A stretch of DNA of 64,000 nucleotides, from contig JAHVJD010000006.1 of NCBI GenBank assembly GCA_019801415.1, positions 1-64,000 of the forward strand, in the 5' to 3' direction. This document shows positions 1-64,000 of the stretch, in pieces (positions within the stretch are counted from its first letter, which is position 1; each line of letters opens with the position of its first letter). The stretch is from Nocardioides marinus (GTDB lineage: Bacteria > Pseudomonadota > Alphaproteobacteria > Rhodobacterales > Rhodobacteraceae). The translations under genes were made by a program, and so were the position numbers. Below the pieces are notes generated by a model that saw only the letters and a list, made by a program, of their open reading frames with translations, made no database searches and was not told the DNA's origin.

Positions 1-179
1 GTCTTGACGATCTCGACGCCCGCCTCGGCATAGGCGGCATCCGAAAACCCCGCCGCCGCCCCGGCCCCGGTCTCAATCGCGCAAGCGTAGCCCAGCTTCT
101 GCAGCTGACGCGCAGAGTCAGGCGTCAGCGCAACCCGGTTCTCCCCCGGAAATGTCTCTTTTGGTGTCCCTAGTTTCAT
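1..179 (-). CDS. pntA: NAD(P) transhydrogenase subunit alpha, N-terminal part (cut by window edge)
   Basis: Partial gene; the first 59 codons run off the left edge. The visible N-terminus begins MKLGTPKETFPGENRVALTP and continues into LQKLGY and GAGAAAGFSDAAY, the pattern of the PntA/alanine-dehydrogenase N-terminal domain. PntA with PntB forms the proton-translocating transhydrogenase of the inner membrane, passing hydride between NADH and NADP+. The ATG at 179 follows an AAGGAAG ribosome site. The gene starts 19 bases after the stop of the upstream SDR on the same strand, so it looks like the distal part of the dehydrogenase operon. The family assignment is firm; whether pntB follows cannot be seen. 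Confidence 0.85.
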   Translation of the reverse strand, partial: MKLGTPKETFPGENRVALTPDSARQLQKLGYACAIETGAGAAAGFSDAAYAEAGVEIVK

Positions 180-198
180 CTTTTCTTCCTTGCAGGAG

Positions 199-963
199 TT
201 ACTCGGCGGTCCAGCCGCCGTCGATCAGCAAAGAGGTGCCGGTGACCAGCGCCGAAGCATCCGAGGCCAAGTAGACAACAGCGCCCATGATGTCCTCGAC
301 CTCTCCGACGCGGCCCAGCTTGATCTTGCCTTCAATCCATTGGCGGCGTTCGGGATCGGCCAGCGTCTGTTCTCCCAGCGGGGTGCGAATGAAGGTCGGG
401 CAGATCGAGTTGATGCGGATCCGGTTCGGGCCCCACTCGATCGCCATCGCTTTGATCATGCCCTCCAGCGCATGTTTCGACGCGCAATAGACCGCGCGGA
501 CGATGCCGCCCACATGCCCCATCTGGCTGCTTAGGTGGATGATAGAACCCGGTTTGCCGACTGCCGTCATGCGGCGTGCCGCGGCGGTGGAGAGGAAATA
601 GGCGGCGCGCAGGTTCAGCCCCATCACCGCGTCATAATCTTCAGGACTGGTGTCCAGCGCGGCACTGTGGCGGGCCATGCCGGCAGAGTTGACCACAACG
701 TCAAAGGCCTCGCGCGCCGCCAGTTCGTCCGCAACCGCCTTCACGTCCGTCAGATCCATCGGCAGCGACCGCGCGCTCAACCCCTCTTCGGCAAGTGCTC
801 CGCAGAGCGCGTCGAGCTGGTCGTTGCTGCGCGCAAGACAATGCACCTCTGCCCCGGCCCGCGCCAGAGCAGTGGCAGCCCCCAGACCGATCCCCGAAGT
901 CGCGCCGGTCACCAGCGCGCGCTTCCCGTCCAGCCGCAGGCTTGGCGTTTGCGGTAGTTTCAT
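199..963 (-). CDS. SDR-family NAD(P)-dependent oxidoreductase
   Basis: A 254-residue classical short-chain dehydrogenase. The cofactor motif TGATSGIG is at 19-26, NSAG at 92-95, the catalytic serine around 145-146, YCASK at 159-163, and the C-terminus ends in LIDGGWTAE. I chose the ATG at 963 because GGAGAGAC lies just upstream and the fold starts there; a longer in-frame reading to 1041 has no support. It lies downstream of the HisD/HpsN-like gene in one operon. A clear paralogue at 16422-17189 shares the stretches QMGHVGG, KIKLGR and GEVEDIMGAVVYLASDA, so both HisD-like copies have a matching SDR. HpsO/HpsP of sulfopropanediol catabolism are also dehydrogenases next to HpsN, which makes a role in oxidising a hydroxylated C3-type substrate possible but unproved. 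Confidence 0.85.
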   Translation of the reverse strand: MKLPQTPSLRLDGKRALVTGATSGIGLGAATALARAGAEVHCLARSNDQLDALCGALAEEGLSARSLPMDLTDVKAVADELAAREAFDVVVNSAGMARHSAALDTSPEDYDAVMGLNLRAAYFLSTAAARRMTAVGKPGSIIHLSSQMGHVGGIVRAVYCASKHALEGMIKAMAIEWGPNRIRINSICPTFIRTPLGEQTLADPERRQWIEGKIKLGRVGEVEDIMGAVVYLASDASALVTGTSLLIDGGWTAE

Positions 964-1006
964 CTGTCTCTCCGGTTGGCCGCCCCCGGTCTGGAGGCAG
1001 AACAGG

Positions 1007-1038
1007 CCGGACCCGGGCCTCGCGTGGCCTGGGTCCGG
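1007..1038 (-). promoter_or_regulatory. Intercistronic hairpin between HisD-like gene and SDR
   Basis: CCGGACCC (1007-1014) pairs with GGGTCCGG (1031-1038) in the 90-base gap between the two genes. There is no T-tract, so it is more likely an RNA-stability or processing element than a terminator. Confidence 0.4.
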
Positions 1039-1053
1039 CAATGGCGGGAGCTG

Positions 1054-2385
1054 TTATTCCGCCGCTTCGCGCCAGGCGGCGGCACCGGCGTAGGGCACCT
1101 CCACACCGCCATAGCGGCGCACGCGGATGTTGCACTGTTCGGCGTGGCCGACAAAGCCCTCGAGCATGCAGAGGCGCGAGCCGTATTCGCCGATCATGGT
1201 GGCGGCCTCGTCGGTGGTGACCTTCTGATAGCTGTGTGTTTTCAGGAACTTGCCCACCCACAACCCGCCGGTGTAGCGACCTGCCTTCTTGGTCGGCAGG
1301 GTGTGGTTGGTGCCGATCACCTTGTCGCCGTTGGCGACATTGGTGCGGGGGCCGAGGAACAGCGCGCCGTAGCAGGTCATGTTTTCCAGGAACCAGTCGT
1401 CGCGGTCGGTCATCACCTGCACGTGCTCGGAGGCGATGTCATCGGCGACCTTCAGCATCTCGTCGTAGGTGTCGCAGACGATCACCTCGCCGTATTCCTC
1501 CCACGACACCTTGGCGGTGCCGGCGGTGGGCAGGATGCCCAGCAGACGGTCGATCTCGCTCAGCGTTTCCTCGGCCAGCTTGCGGGAGTTGGTGAGCAGC
1601 ACGCAAGGCGAGTTGTAGCCGTGCTCGGCCTGGCCAAGGAGGTCGGTCGCGCAGAGTTCCGCGTCCGCGGCGGACTCGTCCGCGATCACCATGGTTTCGG
1701 TCGGGCCAGCGAAAAGGTCGATGCCGACGCGGCCGAACAGCTGGCGCTTGGCCTCCGCCACGAAGGCGTTACCGGGGCCGACCAGCATGTGCACCGGGTC
1801 GATGGTCTCGGTGCCGATGGCCATGGCGCCGATCGCCTGGATGCCGCCCATCACGTAGATCTCATGCGCGCCACCGAGTTGCATCGCGGCAATCACCGCG
1901 GCGTTCGGCTTGCCGTTGAAAGGCGGGGTGCAGGCGATGATGCGCGGCACGCCGGCGACCTTGGCGGTGGCCACCGACATATGCGCCGAGGCCACCATCG
2001 GGAACTTGCCGCCCGGCACGTAGCAGCCGACCGACTGCACAGGGATGTTCTTGTGGCCGAGGATCACGCCGGGCAGGGTTTCCACCTCGATGTCCAGCAT
2101 CGAGTCGCGCTGCGCCTGGGCGAAGTTCATCACCTGCTCTTGCGCAAACTTGATGTCTGCCAGCTCGCGGTCGCTGAGCGAGGCGATCAGCTCGTCGATC
2201 TCCTGCTGGCTGAGGCGGAAGCTCTCCGGGCTGTAGTTGTCGAACTTCTCGCTCAGCTCGCGCACGGCGGCATCGCCGCGGGTTTCGATGTCTTTCAGCG
2301 TGGCTTCCACCACCGCACGGGTCTTGGCGTCGTCTTCGGCACGGTCCGCGTCAGACTTGCCGCGTTTCAGGTATTCGATGGTCAT
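1054..2385 (-). CDS. Histidinol dehydrogenase-family protein (HisD/HpsN-like), copy A
   Basis: A 443-residue zinc-dependent dehydrogenase of the HisD family. The residues that match the HisD active site are all present: Gln252 and His255 (GQAEHG), Asp354 (ANGDK) and His414 (EGFVGH) as metal ligands, and Glu320-His321 (ASEH) as the catalytic pair. The family oxidises a terminal alcohol to a carboxylate in two NAD-dependent steps. HpsN, which converts sulfopropanediol to sulfolactate, belongs to this group. No other his gene is nearby, while an SDR, a TRAP transporter and a LacI regulator are, so catabolism is likelier than histidine synthesis. The start at 2385 has GGAGATTTCC upstream. It differs from copy B (14055-15368) at only four positions before a divergent C-terminus. 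The true substrate is unknown. Confidence 0.85.
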
Positions 2386-2457
2386 GGAAATCTCCTTTCA
2401 GAGCTTCGGAACTTGGCTTGGCAATGGTTTCTGAGATCCGCCGAGACGCTGCAATAT

Positions 2458-2484
2458 TTTTCACCTCCGGTGAAAAGTTTTCAT
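2458..2484. promoter_or_regulatory. Candidate LacI-family operator upstream of HisD-like copy A
   Basis: GTGAAAAGTTTTCAT at 2470-2484 contains the perfect inverted repeat TGAAAA-G-TTTTCA. An overlapping outward repeat, TTTTCACC-TCC-GGTGAAAA, spans 2458-2476. The site lies 73-100 bases upstream of the gene starting at 2385. Similar inward repeats occur at 5611-5627 and 6849-6860, all at promoters of this cluster, which suggests the LacI protein at 5626-6606 binds them. Confidence 0.5.
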
Positions 2485-2538
2485 ATTTAGGACTGGCAAC
2501 ACTGGCCCGGCGAGCGCTCGAGCAATAAGCGAAAGAAC

Positions 2539-2572
2539 AAAGGCCGGGCGCGTCGCTACGCACCCGGCCTTT
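2539..2572 (-). terminator. Rho-independent terminator of the TAXI-TRAP operon
   Basis: Read on the minus strand, a perfect 10-bp stem, AAAGGCCGGG / CCCGGCCTTT, is followed by GTTCTTTC. It lies 10 bases beyond the permease stop and separates the transporter operon from the HisD-like operon. Confidence 0.7.
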
Positions 2573-2581
2573 CTGTGATCG

Positions 2582-4480
2582 TCAGACGGCAGCGACTTGG
2601 GGCGACTGATCCAGCTGTCGGCGGGCAATCACCACCAGTGCAGTAAGGATCAGTGCGGCCGTGGCGGCGCTCCACCAGGGGCCGAGCAGTGCGAGGCCAG
2701 CGGGCAATGCCCACAGCAACCGCGAGGCACCGCCCCAAGGCAACCGTGCCCCGCCCAGAAGATGCGCGATGGCGACCGCAAAGACGATGCCCGACAGGGC
2801 GGCCAGAAGGATGCCTTCGGTTCCGCCGCCGCCCAGCATGCCGGGATAGGCCAGAAACAGCATCGGCAGCGCATAGGCGGTGGCACCCAACCGTAGTGTC
2901 TCCACCGCCACCTTGATCCAAGGCGCCTGGGCAATGGTTGCGGCCACAAAAACGCCCAGGCAAACTGGCGGCGTGATCACCGACAGCGCAGCGTAATACA
3001 GCACGAACATATGCACCACCAAGGGGTCGATGCCCTGCTGGATCAGCGCCGGCGCAAACACCGCGGCGACCATCACATAAGCCGCGGAGGTCGGCAGGCC
3101 CATCCCTGCGATCAGGCAGACCACCGCCATCAGCGCGGCGATCAGCCAGATGTTGCCCTGACCTATCGCCAGAACCGCCGAGGTGACGGCAACGCCAAAG
3201 CCGGTCAGGTTGATCATCGCCACGAACACCTGGGCGCCAACCAGCAGGATGCCGACGATGACCACGCCCTTGCCGCCAGCCTCCAGCGCGCGCAGGATGA
3301 TCGAGATCACCTCGCGCGGGTTCTCGCCGTTGGCAATGCGCGCGACCAGCACCGCCGCCAGCATCGCCAGCATGCCGTAGCAGGCGGTCAGCTCAACCGA
3401 GTTGCCATTGATTACACCGAAACCCAAGCCGCCAAGCGCCGCCGCGATGGGGGCAAGGCGGGTGAAATTCATCGCGCCGCGCCAGTCCGGCAGGTCATCC
3501 GCGGTCACCGGGCGGAAACCCTGGCGCCGGGCGATCACATGCACGGTGGAATAGATGCCAAGATAGAACAGCAGCGCAGGTAGCACCCCGGCCAGCGCAA
3601 TGGACCAGTAGTTCACGCCGACCAGTTCTGCCATCACAAAGGCGGCGGTGCCCATGATCGGCGGCGCCAGCTGGCCGCCGGTGGAGGCGATCGCCTCCAC
3701 CGCGCCGGCATAGGCGGGCGGGTATTTCAGCCGCTTCATCAGCGGGATGGTGAAATTGCCGGTGGTCGCCACATTGGCCACGGTAGAGCCGTTGATGGCG
3801 CCGAAGAAACCGGACGCAAAGGTGGCAATCTTGGCCGCACCGCCGGGGCGCGAGCCGCCAAGACGGGCGGAGAGATCAAAGAAGGTCTCGCCCGCGCCGG
3901 TGTGTAGCAAGATCGCGCCGAACAGCACAAAGGCCGCCAGCGTGGTCGAGGCCACATTGACCAGCATCCCCCACAGCCCACGGTCCGACAAGAAGATGAT
4001 CTCGCTGAGGTAGGCGCTGTCAAAACCGCGGTGGCCGAACTGGCCGGGGATCAGATAGCCGAGAAAGGCATAAGCCACTGCCAGCGCCACGATCATCGGG
4101 AACACCCAGTTCGAGGTGCGCCGTGCCAGCTCCAGCACGCTCGCCAGCGTGCCAAAGGCCATGATCATGTCCAACGGCCCCGCCCAGGGCAGGTCGGTCA
4201 TGATCGTCTCGTAGTTCGAGATGATGTAGCAGCCGGAGACCGTCACCATGGCAACGATGGCGGTATCGATGAGGATGCCCAGCCAGCGCAGCCGCGTGCC
4301 GTGCCACAACGGGTGCATCAGCACCGCCAGTGCCGCGATGGTCATCACGAACAGCGCCCGCTGCACCAGCGATTCAAATGGTCCGTTGAAGGAAGTGTAG
4401 AAAACAAACAGGCCCAGCATCACGGACAGAACCGCAATGGCCTTCTGGCGCAGGGATGCAAGCAAGGGGAACGCAATCAT
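2582..4480 (-). CDS. TRAP transporter permease, fused 4TM/12TM subunit
   Basis: A 632-residue, highly hydrophobic protein. Its length and N-terminal helices fit the fused TRAP permease, in which the small (DctQ-like) and large (DctM-like) subunits form one chain. The large-subunit part shows the expected Gly-rich segments, such as ASGFFGAINGSTVANV, IASTGGQLAPPIMG and GMGLPTSAAYV. Fused permeases of this type normally work with TAXI-family receptors, and such a receptor gene lies immediately upstream, after 66 bases. Together they import an organic acid or related anion with Na+ or H+ across the inner membrane. The start at 4480 follows the hairpin at 4508-4538. The substrate is not evident, but the neighbouring dehydrogenases suggest it is what they oxidise. 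Confidence 0.92.
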   Translation of the reverse strand: MIAFPLLASLRQKAIAVLSVMLGLFVFYTSFNGPFESLVQRALFVMTIAALAVLMHPLWHGTRLRWLGILIDTAIVAMVTVSGCYIISNYETIMTDLPWAGPLDMIMAFGTLASVLELARRTSNWVFPMIVALAVAYAFLGYLIPGQFGHRGFDSAYLSEIIFLSDRGLWGMLVNVASTTLAAFVLFGAILLHTGAGETFFDLSARLGGSRPGGAAKIATFASGFFGAINGSTVANVATTGNFTIPLMKRLKYPPAYAGAVEAIASTGGQLAPPIMGTAAFVMAELVGVNYWSIALAGVLPALLFYLGIYSTVHVIARRQGFRPVTADDLPDWRGAMNFTRLAPIAAALGGLGFGVINGNSVELTACYGMLAMLAAVLVARIANGENPREVISIILRALEAGGKGVVIVGILLVGAQVFVAMINLTGFGVAVTSAVLAIGQGNIWLIAALMAVVCLIAGMGLPTSAAYVMVAAVFAPALIQQGIDPLVVHMFVLYYAALSVITPPVCLGVFVAATIAQAPWIKVAVETLRLGATAYALPMLFLAYPGMLGGGGTEGILLAALSGIVFAVAIAHLLGGARLPWGGASRLLWALPAGLALLGPWWSAATAALILTALVVIARRQLDQSPQVAAV

Positions 4481-4507
4481 GGCAAAATCTCAATCGGCTG
4501 CGGACTG

Positions 4508-4538
4508 TGCGGCCGACACCAGACAGGCACCGGCCGCA
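4508..4538 (-). promoter_or_regulatory. Intercistronic hairpin after TAXI receptor gene
   Basis: TGCGGCCG (4508-4515) pairs with CGGCCGCA (4531-4538) between the receptor and permease genes. It has no T-tract. Hairpins of this kind follow the binding-protein gene in all five transporter operons here and would favour excess receptor over permease. Confidence 0.45.
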
Positions 4539-4546
4539 GCTGCGGG

Positions 4547-5515
4547 TTACTTCAGGTGGTCCGGCACGGTCAGGCCGATCTCTTCGTAATATCGCACGGC
4601 GCCGGGGTGCAGCGGGCTGGTGGCATATTGCAGGGTCAGCTCGGGCAGGTTCAGCCCTTTGACCGCCGGGAAGGCCGCGGCCTGCTCATCCATCGACTCC
4701 ATCACCGCCTTGGTCAGGTCATAGGCGGTCTGCTCATCCATGTCGGGGCGCGCGGAGACGCCGATCATGAAACCCCAGGCAGTGTAGGGGCCCGAGTTTT
4801 CCATCTCACCGCCCGGCATTGCCACGATTGAAAGCTCCGGCAGCTCGGCCCGGATCTTGTCTTCCTGCGCATCATCAATGCCCAGCACCTGCAGCGGGGT
4901 AAAGGCGGCGATGTCGGTGGTCAGCGCGTCAAACGAGGTGCCGACGGCGCTTTTGACGAACCCCTGCGAGCGGCCGTCCTTGATCGCGTTGGCCTGCTCG
5001 CCGTTAGTGCCGCGCACCCAGTCGGGTTCGATGTCGAGCAGCTTGAACACCTCCAGCGCAGTAGCCTCGGTGGAGGAGCCACGCATGCCGGGGCCAAACT
5101 TCTGCCCCGCCAGACCGGCGAGATCGGTGACACCGGAATCGCGCCGCACCACCACGTTCTGCGGTGCCAGCGAATAGGCCCACAGCAGCTTGGATTCGAC
5201 CGGGCGACCGTCAAATCCTTTCACGCCATTGTAGGCGTGATACAGCGTCGAGGTTGTCACCAGGCCAATGTCCAGTTGCCCGCGCGCCATCCGCTTGAGG
5301 TTGTCGACGGTGGCGCCGGTCTCCACCACCGACGCCTGGTAGGTTTCCGGATAGGTGTCGTTCACGATCTTCGCCAGCGACGCAAAATAGGCGTAATGAG
5401 CGCTTTGGGAATTGGTCGCGCCGAACGCCAGCCGTGTTTCCGCCGTGGCGAGGCCGCCAGCAACGGCACCGGTCAGCGCCAGGGCCGCAGTCAGGGCAAG
5501 AGATTTGAGCTTCAT
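4547..5515 (-). CDS. TAXI-family TRAP transporter solute-binding protein
   Basis: A 322-residue periplasmic receptor. The N-terminus has a Sec signal peptide: basic MKLK, a hydrophobic Ala/Leu stretch, and probable cleavage near residue 25 before ETRLAFGATNS. The mature part follows the TAXI pattern, with a short YAYFASLAKIVN segment, VVETGATVDNLKRMARGQLDIGLV and a GPGMRGSST motif. It captures the substrate in the periplasm for the fused permease downstream. A strong GGGAGGA site precedes the ATG at 5515. A candidate operator (5611-5627) lies about 100 bases upstream, just past the end of the LacI gene, so this gene heads its own operon. The ligand cannot be read from the sequence. Confidence 0.9.
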   Translation of the reverse strand: MKLKSLALTAALALTGAVAGGLATAETRLAFGATNSQSAHYAYFASLAKIVNDTYPETYQASVVETGATVDNLKRMARGQLDIGLVTTSTLYHAYNGVKGFDGRPVESKLLWAYSLAPQNVVVRRDSGVTDLAGLAGQKFGPGMRGSSTEATALEVFKLLDIEPDWVRGTNGEQANAIKDGRSQGFVKSAVGTSFDALTTDIAAFTPLQVLGIDDAQEDKIRAELPELSIVAMPGGEMENSGPYTAWGFMIGVSARPDMDEQTAYDLTKAVMESMDEQAAAFPAVKGLNLPELTLQYATSPLHPGAVRYYEEIGLTVPDHLK

Positions 5516-5610
5516 GGAATATCCTCCCGATATTAAACGCGCTGAAAGAGCAGGCGTGTATCAGGAAGGGATGCGCAAATGCACCTCACCGCGCAATGGT
5601 TGCGATATTA

Positions 5611-5627
5611 AGTGAAATTTTTTCACT
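5611..5627. promoter_or_regulatory. Candidate operator upstream of TAXI-TRAP operon
   Basis: AGTGAAATTTTTTCACT is a perfect 7-bp inverted repeat with a TTT centre. It overlaps the last codon region and TAG stop of the LacI gene and lies about 100 bases upstream of the receptor start. It resembles the site at 2470-2484. Confidence 0.55.
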
Positions 5628-6606
5628 AAGCGCTGGCGCGCTGCTTCAGCTCTCCCGGCAGGATCCGGATATCGCCTTCAGCAGGATCGCTGCCGGGATC
5701 CGTCAGGATGTCGACCGCCAGGTTCAGCATCCGCCGGAGCGGCTGGCGCACGGTTGTCAACCGATACGCGTCCCAAGAGGCCATGGGGATATCGTCGAAA
5801 CCGGCCACCGCGATATCTTCCGGCACCCGGATGCCCTGCATTCTGGCCGCATCCAGCAGCGCAATCGCCATGATGTCATTGGCACAGAACACCGCCTCCG
5901 GCAGCGGTCGTTCGGCCAGCAGCATCTGCGCCGCCGCATGCGCCTGCCGATAGCTGTACCCCCCATCCAGCTCCACTGTCGGTCGCACGTCATTCGTTGC
6001 CAGATGGTCGGTAAACCCGCGCATCCTCTCGAGATGGGTCGAGGTGTCGCGCTGACCGCCGATGAAGGCAATCCGACGGCGATCACTGCGAAGGAAACGA
6101 TCCGCAATCATCCGCGCGCCCCCATAGTTGTCACAGCACACGGCCTTCATGTGGCTATCCGACTGCACCCGGTTCAGCAGCACGGCCGGGATCCGGTTCT
6201 GTCGGCACTTCACCGCCAGTTTGGACCCCATCCGTGAACTGGCGAGGATCACACCTTCAGTCCGGTAGTCCAGCACCTGTCGCATCACAAGGTCCACATC
6301 CTCCCCGGTGGGCACCGCATGCAGGATCAGGCGCAAACCTCGCTCGGACAGCAGCCGGGCCGCCTCGTCCACGGCGGTCGGATAGAACGGATTTCGCATG
6401 TCGCCGACCACCATGGCAATGGTGTTGCTGGACTGGGACGACAGAATATGGTCGACGCGGCTGACATAACCCAGCTTGGCCGCGGCGGCAAAAACCCGGC
6501 GCCGTTTGTCATCTGACAACGGCGCGTCCGCCCGGTAGGCCCGCGACACCGCTGATACCGATACGCCTGCGAGCGCCGCGACGTCCTTTGAGGTCACTTT
6601 CTTCAT
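5626..6606 (-). CDS. LacI-family transcriptional regulator
   Basis: A 326-residue LacI-type regulator. The N-terminal helix-turn-helix (residues 3-25, SKDVAALAGVSVSAVSRAYR) is followed by a hinge and a periplasmic-binding-protein-like effector domain, with GVILASS, CCDNYGGARMI, IAFIGG, AVFCANDIMAIALLDAARM and DIAVAGFDDIPMASW. The frame stays open to 7359, but the family fold starts at the ATG at 6606, so the longer reading is rejected. It sits between the transporter operon and the divergent aldolase gene. Candidate TGAAA..TTTCA operators occur at all three promoters of the cluster, suggesting it represses the whole set, including itself, until the substrate or a derivative binds. Confidence 0.9.
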   Translation of the reverse strand: MKKVTSKDVAALAGVSVSAVSRAYRADAPLSDDKRRRVFAAAAKLGYVSRVDHILSSQSSNTIAMVVGDMRNPFYPTAVDEAARLLSERGLRLILHAVPTGEDVDLVMRQVLDYRTEGVILASSRMGSKLAVKCRQNRIPAVLLNRVQSDSHMKAVCCDNYGGARMIADRFLRSDRRRIAFIGGQRDTSTHLERMRGFTDHLATNDVRPTVELDGGYSYRQAHAAAQMLLAERPLPEAVFCANDIMAIALLDAARMQGIRVPEDIAVAGFDDIPMASWDAYRLTTVRQPLRRMLNLAVDILTDPGSDPAEGDIRILPGELKQRASA

Positions 6607-7030
6607 GTCGCGATCATAGATCGGAAATCTGCCCCATGTGCAATTCCCCGCATCGCGTGCGCCCGCCCATCCTAGCCAGGCGGACCAGAGCGCGAAAAAC
6701 TGTGAAACAGGGGCCAGCGCCGCCGGGATCTCCTTCGCGATGTGTCGAGCGGCGGGTGCGAGGTCATCCCCACCCCGGCATGAGTGCCCAACCTGCCGAT
6801 CAAGATCCGTCGACGACTCCGAGTGCTGGTGGCGAACGCAGCGACGACTGAAATTTTTCACTCTCCTTGCGCGATATTGCGGCGGCGCGGACGGTTTCCT
6901 ATGCAGGTCGCCACGTACCGGCAGGCCCGGCGACGCGGAGGTGCGCAGATAAGGATGGCAGGCCCTGCCCCGGCCCCGATCCCCTGCCCCGACCTCCCCT
7001 TGCAGATGAAACGCGATAGCAGAGGCGCAG
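6607..7030. other. Divergent intergenic region, LacI gene / aldolase gene
   Basis: This 424-base region holds no convincing gene. It carries the candidate operator at 6849-6860 and must hold the two divergent promoters. I could not place -35/-10 boxes with confidence. The leader before the aldolase gene is C-rich. Confidence 0.5.
6849..6860. promoter_or_regulatory. Candidate operator between LacI and aldolase genes
   Basis: TGAAATTTTTCA (perfect 5+2+5 inverted repeat) within ACTGAAATTTTTCACT. It is one base shorter in the centre than the sites at 2471-2483 and 5613-5625, so membership of the same set is probable but not certain. Confidence 0.45.
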
Positions 7031-7789
7031 ATGACACTGAACGCAACCTTCAAGACCCGGCTGGCAGGCCGTGAGCAGCTGCTCGGCCTGTTTGTGAAAA
7101 CCCCGCACCCGATTATCACCGAGGTGCTGGGCCACGCTGGCGTCGATTTCGTCATCCTCGATGCCGAACACGCCCCCTTTGACCGTGCCGCGGTCGACAC
7201 CTGCGCGATCGCGGCACGTGCGACCGGCTGCCCGCTTCTCGTGCGCATTCCCAACGACAATCCCGACACCATCCTGGGCATGCTGGACTGCGGCATCGCG
7301 GGCATCGTGGTGCCGCATGTGAAATCGGCGCAACAGGCGGCGGAAATCGTACGCAACACCCGCTACGGCCAGGGCCAGGGGCGCGGTTTCGCCGGTACCA
7401 CCCGCGCCGCAGAGTATGCCCGCCGCAGCCTGGCCGAGCATTTCGACCTCGCCAACCGCGAGGTCAGCGTGATCTGCCAGATCGAGGATCCCGAAGGCTA
7501 TGACGCCTATGAAGGCATCGCCGCAGTCGACGGTGTCGAAGCACTGTTCGTCGGCCGCGCCGACCTGGCGGTGTCCTATGGTGCCAATGATTTCCACGCG
7601 CCGGAGATCGGCCGCAAATGCGCCGAGGTGCTTGGTGCGAAAGGCTCCGCCACTGGTCTCTACTGTGCCCCGGGCGAGGATATCAGCCGGTGGCGCGACG
7701 CCGGTGCCAGCCTGTTCGTGATCGGCTCCGAGCATTCCCTGATGATGCAAGGCATTGCCCGCATTCGGCAGGACTCTTTCGGCGGCTGA
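7031..7789 (+). CDS. HpcH/HpaI-family aldolase
   Basis: A 252-residue class II, metal-dependent aldolase of the HpcH/HpaI/citrate-lyase-beta fold. Family marks are GLFVKTPHPIITEVLG near the N-terminus, DFVILDAEHAPF, LVRIPNDNPDTILGMLDCG, GIVVPHVKSAQQA, the Gly-rich RGFAGTTRAA loop, VICQIEDPEG with the metal-binding Glu, and LFVGRADLAVSYG with the metal-binding Asp. Members split or join 4-hydroxy-2-oxo acids to pyruvate plus an aldehyde. It is divergent from the LacI gene and probably under the same control. In this cluster it could act on the keto acid made after HisD/HpsN-like oxidation, but the substrate is not shown. Confidence 0.88.
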   Translation: MTLNATFKTRLAGREQLLGLFVKTPHPIITEVLGHAGVDFVILDAEHAPFDRAAVDTCAIAARATGCPLLVRIPNDNPDTILGMLDCGIAGIVVPHVKSAQQAAEIVRNTRYGQGQGRGFAGTTRAAEYARRSLAEHFDLANREVSVICQIEDPEGYDAYEGIAAVDGVEALFVGRADLAVSYGANDFHAPEIGRKCAEVLGAKGSATGLYCAPGEDISRWRDAGASLFVIGSEHSLMMQGIARIRQDSFGG

Positions 7790-7795
7790 TCACGC

Positions 7796-7830
7796 CATGC
7801 CGCCGCGCCCGACAGCGGTGCGGCGGCATG
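7796..7830. terminator. Hairpin between convergent genes
   Basis: CATGCCGCCGC (7796-7806) and GCGGCGGCATG (7820-7830) form a perfect 11-bp stem between the convergent aldolase and NTF2-like genes. It has no T-tract on either side, so it may be a bidirectional but weak terminator. Confidence 0.45.
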
Positions 7831-7856
7831 GTGCCTTGGATCGCGGTTATATGCGA

Positions 7857-8861
7857 TCAGTTGCGCGGGACCTCTGCCATGCGAGCCAGGATGTCGACGC
7901 CCTGCTGCTTCCAGAAGTGCAAAAGGTCGATAAAGATCCAGTTCTCGGCCAACTTATCCCCCTGACGGCGATAGATGTCGATCACCCGGAACTCCCCGGC
8001 CTTGTCGGTTGCCGGCATCCCCATGAAGCCGCCGGTCGGACGGGCGGTGAAGTTCGGCCAGCCGAAGAAGCCGCCGAAATGGCCCTCGGCGAGGCGGCAG
8101 ATGTGTTTCGTCTTGGATCGATCTGTGAATCCCGCTCGGAAGGGCCCGGAGTGCTGCTTGGCATAACGTTCAATGGTGTAGGTGGCGCCGATCCCGGCCG
8201 GACCCCACCAGATCATGTCTTCTGCCCAGGTCTGACGTAGCTCGTCCTCAAGCGACAGCCCGCTGTTCCACTGGCCCAGGTCGGAGATCATCGCATTGAT
8301 CGTCGCAAGCGTCTTTTCCCCCTCTTCCGGCGGCTGCCGGTCGTACATGAGGCCATCATGGGTCATCGGTCCGGGTTGCACGAGATGCGCGGCGGTCTGC
8401 GGCGGAAATGGCTGCAACCCTGCCTGCATCATCAGATGCGGGATGTCGAAATACATCGCCGTCTCGGTGATCTTGCCATCTTCGACGCGATTGAACTCGC
8501 AGTACCGCAGGAATGCCATCTTGCCGGTGGGGGCGATCCCCAGCCAGGACGCGTCGAACAACCCCATCAAATGGCCCATCGAAACAACCCAGGTCGAGGC
8601 AAAGCCGTCCATCTCGTTCAAGCCGGCAAAGAACACGTCTTCGCGTCGCTGCAGGTGTCGCAAGGCCTTGAGCAGGGGCGTCCAGAACACTTCGGCAACC
8701 GCCTCCGCGCCCTGCTGTTCATTGAAGGGATGGTACCCCCGCCAGATGTGATTCGAGGCATAATGACGCGACAGAACCTCGGCCGCGCCCTCTCCGCCCG
8801 TCGCGTCGAGTTCGGCGTAAAGCTCCCTGACAACTTGTTTTTCCGATGAAAAATCCGGCAT
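7857..8861 (-). CDS. Tandem NTF2/SnoaL-like domain protein (1)
   Basis: A 334-residue protein with two consecutive NTF2/SnoaL-like cone folds and no signal peptide. Domain 1 ends with WLGIAPTGKMAFLRY, FNRVEDGKI and FDIPHLMMQAG. The linker contains PGPMTHDGL. Domain 2 ends with FMGMPATDK, LAENWIFIDLLHFW and QQGVDILARM. The same design recurs at 15365-16420, where the linker reads PGPATHDGI, so the two are paralogues. The fold hosts small isomerases, hydratases and cyclases as well as non-catalytic binding proteins. I cannot say which this is. The start at 8861 has GGGAG ten bases upstream; an ATG at 8879 is possible. It is divergent from the ABC-transporter operon and shares its two-operator promoter region. 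Confidence 0.8.
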   Translation of the reverse strand: MPDFSSEKQVVRELYAELDATGGEGAAEVLSRHYASNHIWRGYHPFNEQQGAEAVAEVFWTPLLKALRHLQRREDVFFAGLNEMDGFASTWVVSMGHLMGLFDASWLGIAPTGKMAFLRYCEFNRVEDGKITETAMYFDIPHLMMQAGLQPFPPQTAAHLVQPGPMTHDGLMYDRQPPEEGEKTLATINAMISDLGQWNSGLSLEDELRQTWAEDMIWWGPAGIGATYTIERYAKQHSGPFRAGFTDRSKTKHICRLAEGHFGGFFGWPNFTARPTGGFMGMPATDKAGEFRVIDIYRRQGDKLAENWIFIDLLHFWKQQGVDILARMAEVPRN

Positions 8862-8874
8862 TCCAAACGCTCCC

Positions 8875-8888
8875 TGCATACGTGTGCA
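8875..8888. promoter_or_regulatory. Candidate LacI-type operator 1, divergent promoter
   Basis: TGCATACGTGTGCA shows the pattern TGCA-n2-CG-n2-TGCA, with matching A and T inside the arms. It overlaps the leader of the minus-strand NTF2-like gene and lies 55 bases centre to centre from operator 2. Confidence 0.55.
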
Positions 8889-8896
8889 AAAAAGTC

Positions 8897-8926
8897 TTGC
8901 CAAAAACTTTGCCCCGAGTCTACCTT
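8897..8926 (+). promoter_or_regulatory. Candidate promoter of the ABC/NTF2/HisD-like operon
   Basis: TTGCCA (8897-8902) and TACCTT (8921-8926), 18 bases apart, form a plausible sigma-70-type promoter. Operator 2 follows directly and would cover the transcription start. Assigned by eye only. Confidence 0.35.
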
Positions 8927-8927
8927 A

Positions 8928-8945
8928 TTTGCAATCGTATGCAAA
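8928..8945. promoter_or_regulatory. Candidate LacI-type operator 2, divergent promoter
   Basis: TTTGCAATCGTATGCAAA has perfect 6-base outer arms and a central CG, as in many LacI-family operators. The LacI gene inside the operon (17189-18208) is the natural candidate to bind it. Confidence 0.6.
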
Positions 8946-8976
8946 AGCGGCTGACAGCAGCCGGCAGGGAGACGTC

Positions 8977-10029
8977 ATGGCCGAGATTCAACTGCGCAAT
9001 GTGGGCAAACGCTGGGGGTCGTTCGTCGGTGTCGACAATTTCGACCTCACCATCGCGGACAAGGAATTTCTGGTGCTGTTGGGGCCTTCGGGCTGCGGCA
9101 AGACCACCACAATGCGGATGATTGCCGGGCTCGAAGAGGCCAGCGAAGGCGACATTCTGATCGACGGGCAGCGCGTCAACGACATGGAACCCAAGGACCG
9201 CGACGTGGCGATGGTGTTCCAGTCCTACGCGCTTTATCCGAACATGAATGTCTACGAGAACATCCGCTTCCCGCTGAAGGTCCGGGGCATCGACCCCAAG
9301 ACCCACGACGAGAAGGTCCGCCGTGCCTCGGCGATGGTTGAACTCGACGACTTCCTGCACCGCAAGCCGGCCGAATTGTCCGGCGGTCAGCGCCAGCGCG
9401 TCGCCCTGGCCCGTGCCATCGTGCGGGAGCCCAACGTCTTCCTGATGGACGAGCCGCTATCGAACCTCGACGCCAAGCTGCGCGTCTCCACCCGCGCCCA
9501 GATCAAGAACCTCAGCCACGAGCTGGCGGTGACCACCATCTACGTGACCCACGACCAGATCGAGGCGATGACGCTGGCCGACCGCGTGGTGGTGATGAAG
9601 AAGGGCGTGGTGCAACAGGTCGGTAGCCCGACCGAAATCTACGACCGCCCCGCAAATACCTTCGTCGCCAGCTTCATCGGCAACCCGGCGATGAACCTGA
9701 TGGAGGGCGAGGTCCAGGGCGGCACCTTCCGCGCCAGGAACGTCGAGATCTCCGGCCTGAGCGCCCCCAACGGCCCGCTGACCCTTGGCTTCCGCGCCGA
9801 GGATGCCGGCATCGCAGAGCCGGGCCACGGCCAGATCAACGCGCCGATCTACACGATGGAGCTGCTCGGCGACGCCACCATGATCTCGGTCCGCGTCGGC
9901 GGCGCTCTGGTCTCGGTCAAGGCGGACAAGACCTTCCGCGCCGAGATCGGCGAGATGGTGTCGATCGCTGTGCCCCAGCACATCTGCCACCTCTTCGACG
10001 GAGAAACCGGCGCGCGGATCGGAGGCTGA
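8977..10029 (+). CDS. ABC transporter ATP-binding protein, carbohydrate type (UgpC/MsmK-like)
   Basis: A 350-residue ATPase. Walker A GPSGCGKT is at 36-43, the Q-loop Gln at 82, the signature LSGGQ at 134-138, Walker B FLMDEP at 155-160, and the switch His at 192. A C-terminal regulatory domain of about 110 residues, as in MalK/UgpC, follows and includes LGFRAEDAGI. It powers the permease pair encoded at 11415-13377. I chose the ATG at 8977 because GGGAGAC precedes it; the frame extends upstream to 8884 but that part crosses the promoter and operator. First gene of a long operon ending near 21742. Confidence 0.93.
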   Translation: MAEIQLRNVGKRWGSFVGVDNFDLTIADKEFLVLLGPSGCGKTTTMRMIAGLEEASEGDILIDGQRVNDMEPKDRDVAMVFQSYALYPNMNVYENIRFPLKVRGIDPKTHDEKVRRASAMVELDDFLHRKPAELSGGQRQRVALARAIVREPNVFLMDEPLSNLDAKLRVSTRAQIKNLSHELAVTTIYVTHDQIEAMTLADRVVVMKKGVVQQVGSPTEIYDRPANTFVASFIGNPAMNLMEGEVQGGTFRARNVEISGLSAPNGPLTLGFRAEDAGIAEPGHGQINAPIYTMELLGDATMISVRVGGALVSVKADKTFRAEIGEMVSIAVPQHICHLFDGETGARIGG

Positions 10030-10103
10030 ACCGCTCGCGATACAGAAGGCGCTAACGTCCCACCCCAAGCCTCGGAAAAGCAAAAGCCAACAGGGAGATT
10101 ACC

Positions 10104-11348
10104 ATGCTAATGAAAAGACTTGCTACTGCCTCACTATTTGCCGGACTGATGAGCTCGGCCGCCTTTGCCGCTGATTGCGGCCCTGAGGGGCAGTCGATCC
10201 GCATTCTGGCCAGCGACTTCCCCGCGATTCATGCGGTGGTTGAAGCCGCGCAAGCGAACTGTGCTGCCGCTGCTGCCGAATTCACCGTCAACCACACCAC
10301 CGAAGCGCGTCAGATCATGAACGCGGCGCTGACGCCGAACCCGGCGGAATACACCTCGGTGATCCTCGCCAACGCGACCCTGACCCAGCTGATGAACGAC
10401 GGGCTGGTGCGGCCGCTGAACGATCTGGTTGAGAAGTACAAGGACAGCATCCCGCCGAACGTACTGATCACCATCGACGGCAAAGTGATGGCGGTCGCCT
10501 TCATGGCCAACTCGCAGCACCTGTTCTCGCGCAAGGACATCCTCGAGCAGGCCGGTGTCGAAGGCATCCCCGCATCTTATGAGGAAGTGCTGGAAGCGGC
10601 GGAGAAGATCCGCGCGGCGGGCATCATGGAACACCCCCTGGTGATGAACCTGCAAACCGGCTGGAATGTCGGCGAAGTCTTCAACATGATCTATCTCGGC
10701 CACGGCGGTGAGTTCTTCGCGCCCGGCTCTGCCGAGCCTTCGATCAACAACGAAAAAGGCATCGCCACGCTCAACACCATGAAGGCGCTGGTGGAATACG
10801 CCCACCCGGACCACCTGACCCATGCCTCCAACGAGACCCAGGGCCTGTGGGAATCCGGCCAGGCGGCACTGGCCATCATGTGGGGCTCGCGCGGCGCGCC
10901 GATCCTGGATGACGAAGGCTCCACCGAAGAAGTGACCTCGAATACGGTTCTGTCGGCAGCTCCCACCGTCGGCGGCGGCTCGACGCCTGCGGCCACCCTG
11001 TGGTGGGACGGCATCTCGATCGCGGCCAATATCCCGGATGCAGACGCCGAGGCCACCTTCGCGGCCCTCATCAGCGGTCTCAACCCGGAAATGGTGGCGG
11101 CCAACAACGACGATGCGGTCTGGCTGCTGCCCGGCTTTGAGCCCGGCCCTGCCGCCGCAGGTGTCGCGGCGACCGCGCAGGGCGGTGCTCGGCCCTACCC
11201 AATGATCCCGCAGATGGGCCTGCTGCACGCAGCGCTCGGTTCGGAACTGACCGACTTCCTGAAAGGCGGCGAAAGCGCCGAACAGGCGCTGGCAGATGTC
11301 GAGACCGCCTATCGGACCTCGGCCAAGGAAGCCGGTTTCCTCAAGTAA
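10104..11348 (+). CDS. ABC transporter extracellular solute-binding protein, family 1
   Basis: A 414-residue periplasmic receptor. The signal peptide runs MLMKRLATASLFAGLMSSAAFA with cleavage likely before ADCGPEG. The mature protein has the two-lobed family 1 layout: an N-terminal IRILASDFPAIHAVV strand-helix, a mid-region AFMANSQHLFSRKDILEQAGV segment, and a late PTVGGGS/LWWDGISIAAN hinge region. It delivers substrate to the MalFG-type permeases that follow. GGGAG lies six bases before the ATG at 10104; MKRL at 10110 is an alternative start. The next gene begins after a hairpin at 11362-11381. The ligand is unknown; the family covers sugars, polyols and glycerophosphodiesters. Confidence 0.92.
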   Translation: MLMKRLATASLFAGLMSSAAFAADCGPEGQSIRILASDFPAIHAVVEAAQANCAAAAAEFTVNHTTEARQIMNAALTPNPAEYTSVILANATLTQLMNDGLVRPLNDLVEKYKDSIPPNVLITIDGKVMAVAFMANSQHLFSRKDILEQAGVEGIPASYEEVLEAAEKIRAAGIMEHPLVMNLQTGWNVGEVFNMIYLGHGGEFFAPGSAEPSINNEKGIATLNTMKALVEYAHPDHLTHASNETQGLWESGQAALAIMWGSRGAPILDDEGSTEEVTSNTVLSAAPTVGGGSTPAATLWWDGISIAANIPDADAEATFAALISGLNPEMVAANNDDAVWLLPGFEPGPAAAGVAATAQGGARPYPMIPQMGLLHAALGSELTDFLKGGESAEQALADVETAYRTSAKEAGFLK

Positions 11349-11361
11349 ACCTCCCCGACTG

Positions 11362-11381
11362 GAGGGGGCTCCGGCCCCCTC
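11362..11381 (+). promoter_or_regulatory. Intercistronic hairpin after solute-binding-protein gene
   Basis: GAGGGGGC-TCCG-GCCCCCTC, an 8-bp stem with a four-base loop, followed by ACCTTTTCC. It could act as a partial terminator that lets more receptor than permease be made. Confidence 0.5.
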
Positions 11382-11414
11382 ACCTTTTCCGGACAGAAGA
11401 CTGAGACGCACGCC

Positions 11415-12446
11415 ATGAAGCACCGCACCTTTTTCTGGTTCATCCTGCCGACGCTATCCGCGATGATCCTCTTCATCGCACTGCCCATCGTCTCGGTTTT
11501 CATCCAGTCCTTGTTCGTCGAGCACGAACAGGTCCTGGTGGTCTCCGAGAGCTGCGGCCCGTTCGGCTGCTCTCCCACCACCACGGTGGACGTCGCAGCC
11601 ACCGAGAAACTGCGGCAGGAACAGCCGCTGGGCCAGTTCAACGGGCTCGGCACCTACATCAACCGCTCGCATCTGGCCTTTGCGGAGGTCGGCGAAGCCT
11701 GGCGGACCACCGAAACCTTCCGCGCCTTCTGGAAACAGGTCTCCAACCTGCCCTTCTACCGCGCGCTGATCTTCACGCTGACCTATACGGCCGTCGTCAC
11801 GCCAGTGGTGATCGCCCTTGGCCTCGCGATTGCCGTGGGGGTGAACAACCTGCCCCGCATGCTCAAGGGGCCGTCGATCTTCATCTCGCTGCTGCCGTTC
11901 CTGGTGACCCCGCTGGTCGGTTCGCTGATCCTGTTCTGGATGGTCGACAGCGACGGCGTGATCGGTGCCACCATCCAGCGCGTCTTCAACGACCCGTCGC
12001 TCAGCCTCAAGGCCTCCACCACGCTGACCTGGACCATGCTGATCGTCTACGGCATCTGGCACACCCTGCCGTTCAGCTTCATCACTTTCTACGCCGGGCT
12101 GCAGACCGTGCCCGAGGACACCATGGAAGCGGCGATGATCGACGGCGCCTCGAAATGGCAGCGCATGATCCACGTGATCGTACCGCACCTGTCACCGCTG
12201 ATGGCCTTCGTGACGCTGATGCTGCTGATGGACAACTTCCGCGTTTTTGAGCCGATCGTCAGCTTCAAGGCCGAGGCGCACGCCACCTCGCTCAGCTGGA
12301 TCATCTACAACGACCTGCGCGAAAGCGGCAATCCGCTCTACGGCTCGGCCGGGGCAACCTCGATGATGACCATCATCGGCGTGGTGATCCTGCTGACCCC
12401 GGTGCTGATCCGCACCTGGCGCGACTTCTCCCGCAAAGCACACTGA
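11415..12446 (+). CDS. ABC transporter permease, MalF/UgpA type
   Basis: A 343-residue inner-membrane protein with about six transmembrane helices, the first at residues 8-29. The coupling loop reads EAAMIDGASKWQRMIHVIVP, the standard EAA motif that docks on the ATPase. Between helix 1 and helix 2 is an insert of roughly 90 residues with a Cys pair (ESCGPFGC), probably periplasmic and reminiscent of the extra loop in MalF. It forms the channel with the next permease, whose gene begins ten bases after this stop. Confidence 0.92.
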   Translation: MKHRTFFWFILPTLSAMILFIALPIVSVFIQSLFVEHEQVLVVSESCGPFGCSPTTTVDVAATEKLRQEQPLGQFNGLGTYINRSHLAFAEVGEAWRTTETFRAFWKQVSNLPFYRALIFTLTYTAVVTPVVIALGLAIAVGVNNLPRMLKGPSIFISLLPFLVTPLVGSLILFWMVDSDGVIGATIQRVFNDPSLSLKASTTLTWTMLIVYGIWHTLPFSFITFYAGLQTVPEDTMEAAMIDGASKWQRMIHVIVPHLSPLMAFVTLMLLMDNFRVFEPIVSFKAEAHATSLSWIIYNDLRESGNPLYGSAGATSMMTIIGVVILLTPVLIRTWRDFSRKAH

Positions 12447-12456
12447 GGGCACGAAC

Positions 12457-13377
12457 ATGGCAACCAAGGCACAATCCTCCATCGCAGTCCCGGCAGTGAA
12501 CCCCAAGTCCCGCTCCCGCGTCTCGCTGCTCACGGTGGTTTCCCTGGCGCTGGTGGCGCTCTGGCTGATCATCGCCGCCTTCCCTTTCTTCTGGACCTTC
12601 TGGGGCAGCTTCAAGGTGCAGTCGGACTTCTTCTCCAAGACCGACTGGCAGAACGCCATCTACGGGGTCAACACGATCCAGCAGACCGGCAGCGCCTTCA
12701 CGCTCGATGGCTACCGCGGCGCCTGGGTGGAAGAGGAATTCTGGCGCAATGTCATCAACTCCGGCATCGTGGTGTTCTTCACCGTGGTGATCTCGCTCAC
12801 CTTCGGCACGCTTGGCGGCTACGCGCTCGCTCGTTCGGGACGCCGCTATGCCTTCTGGCTCCTGATGGCCGCGCTGGTGTTCCGCGCCATGCCGCATATC
12901 ACCCTTGTCTCGGGCTACCTCTTGCCGTTCTTCGAGTGGAACATCTGGGGCATCCTGCCGACCACCATCATCGTGCTTGTGGCGATCAACCAGCCCTTCA
13001 CCCTGTGGATGCTGCACTCCTTCTTCCTCAACATCCCCAAGGACATGGACGAAAGCGCCATGGTCGACGGCTGCACCCGCTTTCAGGCATTCCGCCACGT
13101 GATCATCCCGGTGATGTGGCCCGGCGTCATCACCACCGGCCTGTTCAGCTTCCTTCTGGCCTACAACGACTTTGCGGTGACCGCGATGCTGCTCAGCTCC
13201 GAGAATGAGACCATCATTCCCGCGATCAACAGCTTCCTCGGCACCACGCAGGTCGAAGGCAAGGTGATGTACGCCGTCGCCGCCGTGGTCTCCGCCACTG
13301 CCCCGCTGTTCGTGCTGATCCTGTTCTTCCAGCGCCAGATCGTCAGCGGCCTGACCGCCGGTGCGGTCAAAGGCTGA
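12457..13377 (+). CDS. ABC transporter permease, MalG/UgpE type
   Basis: A 306-residue membrane protein with six predicted helices, the first around residues 25-47. The EAA-type loop reads ESAMVDGCTRFQAFRHVIIP and the C-terminus ends ..RQIVSGLTAGAVKG, the usual ending for MalG-like subunits. It pairs with the 11415-12446 product. The stop is followed by a 136-base structured gap before the first NTF2-like gene of the operon. Confidence 0.92.
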   Translation: MATKAQSSIAVPAVNPKSRSRVSLLTVVSLALVALWLIIAAFPFFWTFWGSFKVQSDFFSKTDWQNAIYGVNTIQQTGSAFTLDGYRGAWVEEEFWRNVINSGIVVFFTVVISLTFGTLGGYALARSGRRYAFWLLMAALVFRAMPHITLVSGYLLPFFEWNIWGILPTTIIVLVAINQPFTLWMLHSFFLNIPKDMDESAMVDGCTRFQAFRHVIIPVMWPGVITTGLFSFLLAYNDFAVTAMLLSSENETIIPAINSFLGTTQVEGKVMYAVAAVVSATAPLFVLILFFQRQIVSGLTAGAVKG

Positions 13378-13403
13378 TGAGCAGCGCCGCAAGACATAAC
13401 GCC

Positions 13404-13492
13404 GTTGGGCGCCACCCGGCGCTCAACCGGATGCCAAGGGATTTTTTGACGGACGGTCGTCTCCTCCCCGTCTGACCACATCATCCCTTGGC
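13404..13492 (+). promoter_or_regulatory. Structured RNA region inside the operon
   Basis: This lies within the 136-base gap 13378-13513. Hairpin 1 is GTTGGGCGCC-ACCC-GGCGCTCAAC (13404-13427), with one G-T pair. A perfect 10-bp long-range repeat, GCCAAGGGAT (13433-13442) and ATCCCTTGGC (13483-13492), encloses 40 bases and ends just before the ribosome site of the next gene. It may set relative expression of the transporter and the enzymes. Confidence 0.45.
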
Positions 13493-13513
13493 AACAAATT
13501 GAAGGAATAGAGC

Positions 13514-14044
13514 ATGAAAGGCTCCCGCCCCGAACAAGCCGTGCTGACCAAAGACACGGACATGAGCAAGACCGAAGAAACCCGCCGCGTGATCGAAAAC
13601 ATGGTAGACGGGCTGAACGACCACCGGATCAGCGACATCGGCGAGTTCTTTGCCGAAGGTTTTCGCTGGATGGGCAACCAGGGCTGCGGCACCAAGAACG
13701 GGCTGAAGGAATTCCAGGACAACTGGCAGCGCCCCTTCCAGGCCGCCTTCTCCGACAAGGTCTGCATCGACGAGGCCCGCCTCTACATGGGCGAATGGGC
13801 TGCCGCCTTCGGCCGCCAGGAAGCCACCCATTCCGGCACTTTCCTCGGCATCGAACCCACCGGCAAGCGGGTCGAGATCCGTTACATGGACTTCTGGAAG
13901 GTCCAGGACGGCAAGATCGTGGACAACTGGGTAAACGTCGATTTCGCCCATGTCGCCGCCCAGCTCGGCGTTGACCTGTTCAACGGCGAGGGCTGGGAAG
14001 CTTTTGACCGCGGGGAAAAAACGCCTCCGCGCCCCGCAAACTAA
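13514..14044 (+). CDS. Single-domain NTF2/SnoaL-like protein (2)
   Basis: A 176-residue protein with a single NTF2/SnoaL-like fold. The late part, [45 protein letters not shown], matches the second domain of the larger paralogues in this operon. No signal peptide. The ATG at 13514 has AAGGAA at a good distance; MSKTEE at 13562 is a possible shorter start. It lies 10 bases ahead of the HisD-like copy B, so the two are probably made together. It may act on a product of that enzyme; no catalytic residues can be assigned from sequence alone. Confidence 0.8.
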
Positions 14045-14054
14045 GGACGACAGG

Positions 14055-15368
14055 ATGACCATCGAATACCTGAAACGCGGCAAGTCTGACGCGGACCGTG
14101 CCGAAGACGACGCCAAGACCCGTGCCGTGGTGGAAGCCACGCTGAAGGACATCGAAACCCGCGGCGATGCCGCCGTGCGCGAGCTAAGCGAAAAGTTCGA
14201 CAACTACAGCCCCGAAAGCTTCCGCCTCAGCCAGCAGGAGATCGACGAGCTGATCGCCTCGCTCAGCGACCGCGAGCTGGCCGACATCAAGTTTGCGCAG
14301 GAGCAGGTGATGAACTTCGCCCAGGCGCAGCGCGACTCGATGCTGGACATCGAGGTAGAGACGCTGCCCGGCGTGATCCTCGGCCACAAGAACATCCCGG
14401 TGCAGTCGGTCGGCTGCTATGTGCCCGGCGGCAAGTTCCCGATGGTGGCTTCGGCGCATATGTCGGTTGCCACCGCCAAGGTCGCGGGCGTGCCGCGCAT
14501 CATCGCCTGCACCCCGCCGTTCCAGGGCAAGCCCAATGCCGCGGTGATTGCCGCGATGCATCTGGGCGGCGCGCATGAGATCTATGTGATGGGCGGCATC
14601 CAGGCGATCGGCGCCATGGCTATCGGCACCGAGACCATCGACCCGGTGCACATGCTGGTCGGCCCCGGTAACGCCTTCGTGGCGGAAGCCAAGCGCCAGC
14701 TGTTCGGCCGCGTCGGCATCGACCTCTTTGCAGGCCCGACCGAAACGATGGTGATCGCGGACGAGACTGCCGCGGATGCGGAACTCTGCGCCACCGACCT
14801 CCTGGGCCAGGCCGAGCACGGTTACAACAGCCCCTGCGTGCTGCTGACCAACTCCCGCAAGCTGGCCGAGGAAACGCTGAGCGAGATCGACCGTCTGCTG
14901 GGCATCCTGCCCACCGCCGGCACCGCCAAGGTGTCGTGGGAGGAATACGGCGAGGTGATTGTCTGCGACACCTACGACGAGATGCTGAAGGTCGCCGATG
15001 ACATCGCCTCCGAGCACGTGCAGGTGATGACCGACCGCGACGACTGGTTCCTGGAAAACATGACCTGCTACGGCGCGCTGTTCCTCGGCCCCCGAACCAA
15101 CGTCGCCAACGGCGACAAGGTGATCGGCACCAACCACACCCTGCCGACCAAGAAGGCGGGCCGCTACACCGGCGGGCTCTGGGTGGGCAAGTTCCTGAAA
15201 ACCCACAGCTACCAGAAGGTTGTGACCGACGAGGCCGCCACCATGATCGGCGAGTACGGCTCGCGCCTGTGCATGCTGGAAGGCTTCGTCGGCCACGCCG
15301 AACAATGCAACATCCGTGTCCGCCGCTATGGCGGCAAGAACGTGGCTTACGGAGAGGCAGCAGAATGA
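14055..15368 (+). CDS. Histidinol dehydrogenase-family protein (HisD/HpsN-like), copy B
   Basis: A 437-residue zinc-dependent dehydrogenase almost identical to copy A (1054-2385). Through the first ~427 residues I see only four changes: Asn157 to Gln, Gln169 to His, Ser238 to Thr and Thr390 to Val. The C-terminal tail differs ([12 protein letters not shown] against the longer tail of copy A). All HisD-type active-site residues are kept: Gln252, His255, Glu320, His321, Asp354 and His414. The flanking DNA is unrelated between copies. The ATG at 14055 follows AGGACGACAGG. Its stop overlaps the next start (ATGA). It probably carries out the same two-step alcohol oxidation as copy A, here on a substrate brought in by an ABC transporter. 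Confidence 0.85.
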
Positions 15369-16420
15369 CGACCGACGTCCACACCCAAAACAAGGCGCTG
15401 ATCGCGCCGATGCGCGAGGCGATGCGCGACTTCAGCGAGAAGGGCGTGCGCGCCGCGCTGCAAGAGCTGATCGCGCCCGACGCAGTGGTGCATATGTGTC
15501 ACCCCTTCGGCGACCTCACCGGCCCGGCGGAGCTCTATGACACCTGCTATGCGCCGCTGCTGCAGTCCATGCCGGACCTCGAGCGTCGTGACTGGATCGT
15601 CATGGGCGGGCGCACCGAACATGGCGGCGACTGGATCGGCTGCGGCGGCCATTACTACGGCACCTTCGTGCGGCCCTGGCTGGACATCCCGCCGACCGGG
15701 CATCTGACCCACATGCGGTTCCACGAGTTCTACCGGTTCGAGGAAGGCCGCGTGGTCGAGATCCAGACCATCTGGGACATCCCAGAGGTGATGATGCAGG
15801 CAAACGCCTGGCCGATGGCGCCCTCACTCGGTCTCGAGTTCTGCATCCCCGGCCCGGCCACGCATGACGGCATCGTGCCGGGGCCCTGGGACGAGGAAAA
15901 ATCCCAGACCTCCTGCGCGCATATCGTCGAGATGCTCAATCACCTGAAGAAACACCCGAGCCAGGGCGGCCCGGAGGTGATGGAGATGCCGAAGTTCTGG
16001 CACGAACGGATGAACTGGTACGGTCCTGCAGGCATCGGCACCGGCCGTGGCATCGCGGGCTTCCGCAACTGGCACCAGATCCCGTTCCTGAACGGGATGC
16101 CCGACCGCGGCCAATACCTGGACGAGATCACCTACCACTTCTTCGGCGATGGCGAATATGCCGCGGTGACCGGCTGGCCCAACATGATCCAGACCGTCAC
16201 CCATGACGGCTGGATGGGTATTGCACCGTCGGGCAAACGCATCACCATGCGCTCGCTGGACTTCTGGCGACTGGAGAATGGCAAGATCCGCGAAAACTGG
16301 GTCACGGTGGACATTCTGGACGCCTACCGCCAGTTGGGCGTAGATGTCTTCGCCCGCCTGCGCGAGTTCAACAAGGCCCGCGTGGCTGGCGAGATCCCCT
16401 TCCCTGTCAGCGAGGTTTGA
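15365..16420 (+). CDS. Tandem NTF2/SnoaL-like domain protein (3)
   Basis: A 351-residue protein with two NTF2/SnoaL-like domains. Domain 1 contains [18 protein letters not shown] and [14 protein letters not shown]. The linker has PGPATHDGI. Domain 2 contains [33 protein letters not shown] and [19 protein letters not shown]. Its closest relative in the window is the protein at 7857-8861. The ATG at 15365 overlaps the stop of the HisD-like gene by four bases, so translation is coupled; this is the strongest evidence that the two act in the same pathway. Cytoplasmic, no signal peptide. The reaction is unknown. Confidence 0.82.
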
Positions 16421-16421
16421 C

Positions 16422-17189
16422 ATGTCCACCTTCCCCAGCACTCCCAGTTTCAGCCTTGAAGGCAAGAATGCCCTGATCGCCGGCGCCTCGTCGGGGATCG
16501 GAATGGCCTGCGCCGTTGCATTGGCTGAACACGGTGCTGAGGTCACCCTTGCAGCGCGTCGCACGGAGGCGCTGCAAACCATCGCGGCAGAAATGACCGC
16601 CCGCGGCTGGAAAGCACGCGTACTGCAGCTGGATGTCGCGGATGTCGAGGCAACGGCAGAAGCTGTCGCCGAAAATGGCCCCTTTGACATCCTTGTGAAC
16701 TCCGCCGGCCTTGCCCGCCACGGCAAGGCCGTGGAGACCGCGCCGGAGGATTTCGACGCGGTGATGGGCGTCAACGTCCGCGGCGCCTACTTCCTGACAC
16801 AGGCCGTGGCCAAGGGGCTGATCGCAGCGGGCCGTCCCGGTTCGCTCATCAACATCTCCAGCCAGATGGGCCACGTCGGCGGGCGCGAGCGCGCCGTCTA
16901 TTGCGCATCGAAATTCGCGGTCGAAGGCTTCACCAAGGCAATGGCGCTGGAATTCGGACCCGCGAAGATCCGCGTCAACACGGTCTGCCCGACCTTCATC
17001 CTCACCGATCTCACCCGGCCGACGTTTGACGATCCGGAAAAACGCGCCTGGGTGCTGGACAAGATCAAGCTGGGCCGCCCGGGCGAGGTCGAGGACATCA
17101 TGGGCGCGGTGGTCTACCTCGCGTCGGATGCCGCCAGCCTCGTCACCGGCACGGCGCTGATGGTCGACGGAGGTTGGACGGCAGACTGA
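16422..17189 (+). CDS. SDR-family NAD(P)-dependent oxidoreductase
   Basis: A 255-residue classical SDR. The cofactor motif is AGASSGIG near residue 20, NSAG is near 93, the active-site serine is in NISSQMGH, YCASK is near 160, and the end is LMVDGGWTAD. It is a paralogue of the SDR at 199-963, sharing QMGHVGG, DKIKLGR-type and GEVEDIMGAVVYLASDA segments. Thus each HisD/HpsN-like copy has an SDR partner. The ATG at 16422 lies two bases after the preceding TGA, and its own stop overlaps the LacI start (TGATG). Confidence 0.88.
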   Translation: MSTFPSTPSFSLEGKNALIAGASSGIGMACAVALAEHGAEVTLAARRTEALQTIAAEMTARGWKARVLQLDVADVEATAEAVAENGPFDILVNSAGLARHGKAVETAPEDFDAVMGVNVRGAYFLTQAVAKGLIAAGRPGSLINISSQMGHVGGRERAVYCASKFAVEGFTKAMALEFGPAKIRVNTVCPTFILTDLTRPTFDDPEKRAWVLDKIKLGRPGEVEDIMGAVVYLASDAASLVTGTALMVDGGWTAD

Positions 17190-18208
17190 TGGCAACGAGC
17201 AAGGTCACCTCACTGGACGTTGCCCGCCTTGCGGGTGTCAGCCAATCCGCGGTCAGCCGGGTGTTCACCCCCGGTGCCTCGGCTTCCAAGAAGACCATCG
17301 AAAAGGTCCGCAAGGCAGCCGAGCAACTGGGCTACCGGCCCAATGTTCTGGCCCGCGCCATGGTCTCCGGCAAAAGTGGCATCATCGGGCTGGTGGTGGC
17401 CTATCTCAACAACCAGTACTACCCCGAAGCGCTGGAAAAACTGACCAATGCCTTGCAGGAGCGCGGCTATCACGTGCTCGTCTTCCTCGCCTCCCACTCT
17501 GCGGGCAACATCGACACCGTGGTTGACGAAATCCTGGATTTCCAGGTCGACGGTATCATCGCCGCCTCGGTTGCGCTGTCCTCGGATCTCTCCGCCCGCT
17601 GCCAGGCGGCGGGCGTGCCGATGGTGCTGTTCAACCGGGCTCAGGACGATCCCTCGATGTCGGCGGTGACCTCCGACAATATCGCGGGCGGCCGCAAGGC
17701 GGCAGAATTCCTTCTGGCCGGCGGCCACAAGAAAATCGGTTATATCGCCGGTTGGGAAGGTGCCTCGACCCAGCGTGACCGCGAGGCGGGGTTTCTTTCC
17801 GCCCTGCAAGCCGCGGGGATGCCGCTGCACGCCCGCGAAGTCGGCAACTTCGTCACCGAAGAGACACAGGAAGCCACCCGCCGCATGTTCGCGCAGGATC
17901 CGCCCGATGCGGTGTTCGTCGCCAACGACCACATGGCAATCACGGTGATGGACACGCTGCGTTTTGAACTGGGCCTGCGAGTGCCCGAGGACGTCTCGGT
18001 CATCGGCTACGACGATGTGACCGTCGCCGCCTGGCCCACCTACAACCTCACCACCGTGCGGCAGCCCGCCAACCGCATGGTGGCCGAAACCGTCGACATC
18101 ATCCTGGCCAAGATCGAGGACGCCGAAGTGCGCCCGCGCCGGGTCGAGATCGACGGCCCACTTATTGTTCGCGGCTCCGCCCGCATACCTGAAGGATGGA
18201 AGACATGA
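17189..18208 (+). CDS. LacI-family transcriptional regulator
   Basis: A 339-residue LacI-type repressor. The helix-turn-helix is at residues 6-28 (TSLDVARLAGVSQSAVSRVF), followed by KKTIEKVRKAAEQLGYRPN and the hinge. The effector domain has SGIIGLVV, VDGIIAASV, TSDNIAGGRKAAEFL, KKIGYIAGW, AVFVANDHMAITVMD and DVSVIGYDDVTVAAWP. It lies inside the catabolic operon, coupled at both ends (TGATG with the SDR, ATGA with the next gene), so it would be induced with the pathway it probably controls. Its likely targets are the TGCA-n6-TGCA sites at 8875-8888 and 8928-8945. Confidence 0.9.
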   Translation: MATSKVTSLDVARLAGVSQSAVSRVFTPGASASKKTIEKVRKAAEQLGYRPNVLARAMVSGKSGIIGLVVAYLNNQYYPEALEKLTNALQERGYHVLVFLASHSAGNIDTVVDEILDFQVDGIIAASVALSSDLSARCQAAGVPMVLFNRAQDDPSMSAVTSDNIAGGRKAAEFLLAGGHKKIGYIAGWEGASTQRDREAGFLSALQAAGMPLHAREVGNFVTEETQEATRRMFAQDPPDAVFVANDHMAITVMDTLRFELGLRVPEDVSVIGYDDVTVAAWPTYNLTTVRQPANRMVAETVDIILAKIEDAEVRPRRVEIDGPLIVRGSARIPEGWKT

Positions 18209-19179
18209 AGGGATTTGACCCCAAGTTCAAGGATTTCCCCGATTACATCATTGGCATTACCAAAGAGATCTGGGAAGACCGCGGCATCGCCACGCTGCAC
18301 GACTACTACGCGCCGGACATCGTTGTACGCTCGCCTGCCTCGGTGGTGGTCGGCAACGAGGGCGTGATCGCCGCCACCATGGCGACGCTGGCCGAGTTCC
18401 CCGACCGTACCCTTCTGGGCGAGGACGTGATCTGGTCCGGCACACCCGAAGAGGGCATGCTGTCCTCGCACCGCCTGCTGTCCACCGCGACCCACCTGGG
18501 TGATGGTGTCTATGGCAAGGCCACCGGCAAGAAGCTCACCTACCGCATCATTGCCGACTGCCATGCGATCAACAATCAGATCAACGACGAATGGCTGATC
18601 CGCGACCAAGGCGCCATCGTGCGCCAGATGGGCTGGGACCCCAAGGACTACGCGCGCGACCTGATCGCGCGCGAGGGCGGGCCGGACAACTGCGTGCAGC
18701 CCTACACCCCGGCCAACGATCAGCCCGGCCCCTACAAGGGCCATGGCAATGACAACGAATGGGGTCAGAAATACGCCGATATCCTGACCCGGATCATGAA
18801 CGCCGACATGCGGGTGATCGAAAGCGAATACGACCGCGCGGTGCAGTCGGAATATCCCGGCGGCAGCACCGGCCACAGCTTCGGCCCGGTGGACCGCTTT
18901 TGGATGGGGCTGCGCGCCGCTTTCCCGAACGCCGAGTTCAAGATCCACCACCAGATCGGCCGCGACGACCCGATGATGCCGCCGCGCGCCGCGCTGCGCT
19001 GGACATTGCATGGCAAGCACGACGGCTGGGGCGCCTTTGGCAAGCCGACCGGCGCCGAGGTGTTTGTGCTGGGCGCCAGCCATGCCGAGTTCGGCCCCTG
19101 GGGCCTGCGCCGCGAGTACACGCTGTTCGACGAAACCTCGGTCTGGAAACAGATCCTGCTGCAGACGGGCGATCTCTGA
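18205..19179 (+). CDS. Large NTF2/SnoaL-like (ester cyclase-type) protein (4)
   Basis: A 324-residue protein with two NTF2/SnoaL-like regions. It is more distant from the other three and lacks their PTGK and THDG marks. The N-terminal half has WEDRGIATLHDYYAPDIVVRSP and VGNEGVIAATMATLAEFPD, the typical SnoaL/ester-cyclase opening. The C-terminal half has FWMGLRAAFPNAEFKIHH and ALRWTLHGKHDGWGAFGKPTG. I chose the ATG at 18205, which overlaps the LacI stop (ATGA) with GAAGGATGG upstream; an ATG at 18196 is also in frame but sits too close to the ribosome site. Function unknown. Confidence 0.78.
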   Translation: MKGFDPKFKDFPDYIIGITKEIWEDRGIATLHDYYAPDIVVRSPASVVVGNEGVIAATMATLAEFPDRTLLGEDVIWSGTPEEGMLSSHRLLSTATHLGDGVYGKATGKKLTYRIIADCHAINNQINDEWLIRDQGAIVRQMGWDPKDYARDLIAREGGPDNCVQPYTPANDQPGPYKGHGNDNEWGQKYADILTRIMNADMRVIESEYDRAVQSEYPGGSTGHSFGPVDRFWMGLRAAFPNAEFKIHHQIGRDDPMMPPRAALRWTLHGKHDGWGAFGKPTGAEVFVLGASHAEFGPWGLRREYTLFDETSVWKQILLQTGDL

Positions 19180-19296
19180 ATGAGGCCCGGTGCCTCTCCT
19201 CTGGACGCCAGTGAGGCGGCGCGGCGGTTTCACACCCACCGCGCCAGCCTGCGCGCCCGGCGGCTGAACAACCGCCCGCCCGGGCGTGCGGTCTGA
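19180..19296 (+). CDS. Possible small arginine-rich ORF, 38 residues
   Basis: An ATG directly abuts the preceding stop (TGA-ATG), giving a 38-residue Arg/Ala-rich frame (MRPGASPLDASEAARRFHTH...). It fills most of the 157-base gap before the bicupin gene. The position suits translational coupling, but no family is recognisable and GC-rich DNA often yields such frames by chance. Confidence 0.25.
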   Translation: MRPGASPLDASEAARRFHTHRASLRARRLNNRPPGRAV

Positions 19297-19336
19297 ACCC
19301 GCTGCATTCAACCCGGATTTTAAGAGGATACCAGAC

Positions 19337-20296
19337 ATGACCACACTTCAGGACCGCATCGTCCGCTACGGCGAGCTGAAACCCTGCAAAACCGCCTTCA
19401 TCGACGCCCACACCCCGGGCTCCGACCAGAAGGAGAACTTCACCATCATCGGCGGCGGCGTCAGCGAAAGCCCCGACCAGCACGTCCACATCACCGACCA
19501 GATCGGATTCAACATCGGCGCGGCCGGCCAGCCGCCGAAATGCCGCAACTCGCTGCACAGCCACACCACGGCCGAGGTCTTCTTCGTGCTGAAGGGGCGC
19601 TGGCGCTTCTTCTGGGGCCGCCACGGTGACGCAGGCGAATTCATCGCCGAGGAAGGCGACATCTTCAACATCCCCACCGGCATCTTCCGCGGCTTTGAAA
19701 ACGTCGGCACCGATTACGGGATGATCATGGCGATCCTCGGCGGCGACGATGCCGGCGGCGGCGTGACCTGGGCCCCCCAGGTGATCGAGGAAGCCAGCGC
19801 TCATGGGCTGGTGCTGGGCGAAAACGGCGTGCTCTACGACAGCAAGAAGGGACAGAGCCTGCCCGACGGCATCAAGCCGATGCCGCTGCTGACCGAGGAA
19901 CAGCTGAAGGCCTACCCGGAGGTGCCGGTGGAGAACGTGGTGCGGGACTACGTGGCGCGCTACTGGGACCTGATGGCGCTGGCAGCCAAAAAGCCCGCCA
20001 AGGTGATCGGCGCGGACGGGCTGCTGAAGGACCGTCCCGGCTTCGAGGTCGAATTCCTGACCCGCGGGTCGCTGGATGGCACCCCGGTGGCCTGCGAAAA
20101 GCCCAATGTGCTGATGCCGGTGCGCGGCCACTGGCAGCTGCGCACCGAGGGGCTCGACACCATCCTCAACCCCGGCGACACCGCGCTGCTGCTGCCCGGC
20201 GAGAGCTATCAGCTCGAACCGTCGATGACCGGCGAAGCCAGCCTCTACCGCGTGGTCGCAACCGACGATCCGGCCGGCGCCACCTGGCAAGGCTGA
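19337..20296 (+). CDS. Cupin-domain protein (bicupin)
   Basis: A 319-residue protein with two cupin barrels. The N-terminal barrel carries a metal-binding pattern, NSLHSHTTAEVFFVLKGRWRF, with His-x-His and a following Glu, then GDIFNIPTGIFRGFENVG. The C-terminal barrel (VLMPVRGHWQLRTEG, LNPGDTALLLPG) lacks the His pair, so it is probably structural. No signal peptide. The ATG at 19337 follows AAGAGGATA. In a catabolic operon such a protein could be a dioxygenase, isomerase or sugar-acid lyase-type enzyme. The exact reaction is not inferable. Confidence 0.82.
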   Translation: MTTLQDRIVRYGELKPCKTAFIDAHTPGSDQKENFTIIGGGVSESPDQHVHITDQIGFNIGAAGQPPKCRNSLHSHTTAEVFFVLKGRWRFFWGRHGDAGEFIAEEGDIFNIPTGIFRGFENVGTDYGMIMAILGGDDAGGGVTWAPQVIEEASAHGLVLGENGVLYDSKKGQSLPDGIKPMPLLTEEQLKAYPEVPVENVVRDYVARYWDLMALAAKKPAKVIGADGLLKDRPGFEVEFLTRGSLDGTPVACEKPNVLMPVRGHWQLRTEGLDTILNPGDTALLLPGESYQLEPSMTGEASLYRVVATDDPAGATWQG

Positions 20297-20354
20297 CCTC
20301 GCGCGGGGTGGCCCTTGGGCTGCCCCGCACCACCGCCCCTTCGGAGGAGACCGG

Positions 20355-21047
20355 ATGACCTCGCTTGTTCTGGTTCCGGGCATGATGTGTGACGCCCGGC
20401 TTTTCACCCCGCAGATCGCAGCGTTTTCCGCTCATCACGATCTGCATCTCGCCACTTTGACGCAGCCCGGCAGCATCAGCGACAAGGCGCGCGCCATTCT
20501 CGACACTGCGCCGCCGCGTTTTGCCCTGTGCGGCCTGTCGATGGGCGGCATCGTCGCAATGGAAGTCCTGCGCCAGGCACCTGACCGGGTCAATCGTATT
20601 GCGCTGCTGGACACCAACCCGCTGGCCGAGAAGGACGAGGTCAAGGAACGACGCCAGCCGCAGATGGCAGAGGTGCGCGCGGGCGGGCTGGCTTCGGTGA
20701 TGCAGCAGCAGGTCATGCCCAACTACCTGTCGCCGTCACATGAGATGCCGGAGGTTCTGGACCTCTGCCTGGACATGGCGCTGGCGCTTGGGCCGGATGT
20801 GTTTCTGGACCAGTCCGAAGCGCTCATGGCCCGGCCCGACCAGACCGAAACGCTCGCCTCGGCCGATCTGCCTACCCTGGTGCTGTGCGGCCGTGACGAC
20901 CAGCTGTGCCCCTTGGAACGGCATGAGCTGATGGCCGGGCTGATCCCCGGCGCGACACTGGAAATCATCGAGGGCGCGGGTCATCTGACCACGCTCGAAC
21001 AGCCCGAACACACCAATGCAGCGCTGGCGCGCTGGCTGGAGGCCTGA
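20355..21047 (+). CDS. Alpha/beta hydrolase
   Basis: A 230-residue alpha/beta-hydrolase-fold enzyme. The nucleophile elbow is GLSMGG near residue 58, the acid Asp is probably in LCGRDDQLCP, and the catalytic His is in GAGHLTTLEQPE near the C-terminus. There is no lid insertion of note and no signal peptide, so it is a cytoplasmic esterase or C-C hydrolase. GGAGGAGACCGG precedes the ATG at 20355, and the stop overlaps the next start (TGATG). It is near the end of the operon, so it may open an ester or lactone formed earlier. Confidence 0.85.
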   Translation: MTSLVLVPGMMCDARLFTPQIAAFSAHHDLHLATLTQPGSISDKARAILDTAPPRFALCGLSMGGIVAMEVLRQAPDRVNRIALLDTNPLAEKDEVKERRQPQMAEVRAGGLASVMQQQVMPNYLSPSHEMPEVLDLCLDMALALGPDVFLDQSEALMARPDQTETLASADLPTLVLCGRDDQLCPLERHELMAGLIPGATLEIIEGAGHLTTLEQPEHTNAALARWLEA

Positions 21048-21742
21048 TGGACGCTTCGCTTCTGAAACTGCTGAAATCCGTCGACACACCGACCGTCTGC
21101 AACGCCATTGAGGTGGCGCAGGGCAAGCGCGGCTTCGATGCCTTCACCCGCGGCACCATGCTGTGTTCCGACCCGGATGCCGGGGCGATGGTCGGCTACG
21201 CGCGCACCGCCAAGATCGCCGCCGTGAACCCATCGGAGGAACCGTCTGAGGTGATCCGCAAGCGCCGGATGGAATACTACCGGCACATGGCCACGGCTTC
21301 CGGCCCTGCCGTCACCGTGGTCGAGGATCTGGATTACCCCGAGTGCATCGGCGCGTACTGGGGGGAGATCAACACCACCGTCCACAAGGGCTTTGGCATC
21401 AGCGGCGCCCTGACCAACGGCGTGATGCGCGATCTTGGCGACCTGCCCGCGGACTTCCCGGTCGTGGCCGGGTCCATCGGCCCCAGCCATGGTTTCGTGC
21501 ACGTGCGCGAGGTCGCAACCCCAGTCTCCATCTTTGGACTGACCATCCATGACGGCGACCTGGTGCATGCCGACCGCCATGGCGCATTGGTGATCCCGAC
21601 CGAGGTGGTGCCAGACCTAGAACGGGCGATTCAGAAACTTCTGGAGACCGAAAAACTGGTGTTGGAGCCAGCCCGCCAACCCGGTTTCGATTTTGATGCC
21701 TTTGAGCGTGCCTGGCAGGCCTTTGAGGCTGCGCGCACCTAA
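21047..21742 (+). CDS. RraA-like / 4-hydroxy-4-methyl-2-oxoglutarate aldolase family protein
   Basis: A 231-residue RraA-fold protein. Family marks are DTPTVCNAIE at the start, GAYWGEINTTVHKGFGISGALTNGVMRDL in the centre (the Gly-rich loop and conserved Arg-Asp), and GDLVHADRHGALVIP near the end. This fold serves as class II pyruvate aldolases/oxaloacetate decarboxylases and as RNase E inhibitors. The metabolic context favours an aldolase or decarboxylase that releases pyruvate. It is the last gene of the operon, coupled to the hydrolase gene, and a strong terminator follows 40 bases later. Confidence 0.85.
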   Translation: MDASLLKLLKSVDTPTVCNAIEVAQGKRGFDAFTRGTMLCSDPDAGAMVGYARTAKIAAVNPSEEPSEVIRKRRMEYYRHMATASGPAVTVVEDLDYPECIGAYWGEINTTVHKGFGISGALTNGVMRDLGDLPADFPVVAGSIGPSHGFVHVREVATPVSIFGLTIHDGDLVHADRHGALVIPTEVVPDLERAIQKLLETEKLVLEPARQPGFDFDAFERAWQAFEAART

Positions 21743-21781
21743 ACCTCAACGAAACACGCGCTGGCCAATCACGACCAGCGA

Positions 21782-21819
21782 GGCTGAAGCCCGGTTCGGG
21801 CTTCAGCCTTTTCTTTTTT
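21782..21819 (+). terminator. Rho-independent terminator
   Basis: A perfect 12-bp stem, GGCTGAAGCCCG / CGGGCTTCAGCC, with a GTT loop is followed by TTTTCTTTTTT. It closes the plus-strand operon and faces the convergent hut operon. Confidence 0.92.
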
Positions 21820-21823
21820 AACG

Positions 21824-23502
<1,679 letters not shown>

Positions 23503-23506
<4 letters not shown>

Positions 23507-24288
23507 GCTGCGGGCCTCCAGTTTTTGAGATCAGTCAGAATTTGGGTGAGATGGGCGCGCAGTTTGTCTGCGCGCTCGGGAAGATAGGACCAGGGCGGGC
23601 TTTCCTGGCAGTAGGTCGCCTGCGCCAGCTCCATCTGGATCGCGTGCAGGCCCTCCGCCGGGCGGCCATAGTGGCGGGTGGTCCAGCCGCCCTTGAAACG
23701 GCCGTTCAGCACCGAGGTATACCCCTCTGCCGCTTCGCAGCGGGCCACGGTCATCGCCTCAATCGCGGGATCGCAGGTCGCGCCCATGTTGGTGCCGATG
23801 CTGAAATCCGGCAGCCGCCCCTCGAACAGGAACGGAATGTCACCCCGGATCGAATGGCAATCGTACAGGATGGCAAAGCCGTGGATTGCCTTTACCCGCT
23901 CCAGCTCAGCCGCCAGCGCGGCGTGATAAGGCGCGTGATAGGTCTCGCGGCGGCGGGAGATCTCCGCCTCGTCCGGTTCCTGCCCATCAAGCCAGATCGG
24001 CAGCCCGTCGAAATCGGTGAGCGGCACAAGCGTCGTGGTGTTCTGTCCCGGATACAGGCTGACACCGGCCGGGTCTCGATTGGCGTCGATCACATAGCGA
24101 TGGATGGGCGTGCGCACCGTGGTCACGTCGTCCGTCAAACCATCGTAAAGATCATGGATATGCCAGTCAGTATCCGCCAGCGCGCGGCCGGTCCCGTTCA
24201 GGCGTTCCCAAACCTCTGGCGGCACATCGGTGCCGGTGTGGGGCAGCCCTAAAACCAGCGGCGAGTTACCTTTGCGAACTTCGATCAT
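23503..24288 (-). CDS. hutG: N-formylglutamate deformylase
   Basis: A 261-residue N-formylglutamate amidohydrolase. Family features are [17 protein letters not shown], the metal-site [50 protein letters not shown], and [13 protein letters not shown]. It removes formate from N-formylglutamate to give glutamate. This type implies the five-step histidine route via a HutF deiminase, but no hutF lies in the window. The start and stop overlap hutH and hutU, so the operon is tightly coupled. Confidence 0.93.
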
Positions 24289-25808
24289 GCCGCAACCTCC
24301 ACGCCAGCCGCTGCCGCAACACGTCCCTCGCGGACCATGGCGCTGGCGGCCTCGATATCCGGCGCCAGATAGCGGTCATCCCCCAGCGGCGGAATGTCGG
24401 CGCGCAGCAGCCCCAAGACATCCTGCAACCGCTCGGAGGTCTGCAACGGAGCGCGGGCCTCAACACCTTGTGCGGCGCACAGCATTTCAACGCCGAGGAT
24501 GACCGACAGGTTGGCAGTCATCTTGGCCAGCCGCAGCGCGCCATGTGCAGCCATCGAGACGTGGTCCTCCTGGTTGGCGGATGTCGGAGTGGAATCCGTC
24601 ACGCAAGGATTGGCCAGATGCTTGTTCTCGCTCATCAGCGCCGCGGTGGTCACTTCGGCAATCATGAAGCCAGAGTTCAGCCCCGGGTTGGGGGTCAGGA
24701 ACGGTGGCAGGTCATGGCTCAACGTCGGGTCCACCATCAGCGCCACCCGGCGCTGCGCAATCGCGCCGATCTCGGCCACTGCCAGCGCGATCTGATCGGC
24801 GGCAAAGCCCACGTATTCCGCATGGAAGTTGCCGCCCGACACGATGCGCCCCTCGTCCACCAGAACCAGCGGATTGTCGGTGACGGCATTTGCCTCGATC
24901 TCCAGTGTCTTGGCAGCCATCCGCAGCACGTCCAACGCCGCACCCACAACCTGAGGTTGACAACGGATGCAATAGGGATCCTGCACGCGGCTGTCGCCTT
25001 CGCGGTGGCTTTCGCGGATTTCCGATCCAGCCATGATGGCACGCATCTCGCGCGCCACATCGATCTGCCCGGCGTGACCGCGCAACGTGTGAATATCAGC
25101 GACCAACGGCGCCGTGGAGCCCATGATCGCATCCGTGCTAAGCGCCGAAATCACGATCGAGGCCTCAGCCATGCGCCAGGCATCAAACAGCCCAGCCAAC
25201 GCACAGGCCGTGGAAAACTGCGTGCCGTTGATAAGACCCAGCCCCTCTTTCGGACCCAGCTCGATTGGTTGCATTCCGGCCTTCTTCAGCGCCTCCGCAC
25301 TGGGCATGCGGACGCCCTCATAAGTCGCCTCCCCTGCCCCGATCATCGCGGCCGCCATATGGGCCAACGGTGCCAGATCGCCCGACGCCCCGACCGACCC
25401 CTGCGACGGCACCACCGGCACCACGCCGCGTTCCAGCATCTGCTCGATCTGCTCGATCACCAGCCAGCGTACGCCGGATGCGCCGCGCCCCATGGACAAG
25501 AGTTTCAAGGTCATCATCAGCCGCGTCTTGTCTTCTGACAACGGCTCCCCGACCCCACAGCAATGCGACAGGATCAAATTGCGCTGCAGCGTCGCCGTGT
25601 CTTCGGGCGCAATCTTGGTCGAGGCCAACTTGCCGAAGCCCGTGTTGATACCATAGACGGCAGTCTCGCCCGCTGCAGCCTCGGCCACCATTCTGGCCGC
25701 GGCCTCAACCGGCGCACGGGCGCTGTCGTCCAGCCGCGCCGGGGTCAGGTTTCGGTAGACGTCCTGCAGGGTGGCAAGCGTTACCGTTCCGGGGATCATG
25801 TTGATCAT
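24285..25808 (-). CDS. hutH: Histidine ammonia-lyase
   Basis: A 507-residue lyase. The Ala141-Ser142-Gly143 triad in [14 protein letters not shown] cyclises to the MIO cofactor. The catalytic Tyr is in the [13 protein letters not shown] segment, and the [13 protein letters not shown]-type segment (QDPYCIRC) is present. It converts histidine to urocanate and ammonia. The ATG at 25808 overlaps the hutI stop (ATGA); MIPGTV at 25799 is an alternative start. Second gene of hutIHGU. Confidence 0.97.
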
Positions 25809-27040
25809 TGTGCGCCCTCATAAATACGGGTGTGAAGCGGATTGAAGCCCATGCGGTAAGCCAGCTCTGCCGGGGTCGCGACATCCCAGATTGCCAGATC
25901 CGCGCGCATACCTGCCTTGATCTGGCCGCGGTCCGTCAGTCCCAGCGCACGCGCGGCGTTGCGGGTAACGCCGACGAGGGCTTCCTCCGGTGTCATGCGG
26001 AACAGGGTGCAGCCCATGTTCATTGTCAGCAGCAAGGAAGTGAGCGGCGATGAGCCAGGGTTGCAATCGGTGGCCAGCGCCATCGGCACGCCGTGCTTGC
26101 GGAAGTGCTCGATCGGCGGCATCTGGGTTTCGCGAATGGTGTAGAATGCCCCTGGAAGGATCACCGCGACCGAGCCGCTGTCCGCCATCGCGCGGGCGTC
26201 GTCCTCGTTGGCGTATTCCACGTGATCGACTGACAATGCGCCATACTGAGCCGCTAGCGCAGTGCCGCTCTGATGACTCAGCTGTTCGGCATGCAGTTTC
26301 ACCGGCAGCCCCAGTTCCTGCGCCACCTTGAACACCCGTTCGATCTGCGCGGGCGCGAAGGCGATATTTTCGCAGAAACCGTCGACCGCATCGACGAGAC
26401 CCTCGGCATGGGCCGCGCGGAGGGCGGGAATGCAGACCTCGTCGATGTATTCGTCGTCCCGCCCCTTGAATTCCGCCGGGGTGGCATGGGCGCCAAGGAA
26501 AGTTGTCTTGATGGTCACCGGGCGCAATTCGCCCAGACGGCGGGCGGCGCGCAGCATGTTCAACTCGGTCTTAAGATCCAGCCCGTAGCCGGATTTTACT
26601 TCGACAACAGTGGCACCCTCAGCAATCAGAGCATCCAACCGTGGCAAGGCTTCGGCGATAAGGTCTTCCAGTGAAGCGGTACGGGTTGCCGTCACGGTCG
26701 AGACGATGCCGCCCCCTGCCCTCGCGACTTCTTCATAGGACGCGCCATTCAGGCGCATTTCGAATTCCATCGCGCGGTTGCCGCCGAAGACGATATGGGT
26801 GTGGCAGTCGATCAAACCCGGCGTTACCAGCCGTCCGCCGAGATCCCGTTGCGGCCAGGTAGAATTGTCAGCTGACAATTCGGAACGAGGTCCAACCCAG
26901 GCGATCTTACCTTGGGAAACGGCAACTGCACCATCGTCAATCACGCCATAAGGAGCGACGTCACCTTTCGCCGGTTCCACCATCGTTGCCAACCTTGCCC
27001 CTGTCAGAACGTAGCTATCCGTCATTTTTTCGCTGGTCAC
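25805..27040 (-). CDS. hutI: Imidazolonepropionase
   Basis: A 411-residue amidohydrolase-superfamily enzyme. His80 and His82 in [10 protein letters not shown] are metal ligands. Further marks are [27 protein letters not shown] and ATDCNPGS. It opens imidazolone propionate to formiminoglutamate. I read a GTG start at 27040, because GGGGAG lies ten bases upstream; the ATG at 27025 lacks a ribosome site. First gene of the hut operon. Residues ELSADNS (54-60) are encoded by a 20-bp perfect palindrome identical in core to the parS-like sites beside repC. Confidence 0.95.
26862..26881. repeat. parS-like palindrome inside hutI
   Basis: GAATTGTCAGCTGACAATTC is a perfect 20-bp palindrome containing the TTGTCAGCTGACAA core found twice beside repC. 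Its location within coding sequence shows the motif is selected for itself. Likely bound by RepB. Confidence 0.75.
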
Positions 27041-27094
27041 GACACTGCGACTCCCCTGTTGACACGCTCCCCATTAAACTACGAAAAAAAGATG

Positions 27095-27110
27095 TTATGT
27101 CTAGTCATAA
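27095..27110. promoter_or_regulatory. Candidate GntR/HutC-type operator upstream of hutI
   Basis: TTATGTCTAGTCATAA is a 16-base near-palindrome (TTATG-n-CTAG-n-CATAA) 55 bases upstream of the hutI start. The CTAG centre is compatible with GntR-family sites; no hutC gene lies in the window. Confidence 0.45.
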
Positions 27111-27254
27111 AAGTCGTGGTCGAAGTTTGACACGCTGACATCAAGTTTTGGCTCTCAGAGGACGTCCTAAACCGCCTGATGAGGACTACGACGAGCTATT
27201 TCGTGTCTCTCTTTTCTGTGTGATCAAGACGCGCGTACGACAGACCCCCAGAAG

Positions 27255-27268
27255 TTGTCAGCTGACAA
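27255..27268. repeat. parS-like palindrome
   Basis: TTGTCAGCTGACAA is a perfect 14-bp palindrome between hutI and repC. Together with identical cores at 26865-26878 and 27333-27346 it forms the probable centromere of the replicon. Confidence 0.8.
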
Positions 27269-27332
27269 TTTGCAAAGCGGCGCATGAGCTAACCATCAGG
27301 TAAACGCTTCCCGGGGCATGCAACCAACTCAG

Positions 27333-27346
27333 TTGTCAGCTGACAA
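27333..27346. repeat. parS-like palindrome overlapping the repC stop codon
   Basis: TTGTCAGCTGACAA again, 78 bases from the previous copy. The repC stop codon (27336-27338 on the minus strand) lies within it. Confidence 0.8.
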
Positions 27347-28499
27347 TTACAGCCGGTCTCTGGTTATTGAGAAGAGATTTCAGCATCGGTACTGGAGAAA
27401 ATTGACCTTCACGCGCCTTCTGGGCCAAGCTCCGCAAATAGGCACCGGGGCTACGAATGGTGCCCAACTTCTCCAACATGCAGAGAACAACGGTGGCGGC
27501 ATGTTTGCGCCCCATTGCAACCCGTGCATCATGTAGCACTGGGCCATCAATTCCCATCATGGGGATCAGTTTCTCAGCAATCCTGTCTGCATCTTGCCAA
27601 TTTCTAAGCTCATTAGGGTAGAAATCCTGAACACCAGGACAGGCTTGAACCAGCGCTGTGAGGTCAAGGGCAGGGGAGTTGGGTTCTGTGTCCAATTCTT
27701 CCGAGAGCTGAGAAGATGGGTGCACTGCCTTTGTTGCGGTTCTGCCGCTTTCGGCGGCGTCTTCAGAGTCAAAATCATATTTAATTGATTTCTGTATGTG
27801 CCGCTCATTTTGGCTGTCTGTGCCGCTCATCTGACCTGTCTTAATTTCATTCGCGGTCGCTTCGTTTGCCGATTGGTAGTGCGCGAGGGCCTGTGAGAGA
27901 TCGGACGCAGCTTGGGCTAGGGCGTTTTCACAGGGTTTGCGACGCAGCAGTTTGCGTACGGACTCTAGCAACTCGGCAGCGTCGTCCGACGCGACATCCA
28001 GAAGCTTCTGACGCAGAACCGCCACTCGGTCACGAAGGATCGCAAGCTGTTCCGCGCGGTATTGCACGGCCTGGGCAGTGTCATGGATCTGCGCGGCGTG
28101 TACGGCGAGGGGGGACAGGTCAAATCCGAAGGCCAGCTTGCAATCTCCGCCGCTGTGGCGGGCGTAACGCTTGCGGTTCGGGCTGCTGTGACGGCTGATG
28201 ATGCCCATCTCCACAAGGCGCGCCAGGTGACGCCGCAGTGTGCTTTCAGGCATGCCGTTCAGCCGCTCTGACAGCTTTCGATTCGAGGGGAACACGATCG
28301 CGCTGTGACGCTCCGGGGTGATTTCGCGATTCGGCAGAAATGTCAGCAAGGCCCTGAGCACACCGAGGGTGCGATGGCCAAGGTCAAATTCCGGGGCGGC
28401 AACGGTCAAGGCTGCCAGCAGTTCCCACTTGTCATGAGATTCCACTGTCAGGGCACACTGATCCAGTCGCCCAAACGAGGTTTGGGACGCCGTTTTCAT
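27336..28499 (-). CDS. repC: Plasmid replication initiator RepC
   Basis: A 387-residue RepC. The N-terminal half carries the winged-helix region typical of the family: ALLTFLP, IVFPSNRKLSERLNGMPESTLRRHLARLVEMGIISRHSSPNRKRYAR. The C-terminal half is conserved (ALVQACPGVQDFYPNELRNW, VALGRKHA-like AMGRKHAATVVLCMLEK). I chose the ATG at 28499 (MKTASQTSFGR), the usual RepC start; an in-frame upstream start at 28547 would read through the leader hairpin. RepC is the initiator and, by family knowledge, its own gene contains the origin; an AT-rich patch at 27765-27795 is a candidate. Expression is probably held down by the counter-transcribed RNA at 28587-28641. Confidence 0.95.
   Translation of the reverse strand: MKTASQTSFGRLDQCALTVESHDKWELLAALTVAAPEFDLGHRTLGVLRALLTFLPNREITPERHSAIVFPSNRKLSERLNGMPESTLRRHLARLVEMGIISRHSSPNRKRYARHSGGDCKLAFGFDLSPLAVHAAQIHDTAQAVQYRAEQLAILRDRVAVLRQKLLDVASDDAAELLESVRKLLRRKPCENALAQAASDLSQALAHYQSANEATANEIKTGQMSGTDSQNERHIQKSIKYDFDSEDAAESGRTATKAVHPSSQLSEELDTEPNSPALDLTALVQACPGVQDFYPNELRNWQDADRIAEKLIPMMGIDGPVLHDARVAMGRKHAATVVLCMLEKLGTIRSPGAYLRSLAQKAREGQFSPVPMLKSLLNNQRPAVIVS
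27765..27795. other. AT-rich patch in repC, candidate replication origin
   Basis: GTCAAAATCATATTTAATTG and adjoining bases form the most AT-rich stretch of repC. Origins of repABC replicons have been placed within repC, so this is the likely melting region. Inference only. Confidence 0.4.
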
Positions 28500-28532
28500 G
28501 TCATTTTTCACGAAAGGCCAAAAAATACCCAC

Positions 28533-28551
28533 CCCCATGCAACGCATGGAG
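28533..28551 (-). promoter_or_regulatory. Leader hairpin just upstream of repC
   Basis: On the minus strand CCATGC-GTT-GCATGG extends with a G-T pair to about 8 bp and is followed by GGGTATTTTTT before the repC start. It may act as an attenuator or mask the ribosome site when the counter-transcribed RNA binds the leader. Confidence 0.55.
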
Positions 28552-28580
28552 TTGACAGTCTCAACGGTGAAGGGCTATTC
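28552..28580 (+). promoter_or_regulatory. Promoter of the repB-repC counter-transcribed RNA
   Basis: A perfect -35 TTGACA (28552-28557), a 17-base spacer and CTATTC (28575-28580) on the strand opposite repABC. Confidence 0.7.
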
Positions 28581-28586
28581 CAAGGG

Positions 28587-28641
28587 TGCTAAATCTGAGA
28601 ACGGCCTTCTGGGATGTCATGTCCTGGGGGGCTTTTCTTTT
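28587..28641 (+). ncRNA. Counter-transcribed RNA (ctRNA/incA-type) controlling repC
   Basis: Predicted RNA of about 55 bases, antisense to the repB-repC leader. It starts near 28587 after a good promoter. It ends at a terminator hairpin, CCTTCTGGGA (28605-28614) / TCCTGGGGGG (28622-28631), a 10-bp stem with several G-U pairs, followed by CTTTTCTTTT. Position, orientation and size match the small antisense RNAs known from repABC replicons, which limit RepC synthesis and define incompatibility. The exact ends are estimates. Confidence 0.72.
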
Positions 28642-28691
28642 GCCGTCTGTTCGTGCCTCCTGTTTTGGTTTGCTCTGCTCGTCTTTGGTCT

Positions 28692-29669
28692 TCAGCCGTC
28701 GGCCTGGTCTTGCTGCCAGCGATGGTGAAGTTCTTGCAGGATGGTTTCCGCGTTCTCGTCGAACCAGCTCCCGAATCCCGGCGTGTCTTTCTTCGAAATG
28801 GTCAGGGTGATGCTCTTGCCCGTGGTTTTCAGCCCGGCCAGCGCGGCTCCGTCATGCGAATGCAGCGTACGGTTGGTGGCCGGGGCAGGGGTTGGCTTGT
28901 CGGGCTGGTTGAGCGCGTCATAGGCCTCTTGCGCGCGCGCCAGCACAGCCTCGAAACGGCCGTCAGAGTCCAGAGCCTGAAATTCTTCGGATTTGGTGTA
29001 AACGGTTGCGCGGATACGGGGGCCTTCTTCCTGAAACAGCTTGACCAGAGTCATCCAGCGTTCGCGCCCGATGCTGGGTGCTGCGCCGATTTCGCGCAGA
29101 AAGGGCAGGTCGAAAGCCGTGCCCACCTTCAGCATCCGCGACACCATTGGCAGGTCAATCGACAGGGCCGCTGCGATTGTCTGCCGGTCATACCCATCGG
29201 CCTGCAGCTGCGCCGCAAATGAGGCCTTCTCAATGAAGCTGAGGTCGAGGCGGGCGGTGTTTTCCTGCCCCTGCGCCATTACTAGGGCGTGGTCGTCCAG
29301 CTGCCGCACCATTGCCTTGACCGGCAGGCCAAGCTGTCGCAGCGCCATTAGACGGCGGCGGCCATAGACGATTTCGTAGCGTCCTGGCGACTTGGGGTGG
29401 GGGCGCAGCAGAACCGGAACCTGCTGGCCATAGGTCTTGAGACTCTCGACCAGTTGTTCGTGCGCTTCGCCACCAGTGGACAGGCGGTCTTCGTAGCCGG
29501 CATCGTCGATCAGACTGGTGTCGATCTCCTGCACCGCGCTTTCCTGCAGCTTGCTCAACGAGGATTGCAGAGCGCCAACCGCACCACGCGGCATCATCTT
29601 GGGCTTTGCCGCAGACGCTGCCGGGGTGCTGGGTTTCAGGGCGGAGTTCAGAATTCCTTTGCGTGCCAT
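28692..29669 (-). CDS. repB: Plasmid partitioning protein RepB (ParB-like)
   Basis: A 325-residue ParB-family protein. The N-terminus MARKGILNSALKPS is the usual RepB start. The ParB boxes follow: GQQVPVLLRPHPKSPGRYEIV and GRRR at 103-106. A helix-turn-helix comes next (RQTIAAALSIDLPMVSRMLKV). The ATG at 29669 shares a base with the repA stop (TGATG), so I prefer it over an upstream start at 29681. RepB should bind the TTGTCAGCTGACAA palindromes and, with RepA, move replicon copies apart. Confidence 0.95.
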   Translation of the reverse strand: MARKGILNSALKPSTPAASAAKPKMMPRGAVGALQSSLSKLQESAVQEIDTSLIDDAGYEDRLSTGGEAHEQLVESLKTYGQQVPVLLRPHPKSPGRYEIVYGRRRLMALRQLGLPVKAMVRQLDDHALVMAQGQENTARLDLSFIEKASFAAQLQADGYDRQTIAAALSIDLPMVSRMLKVGTAFDLPFLREIGAAPSIGRERWMTLVKLFQEEGPRIRATVYTKSEEFQALDSDGRFEAVLARAQEAYDALNQPDKPTPAPATNRTLHSHDGAALAGLKTTGKSITLTISKKDTPGFGSWFDENAETILQELHHRWQQDQADG

Positions 29670-30844
29670 CAACGCCTCCATGCCTGTTGAAGGAGCGATT
29701 CTATCTCGTCGTTAACTTGATTGAGTGAATCGACCGCACGGTCATAGGTTGACCTGTGAAACTGGGATCTTTCGACCTCATAGACGGTTTGCTGGGTCAG
29801 GCCGGCGTCGGAGATTGCGGTTGATTTCAGCATCGGCGCGACCATGACTTCTTCGCCGAACAGCTGGCGCATGAAAGCGACCACCTGCTGCTGCGGTCCG
29901 TCGTTGGGCTCATAGCGGTTGATGAGGAACCGGAGGAAGTCGAACTCCAGCGCAGCGCCGGCATCAGAGACCACGTCCAGAAGTTCGGCGGCCATTTGCA
30001 GGAACTGCGACATCGAGGCGATGTCCAGCATGTTCGGCACGACGGTAATCAACACGCCGGTTGACGCACAGAGCGCCGACATCGTCAGATAGCCGAGCTG
30101 TGGCGGGCAGTCGAAGATGATGACGTCGTAGTCCTGCTCGACTTCCTGCAGCGCAGCCGCCATTCGGGCAAAGAAGGCGGGCTGCACATTGTTCAGCAGC
30201 GCCTGTGGTGTCTCGTGCTCGAACTCCTGCAGAATCAGCCCGCCAGGGGCCAGGTCAAGACCGCAGAAGTAGGTCTTCTGGATGATCTGGCGCATCGGTA
30301 CCGGATCGTCATAGCGGATCGCATCATAGATGGTCCCTGTTTCCAGGAAATCGACCTCGGGGCGATAGCCAAACAGCGTTGTTAGAGACGCCTGTGGGTC
30401 AATGTCGACCGCCAGAACCCGGTAGCCCTTGAGGGCAAGGCGTTGGGCGGTGTGAATCGACGAGGTGGTTTTGCCCGAGCCGCCCTTAAAATTCAGAAAC
30501 GACAAAACCTGCACCTTGTCGCCCTCGCGGCGACCGCGCAGGTACGTGCCCGGGGTCTTGGCCGCGGCATCCAGGATCTTGCGCATCTCCATGAGGTCCG
30601 CAGCGGAGTAGTGACGCCGCCCCCCGGGCGTGGTGTGAACTTCGGGCAGTTTGCCATCGAAATGCAGCTTGCGCAGGAAGCTGGGAGAGATGCCAAGCAT
30701 TTCGGCCGCTTCGCCCGCGCTGAACAGGCGCAGTTCCTTCCTTGCGTCCGGCGCGAAACTCTGCAGCATGTGGCTTTCGAGGGCCGCGCTGAGGTTTTCC
30801 GCGTTCTCGCGGATACGTTGATTTATATGGAGTGCCTCTGCCAC
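29669..30844 (-). CDS. repA: Plasmid partitioning protein RepA (ParA-like ATPase)
   Basis: A 391-residue ParA-family ATPase. The N-terminal MerR-like helix-turn-helix (about residues 40-90, LFSAGEAAEMLGISPSFLRK) precedes the deviant Walker A KGGSGKTT at 120-127, AVDIDPQASLT, and the Walker B-type IIFDCPPQLGYLT. RepA represses the repABC promoter and drives partition with RepB. A GTG start at 30844 is chosen because GAGAGGG lies six bases upstream; the next in-frame ATG is 25 codons downstream and would cut into the helical N-terminus. Confidence 0.95.
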   Translation of the reverse strand: MAEALHINQRIRENAENLSAALESHMLQSFAPDARKELRLFSAGEAAEMLGISPSFLRKLHFDGKLPEVHTTPGGRRHYSAADLMEMRKILDAAAKTPGTYLRGRREGDKVQVLSFLNFKGGSGKTTSSIHTAQRLALKGYRVLAVDIDPQASLTTLFGYRPEVDFLETGTIYDAIRYDDPVPMRQIIQKTYFCGLDLAPGGLILQEFEHETPQALLNNVQPAFFARMAAALQEVEQDYDVIIFDCPPQLGYLTMSALCASTGVLITVVPNMLDIASMSQFLQMAAELLDVVSDAGAALEFDFLRFLINRYEPNDGPQQQVVAFMRQLFGEEVMVAPMLKSTAISDAGLTQQTVYEVERSQFHRSTYDRAVDSLNQVNDEIESLLQQAWRR

Positions 30845-31453
30845 CTGCTGCCCTCTCGATAGTAACGCTGTTTTGCGTCAGCGCCTTATTTATCGTTTCT
30901 ATACGCAATGCCGGCGGGTCGATGCAACAGATTCCTTGATTTTTCAATTGCCAAGCCGGGAGAGCAGTCTCGTCGGGGCTGTCACAGGTGCACGAACAAC
31001 CCGCGTTAATTGTCTGAAAACACTAAGACAAACAGTCCGAGTGCGACCCACAGGCGGCGCCTATGAGCATCGGGGGCCGACGAGCGCGCGTGCGAATTTG
31101 TCCCGTGCAGGCGAATCAAGCGGCGGCCGCGGGTGTGGGGCAGGGGTGGGCGCAAAACGGGGCCATTAATAGGAGTGGCCTCGACAGAGGCTAGGGATGT
31201 GCGGCGCGCTACCGACGCCTCCGAGGCGCGGCAAACTGGCCCGTTTGCGGCGAAGTCTGTGGAAAACACGTCCTATCAGGGCGCGAACCCTTGCCATTCG
31301 GCGGCAAATTTGATTCGAGTGCGCGCGGGAAAAAAGGCCCGGCACCGCTGCGTTGCGTCGACCATGACCAATGCCGGCGTTTTCTTTGTCTCGACCGCCG
31401 GAAACAGATAAGAACCGCCACGGGAATCGGCCTCGGAAGGACGTAAGCCAGAT
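30845..31453. other. Divergent intergenic region repA / nqrA
   Basis: These 609 bases have no convincing gene. They must hold the repA promoter, whose first 70 bases are AT-rich, and the nqrA promoter and leader. An inverted TTGCGT (30873-30878) / ACGCAA (30903-30908) pair lies just upstream of repA. The GC-rich part near 31080-31240 has only short hairpins, and I could not place promoter boxes. Confidence 0.5.
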
Positions 31454-32797
31454 ATGAAAACATTTAACTTGAGGAAGGGGCTGGATCTGCCGGTGACAGG
31501 CGCACCGGAACAGACCATCCAACCGGGCCCGGCCATCACGTCGGTGGCGGTGCTGGGACCGGATTACCTAGGGCTGAAGCCGCGCATGCTGGTACAGGAA
31601 GGCGACGAAGTGCGCCGCGGCACGCCGTTGTTCTGCCACAAGGACACAGAAGCCGCGATGATGGTGGCGCCACTGACCGGCAAGGTCGTGGCGATCAATC
31701 GTGGCGCGCGCCGAGTGTTGCAGAGCGTGGTGATCGCGGTCACCGATGCCGAGGATGCGGGCGTCGATTTCTCCGCCACCGGCGCTTCCGACAGTGCCGA
31801 AGGCCTGACGGAGAAGCTTTGCGCCGCGGGTCTGTGGACCTCCTTCCGCACGCGCCCCTATTCGAAGATGCCGCAACCGGGCAGCAAGCCCAACGCGATC
31901 TTCGTGACCGCAATGGATTCCGAACCGCTGGCTGCCGATGCCGCGGTGATCATCAATGACGCTGCCGATGCGTTCGAAACCGGCTTGAAAGCGATCACGC
32001 TGCTGACCGAGGGCACAACCTTCCTGTGCCAGAAGGCAGGCGACAGCATTCCCGGCGGCGACATCGCAGGCGTCGAAGCTGCGGCCTTCTCCGGTCCGCA
32101 CCCCTCGGGGCTGGCGGGCACGCACATCCACTTCCTGCACCCGCTGCAGGCGGAGGATGAAGTCTGGACGATTTCCTACCAGGACGTGATCGCGATCGGC
32201 CGCCTGCTGCAGACCGGTCATCTCGACCCGTCGCGAGTGGTAGCGCTGGCCGGTCCGGCCACCCGCAATCCGCGACTGGTCCGCACCGTGATGGGGGCCG
32301 CGATCGACGAGCTGACCCGCGGCGAGATCGCGGTGGACGGACCCGTTCGGGTCATCTCCGGTTCGATCCTTTCGGGTCGTGAGGCCGCCGGGCCGCTGGC
32401 CTATCTGGGTCGCTTCGCCCGCCAGGTTGCCCTGATCGAGGAAGACCGCAAGCAGATTCCGCTGGGCTGGATCCGTCCGATGGCCAGCAAATTTGCTGTG
32501 CAACCGGTGCTTGGCTCGGCGTTGTCGCGCAAATTGTTCAACCTGACCAGCAACCTCAACGGCGGTCGCCGTGCGATGGTGCCCACCGGCACCTTCGAAC
32601 AGCTGATGCCGCAGGACTACCTGCCGACGCAGCTGCTGCGCGCTCTGCTGGTCATGGACACCGATACCGCACAGGCGTTGGGTGCGCTGGAGCTGGACGA
32701 GGAAGACATGGGCCTCGTCGGCTTTGCCTGCCCGGCCAAGTACGAATACGGGCTCGCGCTGCGCGACTGCCTGACCAAGATTGAAAAGGAGGGCTGA
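31454..32797 (+). CDS. nqrA: Na+-translocating NADH:quinone reductase subunit A
   Basis: A 447-residue cytoplasmic NqrA. The N-terminus [16 protein letters not shown], the barrel-sandwich region ([46 protein letters not shown]), [18 protein letters not shown] and the late [21 protein letters not shown] are all family-typical. It heads nqrABCDEF, which pumps Na+ while passing electrons from NADH to ubiquinone. The next gene begins five bases after the stop. Confidence 0.97.
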
Positions 32798-32802
32798 GCC
32801 GG

Positions 32803-34011
32803 ATGGGATTGCGCAGCTTCTTTGACAGAATCGAGCCGCACTTTGAAAAGGGCGGCAAATACGAGAAGTACTTCCCCGTCTATGAGATGGTGGAATCCTT
32901 CCTGTATACGCCAAAAACCGTTACCACCGTGGCCCCGCATGCGCGTTCTTACGTCGACATGAAGCGGATCATGACCTACGTGGTGATCGCCACCATTCCC
33001 TGCATTCTGTGGGGCATGTGGAATACCGGTTATCAGGCAAACTCGGCGATTGCCGCGCTGGGGGCCGATGCGGCAACCGGCTGGCGCATTGCCGTCCTGA
33101 ACATGCTGGGCATTTCGCTGGATGCCGCGAACCCGATGGCGAACATCGCCCATGGTTTCCTGTATTTCCTGCCGATCTACATCGTGACGCTGGTTGCGGG
33201 TGGTATCTTCGAGGTGATCTTTGCCACCGTGCGCGGCCACGAGGTGAACGAGGGCTTCCTTGTGACCTCGATGCTGTACACGCTGATCATGCCGGCGTCG
33301 GCCCCGTTGTGGCAGGTGGCGCTGGGGATCATCTTTGGTGTGGTCATTGGCAAGGAAGTCTTTGGCGGTACAGGCAAAAACTTCCTGAACCCGGCACTGA
33401 CCGGCCGCGCGTTCCTGTATTTTGCCTACCCGGCCAACATGTCCGGCGACAGTGTCTGGACCCCGGTTGACGGGTTCTCCGGCGCGACCGCGCTGGGGGT
33501 GTCCGCCGCTGAGGGCGTGCAGGCGCTGGCCGCGAAGGGTATTGAGTGGTCCGATGCCTTCTATGGCACGATCCAGGGAAGCTTTGGCGAAACCTCGACC
33601 CTGGCCTGCGCCATTGGCCTCGTGTTCCTCCTGGCCACCAAGATCGCCAACTGGCGTCTGATCGTGGGCTGCCTGGGGGGCATGATCGCCTTCTCGATGC
33701 TGCTGAACCTGATCGGTTCCGACACCAACCCGATGTTCGCAATGCCCTGGTACTGGCACCTGGTGCTCGGTGGCTATGCCTTTGGCCTGGTGTTCATGGT
33801 GACCGAGCCGGTTTCGGCCAGCCACACCAACGTCGGCCGCTACATCTACGGTGCCCTCATCGGCGTCATGGTCGTGCTGATCCGGGTGCTGAACCCGGCC
33901 TTCCCCGAAGGCATGATGCTGGCAATCCTTTTCGGCAACGTCTTTGCACCGCTGATCGACTATTTCGTCGTGCAGGCAAACATCAAACGGAGGGCACGCC
34001 GCCATGGCTGA
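32803..34011 (+). CDS. nqrB: Na+-translocating NADH:quinone reductase subunit B
   Basis: A 402-residue membrane subunit with about ten helices. Thr229 in GFSGATALG is the site where ApbE attaches FMN through a phosphoester bond. The N-terminal [20 protein letters not shown] segment is typical of NqrB. It forms the Na+ path with NqrD and NqrE. Its last eight bases overlap nqrC. Confidence 0.97.
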
Positions 34012-34807
34012 TTCCGAAAGCAAGGGCCTGATTGGCCGCTTCCTTGCCGCATCGCCGGATTCGGTGGGCAAGACCGTGACCGTGGCGGTGGCAATCTGCC
34101 TGCTGGCCTCGATGATCGTCTCCGCCGCCGCTGTGAGCCTGCGCCCGGTCCAGGAGAGCAACAAGAAACGTGACAAGCAGCTGAACGTGTTGCAGGTGGC
34201 GGGGCTGTATCGGCCCGAGGAAAACGTGGCCGAGGCCTTCAAGGCCTTCGAACCGCGTGTTCTGGATCTGGAGACCGGTGAGTTCACGGATCGCTTTGAT
34301 GCGTCCAGCTTCGACGATCTGGCCGCCGCACAGGATCCGGAACTGAGCCGCGCTCTGGAGAATGATCCGGCCGGCATCGGCCGCCAGTCGCGCTACAAGA
34401 CCGTCTACCTGCTGCGCGAGGAAAACGGCGATCTGGACAAGGTAATCCTGCCGATCCACGGCTATGGCCTGTGGTCGACCCTCTATGGCTTCATCGCTCT
34501 GGAAGAGAACGGTAACGACATCTTTGGTCTGCAGTTCTACCAACATGGCGAAACGCCGGGCCTTGGTGCCGAGGTCGACAACCCGCGTTGGAAGGCCCTG
34601 TGGCCGGGCAAGAAGCTGCGGGATGAAACCGGGGCGTTGCAGATTTCGGTTGCCAAAACGCAAGGACCGGCCGGACCGGAGCACCACATCGATGCCTTGG
34701 CCGGTGCAACGCTGACCTCTGTTGGCGTGGACAACCTGGTGAAATTCTGGATGGGCGAGGAGGGCTACGGTCCGTTCCTGAAAGCCCTGCAAGCGGGAGA
34801 GCTCTGA
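34004..34807 (+). CDS. nqrC: Na+-translocating NADH:quinone reductase subunit C
   Basis: A 267-residue subunit with one N-terminal membrane helix (about residues 23-45) and a periplasmic domain. Thr236 in [13 protein letters not shown] is the covalent FMN site, matching the one in NqrB and the need for apbE downstream. The [16 protein letters not shown] and [12 protein letters not shown] stretches are family-typical. The start overlaps nqrB. Confidence 0.97.
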
Positions 34808-34808
34808 T

Positions 34809-35462
34809 ATGGCGCAGACCAAGAAAGACATGCTGGTCGACCCGCTGGTCGACAACAACCCGATCACCCTGCAGGTGCTGGGCATTTGTTCGGCGTTGGC
34901 GGTAACCTCCTCGTTGCAGGTGGCCTTCGTGATGACGCTGGCGGTGACTTTCGTGACCGCGTTCTCCTCGATGTTCATCTCGATCCTGCGCAACCAGATC
35001 CCGGGTTCGATCCGGATCATCGTGCAGATGGTGATCATCGCTTCTTTGGTGATCCTGGTGGACCAGGTGCTGAAGGCCTACGCGTTTGAAATCTCGAAGA
35101 CTCTGTCGGTCTTCGTCGGCCTGATCATCACCAACTGTATCGTGATGGGCCGCGCCGAAGCCTTTGCCATGAAGAACCCGCCTGTGGCGTCCTTCATCGA
35201 TGGCGTCGGCAACGGTCTGGGCTACGGGCTGATCCTGATGCTGGTCGGCTTCATCCGCGAGCTGTTCGGCGCTGGATCGCTGTTCGGCGTAACCATCCTG
35301 GAGACCGTGAACAACGGCGGCTGGTATGTACCGAACGGCATGCTGCTGCTGCCGCCCTCGGCGTTCTTCATCATCGGCCTGATCATCTGGGCGTTCCGCA
35401 CCTGGAAGCCGGCGCAGGTGGAAGAGCGTGAATTCAAAATCCAAACCGTGGAGGCGCACTGA
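34809..35462 (+). CDS. nqrD: Na+-translocating NADH:quinone reductase subunit D
   Basis: A 217-residue membrane protein with six helices, homologous to RnfE/NqrD. Segments such as [37 protein letters not shown] and [18 protein letters not shown] include the half-membrane Cys that co-ligates an iron centre with NqrE. The start is one base after the nqrC stop and the end overlaps nqrE (TGATG). Confidence 0.97.
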
Positions 35463-36070
35463 TGGAGGGGCTTATTTCCCTGGCCGTCAAGGCCATCTTT
35501 GTTGAAAACCTGGCGCTGTCCTTCTTTCTGGGCATGTGTACCTTCATCGCTGTGTCAAAGAAGATCTCGACCGCGCTCGGTCTGGGTATCTCCGTCATGC
35601 TGGTGCAGGCCATCACGGTTCCGGCCAACAACCTGCTGCTGACCTACCTGCTGAAACCCGGTGCGCTGGCCTGGGCAGGCTTTCCCGATGTGGATCTGAC
35701 CTTCCTTGGCCTGATCTCTTATATCGGCGTGATCGCGGCGATGGTGCAGATCCTGGAGATGATCCTCGATAAGTACTTCCCGCCGCTCTACAACGCGTTG
35801 GGGATCTTCCTTCCGCTGATCACGGTGAACTGTGCGATCCTTGGCGGTTCGCTGTTCATGGTGGAACGCGACTACAACTTTGCCGAGGCGGCGACCTATG
35901 GTCTGTCCTCCGGCTTTGGTTGGGCTCTGGCGATCACCGCAATGGCCGGTGTGCGCGAGAAGCTGAAATACTCCGACGTGCCGGATGGTCTGCAGGGCCT
36001 GGGCATCACCTTCATCACCGCAGGTCTGATGGCGCTGGCCTTCATGTCCTTCAGCGGCGTCAAACTGTAA
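35462..36070 (+). CDS. nqrE: Na+-translocating NADH:quinone reductase subunit E
   Basis: A 202-residue membrane protein with six helices, paired with NqrD. The N-terminal [22 protein letters not shown] and the central [22 protein letters not shown] carry the conserved Cys residues that hold the intramembrane iron. It is coupled to nqrD by a one-base overlap. Confidence 0.97.
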
Positions 36071-36085
36071 GGGAGCGCGGAAAAC

Positions 36086-37309
36086 ATGGAAACTTTCACG
36101 CTCGGCGTTGCGCTATTCACGGTGATCGTGCTGGCGCTGGTGACCATCATCCTGGTCGCCCGCTCACGCCTGGTCTCGTCCGGCAACGTCAATATCACCA
36201 TCAACGGTGAAAAAACCATCTCGGTCCCCGCGGGCGGCAAGCTGCTGCAAACGCTGGCAGCCGAGAAGCTGTTCGTCCCGTCCGCCTGTGGCGGCGGCGG
36301 CACCTGCGCGCAGTGTCGGGTGCGGGTGCATTCTGGCGGCGGCTCGATCCTGCCGACCGAGGAAAGCCACATCACCAAGCGCGAGGCCGCCTGCGGCGAC
36401 CGCCTGTCCTGTCAGGTTGCGGTCAAGCAGGACATGGAAGTCGAAGTTCCCGAAGAGGTCTTCGGCGTCAAGAAATGGCGCTGCAAGGTGCGCTCCAACG
36501 ACAACGTGGCGACCTTCATCAAGGCGCTGGTGCTGGAGCTGCCCGAGGGCGAGGACGTCAACTTCCGCGCCGGTGGCTACATCCAGATCGAAGCGCCCGC
36601 GCATCGTCTGAAGTACACCGACTTCGATGTGCAGGAAGAATACCGCGAGGACTGGGACCGCTTTAACCTGTGGCAGTATGAATCTGTCGTGGATGAGCCG
36701 ATCGAGCGCGCCTATTCGATGGCGAACTACCCGGACGAAAAGGGCATTATCATGCTGAACGTCCGTGTGGCGTCGCCCCCGCCGGGTTCGACCGATATTC
36801 CGCCGGGCAAGATGTCGTCCTACATCTTCAACCTGAAACCGGGTGACGAAGTCACCATTTCCGGCCCGTTTGGCGAGTTCTTTGCCCGCGATACGCAGAA
36901 GGAAATGGTGTTCATCGGCGGCGGCGCCGGTATGGCACCGATGCGCTCGCATATCTTCGACCAGCTGAAACGGCTGGAGAACCGCGACCGCAAGATCACC
37001 TTCTGGTACGGTGCGCGTTCGAAGAAGGAGATGTTCTTCGTCGAGGACTTCGACAAGCTGGCCGAGGAGTTCGACAACTTCGAATGGCATGTCGCCCTGT
37101 CGGATGCTCAGCCGGAGGACAACTGGAAAGGCTATACTGGCTTCATCCACAATGTTCTGTACGAGGAGTACCTCAAGAACCACCCGGCGCCGGAAGACTG
37201 CGAGTTCTACATGTGTGGTCCGCCGATCATGAACCAGTCGGTGATCAACATGCTGCTGGATCTTGGTGTCGACCGCGAAGACATCATGCTGGACGATTTC
37301 GGCGGTTAA
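36086..37309 (+). CDS. nqrF: Na+-translocating NADH:quinone reductase subunit F
   Basis: A 407-residue NADH-oxidising subunit. An N-terminal membrane helix (about 3-25) precedes a [2Fe-2S] domain with Cys68, Cys74, Cys77 and Cys109. The FAD domain follows, with RAYSMANYP at 209-217, then the NADH domain ([18 protein letters not shown] and [12 protein letters not shown]). It passes electrons from NADH via FAD to the iron-sulfur centre and on to NqrB/C. It is the last structural gene; a terminator follows 23 bases later. Confidence 0.97.
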
Positions 37310-37332
37310 ACCTCCGAGCCATCAAGACTGCG

Positions 37333-37363
37333 AAAACCCCGGATGCTTGCGTCCGGGGTTTTT
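37333..37363. terminator. Terminator between nqrF and the convergent toxin gene
   Basis: AAAACCCCGGA (37333-37343) pairs with TCCGGGGTTTT (37352-37362), an 11-bp perfect stem, followed by T. A/T tracts at both ends let it work in both directions, serving nqr and the minus-strand toxin-antitoxin operon. Confidence 0.88.
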
Positions 37364-37402
37364 GGCATTGGAGGCTTGAGGCCAATAGGGTAGGGGAGGG
37401 GA

Positions 37403-37768
37403 TCAGCGCTCGCGCGCGGACTGGGCCGACAGGAGCCGCAGCAACATCTTTCGCTGATGGTCCTGCCCGCCAAAAAAGACCGCTAGCACGCGCAGCAGCT
37501 CTTTTTCTTCAACAAGGTCGAAATAGAAGATGGCGCGCCCCTTGGTGACGGAGCGCAGCCCCGCCCCGAGTTCTGGGCGCAGTGTGCCCTGGAACGGTGC
37601 CTTGGCCAGGTCTTCCATCGCGCTCTCGATCGCCTGAATCCGTGCCGACGCACGATCGAGTGCGGTTTGCGGATCTTCGCCGAAGCTGAGCGCGGCATCG
37701 AACAGAAAATCGAAGATTGCATCGAGATCCCGGGCGACATCTGCCGCCGCAACGACCTTATAGGCCAT
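37403..37768 (-). CDS. Type II toxin, RelE/ParE family
   Basis: A 121-residue RelE/ParE-fold protein. The N-terminal ADVARDLDAIFDFLFDAALSFGE helices, the middle FQGTLRPELGAGLRSVTKGRAIFYF strand region and LRVLAVFFGGQDHQ fit the family. It is longer than the usual 90-100 residues through the C-terminal tail. I chose the ATG at 37768, 11 bases inside the end of the antitoxin gene; the longer frame to 37855 has no family similarity. Such toxins poison gyrase (ParE) or cut mRNA on ribosomes (RelE); which applies is not clear. Confidence 0.85.
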   Translation of the reverse strand: MAYKVVAAADVARDLDAIFDFLFDAALSFGEDPQTALDRASARIQAIESAMEDLAKAPFQGTLRPELGAGLRSVTKGRAIFYFDLVEEKELLRVLAVFFGGQDHQRKMLLRLLSAQSARER

Positions 37769-38027
37769 ACTGCGTTTTCTTGCGGGCAAGCATGGCGCGC
37801 GTGCTTTGGCGCATCTCATCCATGGCAGAGAAGGGTCCGGTTCGACGGTCGTCAAGGAGGGCGCGCAGCGCTTCGGTCTCCGCGGCGCGCGCCTCGGTTT
37901 CGGCGCGCAGAAGCTCCAACCCCTGTTGCATCACCGCGCTGACACTGGCGAACCGGCCTTGGGCCACCAGGTCGCGGGCAAAGGCATCCTGGGACTCACT
38001 GAGGGAAATGGAAGCTTTGACGCTCAT
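37758..38027 (-). CDS. Type II antitoxin, ParD/CC2985 family
   Basis: An 89-residue ribbon-helix-helix antitoxin. SVKASISLSESQDAFARDLVAQGRFASVSAVMQQGLELL is the DNA-binding dimer domain, and the Arg/Glu-rich helix after it should wrap the toxin. GGAG precedes the ATG at 38027. Its end overlaps the toxin gene by 11 bases, the normal order for parDE. A palindrome at 38066-38076 in its promoter is the likely autoregulatory site. Confidence 0.88.
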   Translation of the reverse strand: MSVKASISLSESQDAFARDLVAQGRFASVSAVMQQGLELLRAETEARAAETEALRALLDDRRTGPFSAMDEMRQSTRAMLARKKTQYGL

Positions 38028-38065
38028 GGGGTATTCTCCGACCAGATGGACAGATTGAATGTATG

Positions 38066-38076
38066 CTACTGAGTAG
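38066..38076. promoter_or_regulatory. Candidate autoregulatory operator of the toxin-antitoxin operon
   Basis: CTACTGAGTAG, a perfect 11-base inverted repeat, lies 39 bases upstream of the antitoxin start, as expected for ribbon-helix-helix autoregulation. Confidence 0.5.
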
Positions 38077-38145
38077 TATTTGCAAGCCCCCCATGAAGGC
38101 CATGCTTTTGGCGTTGGCGCCAATACGTCCTTTTATTTGCGGTGG

Positions 38146-38172
38146 TTCAGGCGCCTTCGGCGGGCGCCTGAA
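38146..38172. terminator. Hairpin beyond the CBS-domain gene
   Basis: TTCAGGCGCC (38146-38155) and GGCGCCTGAA (38163-38172) form a perfect 10-bp stem with a seven-base loop, 25 bases past the minus-strand CBS gene. It has no T-tract, so termination may be weak. Confidence 0.5.
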
Positions 38173-38196
38173 GGGTTGGCTTGTAAGCTTCGGGGG

Positions 38197-38721
38197 TCAA
38201 CCGACGATCATCTGCTTCATGCGCAATGCTTCGTATTCCAGCTCCTGTAGCCTGTAGTTCACGACATCGCCGATGGTGATCACACCGCAGAGATGGCCAT
38301 CCTCCATCACCGGCATGTGCCGGAAGCGCCCCTCGTTCATGACCTTGGCTACGTCGATCAGGTAGTCTGACGGCGCGCAGGTCTTGACTTCGCGGGTCAT
38401 CAGGTCGCTCACCAGTTGCGGCAGGGTCTGGCCCGGGGTTTCAGCCATGCGGCGCACGATATCGCGTTCCGACAGGATCCCCTGCATGGTGCCGTTCTGG
38501 TCGGTGACCAGCAGCGCCCCAATGCGCTTGTCGCGCAAGGCCTGGACCGCGTGGGCAATGGTGTCGCCAGGACGGATGGAAAAGACGGCATCGCCTTTCT
38601 TCTCCAGCAGCTTGGCTACCGTCGACTGGTCATGGGACAGCGCCGAGTCGGCGGTCTGGCTATAGGTGTGTTTGTCTGTCTTGTCGCCGCGGGTGGGCGG
38701 CTGGTAAGAGAACGGTGCCAT
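38197..38721 (-). CDS. CBS-domain protein
   Basis: A 174-residue protein with a pair of CBS motifs. Motif one spans about residues 45-105 (FSIRPGDTIAHAVQALRDKRIGALLV, GILSERDIVRRMAE). Motif two spans about 110-165 (LMTREVKTCAPSDYLIDVAKVMNEGRFRHMPV, GVITIGDVV). The pair binds adenine nucleotides or S-adenosylmethionine and acts as a sensor; there is no attached enzyme domain. GGAGGAAACCGTT precedes the ATG at 38721. It lies on the strand opposite the nqr and apbE genes. What it regulates is unknown. Confidence 0.88.
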   Translation of the reverse strand: MAPFSYQPPTRGDKTDKHTYSQTADSALSHDQSTVAKLLEKKGDAVFSIRPGDTIAHAVQALRDKRIGALLVTDQNGTMQGILSERDIVRRMAETPGQTLPQLVSDLMTREVKTCAPSDYLIDVAKVMNEGRFRHMPVMEDGHLCGVITIGDVVNYRLQELEYEALRMKQMIVG

Positions 38722-38828
38722 AACGGTTTCCTCCTGGTCTGTGTCAGGTCTCGAGATCATCTTAACGCGGGATTGGATTCCTGAAAGGGTTGAAATTTCG
38801 CGAGCGCTAACAACGGCAGGAAAACAAC

Positions 38829-39017
38829 ATGTTCGATACGCTTTATCTGACGCCGGTAACGGGTGCGCTGTTGGTCTTCGTTGTGGTGGTTTGCGGCCAT
38901 ATGTATCGCAAGACCTGGAAGGATCAGCCGCCGGATGCGCGTCTGAAGGCCTGGCTGTTTGGCGTACCTGCGGCCTTGGGGTTGTTGGTGTTGGCTTTTG
39001 TACCGTTGAAGTTCTGA
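38829..39017 (+). CDS. Small membrane protein, two helices
   Basis: A 62-residue protein with two hydrophobic stretches (about 10-25 and 44-60) joined by a basic loop (YRKTWKDQPPDARLKAW). AGGAAAACAAC precedes the ATG. It lies upstream of apbE and nqrM on the same strand, so it may belong to the NQR maturation group. I do not recognise the family. Confidence 0.6.
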   Translation: MFDTLYLTPVTGALLVFVVVVCGHMYRKTWKDQPPDARLKAWLFGVPAALGLLVLAFVPLKF

Positions 39018-39097
39018 AGCGCGACGTGTCTCAGGTTTGACTCTGCCACGGGTCGCGGGCATACGTGCGCCAGCATTTTGTTGCGGAGGCTCGTCAC

Positions 39098-40120
39098 ATG
39101 CCCAGATGGTTCCTGTTTTCCCTGATTCTGCTCGTCCCGGGGTGCTGGTTCGACAGCGATCCCGAGGAATTGCGCCTGTCAGGCAAGACCATGGGCACGA
39201 CCTACAATGTTACCGCGATCGGCGTTGATCTGGATGCCGAAGCGCTGTCGGAGGCGATCGAAGACACCTTGGCTGACGTCAACGCCAAGATGTCGAACTG
39301 GGACCCCACTTCGGAAGTTTCCACGTTCTCGGCGATGGAGAGCACCAATCCGGTCGCGGTATCGCCTGAGTTCGTCACCGTAATGGCCGCGGCCAATGAC
39401 GTGCACGCCAAGAGCGGTGGCAAGTTTGACGTGACGTTGGGTCCGCTGATTGAGTTGTGGGGCTTTGGTCCCCGCAAGCCGGAAGATCCTCTGCCTGCGG
39501 AGGACGCGATCAAGACCGCGTTGGAGGGGGTCGGGCAGAGCCGGCTGCTGGCTTTGGATACCGAGCAGAGCACTTTGGCGAAATCCGCTCCCGAGGTCGG
39601 CATCAACCTCTCTGCCATCGCCAAGGGCTATGGTGTTGATGCCGTGGCCGAGACCCTGCAAGAGTTCGCGATCGAGAGCTACATGGTCGAGATCGGCGGC
39701 GATCTGGTCACAAAGGGCGAGAATATCAAGGGAGAGCCGTGGCGCATCGGCATCGAAAAACCGGATGCCTCGGCCCAGACCGTGCAGTTGGTGGTGCCGG
39801 TCAGCGACCTTGGGTTGGCAACCTCCGGCGATTACCGCAATTACTTTGAACACGACGGTCGGCGGTATTCGCACATCCTTGATCCGGTTTCCGGGCAACC
39901 GGTCACTCATGCCACCACCTCGGTCACCGTGATTGCGCAGAACGCCATGCTGGCTGATGCCTGGGCCACCGCTATGCTGGTCCTCGGGCGCGAAGAGGGG
40001 CTGAAGGTGGCCGAGCAGCATAAACTTGCCGTGTATTTCATCGATAGAGATGTGACCGCGGGCGAAGATGCCTATATCACCGCCACCAGCAGCGCCTTTG
40101 ACGCCCTGAAAGCCAACTGA
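39098..40120 (+). CDS. apbE: FAD:protein FMN transferase
   Basis: A 340-residue ApbE. A lipoprotein signal ends at Cys16 (LLVPGC), so it is anchored facing the periplasm. Family motifs follow: LSGKTMGTTYNVT, VNAKMSNWDPTSEVSTFS, GGKFDVTLGPLIELWGFGP, VGINLSAIAKGYGVDAVAE, MVEIGGDLVTKG, SGDYRNYFEHDGRRYSHILDP, and the metal-site Asp/Thr in AMLADAWATAMLVLG. It attaches FMN to the Thr residues of NqrB and NqrC. I chose the ATG at 39098, because GGAGG lies nine bases ahead and the signal peptide starts there; the frame is open from 39065. Confidence 0.95.
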   Translation: MPRWFLFSLILLVPGCWFDSDPEELRLSGKTMGTTYNVTAIGVDLDAEALSEAIEDTLADVNAKMSNWDPTSEVSTFSAMESTNPVAVSPEFVTVMAAANDVHAKSGGKFDVTLGPLIELWGFGPRKPEDPLPAEDAIKTALEGVGQSRLLALDTEQSTLAKSAPEVGINLSAIAKGYGVDAVAETLQEFAIESYMVEIGGDLVTKGENIKGEPWRIGIEKPDASAQTVQLVVPVSDLGLATSGDYRNYFEHDGRRYSHILDPVSGQPVTHATTSVTVIAQNAMLADAWATAMLVLGREEGLKVAEQHKLAVYFIDRDVTAGEDAYITATSSAFDALKAN

Positions 40121-40141
40121 TCCAACGCGCGGGAGACCGAC

Positions 40142-40381
40142 ATGAGCACCTTTCTTCTAGCCTTCATCCTGCTGCTGATCATTACGCTTGGCATGTCGCT
40201 CGGTGTGATTCTGATGGGCAAGAAGATCAAGGGCAGCTGTGGCGGGTTGAACGCGATTTCGGGTGCCGACAAATGCGTGGTCTGCGCCAAGGATATTGAT
40301 CCCAACAGCCCGCTGCGCGACAAGCTTCAGTGCAAGCGCGCGCGGCAAATGGTTGAGCGGATGGAGCAGGCGCAAGGCTGA
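40142..40381 (+). CDS. nqrM: Na+-NQR maturation protein NqrM
   Basis: A 79-residue protein with one N-terminal membrane helix (3-25). Its four conserved Cys are Cys33 (GSCGGLNAI), Cys45, Cys48 (CVVC) and Cys64 (LQCKRA). NqrM is needed to place the iron between NqrD and NqrE. It follows apbE by 21 bases; apbE and nqrM are also found next to nqr in vibrios. This confirms that the nqr operon is accompanied by a full maturation kit. Confidence 0.93.
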   Translation: MSTFLLAFILLLIITLGMSLGVILMGKKIKGSCGGLNAISGADKCVVCAKDIDPNSPLRDKLQCKRARQMVERMEQAQG

Positions 40382-40773
40382 TCGGTTCCGCCGAGCCGCT
40401 TCAAATGCGCTCGCGCGACGATCGCTTTTCCTTTGTTGAAAGCATGATTGCGATGATGAACCAGCGGCGCAGCAAGATGCGCCGCTGAAGCTCGCCCAAT
40501 TGTCCCTTGGGCCAGGTATTGGCCTTGTCCGGGCGCACCCCCAATTCGAAATTTGATCGCTGACCAAAACAGGACGCGTGCGTTTCTGCGCCATGTGGTG
40601 TGGCTTGTGTTTCGGTTGCAAACTGCACGGTGTGTTAAGCCGACCCAACGGCTGATCGACCGTCCGACAGTCTGGATTTCCAGCGATGCTTAAGGGGAAG
40701 CGATTTTGGTCGCTTGACTCATGGAACGTTCCAATCTACCAATATGGAACGTTCCATAAAGCGGAGAGATAGG
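40382..40773. other. Intergenic region nqrM - Gfo/Idh operon
   Basis: These 392 bases include a start-to-stop frame of 27 residues at 40405-40488 that I do not trust. The last 60 bases hold the promoter and two operators of the next operon. Confidence 0.5.
40714..40757 (+). promoter_or_regulatory. Promoter with two LacI-type operators (TGGAACGTTCCA)
   Basis: Two perfect 12-bp palindromes, TGGAACGTTCCA, at 40722-40733 and 40745-40756 are 23 bases apart centre to centre. The second is embedded in a 14-bp palindrome. TTGACT (40714-40719) and TACCAA (40737-40742), spaced by 17 bases, form a plausible promoter, so one operator lies between the boxes and the other on the start site. No regulator gene is adjacent. 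Confidence 0.75.
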
Positions 40774-41775
40774 ATGCAGTGGGGACTCATCGGCGCCAGC
40801 ACAATCGCGGCAGAGCATATGATCGGCGCGATACGTGCCCAGAATGGGCACTCTGTTAAATCTGTGCTCAGCGCCAACGCGGAGCGAGGAGCGGGTTTTG
40901 CAAGCGCGCATGGAATTCCGTCCTCCACCACCTCTCTGGACGAGATGCTGGCGGACGATGACATCGGCGCGGTCTACATCTCCACGACCAACGAAAAGCA
41001 CCTGCCGCAGGCCATGGCGGCGATCGCGGCGGGCAAGCACGTGATGTGCGAAAAGCCGCTCGCGATGAGCGCGGCCGATGCGGCCAAGATGGTGTCGGCG
41101 GCCGAAGAGGCGGGTGTGCTGCTTGCCACCAACCACCACCTGCGAAACGCTGGCTCGCACCTGGCCATCAAGGCGTTGATCCAGGACGGCGAGCTGGGCG
41201 AAGTGCTGAGCGTCCGCATTTTCCACGCGGTACTGCTGCCCGAACATCTGCGCGGCTGGCGGTTGAACGACTCTGCCGCGGGTGGGGGCGTAATTCCCGA
41301 CATCGTGGTTCATGACGCCGACACGGTGCGCTTTCATCTGGAGGAAGATCCGCAGGAGGTGGTTGCCATGGAATCTCACGGCAGCCTGTCACGGGGCGCG
41401 GAAGACGGGGCTATGTCGGTCTGGCGGATGCCATCGGGCGTGCAGGTGATGACCCATGAAAGCTTCACCCATCCCTTCGCGCCATCTGGTTTCGAAGTGC
41501 ATGGCACCAAGGGGAGTGTAATCGCGCGCAACGTGATGACGCAGCGCCCGGTTGGCGAGATCGCCCTGATCACGGCCGTAGGCAGTCGCGAGGTCAGTTT
41601 TGCGAACCACGGGCTTTATGATCGGTCGCTGGCCCTGTTCGCGGATGCACTGAATGGCAACGGTCAGCCCTCCGCCACCGGGGTGGACGGGGTGAAGTCT
41701 CTCGCCGTGGCCGAAGCGGTGAAACAGGCTGCGGTCACTGGCCGCGCGGTCACAATCGATTACCACGGAGTTTAA
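40774..41775 (+). CDS. Gfo/Idh/MocA-family oxidoreductase
   Basis: A 333-residue NAD(P)-dependent oxidoreductase. The Rossmann start is MQWGLIGASTIAAEHMIGA, with the CEKPLAMSAADA motif near residue 92 (the conserved Lys-Pro) and HHLRNAGSHLAIK. The C-terminal domain is alpha/beta. Members oxidise hydroxyl groups of sugars, cyclitols and related compounds. The ATG at 40774 follows GGAGAGATAGG; a longer frame begins inside the operator. First gene of an operon running to 55384. Confidence 0.9.
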   Translation: MQWGLIGASTIAAEHMIGAIRAQNGHSVKSVLSANAERGAGFASAHGIPSSTTSLDEMLADDDIGAVYISTTNEKHLPQAMAAIAAGKHVMCEKPLAMSAADAAKMVSAAEEAGVLLATNHHLRNAGSHLAIKALIQDGELGEVLSVRIFHAVLLPEHLRGWRLNDSAAGGGVIPDIVVHDADTVRFHLEEDPQEVVAMESHGSLSRGAEDGAMSVWRMPSGVQVMTHESFTHPFAPSGFEVHGTKGSVIARNVMTQRPVGEIALITAVGSREVSFANHGLYDRSLALFADALNGNGQPSATGVDGVKSLAVAEAVKQAAVTGRAVTIDYHGV

Positions 41776-41779
41776 GGTG

Positions 41780-43351
41780 ATGAGCAAGGTTGTACCGGCC
41801 GCCGAGGCGGTGGCCCGCATTGAAGACGGGCAGGTCGTGACCGTCTCCTCCTCCTCGGGGCTCGGCTGCCCGGACCTGGTGCTGAAGGCACTGGGAGAGC
41901 GTTTCGACGCCACCGGTCATCCGCAGGGGCTGACCACGCTGCACCCGATTGCGGCCGGCGACATGTACGGCATCAAGGGCATCGACCACATCGCCAAGGA
42001 CGGGCTGCTGAGCCGCATCCTTGCGGGCAGCTACCCCTCCGGCCCGTCCTCGCTGGAGATGCCGGAGATCTGGAAGATGGTCACCGAAAACCGCGCCGCG
42101 GCCTACAACGTGCCCTCCGGCATCCTCTTCGACATGCACCGCGACGTCGCCGCGCGCCGTCCGGGCGTGCTGACCAAGGTGGGGCTGGACACCTTCGTGG
42201 ACCCCATCCGCGAAGGCTGCGCGATGAATGCGCGCGCCGCCGAAGCGCCGATTGTCTTCCGCCACGAGATGGCGGGCGAGACCTGGCTGCATTTCCCCAA
42301 CGTCGTGCCGGATGTGGCGATCCTGCGGGCGACCACCGCCGATGAGCACGGCAACCTGACTTACGAACACGAAGGCGCCTACCTCGGCGGGCTGGAGCAG
42401 GCCATCGCGGTGCGCAACCACGGCGGGCTGGTGATCGCCCAAGTGAAGCGCGTGACCGCACGCGGCAGCCTCAACCCCCATGACGTGCGGGTGCCGGGGC
42501 ATCTGGTGGACCTGATCGTGGTCGACCCGGACCAGAAGCAGACCACGGAAACCCAGCATGACCCGGCAATCTCGGGCGAGATCATGCGCCCGCTTGATGG
42601 CTTCGCCATCCCGGAACTGTCAGTGGAGAAGGTGCTCGCACGCCGCGCCGCGATGGAACTGAAGGCCGGGCAGACCGCGAACTTGGGCTTTGGCATTTCG
42701 GCGCAGGTGCCGCGCATCCTGATCGAGGAGGGGCAGGCGCAGGCCGTCACCTGGGCCATCGAGCAGGGCGCCGTGGGCGGCGTGCCGCTGACTGGCTTTG
42801 CTTTTGGCTGCGCCTCCAACGCCGACGGATATGTGCCATCGCCGCAGCAGTTCACCTATTTCCAGGGCGGCGGTTTTGACGTCTCCTTCCTGTCCTTCCT
42901 GGAGGTCGACGCGGCGGGCAACGTGAATGTCTCGAAGCTCGCCAAGAAACCCTATCTGACCGCGGGCTGCGGCGGCTTTGTCGATATCGTGTCGCATGCC
43001 CGCAAGATCGTCTTCTCCGGCTACTTCGAGGCCGGCGCCAAGCTGGAAATCACAGATGAGGGGCTGTGCATCGCCGAGCCCGGCAAGTTCACCAAGATCG
43101 TGGAAGCGGTCGAGCAGGTCACCTTCTCCGGCAAGCGGGCGCTGGAGACCGGGCAGGACATCGTCATCATCACCGAGCGCTGCGTGATGCGGCTGACCGA
43201 AGCGGGGCTCGAAGCCTTTGAGATCATGCCGGGAGTTGATCCCTCGCGCGACATCGTGGCGGCCTCCGGCGGCCGGGTGCGGATCGCGGAGAACGCAACG
43301 CTGATGCCCATGGCCTTGCTGCGGGACGCGCCGATGGGGCTGAAGTTGTGA
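41780..43351 (+). CDS. Acyl-CoA:carboxylate CoA-transferase, class I (fused alpha-beta)
   Basis: A 523-residue fused CoA-transferase like YdiF/propionate CoA-transferase. The N-terminal half has VTVSSSSGLGCPDLVLKALGERF and the CoA-binding LGGLEQAIAVRNHGGLVIAQVKR. The C-terminal half has NLGFGISAQVPRIL, then the catalytic Glu in AIEQGAVGGVPLTG, and SFLEVDAAGNVNVSKL. It activates a carboxylic acid by moving CoA from a donor thioester. The start is ATG 41780 with AAGG ahead; a GTG at 41777 is possible. It lies four bases after the Gfo/Idh stop and overlaps the next gene. Confidence 0.9.
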   Translation: MSKVVPAAEAVARIEDGQVVTVSSSSGLGCPDLVLKALGERFDATGHPQGLTTLHPIAAGDMYGIKGIDHIAKDGLLSRILAGSYPSGPSSLEMPEIWKMVTENRAAAYNVPSGILFDMHRDVAARRPGVLTKVGLDTFVDPIREGCAMNARAAEAPIVFRHEMAGETWLHFPNVVPDVAILRATTADEHGNLTYEHEGAYLGGLEQAIAVRNHGGLVIAQVKRVTARGSLNPHDVRVPGHLVDLIVVDPDQKQTTETQHDPAISGEIMRPLDGFAIPELSVEKVLARRAAMELKAGQTANLGFGISAQVPRILIEEGQAQAVTWAIEQGAVGGVPLTGFAFGCASNADGYVPSPQQFTYFQGGGFDVSFLSFLEVDAAGNVNVSKLAKKPYLTAGCGGFVDIVSHARKIVFSGYFEAGAKLEITDEGLCIAEPGKFTKIVEAVEQVTFSGKRALETGQDIVIITERCVMRLTEAGLEAFEIMPGVDPSRDIVAASGGRVRIAENATLMPMALLRDAPMGLKL

Positions 43352-44115
43352 GTGCGGTGCATCTCAATATCGAGGGCGCCGTGGCGGTGCTCAGGCTCGA
43401 CAATCCGGCCAAGCTGAACGCGCTGACGCCGGAGATGCTGGCGGCTCTCGCCGGGCACTGTGACACGCTGGAGCAGATCGCCGAGGTGCGCGTGGTGCTG
43501 CTGACCGGGGATCACCCCAAGGCGTTTTGTGTCGGCGCGGATATCTCCGCCTGGGCCGGGCTTCCTCCCGCGGGCTTTGCCCGGACTTGGGTGCGGGGCG
43601 GTCATCGTGTCTTTGACCGTCTCGCACGCCTGTCAAAGCCGACGATTGCGGTGCTGAACGGCCATGCCTTCGGCGGCGGGCTGGAGCTGGCGGCGGCCTG
43701 CGACATCCGGGTGATGGCCCCGAAGGCCCGAATCGCCCTGCCGGAGGCTTGCGTCGGCGTGGTGCCCGGCTGGTCCGGCACCCAGCGCCTGCTGCGGCTC
43801 CTGCCCGAGGGCGTGGTGAAGGAAATGGCGCTGTTCGGCCGCCAGCTGAATGCCGAACGCTGCGCCGCATTGGGGTTCGCCGCGGAAGTGGCCGAAGACC
43901 CGATGGCACTGGCGATGGAGATCGCCCAGGCCGCCGCGCAGCTCTCCCCGCGCGCCACCGAGATCAGCAAGAACATGATCCACGCAGGGGCAGGCGAGGA
44001 CAGCGCCGCCCTGATCGAGGCCCTCGGCGGCGGGCTGATCGCGGGATCGGACGACAAGGCCGAAGGCGTCGCTGCCTTTGCGGCCAAACGGACACCGGAC
44101 TTCTCAGGAAAATGA
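43348..44115 (+). CDS. Enoyl-CoA hydratase/isomerase-family protein
   Basis: A 255-residue crotonase-fold enzyme. The oxyanion-hole segments are AFCVGADISAWAG near residue 60 and NGHAFGGGLELAAACD near 105. A Glu is kept in ALPEACVG, but the usual second acidic segment reads VPGWSGTQRL, so the reaction may not be simple hydration. A GTG start at 43348 overlaps the CoA-transferase stop (GTGA). The end overlaps the aldehyde dehydrogenase start. It probably acts on the thioester made by the CoA-transferase. Confidence 0.88.
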   Translation: MSAVHLNIEGAVAVLRLDNPAKLNALTPEMLAALAGHCDTLEQIAEVRVVLLTGDHPKAFCVGADISAWAGLPPAGFARTWVRGGHRVFDRLARLSKPTIAVLNGHAFGGGLELAAACDIRVMAPKARIALPEACVGVVPGWSGTQRLLRLLPEGVVKEMALFGRQLNAERCAALGFAAEVAEDPMALAMEIAQAAAQLSPRATEISKNMIHAGAGEDSAALIEALGGGLIAGSDDKAEGVAAFAAKRTPDFSGK

Positions 44116-45635
44116 CCATGGACACCCCCTACACCTTGATCCCGGCAGAAACCCTGCCCGAGGACGCCGTGAACAATGTGCTGCACCTGATCAACGGCGA
44201 ATGGTGCGGCAGCGAAGGCGGCGCCACATTCGAGCGGCACTCGCCCGCCCATGGCACGCTGGTCTCCCGTATCGCCCGCGGCAGCGCTGCTGAGGCCGAG
44301 GCCGCCATCCGCGCCGCGCGCGAAGCCTTTGACGCGGGTGAATGGTCCGGACTTTCCGGCAAGGAGCGCGCGGCGTTCCTGCTCAACGTGGCCGACCTAA
44401 TCATAGAGAACCGCAGCCGCATCGCGCGGCTGGAAGTGCTGGAAAGCGGCAAGCCGATCAGCCAGGCGGAGGCTGAGATCGAAGGCGCCGCGGACATCTG
44501 GCGCTATGCCGCTGCGCTGGCGCGTACGCTGCATGGCGACAGCCATAGCAGCCTCGGGAAAGACATGCTGGCGGTGGTCCTGAAGGAGCCGATTGGCGTG
44601 GTGTCAATCATCACGCCTTGGAACTTCCCCTTCCTGATTGCCAGCCAGAAGATCCCCTTTGCTCTTGCGGCCGGCTGCACCTGCGTGGTGAAGCCCTCGG
44701 AACTCACGCCCTCCACGACTGCCATCCTGGGCGAGCTGTTGATGGAAGCCGGGCTGCCCGCCGGTGTCGTCAACATCGTGCAGGGCTTCGGCGACCCGGT
44801 CGGCACCGTGATGACCACCCATGAAGCGGTCGACATGGTGAGCTTCACCGGCTCCACCCAGGTCGGCAAGGCGATCGAGAAGGCGGCGGCGGATACGCTG
44901 AAGAAGGTCTCGTCTGAACTCGGCGGCAAGAACCCGCAGGTGCTGTTTCCCGATGCGGACCTCGACAGCGCAATCGATGCCATCGTCTTCGGCATCTATT
45001 TCAACGCTGGCGAATGCTGCAACTCCGGCTCCCGCATCATCGTGCACGAGGACATCGCCGAAGAGGTGACCCGCCGCGTTGCCGAGCTGAGCCGCAAGGT
45101 GCCGTTTGGCGATCCGCTGCACCCGGACACCAAGGTGGGCGCGATCATCCACCAAGGCCATCAGGACAAGATCCAGAGCTACGTGCGCGACGCCGAAGCC
45201 GCCGGCGCGAAGGTCGAACTGGGTGGCTCGCCCCTCGAGGTGCCGGGGCTGGAGGGCGCCTTTTTCGCGCCCACCGTCGTCTCCGGCCTGACGCCGGATA
45301 TGCCGATTGCCCGCGAGGAAGTCTTCGGCCCGGTGCTGGCGGTGCTGACCTTCAAGACCATGGACGAGGCTATCGCGCTGGCCAATGGCGCGAGCTACGG
45401 CCTGTCGGCGGGCGTGTGGAGCGAGAATATCCACACCTGCCTCGAATTCAGCCGCCGGGTGCAGGCGGGCACGGTCTGGACCAACACCTGGATGGACGGC
45501 TTTGCCGAGCTGCCCTTTGGCGGGGTCAAGGAAAGCGGCCAGGGCCGCGAGCTGGGCCGCTACGGGCTGGAGGAGTTTCTGGAAGTGAAAACGGTGCAGA
45601 TGCGGATCGGCCGCACCCGCGCCAAGTGGGTCTGA
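44112..45635 (+). CDS. Aldehyde dehydrogenase family protein
   Basis: A 507-residue NAD(P)-dependent aldehyde dehydrogenase. Features include ITPWNFPFLIASQKIPFALAAG, KPSELTPSTTAILGELL, SFTGSTQVGKAIEKAA, catalytic Glu in SSELGGKNPQV, catalytic Cys in FNAGECCNSGSR, and EEVFGPVLAVLTF. It is closest in style to betaine-aldehyde-type dehydrogenases. Two Met codons (44112, 44118) are available; the first overlaps the preceding stop (ATGA). It could oxidise the aldehyde products of the GMC oxidoreductases in this operon. Confidence 0.93.
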   Translation: MTMDTPYTLIPAETLPEDAVNNVLHLINGEWCGSEGGATFERHSPAHGTLVSRIARGSAAEAEAAIRAAREAFDAGEWSGLSGKERAAFLLNVADLIIENRSRIARLEVLESGKPISQAEAEIEGAADIWRYAAALARTLHGDSHSSLGKDMLAVVLKEPIGVVSIITPWNFPFLIASQKIPFALAAGCTCVVKPSELTPSTTAILGELLMEAGLPAGVVNIVQGFGDPVGTVMTTHEAVDMVSFTGSTQVGKAIEKAAADTLKKVSSELGGKNPQVLFPDADLDSAIDAIVFGIYFNAGECCNSGSRIIVHEDIAEEVTRRVAELSRKVPFGDPLHPDTKVGAIIHQGHQDKIQSYVRDAEAAGAKVELGGSPLEVPGLEGAFFAPTVVSGLTPDMPIAREEVFGPVLAVLTFKTMDEAIALANGASYGLSAGVWSENIHTCLEFSRRVQAGTVWTNTWMDGFAELPFGGVKESGQGRELGRYGLEEFLEVKTVQMRIGRTRAKWV

Positions 45636-45680
45636 TCCGCGAAAGACGGATCATCCGAGTTGCAACCAAGGGAGGAACTG

Positions 45681-46931
45681 ATGACCAAATCGATCTTGAG
45701 GACCACGGCAGCGATGCTGGTTGGCCTGGCCAACGTAAGTGCCGCATCCGCGAGCGATGTGGAAGTGCTGCACTGGTGGACCGCAGGCGGTGAAGCGGCG
45801 GCGCTCAACGTGTTGAAGGAAGACCTGCAGGGCCAGGGCATTAACTGGAACGACATGCCGGTGGCCGGCGGCGGCGGCGAAAGCGCGATGACGGTGCTGC
45901 GCGCCCGCGTTACCTCCGGCAACGCGCCGACGGCGGTGCAGATGCTGGGCTTCGACATCCTCGACTGGGCCGGGCAGGGGGCTTTGGCCGATCTCAACGC
46001 GGTCGCTGCCAAGGAAGGCTGGGACGAAGTGGTGCCTCAGGCACTGCAGGCCTTTGCCAAGCACGACGGCAAATGGGTCTCGGCCCCCGTGAACGTGCAT
46101 TCGACCAACTGGGTCTGGGCCAACAAGAGCGTGCTGGATGCCAACGGCATCGATGTTCCGGCCACCTGGGAGGAGTTCGAGGCCGCCCTTGCCAAGCTGT
46201 CCGAGGCCGGCGTGACCCCGATTGCCCACGGCGGCCAGCCCTGGCAGGACGCCACCGTGTTTGACGCCATCGCCATGTCCACCGGCGGCCCGGAGTTCTA
46301 CAAGGCGGCCTTCGTCGACCTCGACGAGGAGGCGCTTGGCTCCGACACGATGGTCGAAGCCTTCCGCCGCATGGAGGTGATCCGCGCCAATGTGGATGAC
46401 AACTTCTCCGGCCGGGACTGGAACCTCGCAACCGCGATGGTCGCGAATGGCGAGGCTGCCTTCCAGCTGATGGGCGACTGGGCCAAGGGCGAATTCCTGA
46501 ACGCAGGCTTGGTGCCCGGCTCGGACTTCCTGTGTTTCCGCTTCCCCGGCACCCAGGACCAGGTCACCTTTAACGCAGACCAGTTCGCGCTGTTCGACCA
46601 GGGCGGCGACGTGTCGGCAGAGCAGGCGGCGCTGGCCAGCGCGATCCTGTCGCCCTCCTTCCAGTCCGCCTTCAACGTGGTCAAGGGCTCGGCGCCCGCC
46701 CGCACCGACGTGAGCGACGAAGCCTTTGACGTCTGCGGCAAGCAGGCCATCGCGGATCTCGCGAACGCGGCGTCCTCGGGCAACCTCTACGGCTCGATGG
46801 CGCATGGCCACGCGGCGCCCGCCAGCGTGAAGAACGCGATGTATGACGTCATCACCGCACATTTCAACGGCGAGTTCGACGCCGAAACCGCCGCGGCCGA
46901 GCTCGTCGACGCCGTGTCGATCGCCAAATAG
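45681..46931 (+). CDS. Carbohydrate ABC transporter substrate-binding protein
   Basis: A 416-residue periplasmic receptor. The signal peptide ends near ASAS (about residue 25) before [18 protein letters not shown], the standard start of sugar-type family 1 receptors. The hinge-region segments [43 protein letters not shown] and [11 protein letters not shown] are typical. The ATG at 45681 has GGGAGGAACTG. A hairpin at 46945-46970 separates it from the permease genes. It probably captures a sugar or polyol that the operon oxidises. Confidence 0.93.
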
Positions 46932-46944
46932 CGCGCTGCACCCG

Positions 46945-46970
46945 GGCCGGGGCCAAATTCGGCTCCGGCC
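46945..46970 (+). promoter_or_regulatory. Intercistronic hairpin after solute-binding-protein gene
   Basis: GGCCGGGGCC (46945-46954) pairs with GGCTCCGGCC (46961-46970), one G-T pair, loop AAATTC. No T-tract. Confidence 0.5.
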
Positions 46971-47001
46971 TTCCGAACAACGCAAGCAAAGGGGGGATGC
47001 C

Positions 47002-47928
47002 ATGACCATGCAGATCACTGATCCTGCGGTCAGGCGCACGGCGCGAGCCAGGCCCGACTACCGCACCCAACTGCAGAACTGGATACCGAAGCTGGTGCTC
47101 TCGCCCTCGCTCGCGCTGATCCTGGTCTTTGTCTACGGGTTCATCTTCTTCACCGTCTACCTCAGCTTCACCGACAGCCGCCTGCTGCCGACTTTCGGCT
47201 GGGTGGGTTTCGAGAACTACGAAAAGCTGTTCCGCCTGCGGCACTGGGACATTGCCGTCACCAACCTGGTGATCTTCTCCGGGCTCTACATCGTGCTTTG
47301 CACCGCCATCGGCCTGATGCTGGCGATCTTCCTCGACCAGAAGATCCGCGGCGAAAGCGTGCTGCGGCCGATCTTCCTCTACCCGATGGCGTTGAGCTTC
47401 ATCGTCACCGGCACCGCCTGGAAATGGTTCCTCGATCCCGGCATCGGGCTGGAGCACACCATGCATCTCTGGGGCTGGGAGAGCTTTAGCTTCGACTGGA
47501 TCAAGAACCGCGATTTCGCGATCTACACGGTGGTTCTGGCGGCGGTCTGGCAGTCCTCGGGCTTCGTGATGGCGATGTTCCTTGCAGGCCTGCGCGGCAT
47601 CGACAACGAGATGCTGAAGGCCGCGCAGATGGACGGGGCCAGCAACTGGCAGCTTTACCGCCGCATCATCATCCCGCAGCTGCGGCCTGCCTTCCTGTCG
47701 GCCTTCGTGATCCTCAGCCACCTAGCGATCAAGTCCTATGACCTTGTCGTGGCACTTACCGGCGGCGGGCCTGGCCGGGCCACCGAAGTGCCCGCAACAT
47801 TCATGTACTCCTACACCTTCACCCGGAACCAGATGGGCATCGGCGCAAGCTCGGCGGTGATCATGCTGCTGACCATCGTCGCGATCATGGTTCCCTACCT
47901 CTACTCCGAGCTGCGGGAGAAAAAGTGA
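47002..47928 (+). CDS. Sugar ABC transporter permease, MalF type
   Basis: A 308-residue permease with six helices; the first, about 28-50, is LVLSPSLALILVFVYGFIFF. The EAA loop reads KAAQMDGASNWQLYRRIIIP. GGGGGG lies ahead of the ATG at 47002. Its stop shares one base with the next start (TGATG). It forms the pore with the 47928-48809 product. Confidence 0.93.
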   Translation: MTMQITDPAVRRTARARPDYRTQLQNWIPKLVLSPSLALILVFVYGFIFFTVYLSFTDSRLLPTFGWVGFENYEKLFRLRHWDIAVTNLVIFSGLYIVLCTAIGLMLAIFLDQKIRGESVLRPIFLYPMALSFIVTGTAWKWFLDPGIGLEHTMHLWGWESFSFDWIKNRDFAIYTVVLAAVWQSSGFVMAMFLAGLRGIDNEMLKAAQMDGASNWQLYRRIIIPQLRPAFLSAFVILSHLAIKSYDLVVALTGGGPGRATEVPATFMYSYTFTRNQMGIGASSAVIMLLTIVAIMVPYLYSELREKK

Positions 47929-48809
47929 TGTCCGTTGCAAGCTCCGACACCGCCGTGCGCACCGGGCGCATCACCCGCACATTCCTCTACCTCGTGCTGC
48001 TGCTGTTTGCGCTGTTCTACCTGCTGCCCTTCGGGGTGATGCTGGTGAACTCGGTGAAACCGCTCGAGGAGATTACCGGCGGAAACATGCTGGCGCTGCC
48101 GCAGACGCTGACCCTTCAGCCCTGGTTCGAGGCCTGGGCCACCGCCCAGATCGGGGTGGAGCCGACCGGCCTGCATCCCTACTTCTGGAACTCGATCAAG
48201 ATGGTGGTGCCCGCGGTCGCGATCTCGACCATTCTGGGCGCGCTCAATGGCTACGTGCTGACCAAATGGCGCTTCAAGTATGACACGCTGATCTTCGGCT
48301 TCATGCTGTTTGCCTGCTTCATCCCGTTCCAGATCGTGCTGATCCCGATGGCCCGGATGCTCGGCCTCAGCGGGCTGGCCGGATCGACTGCGGGGCTGGT
48401 GCTCGTGCATGTGATCTTCGGGCTCGGGTTCACCACGCTCTACTTCAAGAACTACTACCAGGTGTTCCCGACCGAGCTGATCCGCGCGGCACAGATCGAC
48501 GGGGCCGGCTTCTTCCGGATCTTCCAGCGCATCCTGCTGCCGAGCTCGGGGCCGATCATCGTGGTCAGCGTCATCTGGCAGTTCACCAACATCTGGAACG
48601 ACTTCCTGTTCGGCGCCTCCTTTGCCGACCTGGACAGCCAGCCGATGACCGTGGCCCTGAACAACCTGGTGCAGTCCTCGACCGGAGTGAAGCAGTACAA
48701 CGTGCACTTCGCCGGCGCCATCCTCGCCGCCCTTCCCACCCTCATCGTCTACATCGTGGCCGGCCGCTACTTCGTGCGCGGGCTGATGGCGGGCTCGGTC
48801 AAGGGCTGA
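47928..48809 (+). CDS. Sugar ABC transporter permease, MalG type
   Basis: A 293-residue permease with six helices. The EAA loop reads RAAQIDGAGFFRIFQRILLP and the end is YFVRGLMAGSVKG, the usual MalG tail. It is coupled to the upstream permease by the TGATG overlap; a GTG three bases earlier is also in frame. Confidence 0.93.
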   Translation: MSVASSDTAVRTGRITRTFLYLVLLLFALFYLLPFGVMLVNSVKPLEEITGGNMLALPQTLTLQPWFEAWATAQIGVEPTGLHPYFWNSIKMVVPAVAISTILGALNGYVLTKWRFKYDTLIFGFMLFACFIPFQIVLIPMARMLGLSGLAGSTAGLVLVHVIFGLGFTTLYFKNYYQVFPTELIRAAQIDGAGFFRIFQRILLPSSGPIIVVSVIWQFTNIWNDFLFGASFADLDSQPMTVALNNLVQSSTGVKQYNVHFAGAILAALPTLIVYIVAGRYFVRGLMAGSVKG

Positions 48810-48827
48810 CGGCAACACTTACCTGCG

Positions 48828-48849
48828 GCCGGGCACCTCACCGCCCGGC
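48828..48849 (+). promoter_or_regulatory. Intercistronic hairpin before the ATPase gene
   Basis: GCCGGGC (48828-48834) and GCCCGGC (48843-48849) form a 7-bp stem in the 69-base gap between permease and ATPase genes. No T-tract. Confidence 0.4.
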
Positions 48850-48878
48850 GGCTTCGGCAACCAATCGGGAGAAACCCC

Positions 48879-49994
48879 ATGGGCTTTCTTGACATCAGCA
48901 ACGCGACCAAATCCTACGGCTCGCTCGAAGTTCTGCACAAGGTCGACATCCAGGTCGAGGAGGGCGAGTTCCTGGTCCTCGTCGGCCCGTCGGGCTGCGG
49001 CAAATCCACCCTTCTGAACATGATCGCGGGGCTGGAGGAGATCACCACCGGCGAGATCGCGATCAAGGGCACGGCAATGAACGGCGTGCATCCCTCCAAG
49101 CGCAACATCGCGATGGTGTTCCAGTCCTACGCGCTCTACCCCAACATGACAGTGGGGGAGAACATCACCTTCGGCCTCGAAATGCACGGCGTGCCCAAGC
49201 CCGAGCGCGAAAAGGCCAAGGCGCAGGTGGCGAAGCTGCTGCAGATCGAGCAGCTTCTGGACCGCAAGCCCGGGCAGCTCTCCGGCGGCCAGCGCCAGCG
49301 GGTTGCCATGGGCCGGGCGCTGGTACGCGATCCTGACGTGTTCCTGTTCGACGAGCCGCTGTCGAACCTTGATGCCAAGCTGCGCGTCGACATGCGCACC
49401 GAGATCAAGAAGCTGCACCAGGAGCTGGGCACCACCATCGTCTATGTCACCCACGACCAGATCGAGGCGCTGACGCTCTCGACCCGGATCGCGGTGATGA
49501 ACGGCGGCTACGTGCAGCAGCTCGGCACGCCGAAGGAGATCTACGACACCCCCGCGAACCTTTTCGTGGCGACCTTCATGGGCTCGCCCTCGATGAACTT
49601 GGTGCCGGTCAGGATCGTGGAGCAGGGCGGCGGGCTCGCCGCTGAGACCTTCAATGCCGCAGGTGAAACGGTGTATCTGCCGTTCTCCGCGCCGTCGGCC
49701 GAGCTGAGGTCCTACGCGGGTCAGACCATCACCCTCGGCTTCCGCCCCGAAGCCTTCACCGACCCGGGCGGCGCCGACCGCGATGCCGGCAACATCGTGG
49801 AGCTGGACAGCGAGGTGGTGGTGACCGAACCGGCGGGCTCGGATACCTTCGTGATGACCGTGCTGGGCGGCACCGAGTGCAACGCGCGAATGCGGGCGGA
49901 CGTGCAAGTGCGGCCGGGCGACGTGACCCGCTTTGCACTCAACATGGACAAGGCTGTCGTCTTTGACCCCAAAACCGAGAAGCGCATTCCCTGA
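48879..49994 (+). CDS. Sugar ABC transporter ATP-binding protein (UgpC/MsmK-like)
   Basis: A 371-residue ATPase. Walker A GPSGCGKS is at 36-43. LSGGQRQR, Walker [13 protein letters not shown] and [10 protein letters not shown] follow in order. A C-terminal MalK-type domain includes [22 protein letters not shown] precedes the ATG. The stop overlaps the first GMC oxidoreductase start (TGATG), so transporter and catabolic genes form one transcript. Confidence 0.93.
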
Positions 49995-51496
49995 TGAGCC
50001 AGCCTGCGGATATCGTGATCATCGGCTCGGGGATGGGCGGCGCCACCATGGCGGCGGCGCTGGCCCCCTCGGGACGGCGGATCGTCATCCTCGAACGCGG
50101 GGAGGCCCTCGCCGACACCCCCGCGGCGCGCGATGACATTGCGATATTCCGCGACGGGGTGTTCCGCCCCAAGGAGCAGTGGCTCGACGGGCAGGGGCAG
50201 CCGTTCAACCCGGGCAACTATTACTGCGTCGGGGGCAACAGCAAGTTCTACGGCGCGGTGCTGCTGCGCTACCGGGCCGAGGACTTTGCCGAGATGCGCC
50301 ACCTTGGCGGCATCTCTCCGGCCTGGCCGGTGACATATGCCGAGTTCGAGCCTTGGTATCAGGCGGCGGAGGAGATGTTTCAGGTGGCAGGCGCCGCGGG
50401 CCAGGACCCGACCGAGCCCCTCCACTCCGGCCCGTACCCGCGTCCGCCCGTGGCCGACGAGCCGTCGATCGCAAGGCTGCGCGGGCATCTAGAACGGGCA
50501 GGCGTCACCCCGTCATCGCTGCCGCTTGGCATCGATATCCAAGAATGGCTGGAGCGCGCGAAAACCCCCTGGGATGCCTTCCCCGACACCACCGGTGCGA
50601 AAAAAGACGCCCAGACCGTGCCGCTGCAAAAGGCCCTCTCCCACCCAAATGTCTCGCTTGAGACCGGCTGTCTGGTGGAGCGGTTGGAGGCGGATGCGGA
50701 CGGGTGGATCAGCAGGGTTCTCTATACGCAGGGCGGGACTGCCCGGACGCTGGAACCGCAGCTTGTGGTGCTGGCGGCGGGCGCCGTGAACTCCGCGGCA
50801 CTCTTGCTGCGCTCGGGTGATGACGCGCGGCCTGACGGGCTGGCCAACAGCTCGGGGCAGGTCGGGCGCAACTTCATGAACCACAATTGCACCGCCGTCA
50901 TCGCGCTGCACCCGTTCCGCCAAAACACCGCAGTCTACCAGAAGACGCTGCAATTCAACGATTTCTACCTCTCCGGCGGGCCGGAGAACGCGCCCTTGGG
51001 CAATGTCCAGCTCCTGGGCAAGATCTCCGCCAATATCCTCGCGGCACAATCCGGCCTGCCACGCTGGTTGGCGGGCATGATCGCCCGGCGCTCGGTCGAC
51101 TGGTACGTGATGAGCGAGGACCTGCCCGACCCCGAAAGCCGCGTCACGGTCGAGGGCGGACGGATCCGGCTCGACTGGAAACGCTCCAACTGGCGCACGC
51201 ACGAGGCACTGGTAAAGCGCGCCAAGGAAGTGTTCCGCAAGGCGGGCTACCCGCTTGTGCTGTCGCGCGCCTTCGATCGGCGCACGCCCTCGCATCAATG
51301 CGGCACGGCCCGCTTTGGCGCGGACCCGCGCCAAAATGTGCTTGACCTCTATTGCCGGTCGCACGACCACTCAAACCTCTACATGACGGATGCAAGCTTC
51401 CTGCCGTCGTCCGCCGCCGTGAACCCCGCCCTGACCATCGCCGCGCAGGCCCTGCGCGCCGGGGCGCATATCAAGGAAAGGATGCAAGCCGCATGA
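49994..51496 (+). CDS. GMC-family FAD-dependent oxidoreductase (1)
   Basis: A 500-residue GMC oxidoreductase. The FAD motif IVIIGSGMGGATMAAAL is at the N-terminus, with ILERGE about 20 residues later. YYCVGGNSKFYGAVLLRY is the FAD-contact loop. The C-terminal active-site segment is THQ-like TPSHQCGTARFG, and the end segment is SFLPSSAAVNPALTIAAQALR. It is more like the sugar/polyol GMC group than choline dehydrogenase. No signal peptide. It oxidises an alcohol to a ketone or aldehyde with FAD, probably passing electrons to the respiratory chain. Confidence 0.9.
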   Translation: MSQPADIVIIGSGMGGATMAAALAPSGRRIVILERGEALADTPAARDDIAIFRDGVFRPKEQWLDGQGQPFNPGNYYCVGGNSKFYGAVLLRYRAEDFAEMRHLGGISPAWPVTYAEFEPWYQAAEEMFQVAGAAGQDPTEPLHSGPYPRPPVADEPSIARLRGHLERAGVTPSSLPLGIDIQEWLERAKTPWDAFPDTTGAKKDAQTVPLQKALSHPNVSLETGCLVERLEADADGWISRVLYTQGGTARTLEPQLVVLAAGAVNSAALLLRSGDDARPDGLANSSGQVGRNFMNHNCTAVIALHPFRQNTAVYQKTLQFNDFYLSGGPENAPLGNVQLLGKISANILAAQSGLPRWLAGMIARRSVDWYVMSEDLPDPESRVTVEGGRIRLDWKRSNWRTHEALVKRAKEVFRKAGYPLVLSRAFDRRTPSHQCGTARFGADPRQNVLDLYCRSHDHSNLYMTDASFLPSSAAVNPALTIAAQALRAGAHIKERMQAA

Positions 51497-52251
51497 GCAG
51501 TTTGGCTTTGATCACCGGAGGCCAGAAAGGCATTGGCCTTGGCATCGCTCGCAGGCTGGTGGCCGAGGGCTGGCGGGTTGCGCTGGCTTCCTCCTCCGCG
51601 GCGGACACGTACGCCGTGCATTGCGCGCTGGAGGAACTGGGGACGGCCGCGCGCTACTACCAGCACGACCTGCGCGACACCGCCCGCATCCCGGACCTGT
51701 TCGCGCGCGTTGCGGCGGAGCAGGGCGCGGTGCAGGCGCTGGTCAACAACGCAGGCGTGCCCGCCCGGGTGCGCGGCGACATGCTGGACGTGGAGCCGGA
51801 GAACTTCGACTTCACCATGGACATCAACCTGCGCGGTGCCTTCTTCCTCGCCCAATACGCTGCCCGGCACATGCTGCAGCAGGGCGGGGATGCCTACCGC
51901 TCGATCGTCTTTGTGACCTCGGTGAGCGCGCAGATGGCCTCGGTCGAGCGGGCGGAATACTGTATCTCCAAAGCCGGTGCCGGCATGATGGCGCAGCTGT
52001 TTGCCGCGCGGCTGGCGGGCGAGGGGATCGGCGTTTTCGAGATCCGGCCGGGCATCATCCAGACCGGCATGACCGAGGGCGTGAAGGACAAGTACACCGC
52101 CCGGATCGAAGACGGGCTGGTGCCCGCGCGGCGCTGGGGGCTGCCTTCGGACATTGCCGAGGCGGTGCTGCCGATGGTCGAGGGGAAGATGCAATTTGCC
52201 AATGGTGCGGTGGTGCCGGTCGACGGCGGCCTGTCCATCCACCGGCTGTAA
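51493..52251 (+). CDS. SDR-family oxidoreductase (3-ketoacyl-ACP reductase-like)
   Basis: A 252-residue classical SDR. Cofactor motif TGGQKGIG is near residues 8-15, NNAG near 88, catalytic Ser in VTSVSAQMAS, YCISK near 156-160, and the end is VPVDGGLSIHRL. The ATG at 51493 overlaps the GMC stop (ATGA). It presumably reduces or oxidises an intermediate between the two GMC enzymes. Confidence 0.9.
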   Translation: MSSLALITGGQKGIGLGIARRLVAEGWRVALASSSAADTYAVHCALEELGTAARYYQHDLRDTARIPDLFARVAAEQGAVQALVNNAGVPARVRGDMLDVEPENFDFTMDINLRGAFFLAQYAARHMLQQGGDAYRSIVFVTSVSAQMASVERAEYCISKAGAGMMAQLFAARLAGEGIGVFEIRPGIIQTGMTEGVKDKYTARIEDGLVPARRWGLPSDIAEAVLPMVEGKMQFANGAVVPVDGGLSIHRL

Positions 52252-52263
52252 GGACGTCCGGAA

Positions 52264-53856
52264 ATGGCTGAAGAATATGATTTCATCGTGGTCGGCGGGG
52301 GCTCCGCCGGATGCGTGGTGGCGGCGCGGCTGAGCGAAGACCCGGATGCGCGGGTGCTCCTGCTCGAAGCGGGCGGCCGCGACTGGAACCCGCTGTTCCA
52401 CTTTCCGGCCGGTTTTGCCAAGATGACCAAGGGCATCGGCTCCTGGGGCTGGTCGACGGTGCCGCAGCGCCACATGAAGAACCGGGTGTTCAACTACACC
52501 CAGGCCAAGGTGATCGGCGGCGGCTCGGCGGTCAACGCGCAGGTCTACACCCGCGGCAACGCGCAGGACTATGACGAGTGGCGCCAGATGGGCTGCGACG
52601 GCTGGTCCTACGAGGACGTGCTGCCGTATTTCCGCAAGGCCGAGGACAACGACACCTACAATGACCGCTACCACGGCCAGGGCGGCCCGCTCGGCGTTTC
52701 GCAGCCGGTGGCGCCGCTGCCGATCTGCGAAGCCTATTTCGCTGCCGCGGCCGAGCTGGGCATTCCGCTGAACAAGGACGTGAACGGCGAACGCCAGGAC
52801 GGGGTGGCCTATTACCAGCTCACCCAGCGGAACGCGCGCCGCTCCTCCGCCGCGATGGCCTATCTCGCGCCGATCCGCAGCCGCCGCAACCTCACCCGCC
52901 GCACCGGCGCCCAGGTCGCGCGGATCGACATTGAGGCAGGACAGGCCCGCGGCGTCACGCTCACCGATGGCACGCGCCTGCGCGCCGCAAACGAGGTGAT
53001 CCTCTCGGCCGGCGCCATCGGCTCGCCGCGGCTGCTGCAGCTTTCGGGCATCGGGCCTGCGGACCATCTGCGCAGCCTCGGCATCGATGTGGTGCTGGAC
53101 CAGCCCAACGTGGGGGAAAACCTGCAGGATCACCTAGACCTCTACGCGATCTGCGAGGTCACCGGCCCGCACACCTACGACCGCTATGCAAAGCTGCACA
53201 ACACCGCGCTGGCCGGGCTGCAATACCTGCTGACCCGCAAGGGCCCGGTCGCCTCCAGCCTGTTCGAGACCGGCGGCTTCTGGTACGCCGACCCGGACGC
53301 GCGCTCGCCCGACATCCAGTTCCACCTCGGACTGGGCACCGGCATCGAGGCTGGGGTGGAGGAGATGCCCAACGGCGGCGTCACGCTCAATTCCTGCTAC
53401 CTGCGCCCGCGTTCGCGCGGGACCGTGCGCCTGCAAAGCGCCGACCCCACGGCGGCGCCGCTGATCGATCCGAACTACCTCCAGGACCCGCAAGACCGGG
53501 AAATGTCGATCCGGGGGCTGAAGCTGACGCAGGAGATCCTCGCGCAGGAGCCGCTGAAACCCTTCGTGCGCCGCGAGCATCTGCCGGGGCCGGAGGTGAA
53601 GACGGACGACGAGTATTTCGACCACATCTGCCAGCACTCCAAGACCTCGCACCACTGCGCGGGCACCTGCCGGATGGGATCGGACAACGGTGCGGTGGTG
53701 GACACCCAGCTGCGCTTCAACGGGATCGCCGGTCTCCGGGTCGTGGACAATTCGATCATGCCCACGGTGATCTCCTCCAACACCAACGCCGCCGCCATCA
53801 TGATCGGCGAGAAGGCTGCGGACATGATTTCTCAGCAATACGGAATGGCCTCATGA
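52264..53856 (+). CDS. GMC-family oxidoreductase (2), choline dehydrogenase-like
   Basis: A 530-residue GMC oxidoreductase of the choline/alcohol dehydrogenase type. FAD motif [19 protein letters not shown] is at about 8-26, then [10 protein letters not shown], and the signature [22 protein letters not shown]. The active-site His is in [14 protein letters not shown], and the C-terminus has [28 protein letters not shown]. It is closer to full-length alcohol dehydrogenases than GMC 1, so the two likely oxidise different hydroxyls. The stop overlaps the Dabb gene (ATGA). Confidence 0.93.
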
Positions 53857-54197
53857 TCCGGCACATCGTTCTCATCCGCTTCCGCGAGGACATCACCGCG
53901 GCCGAAGTCGCGGACATATTTGCGGAGCTGCACCAGATCGAAGCCCAGATCCCCGGCCTCGTCTCGATCACCTCGGGCCGCAGCGAAAGCCCCGAGAAGA
54001 TCGAGCGCGGCTACATGCATGGCTTCATCGCCGATTTCACCGATTGGGCCGCGCTGGAGGCCTATCAGGTCCATCCCGCCCACAAGAAACTCGGCGCGCG
54101 CCTGGTGGAAAACGCGATTGGCGGGCTGGACGGCATCCTCGTCTTCGATCTTCCCGCCGATCTTCCGGCTGGCCTGCCTTCTGGCGCCCCGGCATGA
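53853..54197 (+). CDS. Dabb (stress-responsive A/B barrel) domain protein
   Basis: A 114-residue Dabb protein: [56 protein letters not shown]. This dimeric alpha/beta barrel binds small cyclic or aromatic compounds and in some pathways acts as a cyclase or dehydratase. It is co-translated with the GMC gene before it. Its role here is open. Confidence 0.9.
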
Positions 54198-54217
54198 CGC
54201 CTGCGAAAGGACTTACC

Positions 54218-55384
54218 ATGACACTCACACTGCCCACCTACGACAACGGCCTTGCGCCATATCAGCTCACTGGCACACCCTTGCAGCCGCGCGCGCCGAA
54301 AACCGCCTGGACCCGCACAGCCTTTGCCGCCGCGCATGTGGTCTCGGACCCGCTGGCCGAGCGCGACCCCTGGCAGGGCCGCCCTGCGGTCGACTGGGAA
54401 AACACGCTGCGCTTCCGGCTCGGGCTCTGGGACCAGGGTCTGGGGCTGGCCGAGGCGATGGACACCGCGCAGCGCGGCATGGGGGTCGACTGGCTCACCG
54501 CGAAGGAGCTGATCGAACGCACGATGGCCGAGGCCAAGGCGCACCCCTTGAAGCCGCGCGTCGCCTGCGGTGCGGGCACCGACCAGGTGGCGGCAGAAGA
54601 TCTGAACTCCGAGGACGCCATCGTCGCCGCCTATGCTGAGCAGATGGAAGCGATCGAGGCCGCGGGCGGGCAAGTGATTCTGATGGCAAGCCGCGCCATG
54701 GCCGCGCTGAAGGGCGATCCGGAGGTCTATGCGCGGGTCTACGACCGGCTGATCTCGCAGGCCTCAAGCCCTGTGATCCTGCACTGGCTGGGCGACATGT
54801 TCGACCCTGCGCTGACCGGCTACTGGGGTGCTGCGGACCTCGACGCGGCGGCGGACAGCGTGCTGTCGATCATCGAAACCCATGCGGCCAAGATCGACGG
54901 CATCAAGATCTCTCTTCTGGAGCAAAGCCGCGAGGAGGCCTTCCGCGCGCGTCTGCCCGACGGCGTGCGGCTTTATACCGGGGACGATTTCAACTACGCC
55001 GAGCTGATAGAGGGCGACGGCCGCCACTATTCCCACGCGCTTTTGGGCATCTTCGCCGCCATCTCCCCCGCCGCGGCGCAGGCGCTGGACGCGCTGGCCG
55101 AGGGCGATACCGCAAGCTTCCACGCGCTCTTGGAGCCGACGGTGCCGCTCTCGCGCGAGATTTTCAAGGCGCCGACGCAGTTCTACAAGGCGGGCATCGC
55201 TTTCCTCGCCTGGCTCAACGGCTGGCAGAGCCACTTCATCATGCCCGCAGGTTTCCAGTCCGCGCGCGAGATCTCCCACTACGCCGAGGTCTTCCGCCTC
55301 GCCGACCGCGCCGGGCAGCTGCGCGACCCGGAGCTGGCCACCGCCAGAATGCGCCAGTTGCTTCAGCTTCACGGTATCGAATAG
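54218..55384 (+). CDS. DUF993-family protein (dihydrodipicolinate synthase-like)
   Basis: A 388-residue protein of the DUF993 family, which resembles DapA-type TIM-barrel aldolases. Recognisable stretches are DPWQGRPAVDWENTLRFR, LGLAEAMDTAQRGMGVDW, VACGAGTDQ, PVILHWLGDMFDPALTGYWG, KIDGIKISLLEQ (with a Lys that could be the Schiff-base residue), RLYTGDDFNYAEL and HYSHALLGIFAAISPAAA. I chose the ATG at 54218, preceded by GAAAGGA. It is the last gene of the operon and may cleave the oxidised substrate by retro-aldol. The reaction is unproved. Confidence 0.87.
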   Translation: MTLTLPTYDNGLAPYQLTGTPLQPRAPKTAWTRTAFAAAHVVSDPLAERDPWQGRPAVDWENTLRFRLGLWDQGLGLAEAMDTAQRGMGVDWLTAKELIERTMAEAKAHPLKPRVACGAGTDQVAAEDLNSEDAIVAAYAEQMEAIEAAGGQVILMASRAMAALKGDPEVYARVYDRLISQASSPVILHWLGDMFDPALTGYWGAADLDAAADSVLSIIETHAAKIDGIKISLLEQSREEAFRARLPDGVRLYTGDDFNYAELIEGDGRHYSHALLGIFAAISPAAAQALDALAEGDTASFHALLEPTVPLSREIFKAPTQFYKAGIAFLAWLNGWQSHFIMPAGFQSAREISHYAEVFRLADRAGQLRDPELATARMRQLLQLHGIE

Positions 55385-55505
55385 GACACCGGCGTGAAGC
55401 CCGGCTGCGACGTCCGCCTGCGGGGTTTCGATGACGCGAAGAGGCGCAGCTGACTGTGCCGCTTCTTTCACGGCACACCTGCCCGCAGGTCGAGATTGGG
55501 GCTGT

Positions 55506-56027
55506 CTAGAGGGAAGCCGCGGCGCGGCTTGCCTGGTCGTAGTGGCCCGACAGCGCCCGCAAACTGCGCGCCAGTTCCCGCAGGTCCTTCCCCTGAAGTT
55601 CGGTGCCGACGAGCCCGTCGAGCAGGCATTGCCGCCGCACGTCACGGTAGGCGGCACAGAGGGCAGCGCCTTCGGGGGAGGTGCGGTAGAACACTTCCTT
55701 GCCGCGTTTCTCGGAGGTCAGGAGTTCGGCTTTCAGAAGCTTGCGCAGGCCGTAGTTCACCGTATGGCTGTCTTCGATGTTCAGAAGGAAGCAGATGTCG
55801 GACAGACGCTTGTCCTTGCTGCGGTGATTGACGTTGTGCAGGATCAGAATTTCCAGCGGACTCAGGTCTGGCTGGCCGGCCGCCGCCATGCAGCGGGTGG
55901 TCCAGCGCGAAAACGCGTTGAAGGCGACAATCAGGCCGTACTCCAGTTCCGAAAGCTCCCAGCCCTCGCCGTCGGCGAGATGGCGGGAGGAGACGATTCG
56001 GCGAGACTCCGGTTTATTTTCAGCCAT
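55506..56027 (-). CDS. MarR-family transcriptional regulator
   Basis: A 173-residue winged-helix regulator. The DNA-binding part is DLSPLEILILHNVNHRSKDKRLSDICFLLNIEDSHTVNYGLRKLLKAELL followed by the wing around EKRGKEVFYRTSPEG. The ATG at 56027 has AGGGG upstream; a TTG at 56051 extends the frame by eight residues. It is divergent from the TRAP-5-oxoprolinase operon, with a large inverted repeat in the shared region, so it probably represses that operon. Confidence 0.85.
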   Translation of the reverse strand: MAENKPESRRIVSSRHLADGEGWELSELEYGLIVAFNAFSRWTTRCMAAAGQPDLSPLEILILHNVNHRSKDKRLSDICFLLNIEDSHTVNYGLRKLLKAELLTSEKRGKEVFYRTSPEGAALCAAYRDVRRQCLLDGLVGTELQGKDLRELARSLRALSGHYDQASRAAASL

Positions 56028-56162
56028 TGATTGCCCCTTTTTTGTCGGCAAAACCCCGGCGTTTTGCTGGCGTCATTTATAAAACGACAAATAATCAAGG
56101 AGATCAAGCAGGCGCGGAGCGGGCTGAGCTGGCTTGAGGGAGGCGGTAAAACGGCATCGGGC

Positions 56163-56199
56163 CATAACGTTGACAAAATGTCAGCGTTATGGGTACGAT
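56163..56199 (+). promoter_or_regulatory. Promoter and large operator of the TRAP/pxp operon
   Basis: CATAACGTTGACA (56163-56175) and TGTCAGCGTTATG (56179-56191) match at 12 of 13 positions around AAA. The left arm contains a perfect -35 TTGACA (56170-56175), and TACGAT (56194-56199) lies 18 bases on. A regulator bound here would block RNA polymerase; the MarR protein is the obvious candidate. Confidence 0.75.
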
Positions 56200-56227
56200 A
56201 TGGCAATAACCGTATTGGGAGGTAAAA

Positions 56228-57199
56228 ATGCAGATTACACGTATGCTGGGCGGCGCCCTCGCCGCATTCACCGGGCTGGCCATGTCGGCGCAAGCCGCAA
56301 CCTGGGACATGCCGACGCCCTATCCGGACGCGACATTCCACACCAAGAATATCGCTGAATTTGCAAGCGACGTGGCCGAGGCCACCGATGGCGGACTGGA
56401 GATCAAGGTCCACTCCGCGGGTTCGCTGTTTAAGCACCCCGAAATCAGCAAGGCCGTGCGCAGTGGCCAAGTTCCGATCGGCGAGTTCTTCCTGTCGCTG
56501 CTGGCCAATGACAACCCGGCCTTCGGCGCCGACTCCTTGCCGTTCCTGGCAACCAGCTATGAAGAGGCCGAGCGGCTGTGGGCGGCGCAGAAGGATGTGA
56601 TCGACGGGCTGCTGGACGAGCAGGGGCTGATGGCGCTCTATGCCGTGCCGTGGCCGCCGCAGGGGCTGTATACCACCAAGGAAATCAACAGCGTCGAGGA
56701 TCTGGCAGGCCTGAAGTTCCGCACCTACAACGCCACGCTGGAGCAGTTTGCCAACCTCGCGGGCGCCGCGCCCACCCAGGTTGAGGTCCCGGACATCCCG
56801 CAGGCGTTCAGCACCGGCCGGGTCGAGGCGATGATCACCTCGCCCTCCACCGGGGTGAACTCCAAGGCGTGGGACTTCCTGACTCATTACACCGACATTC
56901 AGGCCTGGATCCCCAAGAACATCGTGGTGGTGAACAAGCGCGCCTTCCGTCGCCTGGACGAGGCCACCCAGACTGCGGTTCTGGAAGCCGCGGCCGCAGC
57001 TGAAGCGCGCGGCTGGGAGATGAGCCGGGCCGAAACCGCGAGCCAGATCGAAGTGCTGAAGGAAAACGGCATCACCGTGTCCGAACCCTCGGCGGAGCTG
57101 ATCGAAGGTCTGCGCGCGATCGGCGCCCAGATGCTGGACAGCTGGAAAGGCGAGGCTGGCGAGGCCGGTGCCACCCTGCTGAACGCCTATCAGCAGTAA
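56228..57199 (+). CDS. TRAP transporter substrate-binding protein DctP
   Basis: A 323-residue DctP-type receptor. The signal peptide ends at AQA (about residue 22) before ATWDMPTPYPDATFHTKNI. The central segment GLKFRTYNATLEQFANLAGAAPTQVEVPDIPQAF contains the Arg that usually binds the substrate carboxylate. GGGAGGT lies just ahead of the ATG at 56228. With DctQ and DctM it imports a carboxylate; the 5-oxoprolinase genes in the same operon point to 5-oxoproline (pyroglutamate). Confidence 0.93.
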   Translation: MQITRMLGGALAAFTGLAMSAQAATWDMPTPYPDATFHTKNIAEFASDVAEATDGGLEIKVHSAGSLFKHPEISKAVRSGQVPIGEFFLSLLANDNPAFGADSLPFLATSYEEAERLWAAQKDVIDGLLDEQGLMALYAVPWPPQGLYTTKEINSVEDLAGLKFRTYNATLEQFANLAGAAPTQVEVPDIPQAFSTGRVEAMITSPSTGVNSKAWDFLTHYTDIQAWIPKNIVVVNKRAFRRLDEATQTAVLEAAAAAEARGWEMSRAETASQIEVLKENGITVSEPSAELIEGLRAIGAQMLDSWKGEAGEAGATLLNAYQQ

Positions 57200-57208
57200 C
57201 CTGAACAC

Positions 57209-57236
57209 GGCCGGACGCCCAGTGCGGCGTTCGGCC
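57209..57236 (+). promoter_or_regulatory. Intercistronic hairpin after dctP
   Basis: GGCCGGACGC (57209-57218) pairs with GCGTTCGGCC (57227-57236), one G-T pair, followed by TCCTTGG. It has the same position as the hairpins after the other binding-protein genes. Confidence 0.5.
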
Positions 57237-57258
57237 TCCTTGGGGAGGAGGAGCAGCC

Positions 57259-57807
57259 ATGCGGCTTGCGCTCGATTTCATATACCGTGCGGCCGGCGGG
57301 CTGGCAGCACTGTTCATCGTGGCCATCGTGGCGCTGGTTTTCGCGCAGGTGTGCCTGAACCTTGCCGACAAGATTGCGGTTGCCGCGACCGGCAGCGGTG
57401 TCGGCCTGACAATCCCGTCTTATGCCGATTTCACCGGCTTTTTCCTGGCGGCCTCCACCTTTCTGGCCCTAGCCTATGCGCTGCGCGCCGGGGGGCATAT
57501 CCGGGTGACGCTGGTGACAAACCGGCTGCCGGCCCGCATCCGTCGCGGGGTTGAAATCGCGGTGGCCTTGCTGGCGCTGGTGATGAGCGGTTACGCCAGC
57601 TGGTACATGGGACTGCTCTGGCTGGAGTCGCTGGAATTTGGCGATCGCAGCTCGGGGATGGTGTCGGTGCCGCTGTGGCTGCCGCAGACGCCGGTTGTGC
57701 TGGGCCTTGCCATCCTCACCCTTGCGCTGGCGGACGAGCTGATCTGCATGCTGCGCGGCGCGCTGCCCTCCTGGGAGGGCAAGGGCGAAAATCTTCTGAG
57801 CGAATAG
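57259..57807 (+). CDS. TRAP transporter small permease DctQ
   Basis: A 182-residue membrane protein with four helices (about 10-35, 55-78, 92-112, 135-160), the DctQ layout. GGGAGGAGGAGC precedes the ATG. It joins DctM in the inner membrane. Confidence 0.9.
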   Translation: MRLALDFIYRAAGGLAALFIVAIVALVFAQVCLNLADKIAVAATGSGVGLTIPSYADFTGFFLAASTFLALAYALRAGGHIRVTLVTNRLPARIRRGVEIAVALLALVMSGYASWYMGLLWLESLEFGDRSSGMVSVPLWLPQTPVVLGLAILTLALADELICMLRGALPSWEGKGENLLSE

Positions 57808-57816
57808 GGGATCATC

Positions 57817-59112
57817 ATGTCGGTTGCCGCGCTTTCCATCATTCTCCTGTTCCTTCTGTTCCTGTTCCTGGGCGCCGGTCTGTGGGTGGCCTTTGCCCTC
57901 TTGGGCGTGGGCATCGCTGCCATGGCGCTGTTCACCGAAGCGCCGCTGGGGCTGGTGATGGCCACCACCATGTGGGGCCACAGCAACTCCTGGGCGCTGG
58001 CGGCGCTGCCGTTGTTCATCTGGATGGGCGAAATTCTGTTCCGCTCGCGCCTGTCGGAGGACATGTTCACCGGCCTGTCGCCGTGGATGAACCGGCTGCC
58101 GGGGCAGTTGCTGCACGTAAATGTATTTGCCTGCGGCATCTTTGCTGCCGTGTCGGGGTCGTCCGCGGCTACCGCCGCCACCATCGGCAAGCTGTCGATC
58201 CCGGAGTTGGCGCGCCGCGGCTACCCTGAAAAGCTGGTGATCGGCACGCTGGCGGGCTCCGCCACGCTGGGCTTGCTGATCCCGCCCTCGATCATCCTGA
58301 TCGTCTATGGCGTGGCGACCGAGCAATCCATCGCCCGTCTGTTCGTCGCGGGCGTGCTGCCGGGCGTGCTGCTGGTTGGCCTGTTCGTCGGCTACGTGGT
58401 GGTCTGGGCGCTGCTGAACCGCAGCAAGCTGCCGACCGAGGATATGGCCGCCACTTTCCGCGAGAAGCTGAAGCGCGCTCGCAGGCTTTTGCCGGTGGTG
58501 CTGTTGATCGGCGGCGTGATCGGCTCGATCTATGCGGGCATTGCCTCGCCCACCGATGCCGCCGCCGTTGGCGTGGTGCTCGCACTGCTGCTGTCGTGGC
58601 AGTCCGGCTCACTTACCCGCGAAAGCTTCACCGCGGGGCTGATGGGGGCGACCGTCACCTCCTGCATGATCGCGTTCATCCTGGCGGGGGCGTCCTTCCT
58701 CACCGTGGCGATGGGCTTTACCGGCATTCCGCGCATTCTGGCCGAGTGGATCGGCTCCCTGAACCTCTCGACCTTCACCCTGCTGGCAGCGCTGACCATC
58801 TTTTTCGTGATCATGGGCTGCTTCCTTGACGGTATTTCGGTGGTGGTGCTGACTGCCTCGGTGATCATGCCAATGGTGCTGGAAGCGGGCATCGATCCCT
58901 TGTGGTTCGGCATCTTCCTGGTGATCGTGGTGGAGATGTCGCAGATCACGCCGCCGGTCGGCTTCAACCTGTTCGTGCTGCAATCGCTGACCGGGCGGGA
59001 CATTCTGACTGTGGCCAAAGCGGCGTTGCCGTTCTTCTTCCTGATGATCGTGGCGCTGGTACTGATCGTGTTGTTCCCCTCAATCGTAACCTACCTGCCG
59101 GAGCAGATGTGA
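57817..59112 (+). CDS. TRAP transporter large permease DctM
   Basis: A 431-residue permease with about 12 helices. Gly/Ser-rich re-entrant segments, AAVSGSSAATAATIGKLSIPEL and PPSIILIVYGVATEQSIARLFVAG in the first half, and GCFLDGISVVVLTASVIMPM and ITPPVGFNLFVLQ in the second, are typical. Its stop overlaps pxpB (TGATG), which ties transport to 5-oxoproline hydrolysis. Confidence 0.95.
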   Translation: MSVAALSIILLFLLFLFLGAGLWVAFALLGVGIAAMALFTEAPLGLVMATTMWGHSNSWALAALPLFIWMGEILFRSRLSEDMFTGLSPWMNRLPGQLLHVNVFACGIFAAVSGSSAATAATIGKLSIPELARRGYPEKLVIGTLAGSATLGLLIPPSIILIVYGVATEQSIARLFVAGVLPGVLLVGLFVGYVVVWALLNRSKLPTEDMAATFREKLKRARRLLPVVLLIGGVIGSIYAGIASPTDAAAVGVVLALLLSWQSGSLTRESFTAGLMGATVTSCMIAFILAGASFLTVAMGFTGIPRILAEWIGSLNLSTFTLLAALTIFFVIMGCFLDGISVVVLTASVIMPMVLEAGIDPLWFGIFLVIVVEMSQITPPVGFNLFVLQSLTGRDILTVAKAALPFFFLMIVALVLIVLFPSIVTYLPEQM

Positions 59113-59858
59113 TGGTTGCGGCGCGTGTGGAAACATCTGTTCCCGAGATCCGCACGGTGGGCGTGGACGGGATGCTGGTAAGCTTCGGCAGCCGCCTGAG
59201 TGAGCCGGCCAACCGCGCCGCGCTGGCCTTCCGTGCGGCCTTGGCAAAGGAAAGCTGGGACGGGGTCGAGGAAGTGTCGAGCTCGCTGGTTTCTGCCTAT
59301 GTGCGGTTTGACCTGCGGCATCTGAACCATGCTGATTTGCGGGCGCGGCTGGAGAACCTTCTGGCACAGCGCGACTGGTACGCGGCCGGGCTGCCCGACA
59401 AGCGCCGTCTGTGGCGGATCCCGGCTGTCTTCGGCACGGATCTGGCACCTCAGCTGCCGCAGGCCGCAGAGGCAGCTGGCATGACCGAAGCAGAAGCGGT
59501 GGCCTCGCTGTCGTCAGCGCGGGTGCGGGTGCAGACCATCGGATTTGCCCCGGGTCAACCCTATCTGGGTGAGTTGCCCGAGGCCTGGGACATCCCGCGC
59601 CAGAGCCAGCTGACCTCCCGCATCCCTGAGGGCGCATTGGCGGTGGCGATCCGCCAGCTGGTCCTGTTCTCGGTCGCAACGCCAACCGGTTGGATGCACG
59701 CAGGCCAGACCGCGGTGCGGCTGTTCCGTCCCGATGCGGAGGAGCCGTTCCTGCTACGCCCTGGCGATGAGGTGCAGTTCACTTCGGTCACGCCGGAGGA
59801 GTTGCAGGGTTTGAGGCGCGATCCGCTAGGCGGCGCCAAGGCGGAGGATCTGGCATGA
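59112..59858 (+). CDS. pxpB: 5-oxoprolinase subunit PxpB
   Basis: A 248-residue PxpB (KipI-like, cyclophilin-type fold). The central QTIGFAPGQPYLGEL and the C-terminal VFSVATPTGWMHAG-like FSVATPTGWMHAGQTAVRLF and LLRPGDEVQFTSVT are family-typical. With PxpC and PxpA it forms the ATP-dependent prokaryotic 5-oxoprolinase, giving glutamate. The start overlaps dctM and the end overlaps pxpC (ATGA). Confidence 0.92.
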   Translation: MVAARVETSVPEIRTVGVDGMLVSFGSRLSEPANRAALAFRAALAKESWDGVEEVSSSLVSAYVRFDLRHLNHADLRARLENLLAQRDWYAAGLPDKRRLWRIPAVFGTDLAPQLPQAAEAAGMTEAEAVASLSSARVRVQTIGFAPGQPYLGELPEAWDIPRQSQLTSRIPEGALAVAIRQLVLFSVATPTGWMHAGQTAVRLFRPDAEEPFLLRPGDEVQFTSVTPEELQGLRRDPLGGAKAEDLA

Positions 59859-60871
59859 CCGGAACTCTGACAATTCTGCGCGCCGGGCCGGGGTTGACGG
59901 TTCAGGACGGCGGCCGGACCGGCTGGCTGGAATACGGTGTCTCCCGTGGCGGTGCTGCCGACCGGCTGGCGCTGGCCGAGGGCGCGGCTTTGCTGGGGCA
60001 GGGCGCGGATCTGGCGGCGATCGAGATGGCCGGGATGGGAGGGGAGTTTCAGGCGGACACGGATCTGCGGATCGCGCTGACCGGTGCGCCGATGCGGGCC
60101 AGCATCGACGGCGCGGCCGTGGCCTGGAACGCCAGCCATCTGCTGCCCGCAGGGGCGCGGCTGATAATTGGTGCGGCGCGCAGCGGTAGCTACGGTTATC
60201 TGCATGTCGGCGGCGGCTTTCAGGCGCCGGAGCATCTGGGCGCTCGCTCGGCGCATCTGGCCGCGGGTATCGGTGCGCCGCTGGCTGAAGGCGATGCGCT
60301 GGAGGTCGGCCCAGACTCTGGGCGTACCACTGGCTTGGGCCTTGTGTCGGAAGACCGGTTTGAGGGCGGCATCGTGCGGGTCGTCGCCAGTCTGCAGACC
60401 ACACTGTTTCCAGACGCCGAATTGAAGCGCTTCGAGCAGACCACCTTTCGCCGCGGCGCGCGCGGCAATCGCATGGGTGTGCCGATGGAAAGTGACGGCG
60501 AGGGGTTCCGGACAGAAGGCGCACGCTCTGTCGTGTCCGAGGTGATCGTGCCCGGCGACATCCAGGTGACCGGTGACGGCACGCCCTATGTGCTTCTGGC
60601 CGAAAGTCAGACCACTGGCGGCTATCCCCGGATCGGGACGGTGGTGCCCTGCGACCTGCCGCGGCTGGCACAGGCGGCAGCAGGCGTGGCTGTTCAATTC
60701 CGCTTTATTCCCCTGGACGAAGCGGTCGAACTGGAACGCGCGGAGGCCGAACGTCGCAAGGGGCTGCGCGGCCAGTGTGTTCCGCTGATCCGCGATCCGC
60801 GCACCATGACCAACCTGCTGTCCTATCAGCTGATCAGCGGGGCAATTGCCCGCGAAGAAGATGTTCTGTGA
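59855..60871 (+). CDS. pxpC: 5-oxoprolinase subunit PxpC
   Basis: A 338-residue PxpC (KipA/biotin-dependent carboxyltransferase-like). Marks are AGPGLTVQDGGRTGWLEYGVSRGGAADRLALAEG at the N-terminus, SGSYGYLHVGGGF, RGARGNRMGVPM and TTGGYPRIGTVVPCDLPRLAQ. It is the partner of PxpB in the ATP-dependent step. Confidence 0.93.
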   Translation: MTGTLTILRAGPGLTVQDGGRTGWLEYGVSRGGAADRLALAEGAALLGQGADLAAIEMAGMGGEFQADTDLRIALTGAPMRASIDGAAVAWNASHLLPAGARLIIGAARSGSYGYLHVGGGFQAPEHLGARSAHLAAGIGAPLAEGDALEVGPDSGRTTGLGLVSEDRFEGGIVRVVASLQTTLFPDAELKRFEQTTFRRGARGNRMGVPMESDGEGFRTEGARSVVSEVIVPGDIQVTGDGTPYVLLAESQTTGGYPRIGTVVPCDLPRLAQAAAGVAVQFRFIPLDEAVELERAEAERRKGLRGQCVPLIRDPRTMTNLLSYQLISGAIAREEDVL

Positions 60872-60880
60872 GGAAATGAC

Positions 60881-61654
60881 ATGACCCGAACTGTCGATCT
60901 GAATGCCGATATGGGGGAAAGCTTTGGTGCCTGGTCGCTGGGCGATGACGCCGGGTTGCTGGACATTGTGACCTCGGCGAACATCGCCTGCGGCTATCAC
61001 GCGGGCGATCCGGACGTCATGGCCGCGACGATGAAGATTGCGGTCGCCAACGGCACCGGCATCGGCGCGCACCCAGGGTTTCCGGACCTTCAGGGCTTTG
61101 GCCGTCGTCGCATGTCGGTGCCGAATGAGACCCTTGGGAACATGGTTCGCTACCAGCTCGGCGCGGCGCAGGCGATGGCGCGCGCAGCAGGCGGCGAGGT
61201 GCGGCACCTGAAACTGCACGGAGCCCTTGCGAATATGGCTTCCGAGAACGTGGAGATGGCCCGCGCCTGTTACGAGGCGGCTTTGTCGGTTGATCCGGAG
61301 ATCATCGTGATGGTCTTGGCCGGCACTGCGCAGCAGCAGGCAGCGCAGGAACTGGACTGCAAAACCGCGTGTGAAATCTTCGCTGACCGGGCTTACAACA
61401 ACGATGCCACATTGGTCGACCGCAGCCTGCCGGGTGCGGTGATCCATGACCCGGCTGAGGCGGGGCGGCGCATGGTGGACATGGTGCGCGAAGGCGCCAT
61501 CATCACGGCTGACGGTACGCGTATTCCAACGCGGATCGATACCATCTGCCTGCATGGCGACACGCCGACGGCCCTTGCGATTGCGCAGGCTGTTCGCAGT
61601 GCGCTGCTGGAAAGTGGCGTCAGCCTTGCTCAATTCAAGGGCGCAAAGGTCTAA
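60881..61654 (+). CDS. pxpA: 5-oxoprolinase subunit PxpA
   Basis: A 257-residue LamB/YcsF-family protein. The N-terminal DLNADMGESFGAW, SANIACGYHAGDP, GIGAHPGFPDLQGFGRR, VRHLKLHGAL and EIFADRAYNNDATLVDR are diagnostic. It opens the phosphorylated 5-oxoproline ring. The start is nine bases after pxpC. Together pxpBCA supply the complete enzyme for the imported substrate. Confidence 0.95.
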   Translation: MTRTVDLNADMGESFGAWSLGDDAGLLDIVTSANIACGYHAGDPDVMAATMKIAVANGTGIGAHPGFPDLQGFGRRRMSVPNETLGNMVRYQLGAAQAMARAAGGEVRHLKLHGALANMASENVEMARACYEAALSVDPEIIVMVLAGTAQQQAAQELDCKTACEIFADRAYNNDATLVDRSLPGAVIHDPAEAGRRMVDMVREGAIITADGTRIPTRIDTICLHGDTPTALAIAQAVRSALLESGVSLAQFKGAKV

Positions 61655-61663
61655 AGCACCGGC

Positions 61664-61695
61664 AGGCCGACCGCCAAGGTCGGTCTGCGCGGGTT
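61664..61695 (+). terminator. Probable terminator after pxpA
   Basis: AGGCCGACC (61664-61672) pairs with GGTCGGTCT (61678-61686), loop GCCAA, one G-T pair. TTTT follows only after GCGCGGG, so it is a weak terminator. Confidence 0.5.
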
Positions 61696-61835
61696 TTGAA
61701 CACATTTCCCTCGCGGTCGCCGCAACGGGCGGCCCGCAGCCCCAAATATCTGGCGTGACGATATCCTTTGATTTCCTTTTGCATCCCGGCGGGTTAACAA
61801 TCCTGTCGAATAAGCGTCAGCACGAGGGACAGACC

Positions 61836-62951
61836 ATGGATACCCCCACCGCCCCAAAAGCCGGAGCCATGCTGCATTTGCGTGGCAATACCCTGTCCGA
61901 GGGGGATCCGGTGGCTCTGCCGCTCACGCAAAGCTCGATGTATCATCTGCCGGGCGATTGGTCGGGCGGTCCCAGCTATGGCCGGGCCGACAACGCGACC
62001 TGGGAGCACCTTGAACATGTTTTGGCCTACCTGGAGGACGCGCCGGTTCTGGCCTACCCTTCCGGCATGGCGGCAATTTCCGCGTCGCTCTTTGCCTGCG
62101 TCAAGGCTGGATCCCGGATCCTGATCCCCTCGGATGGCTACTATGTTACCCGTCGGCTGAGCGAACGCTTCCTTGCACAGCTGGGCGTCGAGGTTGACCA
62201 GCGCCCCAGTGCCAGCTTCGCCGAGGGTGGTTTCGCGGGCTACGATGTGGTCTTTGCCGAGACGCCTTCGAACCCCGGTCTGGAACTCTGCGACTTGCGC
62301 GCCGTTTCGCAGGAAGTGCATGCCGCGGGCGGCACTCTGATCGTCGACAACACCACGATGACCCCGTTGGGCCAGCGCCCTTTGGAGCTGGGAGCGGATG
62401 TGGTTGTTGCTTCCGACACCAAGGCGCCGGGTGGTCATTCCGATGTTCTGATGGGCCATTTGGCGACCCGAAACCCCGACATTCTTCAGGCCGCGCGCGA
62501 GTGGCGTCAGTTTGGCGGTGGCATTCCTGGTCCGCAGGAGGCCTGGCTTGCGCATCGCGGGCTTGAAACGCTGGAACTGCGGTTTGACCGAATGTGCAAT
62601 ACCGCAGAACTTCTTGCGGAGCGGCTGGCAGCCCATCCCAAAGTGGGCGAGGTGCGCTATCCGGGTTTGCCGCAAGATCCTGCGCATGCGCTGGCCAAAC
62701 GGCAGATGGCGCGTTTCGGGTTCCTGATCTCGCTGACGCTTGACAGTGCCGAGCAGGCCGATGCCTTCATCAACGGCTGCCCGCTACTGCGCGCGGCGAC
62801 GTCGTTTGGCGGTGTGCACAGTTCTGCCGAACGGCGCGCGCGCTGGGGGGATGATGTCGCTCCGGGCTTCGTGCGGCTGTCGGTCGGTACCGAACCGGCC
62901 GAGGAACTGTGGAGCGCCATCGCGGCATCCCTTGACGCGCTGGACAGCTGA
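61836..62951 (+). CDS. Cys/Met-metabolism PLP-dependent enzyme (cystathionine gamma-lyase type)
   Basis: A 371-residue fold-type I PLP enzyme. The substrate loop SYGRADNATWEHLE, VLAYPSGMAAISASLFA, FAETPSNPGLELCDL, LIVDNTTMTPLGQRPLELGAD and the PLP-Lys segment ASDTKAPGGHSDVLMG are typical, as is SFGGVHSSAERRARWG near the end. It would cleave or transfer groups at the gamma carbon of cystathionine or homoserine derivatives. The ATG at 61836 follows GAGGGACAGACC. It lies 181 bases beyond pxpA with a hairpin between, so it is probably transcribed separately. Confidence 0.9.
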   Translation: MDTPTAPKAGAMLHLRGNTLSEGDPVALPLTQSSMYHLPGDWSGGPSYGRADNATWEHLEHVLAYLEDAPVLAYPSGMAAISASLFACVKAGSRILIPSDGYYVTRRLSERFLAQLGVEVDQRPSASFAEGGFAGYDVVFAETPSNPGLELCDLRAVSQEVHAAGGTLIVDNTTMTPLGQRPLELGADVVVASDTKAPGGHSDVLMGHLATRNPDILQAAREWRQFGGGIPGPQEAWLAHRGLETLELRFDRMCNTAELLAERLAAHPKVGEVRYPGLPQDPAHALAKRQMARFGFLISLTLDSAEQADAFINGCPLLRAATSFGGVHSSAERRARWGDDVAPGFVRLSVGTEPAEELWSAIAASLDALDS

Positions 62952-63281
62952 CCCTGTCGGGCGCAACCCTCCGCTGCAGAGTGATTAGAATTGAACGGAC
63001 CCGAACCGTCGAGGCCGCGCCCGACCGGTGTCCGGGGCCGTTGATTTCGCGCGGTCCGCCGTAAAGCATTGAAAGTCTATAAAATATCCCAAGGATAACA
63101 AACGTCTACCGTGCTCGCCCGACCTTCTGGCGGATTTGCCGGCGTGTCAGCCCTGTCGGAACGTGCAAGCTGGCGAGATTTTTCGCCTGATTTACGATAT
63201 ACGTTTTGTCAGGGAATTCCTGTCTAGGCTGCTCAAATCCCGGATCCATGCCGGAATCCGCCTTGCAGGAGTTTGCCTCGT
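62952..63281 (+). other. Intergenic region before chemoreceptor-like gene
   Basis: These 330 bases have no convincing gene. An AT-rich stretch near 63065-63105 (TTGAAAGTCTATAAAATATC) could hold a promoter for the next gene. Confidence 0.4.
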
Positions 63282-64000
63282 ATGTCCCGTTTGCCGCGTC
63301 TGACCAAATTGCCGCTGAAGCTGAAGCTGCCGTTGATCATGGTAGCGTTGACCGGCGCCTTTCTGGTGACCGTGTCCTTGCTGGTCTATTCGGTCGCCGA
63401 GCGCAGTATCCGTGAAAACGCCTTCTCGGCGCAGGAAATTGAGGCGAAATCCGGCGCCCAGGCGCTGTCCTTCCTGATTCAGGCGGCGCGCTCGGACGTG
63501 TCCAGCCTTGCAGGGCAGCCTGCGGTGTTCCGCGCCATCAGCAATTTCGAGCGTGTGATCGGCATGGTCGAAGAGGACGATCCGGTCGCGTATCTGAAAC
63601 AGACCTATGCAGCGGAGAACCCCCATCCCGCCCATCAGCGGGAGGAGCTTCTGGATGCCGGTGATGGCAGCTACTACAATCAGTCGCATGTGACCTACCA
63701 TCCCACATTCCTGCAGAGCCTGCGGCTGAACGGCTACCAGGATCTGTACCTGATCAGTGCCGCTGGGCAGGTCGTCTATTCGGTGCGCAAGCAGGGCGAT
63801 TTCATGACTGCGGTTCAGGATGCGCCGAAGAGCGGATTGGCGCAGGTTTTCAACGCCGCGCTGGAGGCCGAACCCGGAACCGTGGTGACCGCGGATTTTG
63901 CCAGCTATGCCCATAGTGCCGATGGTGTGGCTGCCTTCATGGCCGCTCCGGTATTTACCAAGAGCAAGAAGATTGCAGGTGTCATTGCCGTGCAGTTCGG
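63282..64000 (+). CDS. Methyl-accepting chemotaxis-like sensor protein, N-terminal part (cut by window edge)
   Basis: An open frame from the ATG at 63282 to the right edge (239 codons visible), with CAGGAG upstream. A basic start (MSRLPRLTKLPLKLKLP) is followed by a membrane helix around residues 18-40. A long extracytoplasmic region follows, with HVTYHPTFLQSLRLNGYQDLYLISAAGQVVYSVRKQGDF and a later AAPVF...IAGVIAVQFG segment. This is the layout of CACHE-domain chemoreceptors, though a sensor kinase or cyclase with the same front end cannot be excluded. The signalling domain is beyond the window. Confidence 0.7.
   Translation, partial: MSRLPRLTKLPLKLKLPLIMVALTGAFLVTVSLLVYSVAERSIRENAFSAQEIEAKSGAQALSFLIQAARSDVSSLAGQPAVFRAISNFERVIGMVEEDDPVAYLKQTYAAENPHPAHQREELLDAGDGSYYNQSHVTYHPTFLQSLRLNGYQDLYLISAAGQVVYSVRKQGDFMTAVQDAPKSGLAQVFNAALEAEPGTVVTADFASYAHSADGVAAFMAAPVFTKSKKIAGVIAVQF

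Follow-up and report, generated by a model that had tools for sequence, protein, structure and literature searches.

Positions 7857-21742 of the window (the whole 64,000-nucleotide stretch analysed) hold a divergent SnoaL-type gene, A, and a 13-gene plus-strand unit, which we read as a LacI-controlled, horizontally transferred marine operon that imports a sugar-like or polyol-type compound and degrades it by a non-phosphorylative route, with no entry kinase and with four-electron oxidation of a CH2OH group and aldol cleavage to pyruvate (probability about 0.55). The unit encodes a sugar-type ABC importer, a HisD-like dehydrogenase, an SDR, a LacI regulator, three SnoaL-type proteins, a bicupin, an alpha/beta hydrolase and an RraA-like protein, followed by a terminator (Table 1). 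No description of a gene set of such composition was found in the open-licence PMC literature.

ORFs, strands and families agree with an earlier description from the DNA letters (the sequence-only reading), which had proposed one unit with tight gene overlaps and a terminator. The overlaps were recovered as ATGA at F/G and I/J and as TGATG at H/I and L/M, whereas G and H are separated by 1 nt. The terminator 3' of M was recovered as well, with the longest stem among 18 terminator-like sites in the scanned stretch (11.1 in shuffles, sd 3.2). A LacI-type operator, TTGCAnnCGnnTGCAA, is kept in the divergent promoter region, often paired at a spacing of 54-56 bp: strict sites occur upstream of abcK in 48 of the 56 named loci (none in the other eight), the pair in 34 of the 56, and 90 loci together have 125 sites, where shuffled sequence gave 0.06 on average. 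The window's own genome has ten further sites with one mismatch (2 for a reversed-pattern control). The unit thus has both a LacI gene and a conserved palindromic promoter site, as expected of a LacI-controlled operon; the paired palindrome is a putative operator, regulator I its probable binder, and the pair suggests one control region for A and the plus-strand unit. A sigma-70 scan gave 4 hits, no excess over the shuffle mean of 2.9 (sd 2.2), and no promoter is predicted from it.

Table 1. Features of the operon, its control region and the adjacent sister operon (window positions).
Feature	Position	Strand	Basis or remark
Second SDR	199-963 (start approximate)	-	59% identical to H
F2, second GKFPM HisD-like gene	1054-2385	-	vs F: protein 98%, DNA 95% identical
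TAXI-TRAP transporter	2582-5515 (DctM-type permease 2582-4480; binding protein 4547-5515)	-	TIGR02122 above cut-off; PF06808, PF16868
Second LacI-family regulator	5626-6620 (real start uncertain)	-	PF13377, PF00356; 39% identical to I
HpcH/HpaI (GarL/HpaI-like) aldolase family protein	7031-7789	+	PF03328
A, two-domain SnoaL/NTF2-fold protein, divergent first gene	7857-8861	-	PF07366 and PF12680 above cut-off; ATG start (8903 is a merely mechanical TTG start)
LacI-type operator 1, CTGCATACGTGTGCAA	8874-8889		1 mismatch vs TTGCANNCGNNTGCAA; conserved footprint
LacI-type operator 2, TTGCAATCGTATGCAA	8929-8944		own genome's only exact site; conserved footprint
abcK, MalK-type ABC ATPase	8977-10029	+	PF00005; OB_MalK below cut-off
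sbp, family-1 solute-binding protein	10104-11348	+	PF01547
per1, ABC permease	11415-12446	+	PF00528
per2, ABC permease	12457-13377	+	PF00528
E, single-domain SnoaL protein	about 13562-14044 (first ATG in frame 13514)	+	PF07366
F, HisD-like dehydrogenase, GKFPM motif	14055-15368	+	PF00815
G, two-domain SnoaL protein	15365-16420	+	PF07366 in two stretches
H, SDR oxidoreductase	16422-17189	+	PF13561
I, LacI-family regulator	17189-18208	+	PF00356, PF13377
J, two-domain SnoaL protein	about 18205-19179 (alternative start 18196)	+	PF07366, PF12680
K, bicupin	about 19337-20296	+	PF07883
L, alpha/beta hydrolase	20355-21047	+	nearest 3-oxoadipate enol-lactonase, below cut-off
M, RraA-like aldolase/decarboxylase family	21047-21742	+	PF03737
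Intrinsic terminator	21780-21810	+	14-pair stem and T run

A search of gene neighbourhoods in other genomes showed that the set recurs and is not peculiar to this one. Among 295 genomes of the family, the HisD-like (F-type) gene was found in 142, the SnoaL (G-type) gene in 117 and both in 112 (F only in 30, G only in 5, neither in 148; Fisher p 6.6e-46, without correction for phylogeny). The proposed tie between NTF2-like and HisD-like genes holds in relatives: of 148 F-type places, at least 86 have SnoaL among the matches listed within 12 kb, and at most 62 have none. The order abcK-sbp-per1-per2-E-F-G-H-I-J-K-(MetE)-L-M, with A divergent, is kept completely or partially in many loci, which supports the earlier view that a HisD-like dehydrogenase and a sugar-type importer belong to one conserved catabolic unit. 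Of the named loci picked by the G pattern, 59 are 20 kb or longer; 43 of these contain F, and 41 of the 43 have three or more SnoaL matches. In a minimal variant consisting of LysR, the importer and one or two SnoaL genes, the fetched stretch gave no match to HisD, so that SnoaL and HisD are separable; clusters of a related kind, not all of which include HisD, are present in SAR116, in Halomonas, and on plasmids of a Vibrio and of a haloarchaeon. An amidase-type gene instead of SnoaL accompanies F in 4 of 20 fetched F places, mostly from genomes without G-type SnoaL (PF01425 was run on two of the four), in some together with H, K, L or M, and elsewhere F adjoins TIM-barrel isomerase-like, GlcNAc-epimerase-like or ThDP-enzyme genes. 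Because of these varied neighbours, F looks like a shared core and SnoaL like an entry module.

The best PDB match of F is a sulfopropanediol 3-dehydrogenase (DHPS dehydrogenases 386 bits, best HisD 241), and F scores 424.3 bits against the TIGR00069 hisD domain model (cut-off 243.8), in our view a superfamily-level membership only. According to PMC11382572, the HpsN motif is G-R-Y-A/S-H, including the sulfonate-binding His126, and the HisD motif G-S-A-P-L. Aligned to the HpsN of that source, the (R)-DHPS 3-dehydrogenase of Cupriavidus pinatubonensis (PDB 8v35), F belongs to the same fold family and retains equivalents of Glu318, His319, Asp352, Lys353, Gln248, His251 and His411, comprising the catalytic Glu/His, the Asp/Lys loop and the Zn ligands (its segments SEHVQV and GDKVIGTNH align to CpHpsN); the four-electron conversion of CH2OH to COOH is probably the same. 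F differs from HpsN in its gene company, in Met for His126 and in GKFPM for GRY[A/S]H. Compared with histidinol dehydrogenase (HisD), fold and reaction type are the same and the P-[LM] motif end resembles GSAPL, but GKFPM replaces that motif and F sits in a catabolic operon. The label "HpsN-like" of the sequence-only reading could thus not be kept in a functional sense, as the HpsN motif is absent; by motif, F is a third subfamily of HisD-like enzymes. A pathway of the DHPS or sulfolactate type, with F acting as HpsN, would draw on the PDB ranking and on the retained Lys353, yet we regard it as very improbable, as GKFPM, not the HpsN motif, occurs in 33/33 SnoaL-linked orthologues, His at the His126 position in 0/20 other F-type copies, and no desulfonating gene was seen in the window gene set. 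The genome has a further HisD relative, 38% identical, on contig C12.

The four NTF2/SnoaL-like proteins, three of them two-domain, were recovered as described earlier (PF07366/PF12680), two domains being present in A, G and J and one in E; all exceed the PF07366 gathering threshold of 28.4 bits (A 67.3, E 75.2, G 87.9, J 57.9). The polyketide methyl ester cyclase model NF033407 (cut-off 200 bits) gave 37.7 bits for E and no listed match for A, G or J. A and G are 31% identical over almost the full length, and E matches the C-terminal part of G at 35% identity. The patterns PTGK..NW..D..Q.GVD and GPxTHDG, to which the sequence-only reading had drawn attention, are real and largely kept among relatives, although the first lies within PF07366-matched stretches and is taken here as a generic signature of that family rather than something special. 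E121 and D299 occupy equivalent sites of G's two domains, and neither varies among the 53 sequences aligned, which include A. The G model (pLDDT 92.4) matched NTF2-fold proteins in Foldseek, with two-domain epoxide hydrolases, at low TM over the whole protein, ranking first, and not dehydratases. Lsd19, MonBI/MonBII and the SnoaL/ester-cyclase family (PF07366) are like the window proteins in per-domain fold and tandem NTF2 domains; however, identity is about 12-26%, TM is about 0.3 over the whole query, and they belong to polyketide synthesis, whereas the window proteins have catabolic neighbours. The SnoaL proteins might instead be ligand-binding or carrier proteins travelling with the importer, with which the LysR variants (importer and SnoaL conserved without the rest) and the occurrence of as many as seven SnoaL matches in a single locus would agree; the invariant acid residues in both domains and the SSS and TRAP transporters also found with SnoaL genes make this quite unlikely.

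The remaining genes bear on the type of substrate. The fold of K (model pLDDT 89.6) is of the quercetin dioxygenase/oxalate decarboxylase type and also resembles salicylate dioxygenase, L is nearest to 3-oxoadipate enol-lactonase, M has weak hits to LigK/CHA aldolase models, and SnoaL relatives work on polyketides, which together would suit the ring cleavage of a cyclic or aromatic-like algal compound (K as dioxygenase, L as enol-lactone hydrolase, M as HMG/CHA-type aldolase, SnoaL as ring-opening or cyclase-type enzymes). We consider this doubtful: every equivalog cut-off was missed, the first cupin motif of K has H74, H76 and E80 but an invariant R118 where the third metal His would presumably stand, the importer is of the sugar type, and the homologues of aldolases and kinases that neighbour F relatives belong to the 2-keto-3-deoxy sugar-acid type. 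The PDB matches of sbp are weak; most of them are proteins that bind sugars, polyols or sulfoquinovosyl-glycerol. Next to F or SnoaL genes, homologues of GarL/HpaI-type aldolases were seen in the window and in L056, L111, L189, L193 and L216 (the family search covered the window, L193 and L216), though in just one of the 59 long named loci. L216 also has a KdgK-like kinase (256 bits, cut-off 400), and an amidohydrolase homologue, found in 27 of 80 named loci, is in L189 nearest to L-fucono-1,5-lactonase (93 bits, cut-off 400).

Relatives also carry a MetE-like gene (49 of 80 named loci, 29 of 45 in another count), sarcosine-oxidase-type genes beside SnoaL clusters (three loci, two from one genome) and, in one locus, a GbcA-like oxygenase, below cut-off, next to F. 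The MetE and sarcosine-oxidase genes are not accounted for by our model, and they could indicate a marine osmolyte or lipid head group in methylated or conjugated form (e.g., glyceryl betaines), of which F and H would oxidise the glycerol-like end, F, judged from its relatives, probably needing HOCH2-CH(OH/NH2)-CH2-X, while MetE-like protein, sarcosine oxidase or betaine-demethylase would strip the methyls. Such a substrate seems rather unlikely: no MetE-like match was found in the window's own genome, few of the sampled loci have sarcosine oxidase or GbcA, and none of the observations connects the binding protein with a ligand of this kind.

For the preferred reading, the non-phosphorylative route, we propose that I binds the operator pair and that the ABC importer takes the compound into the cell, where A, E, G and J would act at a substrate-specific entry step, perhaps by dehydration/elimination or ring/ether opening in an acid/base pocket of the NTF2 fold. 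F would convert a terminal HOCH2-CH(OH)- group to the 2-hydroxy acid (four electrons), H would oxidise or interconvert the 2-hydroxyl, L would open a lactone, and M with the neighbouring GarL/HpaI-like aldolase would split a 2-keto(-3-deoxy) acid into pyruvate and an aldehyde. The import, oxidation, lactone opening and aldol cleavage of the earlier working model fit this scheme, helped by the GarL/HpaI-like aldolase, the lactonase-like amidohydrolase and the KdgK-like kinase, all below equivalog cut-offs. The NTF2-assisted isomerisation or hydration of that model gained no support here. Known non-phosphorylative sugar-acid pathways (GarL, HpaI and KDG routes) share these three enzyme types with the F-type/SnoaL neighbourhoods; unlike them, the window set has no IlvD/EDD or enolase-type dehydratase by Pfam, and it has a HisD-like oxidation step. 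A more speculative possibility is that SnoaL forms a new catabolic NTF2-fold class of dehydratases or lyases replacing the IlvD/EDD- or enolase-type dehydratases, coupled to the third HisD-like subfamily in a pathway, not yet described, for a polyhydroxylated metabolite abundant in the sea.

A sister operon (199-7789) comprises a second HisD (F2), an SDR, a TAXI-TRAP transporter, a LacI regulator and the GarL/HpaI-like aldolase, a HpcH/HpaI superfamily member scoring 143.7 bits against GarL TIGR03239 (cut-off 406.75). It probably feeds a related, TRAP-imported compound into the same downstream chemistry, and in Halomonas (L111) much of the main and sister gene sets lies together. The sequence-only reading had overlooked this operon, as well as the operator, the GKFPM motif of F and the MetE-like gene of relatives.

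The number of family genomes with SnoaL and HisD-like genes, together with the clusters in SAR116, Halomonas and the two plasmids, points to a common, mostly marine substrate, the name of which was not found in the open-licence PMC literature searched. The GKFPM-type HisD is a ready marker gene, and with the conserved operator the inducer could be sought by means of a reporter. For NTF2-fold proteins a catabolic role becomes a possibility, and naming the compound would reveal part of the ocean food web.

Re-examination of open reading frames, strands and protein families confirmed the region at 7857-21742, which the sequence-only reading had taken to be an undescribed catabolic system with a HisD/HpsN-like dehydrogenase, four NTF2/SnoaL-like proteins and a sugar-type ABC transporter, as real and as carrying the genes described. 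Its terminator and its tight gene overlaps were likewise recovered, with ATGA at F/G and I/J and TGATG at H/I and L/M; the G/H junction is a 1-nt gap without overlap. Among the SnoaL proteins, A and G are paralogues (31% identity over nearly their full length), E matches the C-terminal portion of G at 35% identity, and J is distant.

Features of the window discussed in the text, in order of position
Feature	Position	Strand	Remarks
Fragment at contig edge	1 to ~190	minus	presumably the start of an NAD(P) transhydrogenase alpha subunit
F2	1054-2385	minus	second HisD-like gene
HpcH/HpaI aldolase	7031-7789		best models GarL and HpaI, both below cut-off
A	7857-8861	minus	two-domain SnoaL, divergent from the 13-gene plus-strand unit
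Operator site CTGCATACGTGTGCAA	8874-8889		A/abcK intergenic
Operator site TTGCAATCGTATGCAA	8929-8944		A/abcK intergenic
abcK, sbp, per1, per2		plus	first genes of the unit; importer with MalK-type ATPase, family-1 binding protein, two permeases
E		plus	single-domain SnoaL
F	14055-15368	plus	HisD-like dehydrogenase
G, H, I		plus	two-domain SnoaL, SDR, LacI
J, K, L, M		plus	two-domain SnoaL, bicupin, alpha/beta hydrolase, RraA-like; end of the unit
Terminator	21780-21810		14-pair stem, 3' end of the 13-gene unit
Operon resembling histidine utilisation	21824-27040	minus	convergent with the unit; urocanase, formylglutamate amidohydrolase, HutH, HutI, from translations

The two operator sites between A and abcK are spaced 55 bp apart. 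A search upstream of abcK found their core TGCAnnCGnnTGCA in 77 of 90 loci (125 sites, some loci being repeats; mean of 0.06 sites in 50 rounds of dinucleotide shuffles), and 47 successive site pairs in the same loci, again with some repeats, are spaced 54-56 bp. When only named loci are counted, 48 of 56 contain at least one site, 8 none, and 34 a pair spaced 54-56 bp. This phylogenetic-footprint evidence argues for one divergent LacI-type control region, and the LacI protein I would bind the operator. The exact 16-mer pattern occurs in the window's own genome only at the A/abcK promoter; with one mismatch it matches eleven more places including operator 1 (two for the reversed-pattern control). 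Eight of the ten remaining one-mismatch sites were examined. All eight sit in open frames of 150 codons or longer; since this also holds for both operator sites, the frame check cannot tell the two groups apart. A sigma-70 scan gave a promoter signal no higher than in shuffles.

F-type HisD genes were present in 142 and G-type SnoaL genes in 117 of 295 family genomes (294 genera): 112 genomes have both, 30 F only, 5 G only and 148 neither (Fisher p 6.6e-46, uncorrected for phylogeny). Neither type was present in the single further genome searched from the window's genus. Of 148 sites of F-type genes (F places), at least 86 lie within 12 kb of a SnoaL match and at least 80 within 2.5 kb, and 62 have none within 12 kb among the matches listed. 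This F-based search of the family genomes tests the association in the reverse direction from the 80 named loci, which were picked by the G pattern from at least 594 candidate stretches and in which conservation beside G is conditional. By tblastn at E 1e-20 in these loci of unequal length, F was present in 56, H in 53, J in 69, E in 55, A in 50, K in 55, L in 40 and M in 35, a MetE-like gene in 49 and an amidohydrolase in 27; the SnoaL numbers given for individual loci count tblastn matches, some of which may be split hits. Among the 40 loci L031-L070, at least 10 have DNA in common with a named one, so counts over both sets, i.e., the 45-locus set (MetE-like gene, gene order) and the 90-locus set (operator), contain repeats. 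The ORF calling was crude: it overlooked F at two of the 20 F places fetched (L211 and L215) and predicted antisense ORFs in GC-rich loci.

In a phylum sample of 398 genomes, a G-type gene was matched at E 1e-40 in 22, including 6 from other families. The G proteins of Halomonas urmiana and H. smyrnensis share 90% identity with that of the window, compared with 95% for Leisingera aquaemixtae, which makes transfer between classes likely; two Halomonas loci (L110, L111) point to a recent event. Clusters of SnoaL genes with an importer are also plasmid-borne in Vibrio pelagius and in an archaeon, Halobellus limi, with no annotated HisD in the stretches shown. The latter plasmid carries five consecutive ester-cyclase genes, an ABC importer, an aldehyde dehydrogenase and a MetE-like gene.

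The closest solved relatives of F are DHPS dehydrogenases (386 bits), followed by HisD (241 bits). According to PMC11382572, HpsN is defined by G-R-Y-A/S-H, with its His126 binding the sulfonate, whereas G-S-A-P-L defines HisD. Neither motif occurs in F: GKFPM stands in 33 of 33 SnoaL-linked F orthologues (excluding a match in L033, 36% identical, taken as another HisD) and in 15 of 20 other F-type copies, including F2, and the other five have GNYPL, GAFPM, GKFPL or GKYPL, His occurring in none. In common with HpsN, F keeps counterparts of Glu318, His319, Asp352, Lys353 and the Gln/His zinc ligands. Judged by motif, F is thus neither HpsN nor HisD, and with these catalytic and zinc residues retained it should keep the NAD/Zn four-electron chemistry. 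A reading of F as HpsN acting on a sulfonate was rejected on the His126 test. In a Roseobacter litoralis proteome study (PMC4103551), two HisD spots change oppositely (+2.20 and -2.08), one of which might be F-type.

F and F2 lie about 12 kb apart on opposite strands. Their proteins share 98% and their DNA 95% identity, with 56 of the 66 differing codons synonymous, which suggests duplication or gene conversion under selection. F2 is accompanied by a further SDR (59% identity with H), a TAXI-TRAP transporter, another LacI and the HpcH/HpaI aldolase. This sister arrangement (LacI, TAXI, TRAP, F) recurs in 2 of 20 fetched F places, L216, which adds SDR and HpcH, and L228, which adds RraA. Halomonas L111 has much of both sets side by side (TRAP, TAXI, LhgO, Ldh_2, HpcH aldolase, 2-hydroxyacid dehydrogenase, F, H, J, G, K, L, M and A); here and in L110 the 90%-identical G lies next to other cluster genes that have diverged further.

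From its surroundings, F looks like a core common to several front ends: SnoaL with ABC genes, TRAP with an aldolase, and an amidase-type gene with ABC genes, the last in 4 of 20 F places (L210, L214, L222 and L225; PF01425 confirmed on two of the four genes). An extra, divergent HisD-like paralogue (43-44% identical, GRFPL) lies between the amidase-type gene and F in L210, L214 and L222. Elsewhere F stands with a TIM-barrel isomerase-like gene and genes read as Rbs-type ABC (L209), a GlcNAc-epimerase-like gene (L217) or a ThDP enzyme (L226, L227); in L224, F and H adjoin a glycine-betaine-monooxygenase-like gene (GbcA model, below cut-off), with an OYE-like gene on the other strand. SnoaL without F occurs in a LysR-importer-SnoaL variant (13 loci have that LysR, at least three genomes being counted twice). 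This minimal variant, a divergent LysR, an importer and one or two SnoaL genes with no HisD in the stretch, was seen in L032, L035, L117, L119, L125, L129, L130, L133 and L136 (L129 and L130 are from SAR116). In six loci from other families, two of them in a single genome, an SSS-type symporter adjoins the cluster (Pfam run on one), and L189 also has a TonB receptor.

HpcH/HpaI aldolase homologues (below cut-off) and an amidohydrolase (its L189 relative nearest L-fuconolactonase, below cut-off) adjoin F or SnoaL; L216 has a KdgK-like kinase (below cut-off), and L111 an L-2-hydroxyglutarate oxidase above cut-off besides Ldh_2 and 2-hydroxyacid dehydrogenase genes. These aldolase, lactonase-like, kinase, oxidase and dehydrogenase genes point to a pathway handling 2-hydroxy and 2-keto(-3-deoxy) acids. 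The MetE-like gene (Meth_synt_2 family) usually lies between K and L in L109-L188; a search of the window's own genome, run without positive control, gave no match to it. Sarcosine-oxidase-type genes occur in three loci (two from one genome). The MetE-like protein, the bicupin and the sarcosine-oxidase-type genes are left unexplained by the proposed pathway.

For the confidently predicted model of G (pLDDT 92.4, pTM 0.92), the top Foldseek matches by E-value were MonBI/MonBII and Lsd19 (TM near 0.3 over the query), two-domain NTF2 epoxide hydrolases, G being two-domain as well; its single domains match IdmH, ChaU, AclR and SnoaL2. Across 53 sequences there is no variation at E121 and D299, equivalent acids of the two domains at what we take to be the catalytic-acid position of SnoaL. 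The shared PTGK..NW..D..Q.GVD pattern, to which special meaning had been attached, lost that status, as it looks like, and presumably is, the generic PF07366 signature. 'Ester cyclase' in PMC10890935 denotes a chlorophyll-synthesis enzyme. The model of K (pLDDT 89.6) is a bicupin resembling quercetin dioxygenase and oxalate decarboxylase; its sequence had no match in the PDB to E 0.1. The first cupin motif retains H74, H76 and E80, and an invariant Arg (R118) stands where, we assume, the third His would be expected.

Every part of the system is a member of a known family, and a search of open-licence PMC papers found no description of this gene set. Mycosporine and betaine-lipid readings had no evidence for a particular compound and survive only inside a rival explanation; open-licence papers gave nothing on point for mycosporine catabolism among the matches listed. 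In the pathway that we propose beside the observed gene set, operator footprint, conservation and residues, the compound would be imported and the SnoaL proteins would act at the entry step, because some F loci have an amidase-type gene in place of SnoaL and because SnoaL genes keep company with the importer; that they are dehydratases or lyases is rather doubtful. F would then oxidise CH2OH to COOH, H may act on the 2-hydroxyl by oxidation or interconversion, L may open a lactone, and M with the GarL-like aldolase may release pyruvate. Overall, we put slightly better than even odds (about 0.55) on a horizontally transferred, LacI-controlled catabolic operon by which an imported sugar-like or polyol-type compound would be oxidised and cleaved to pyruvate.
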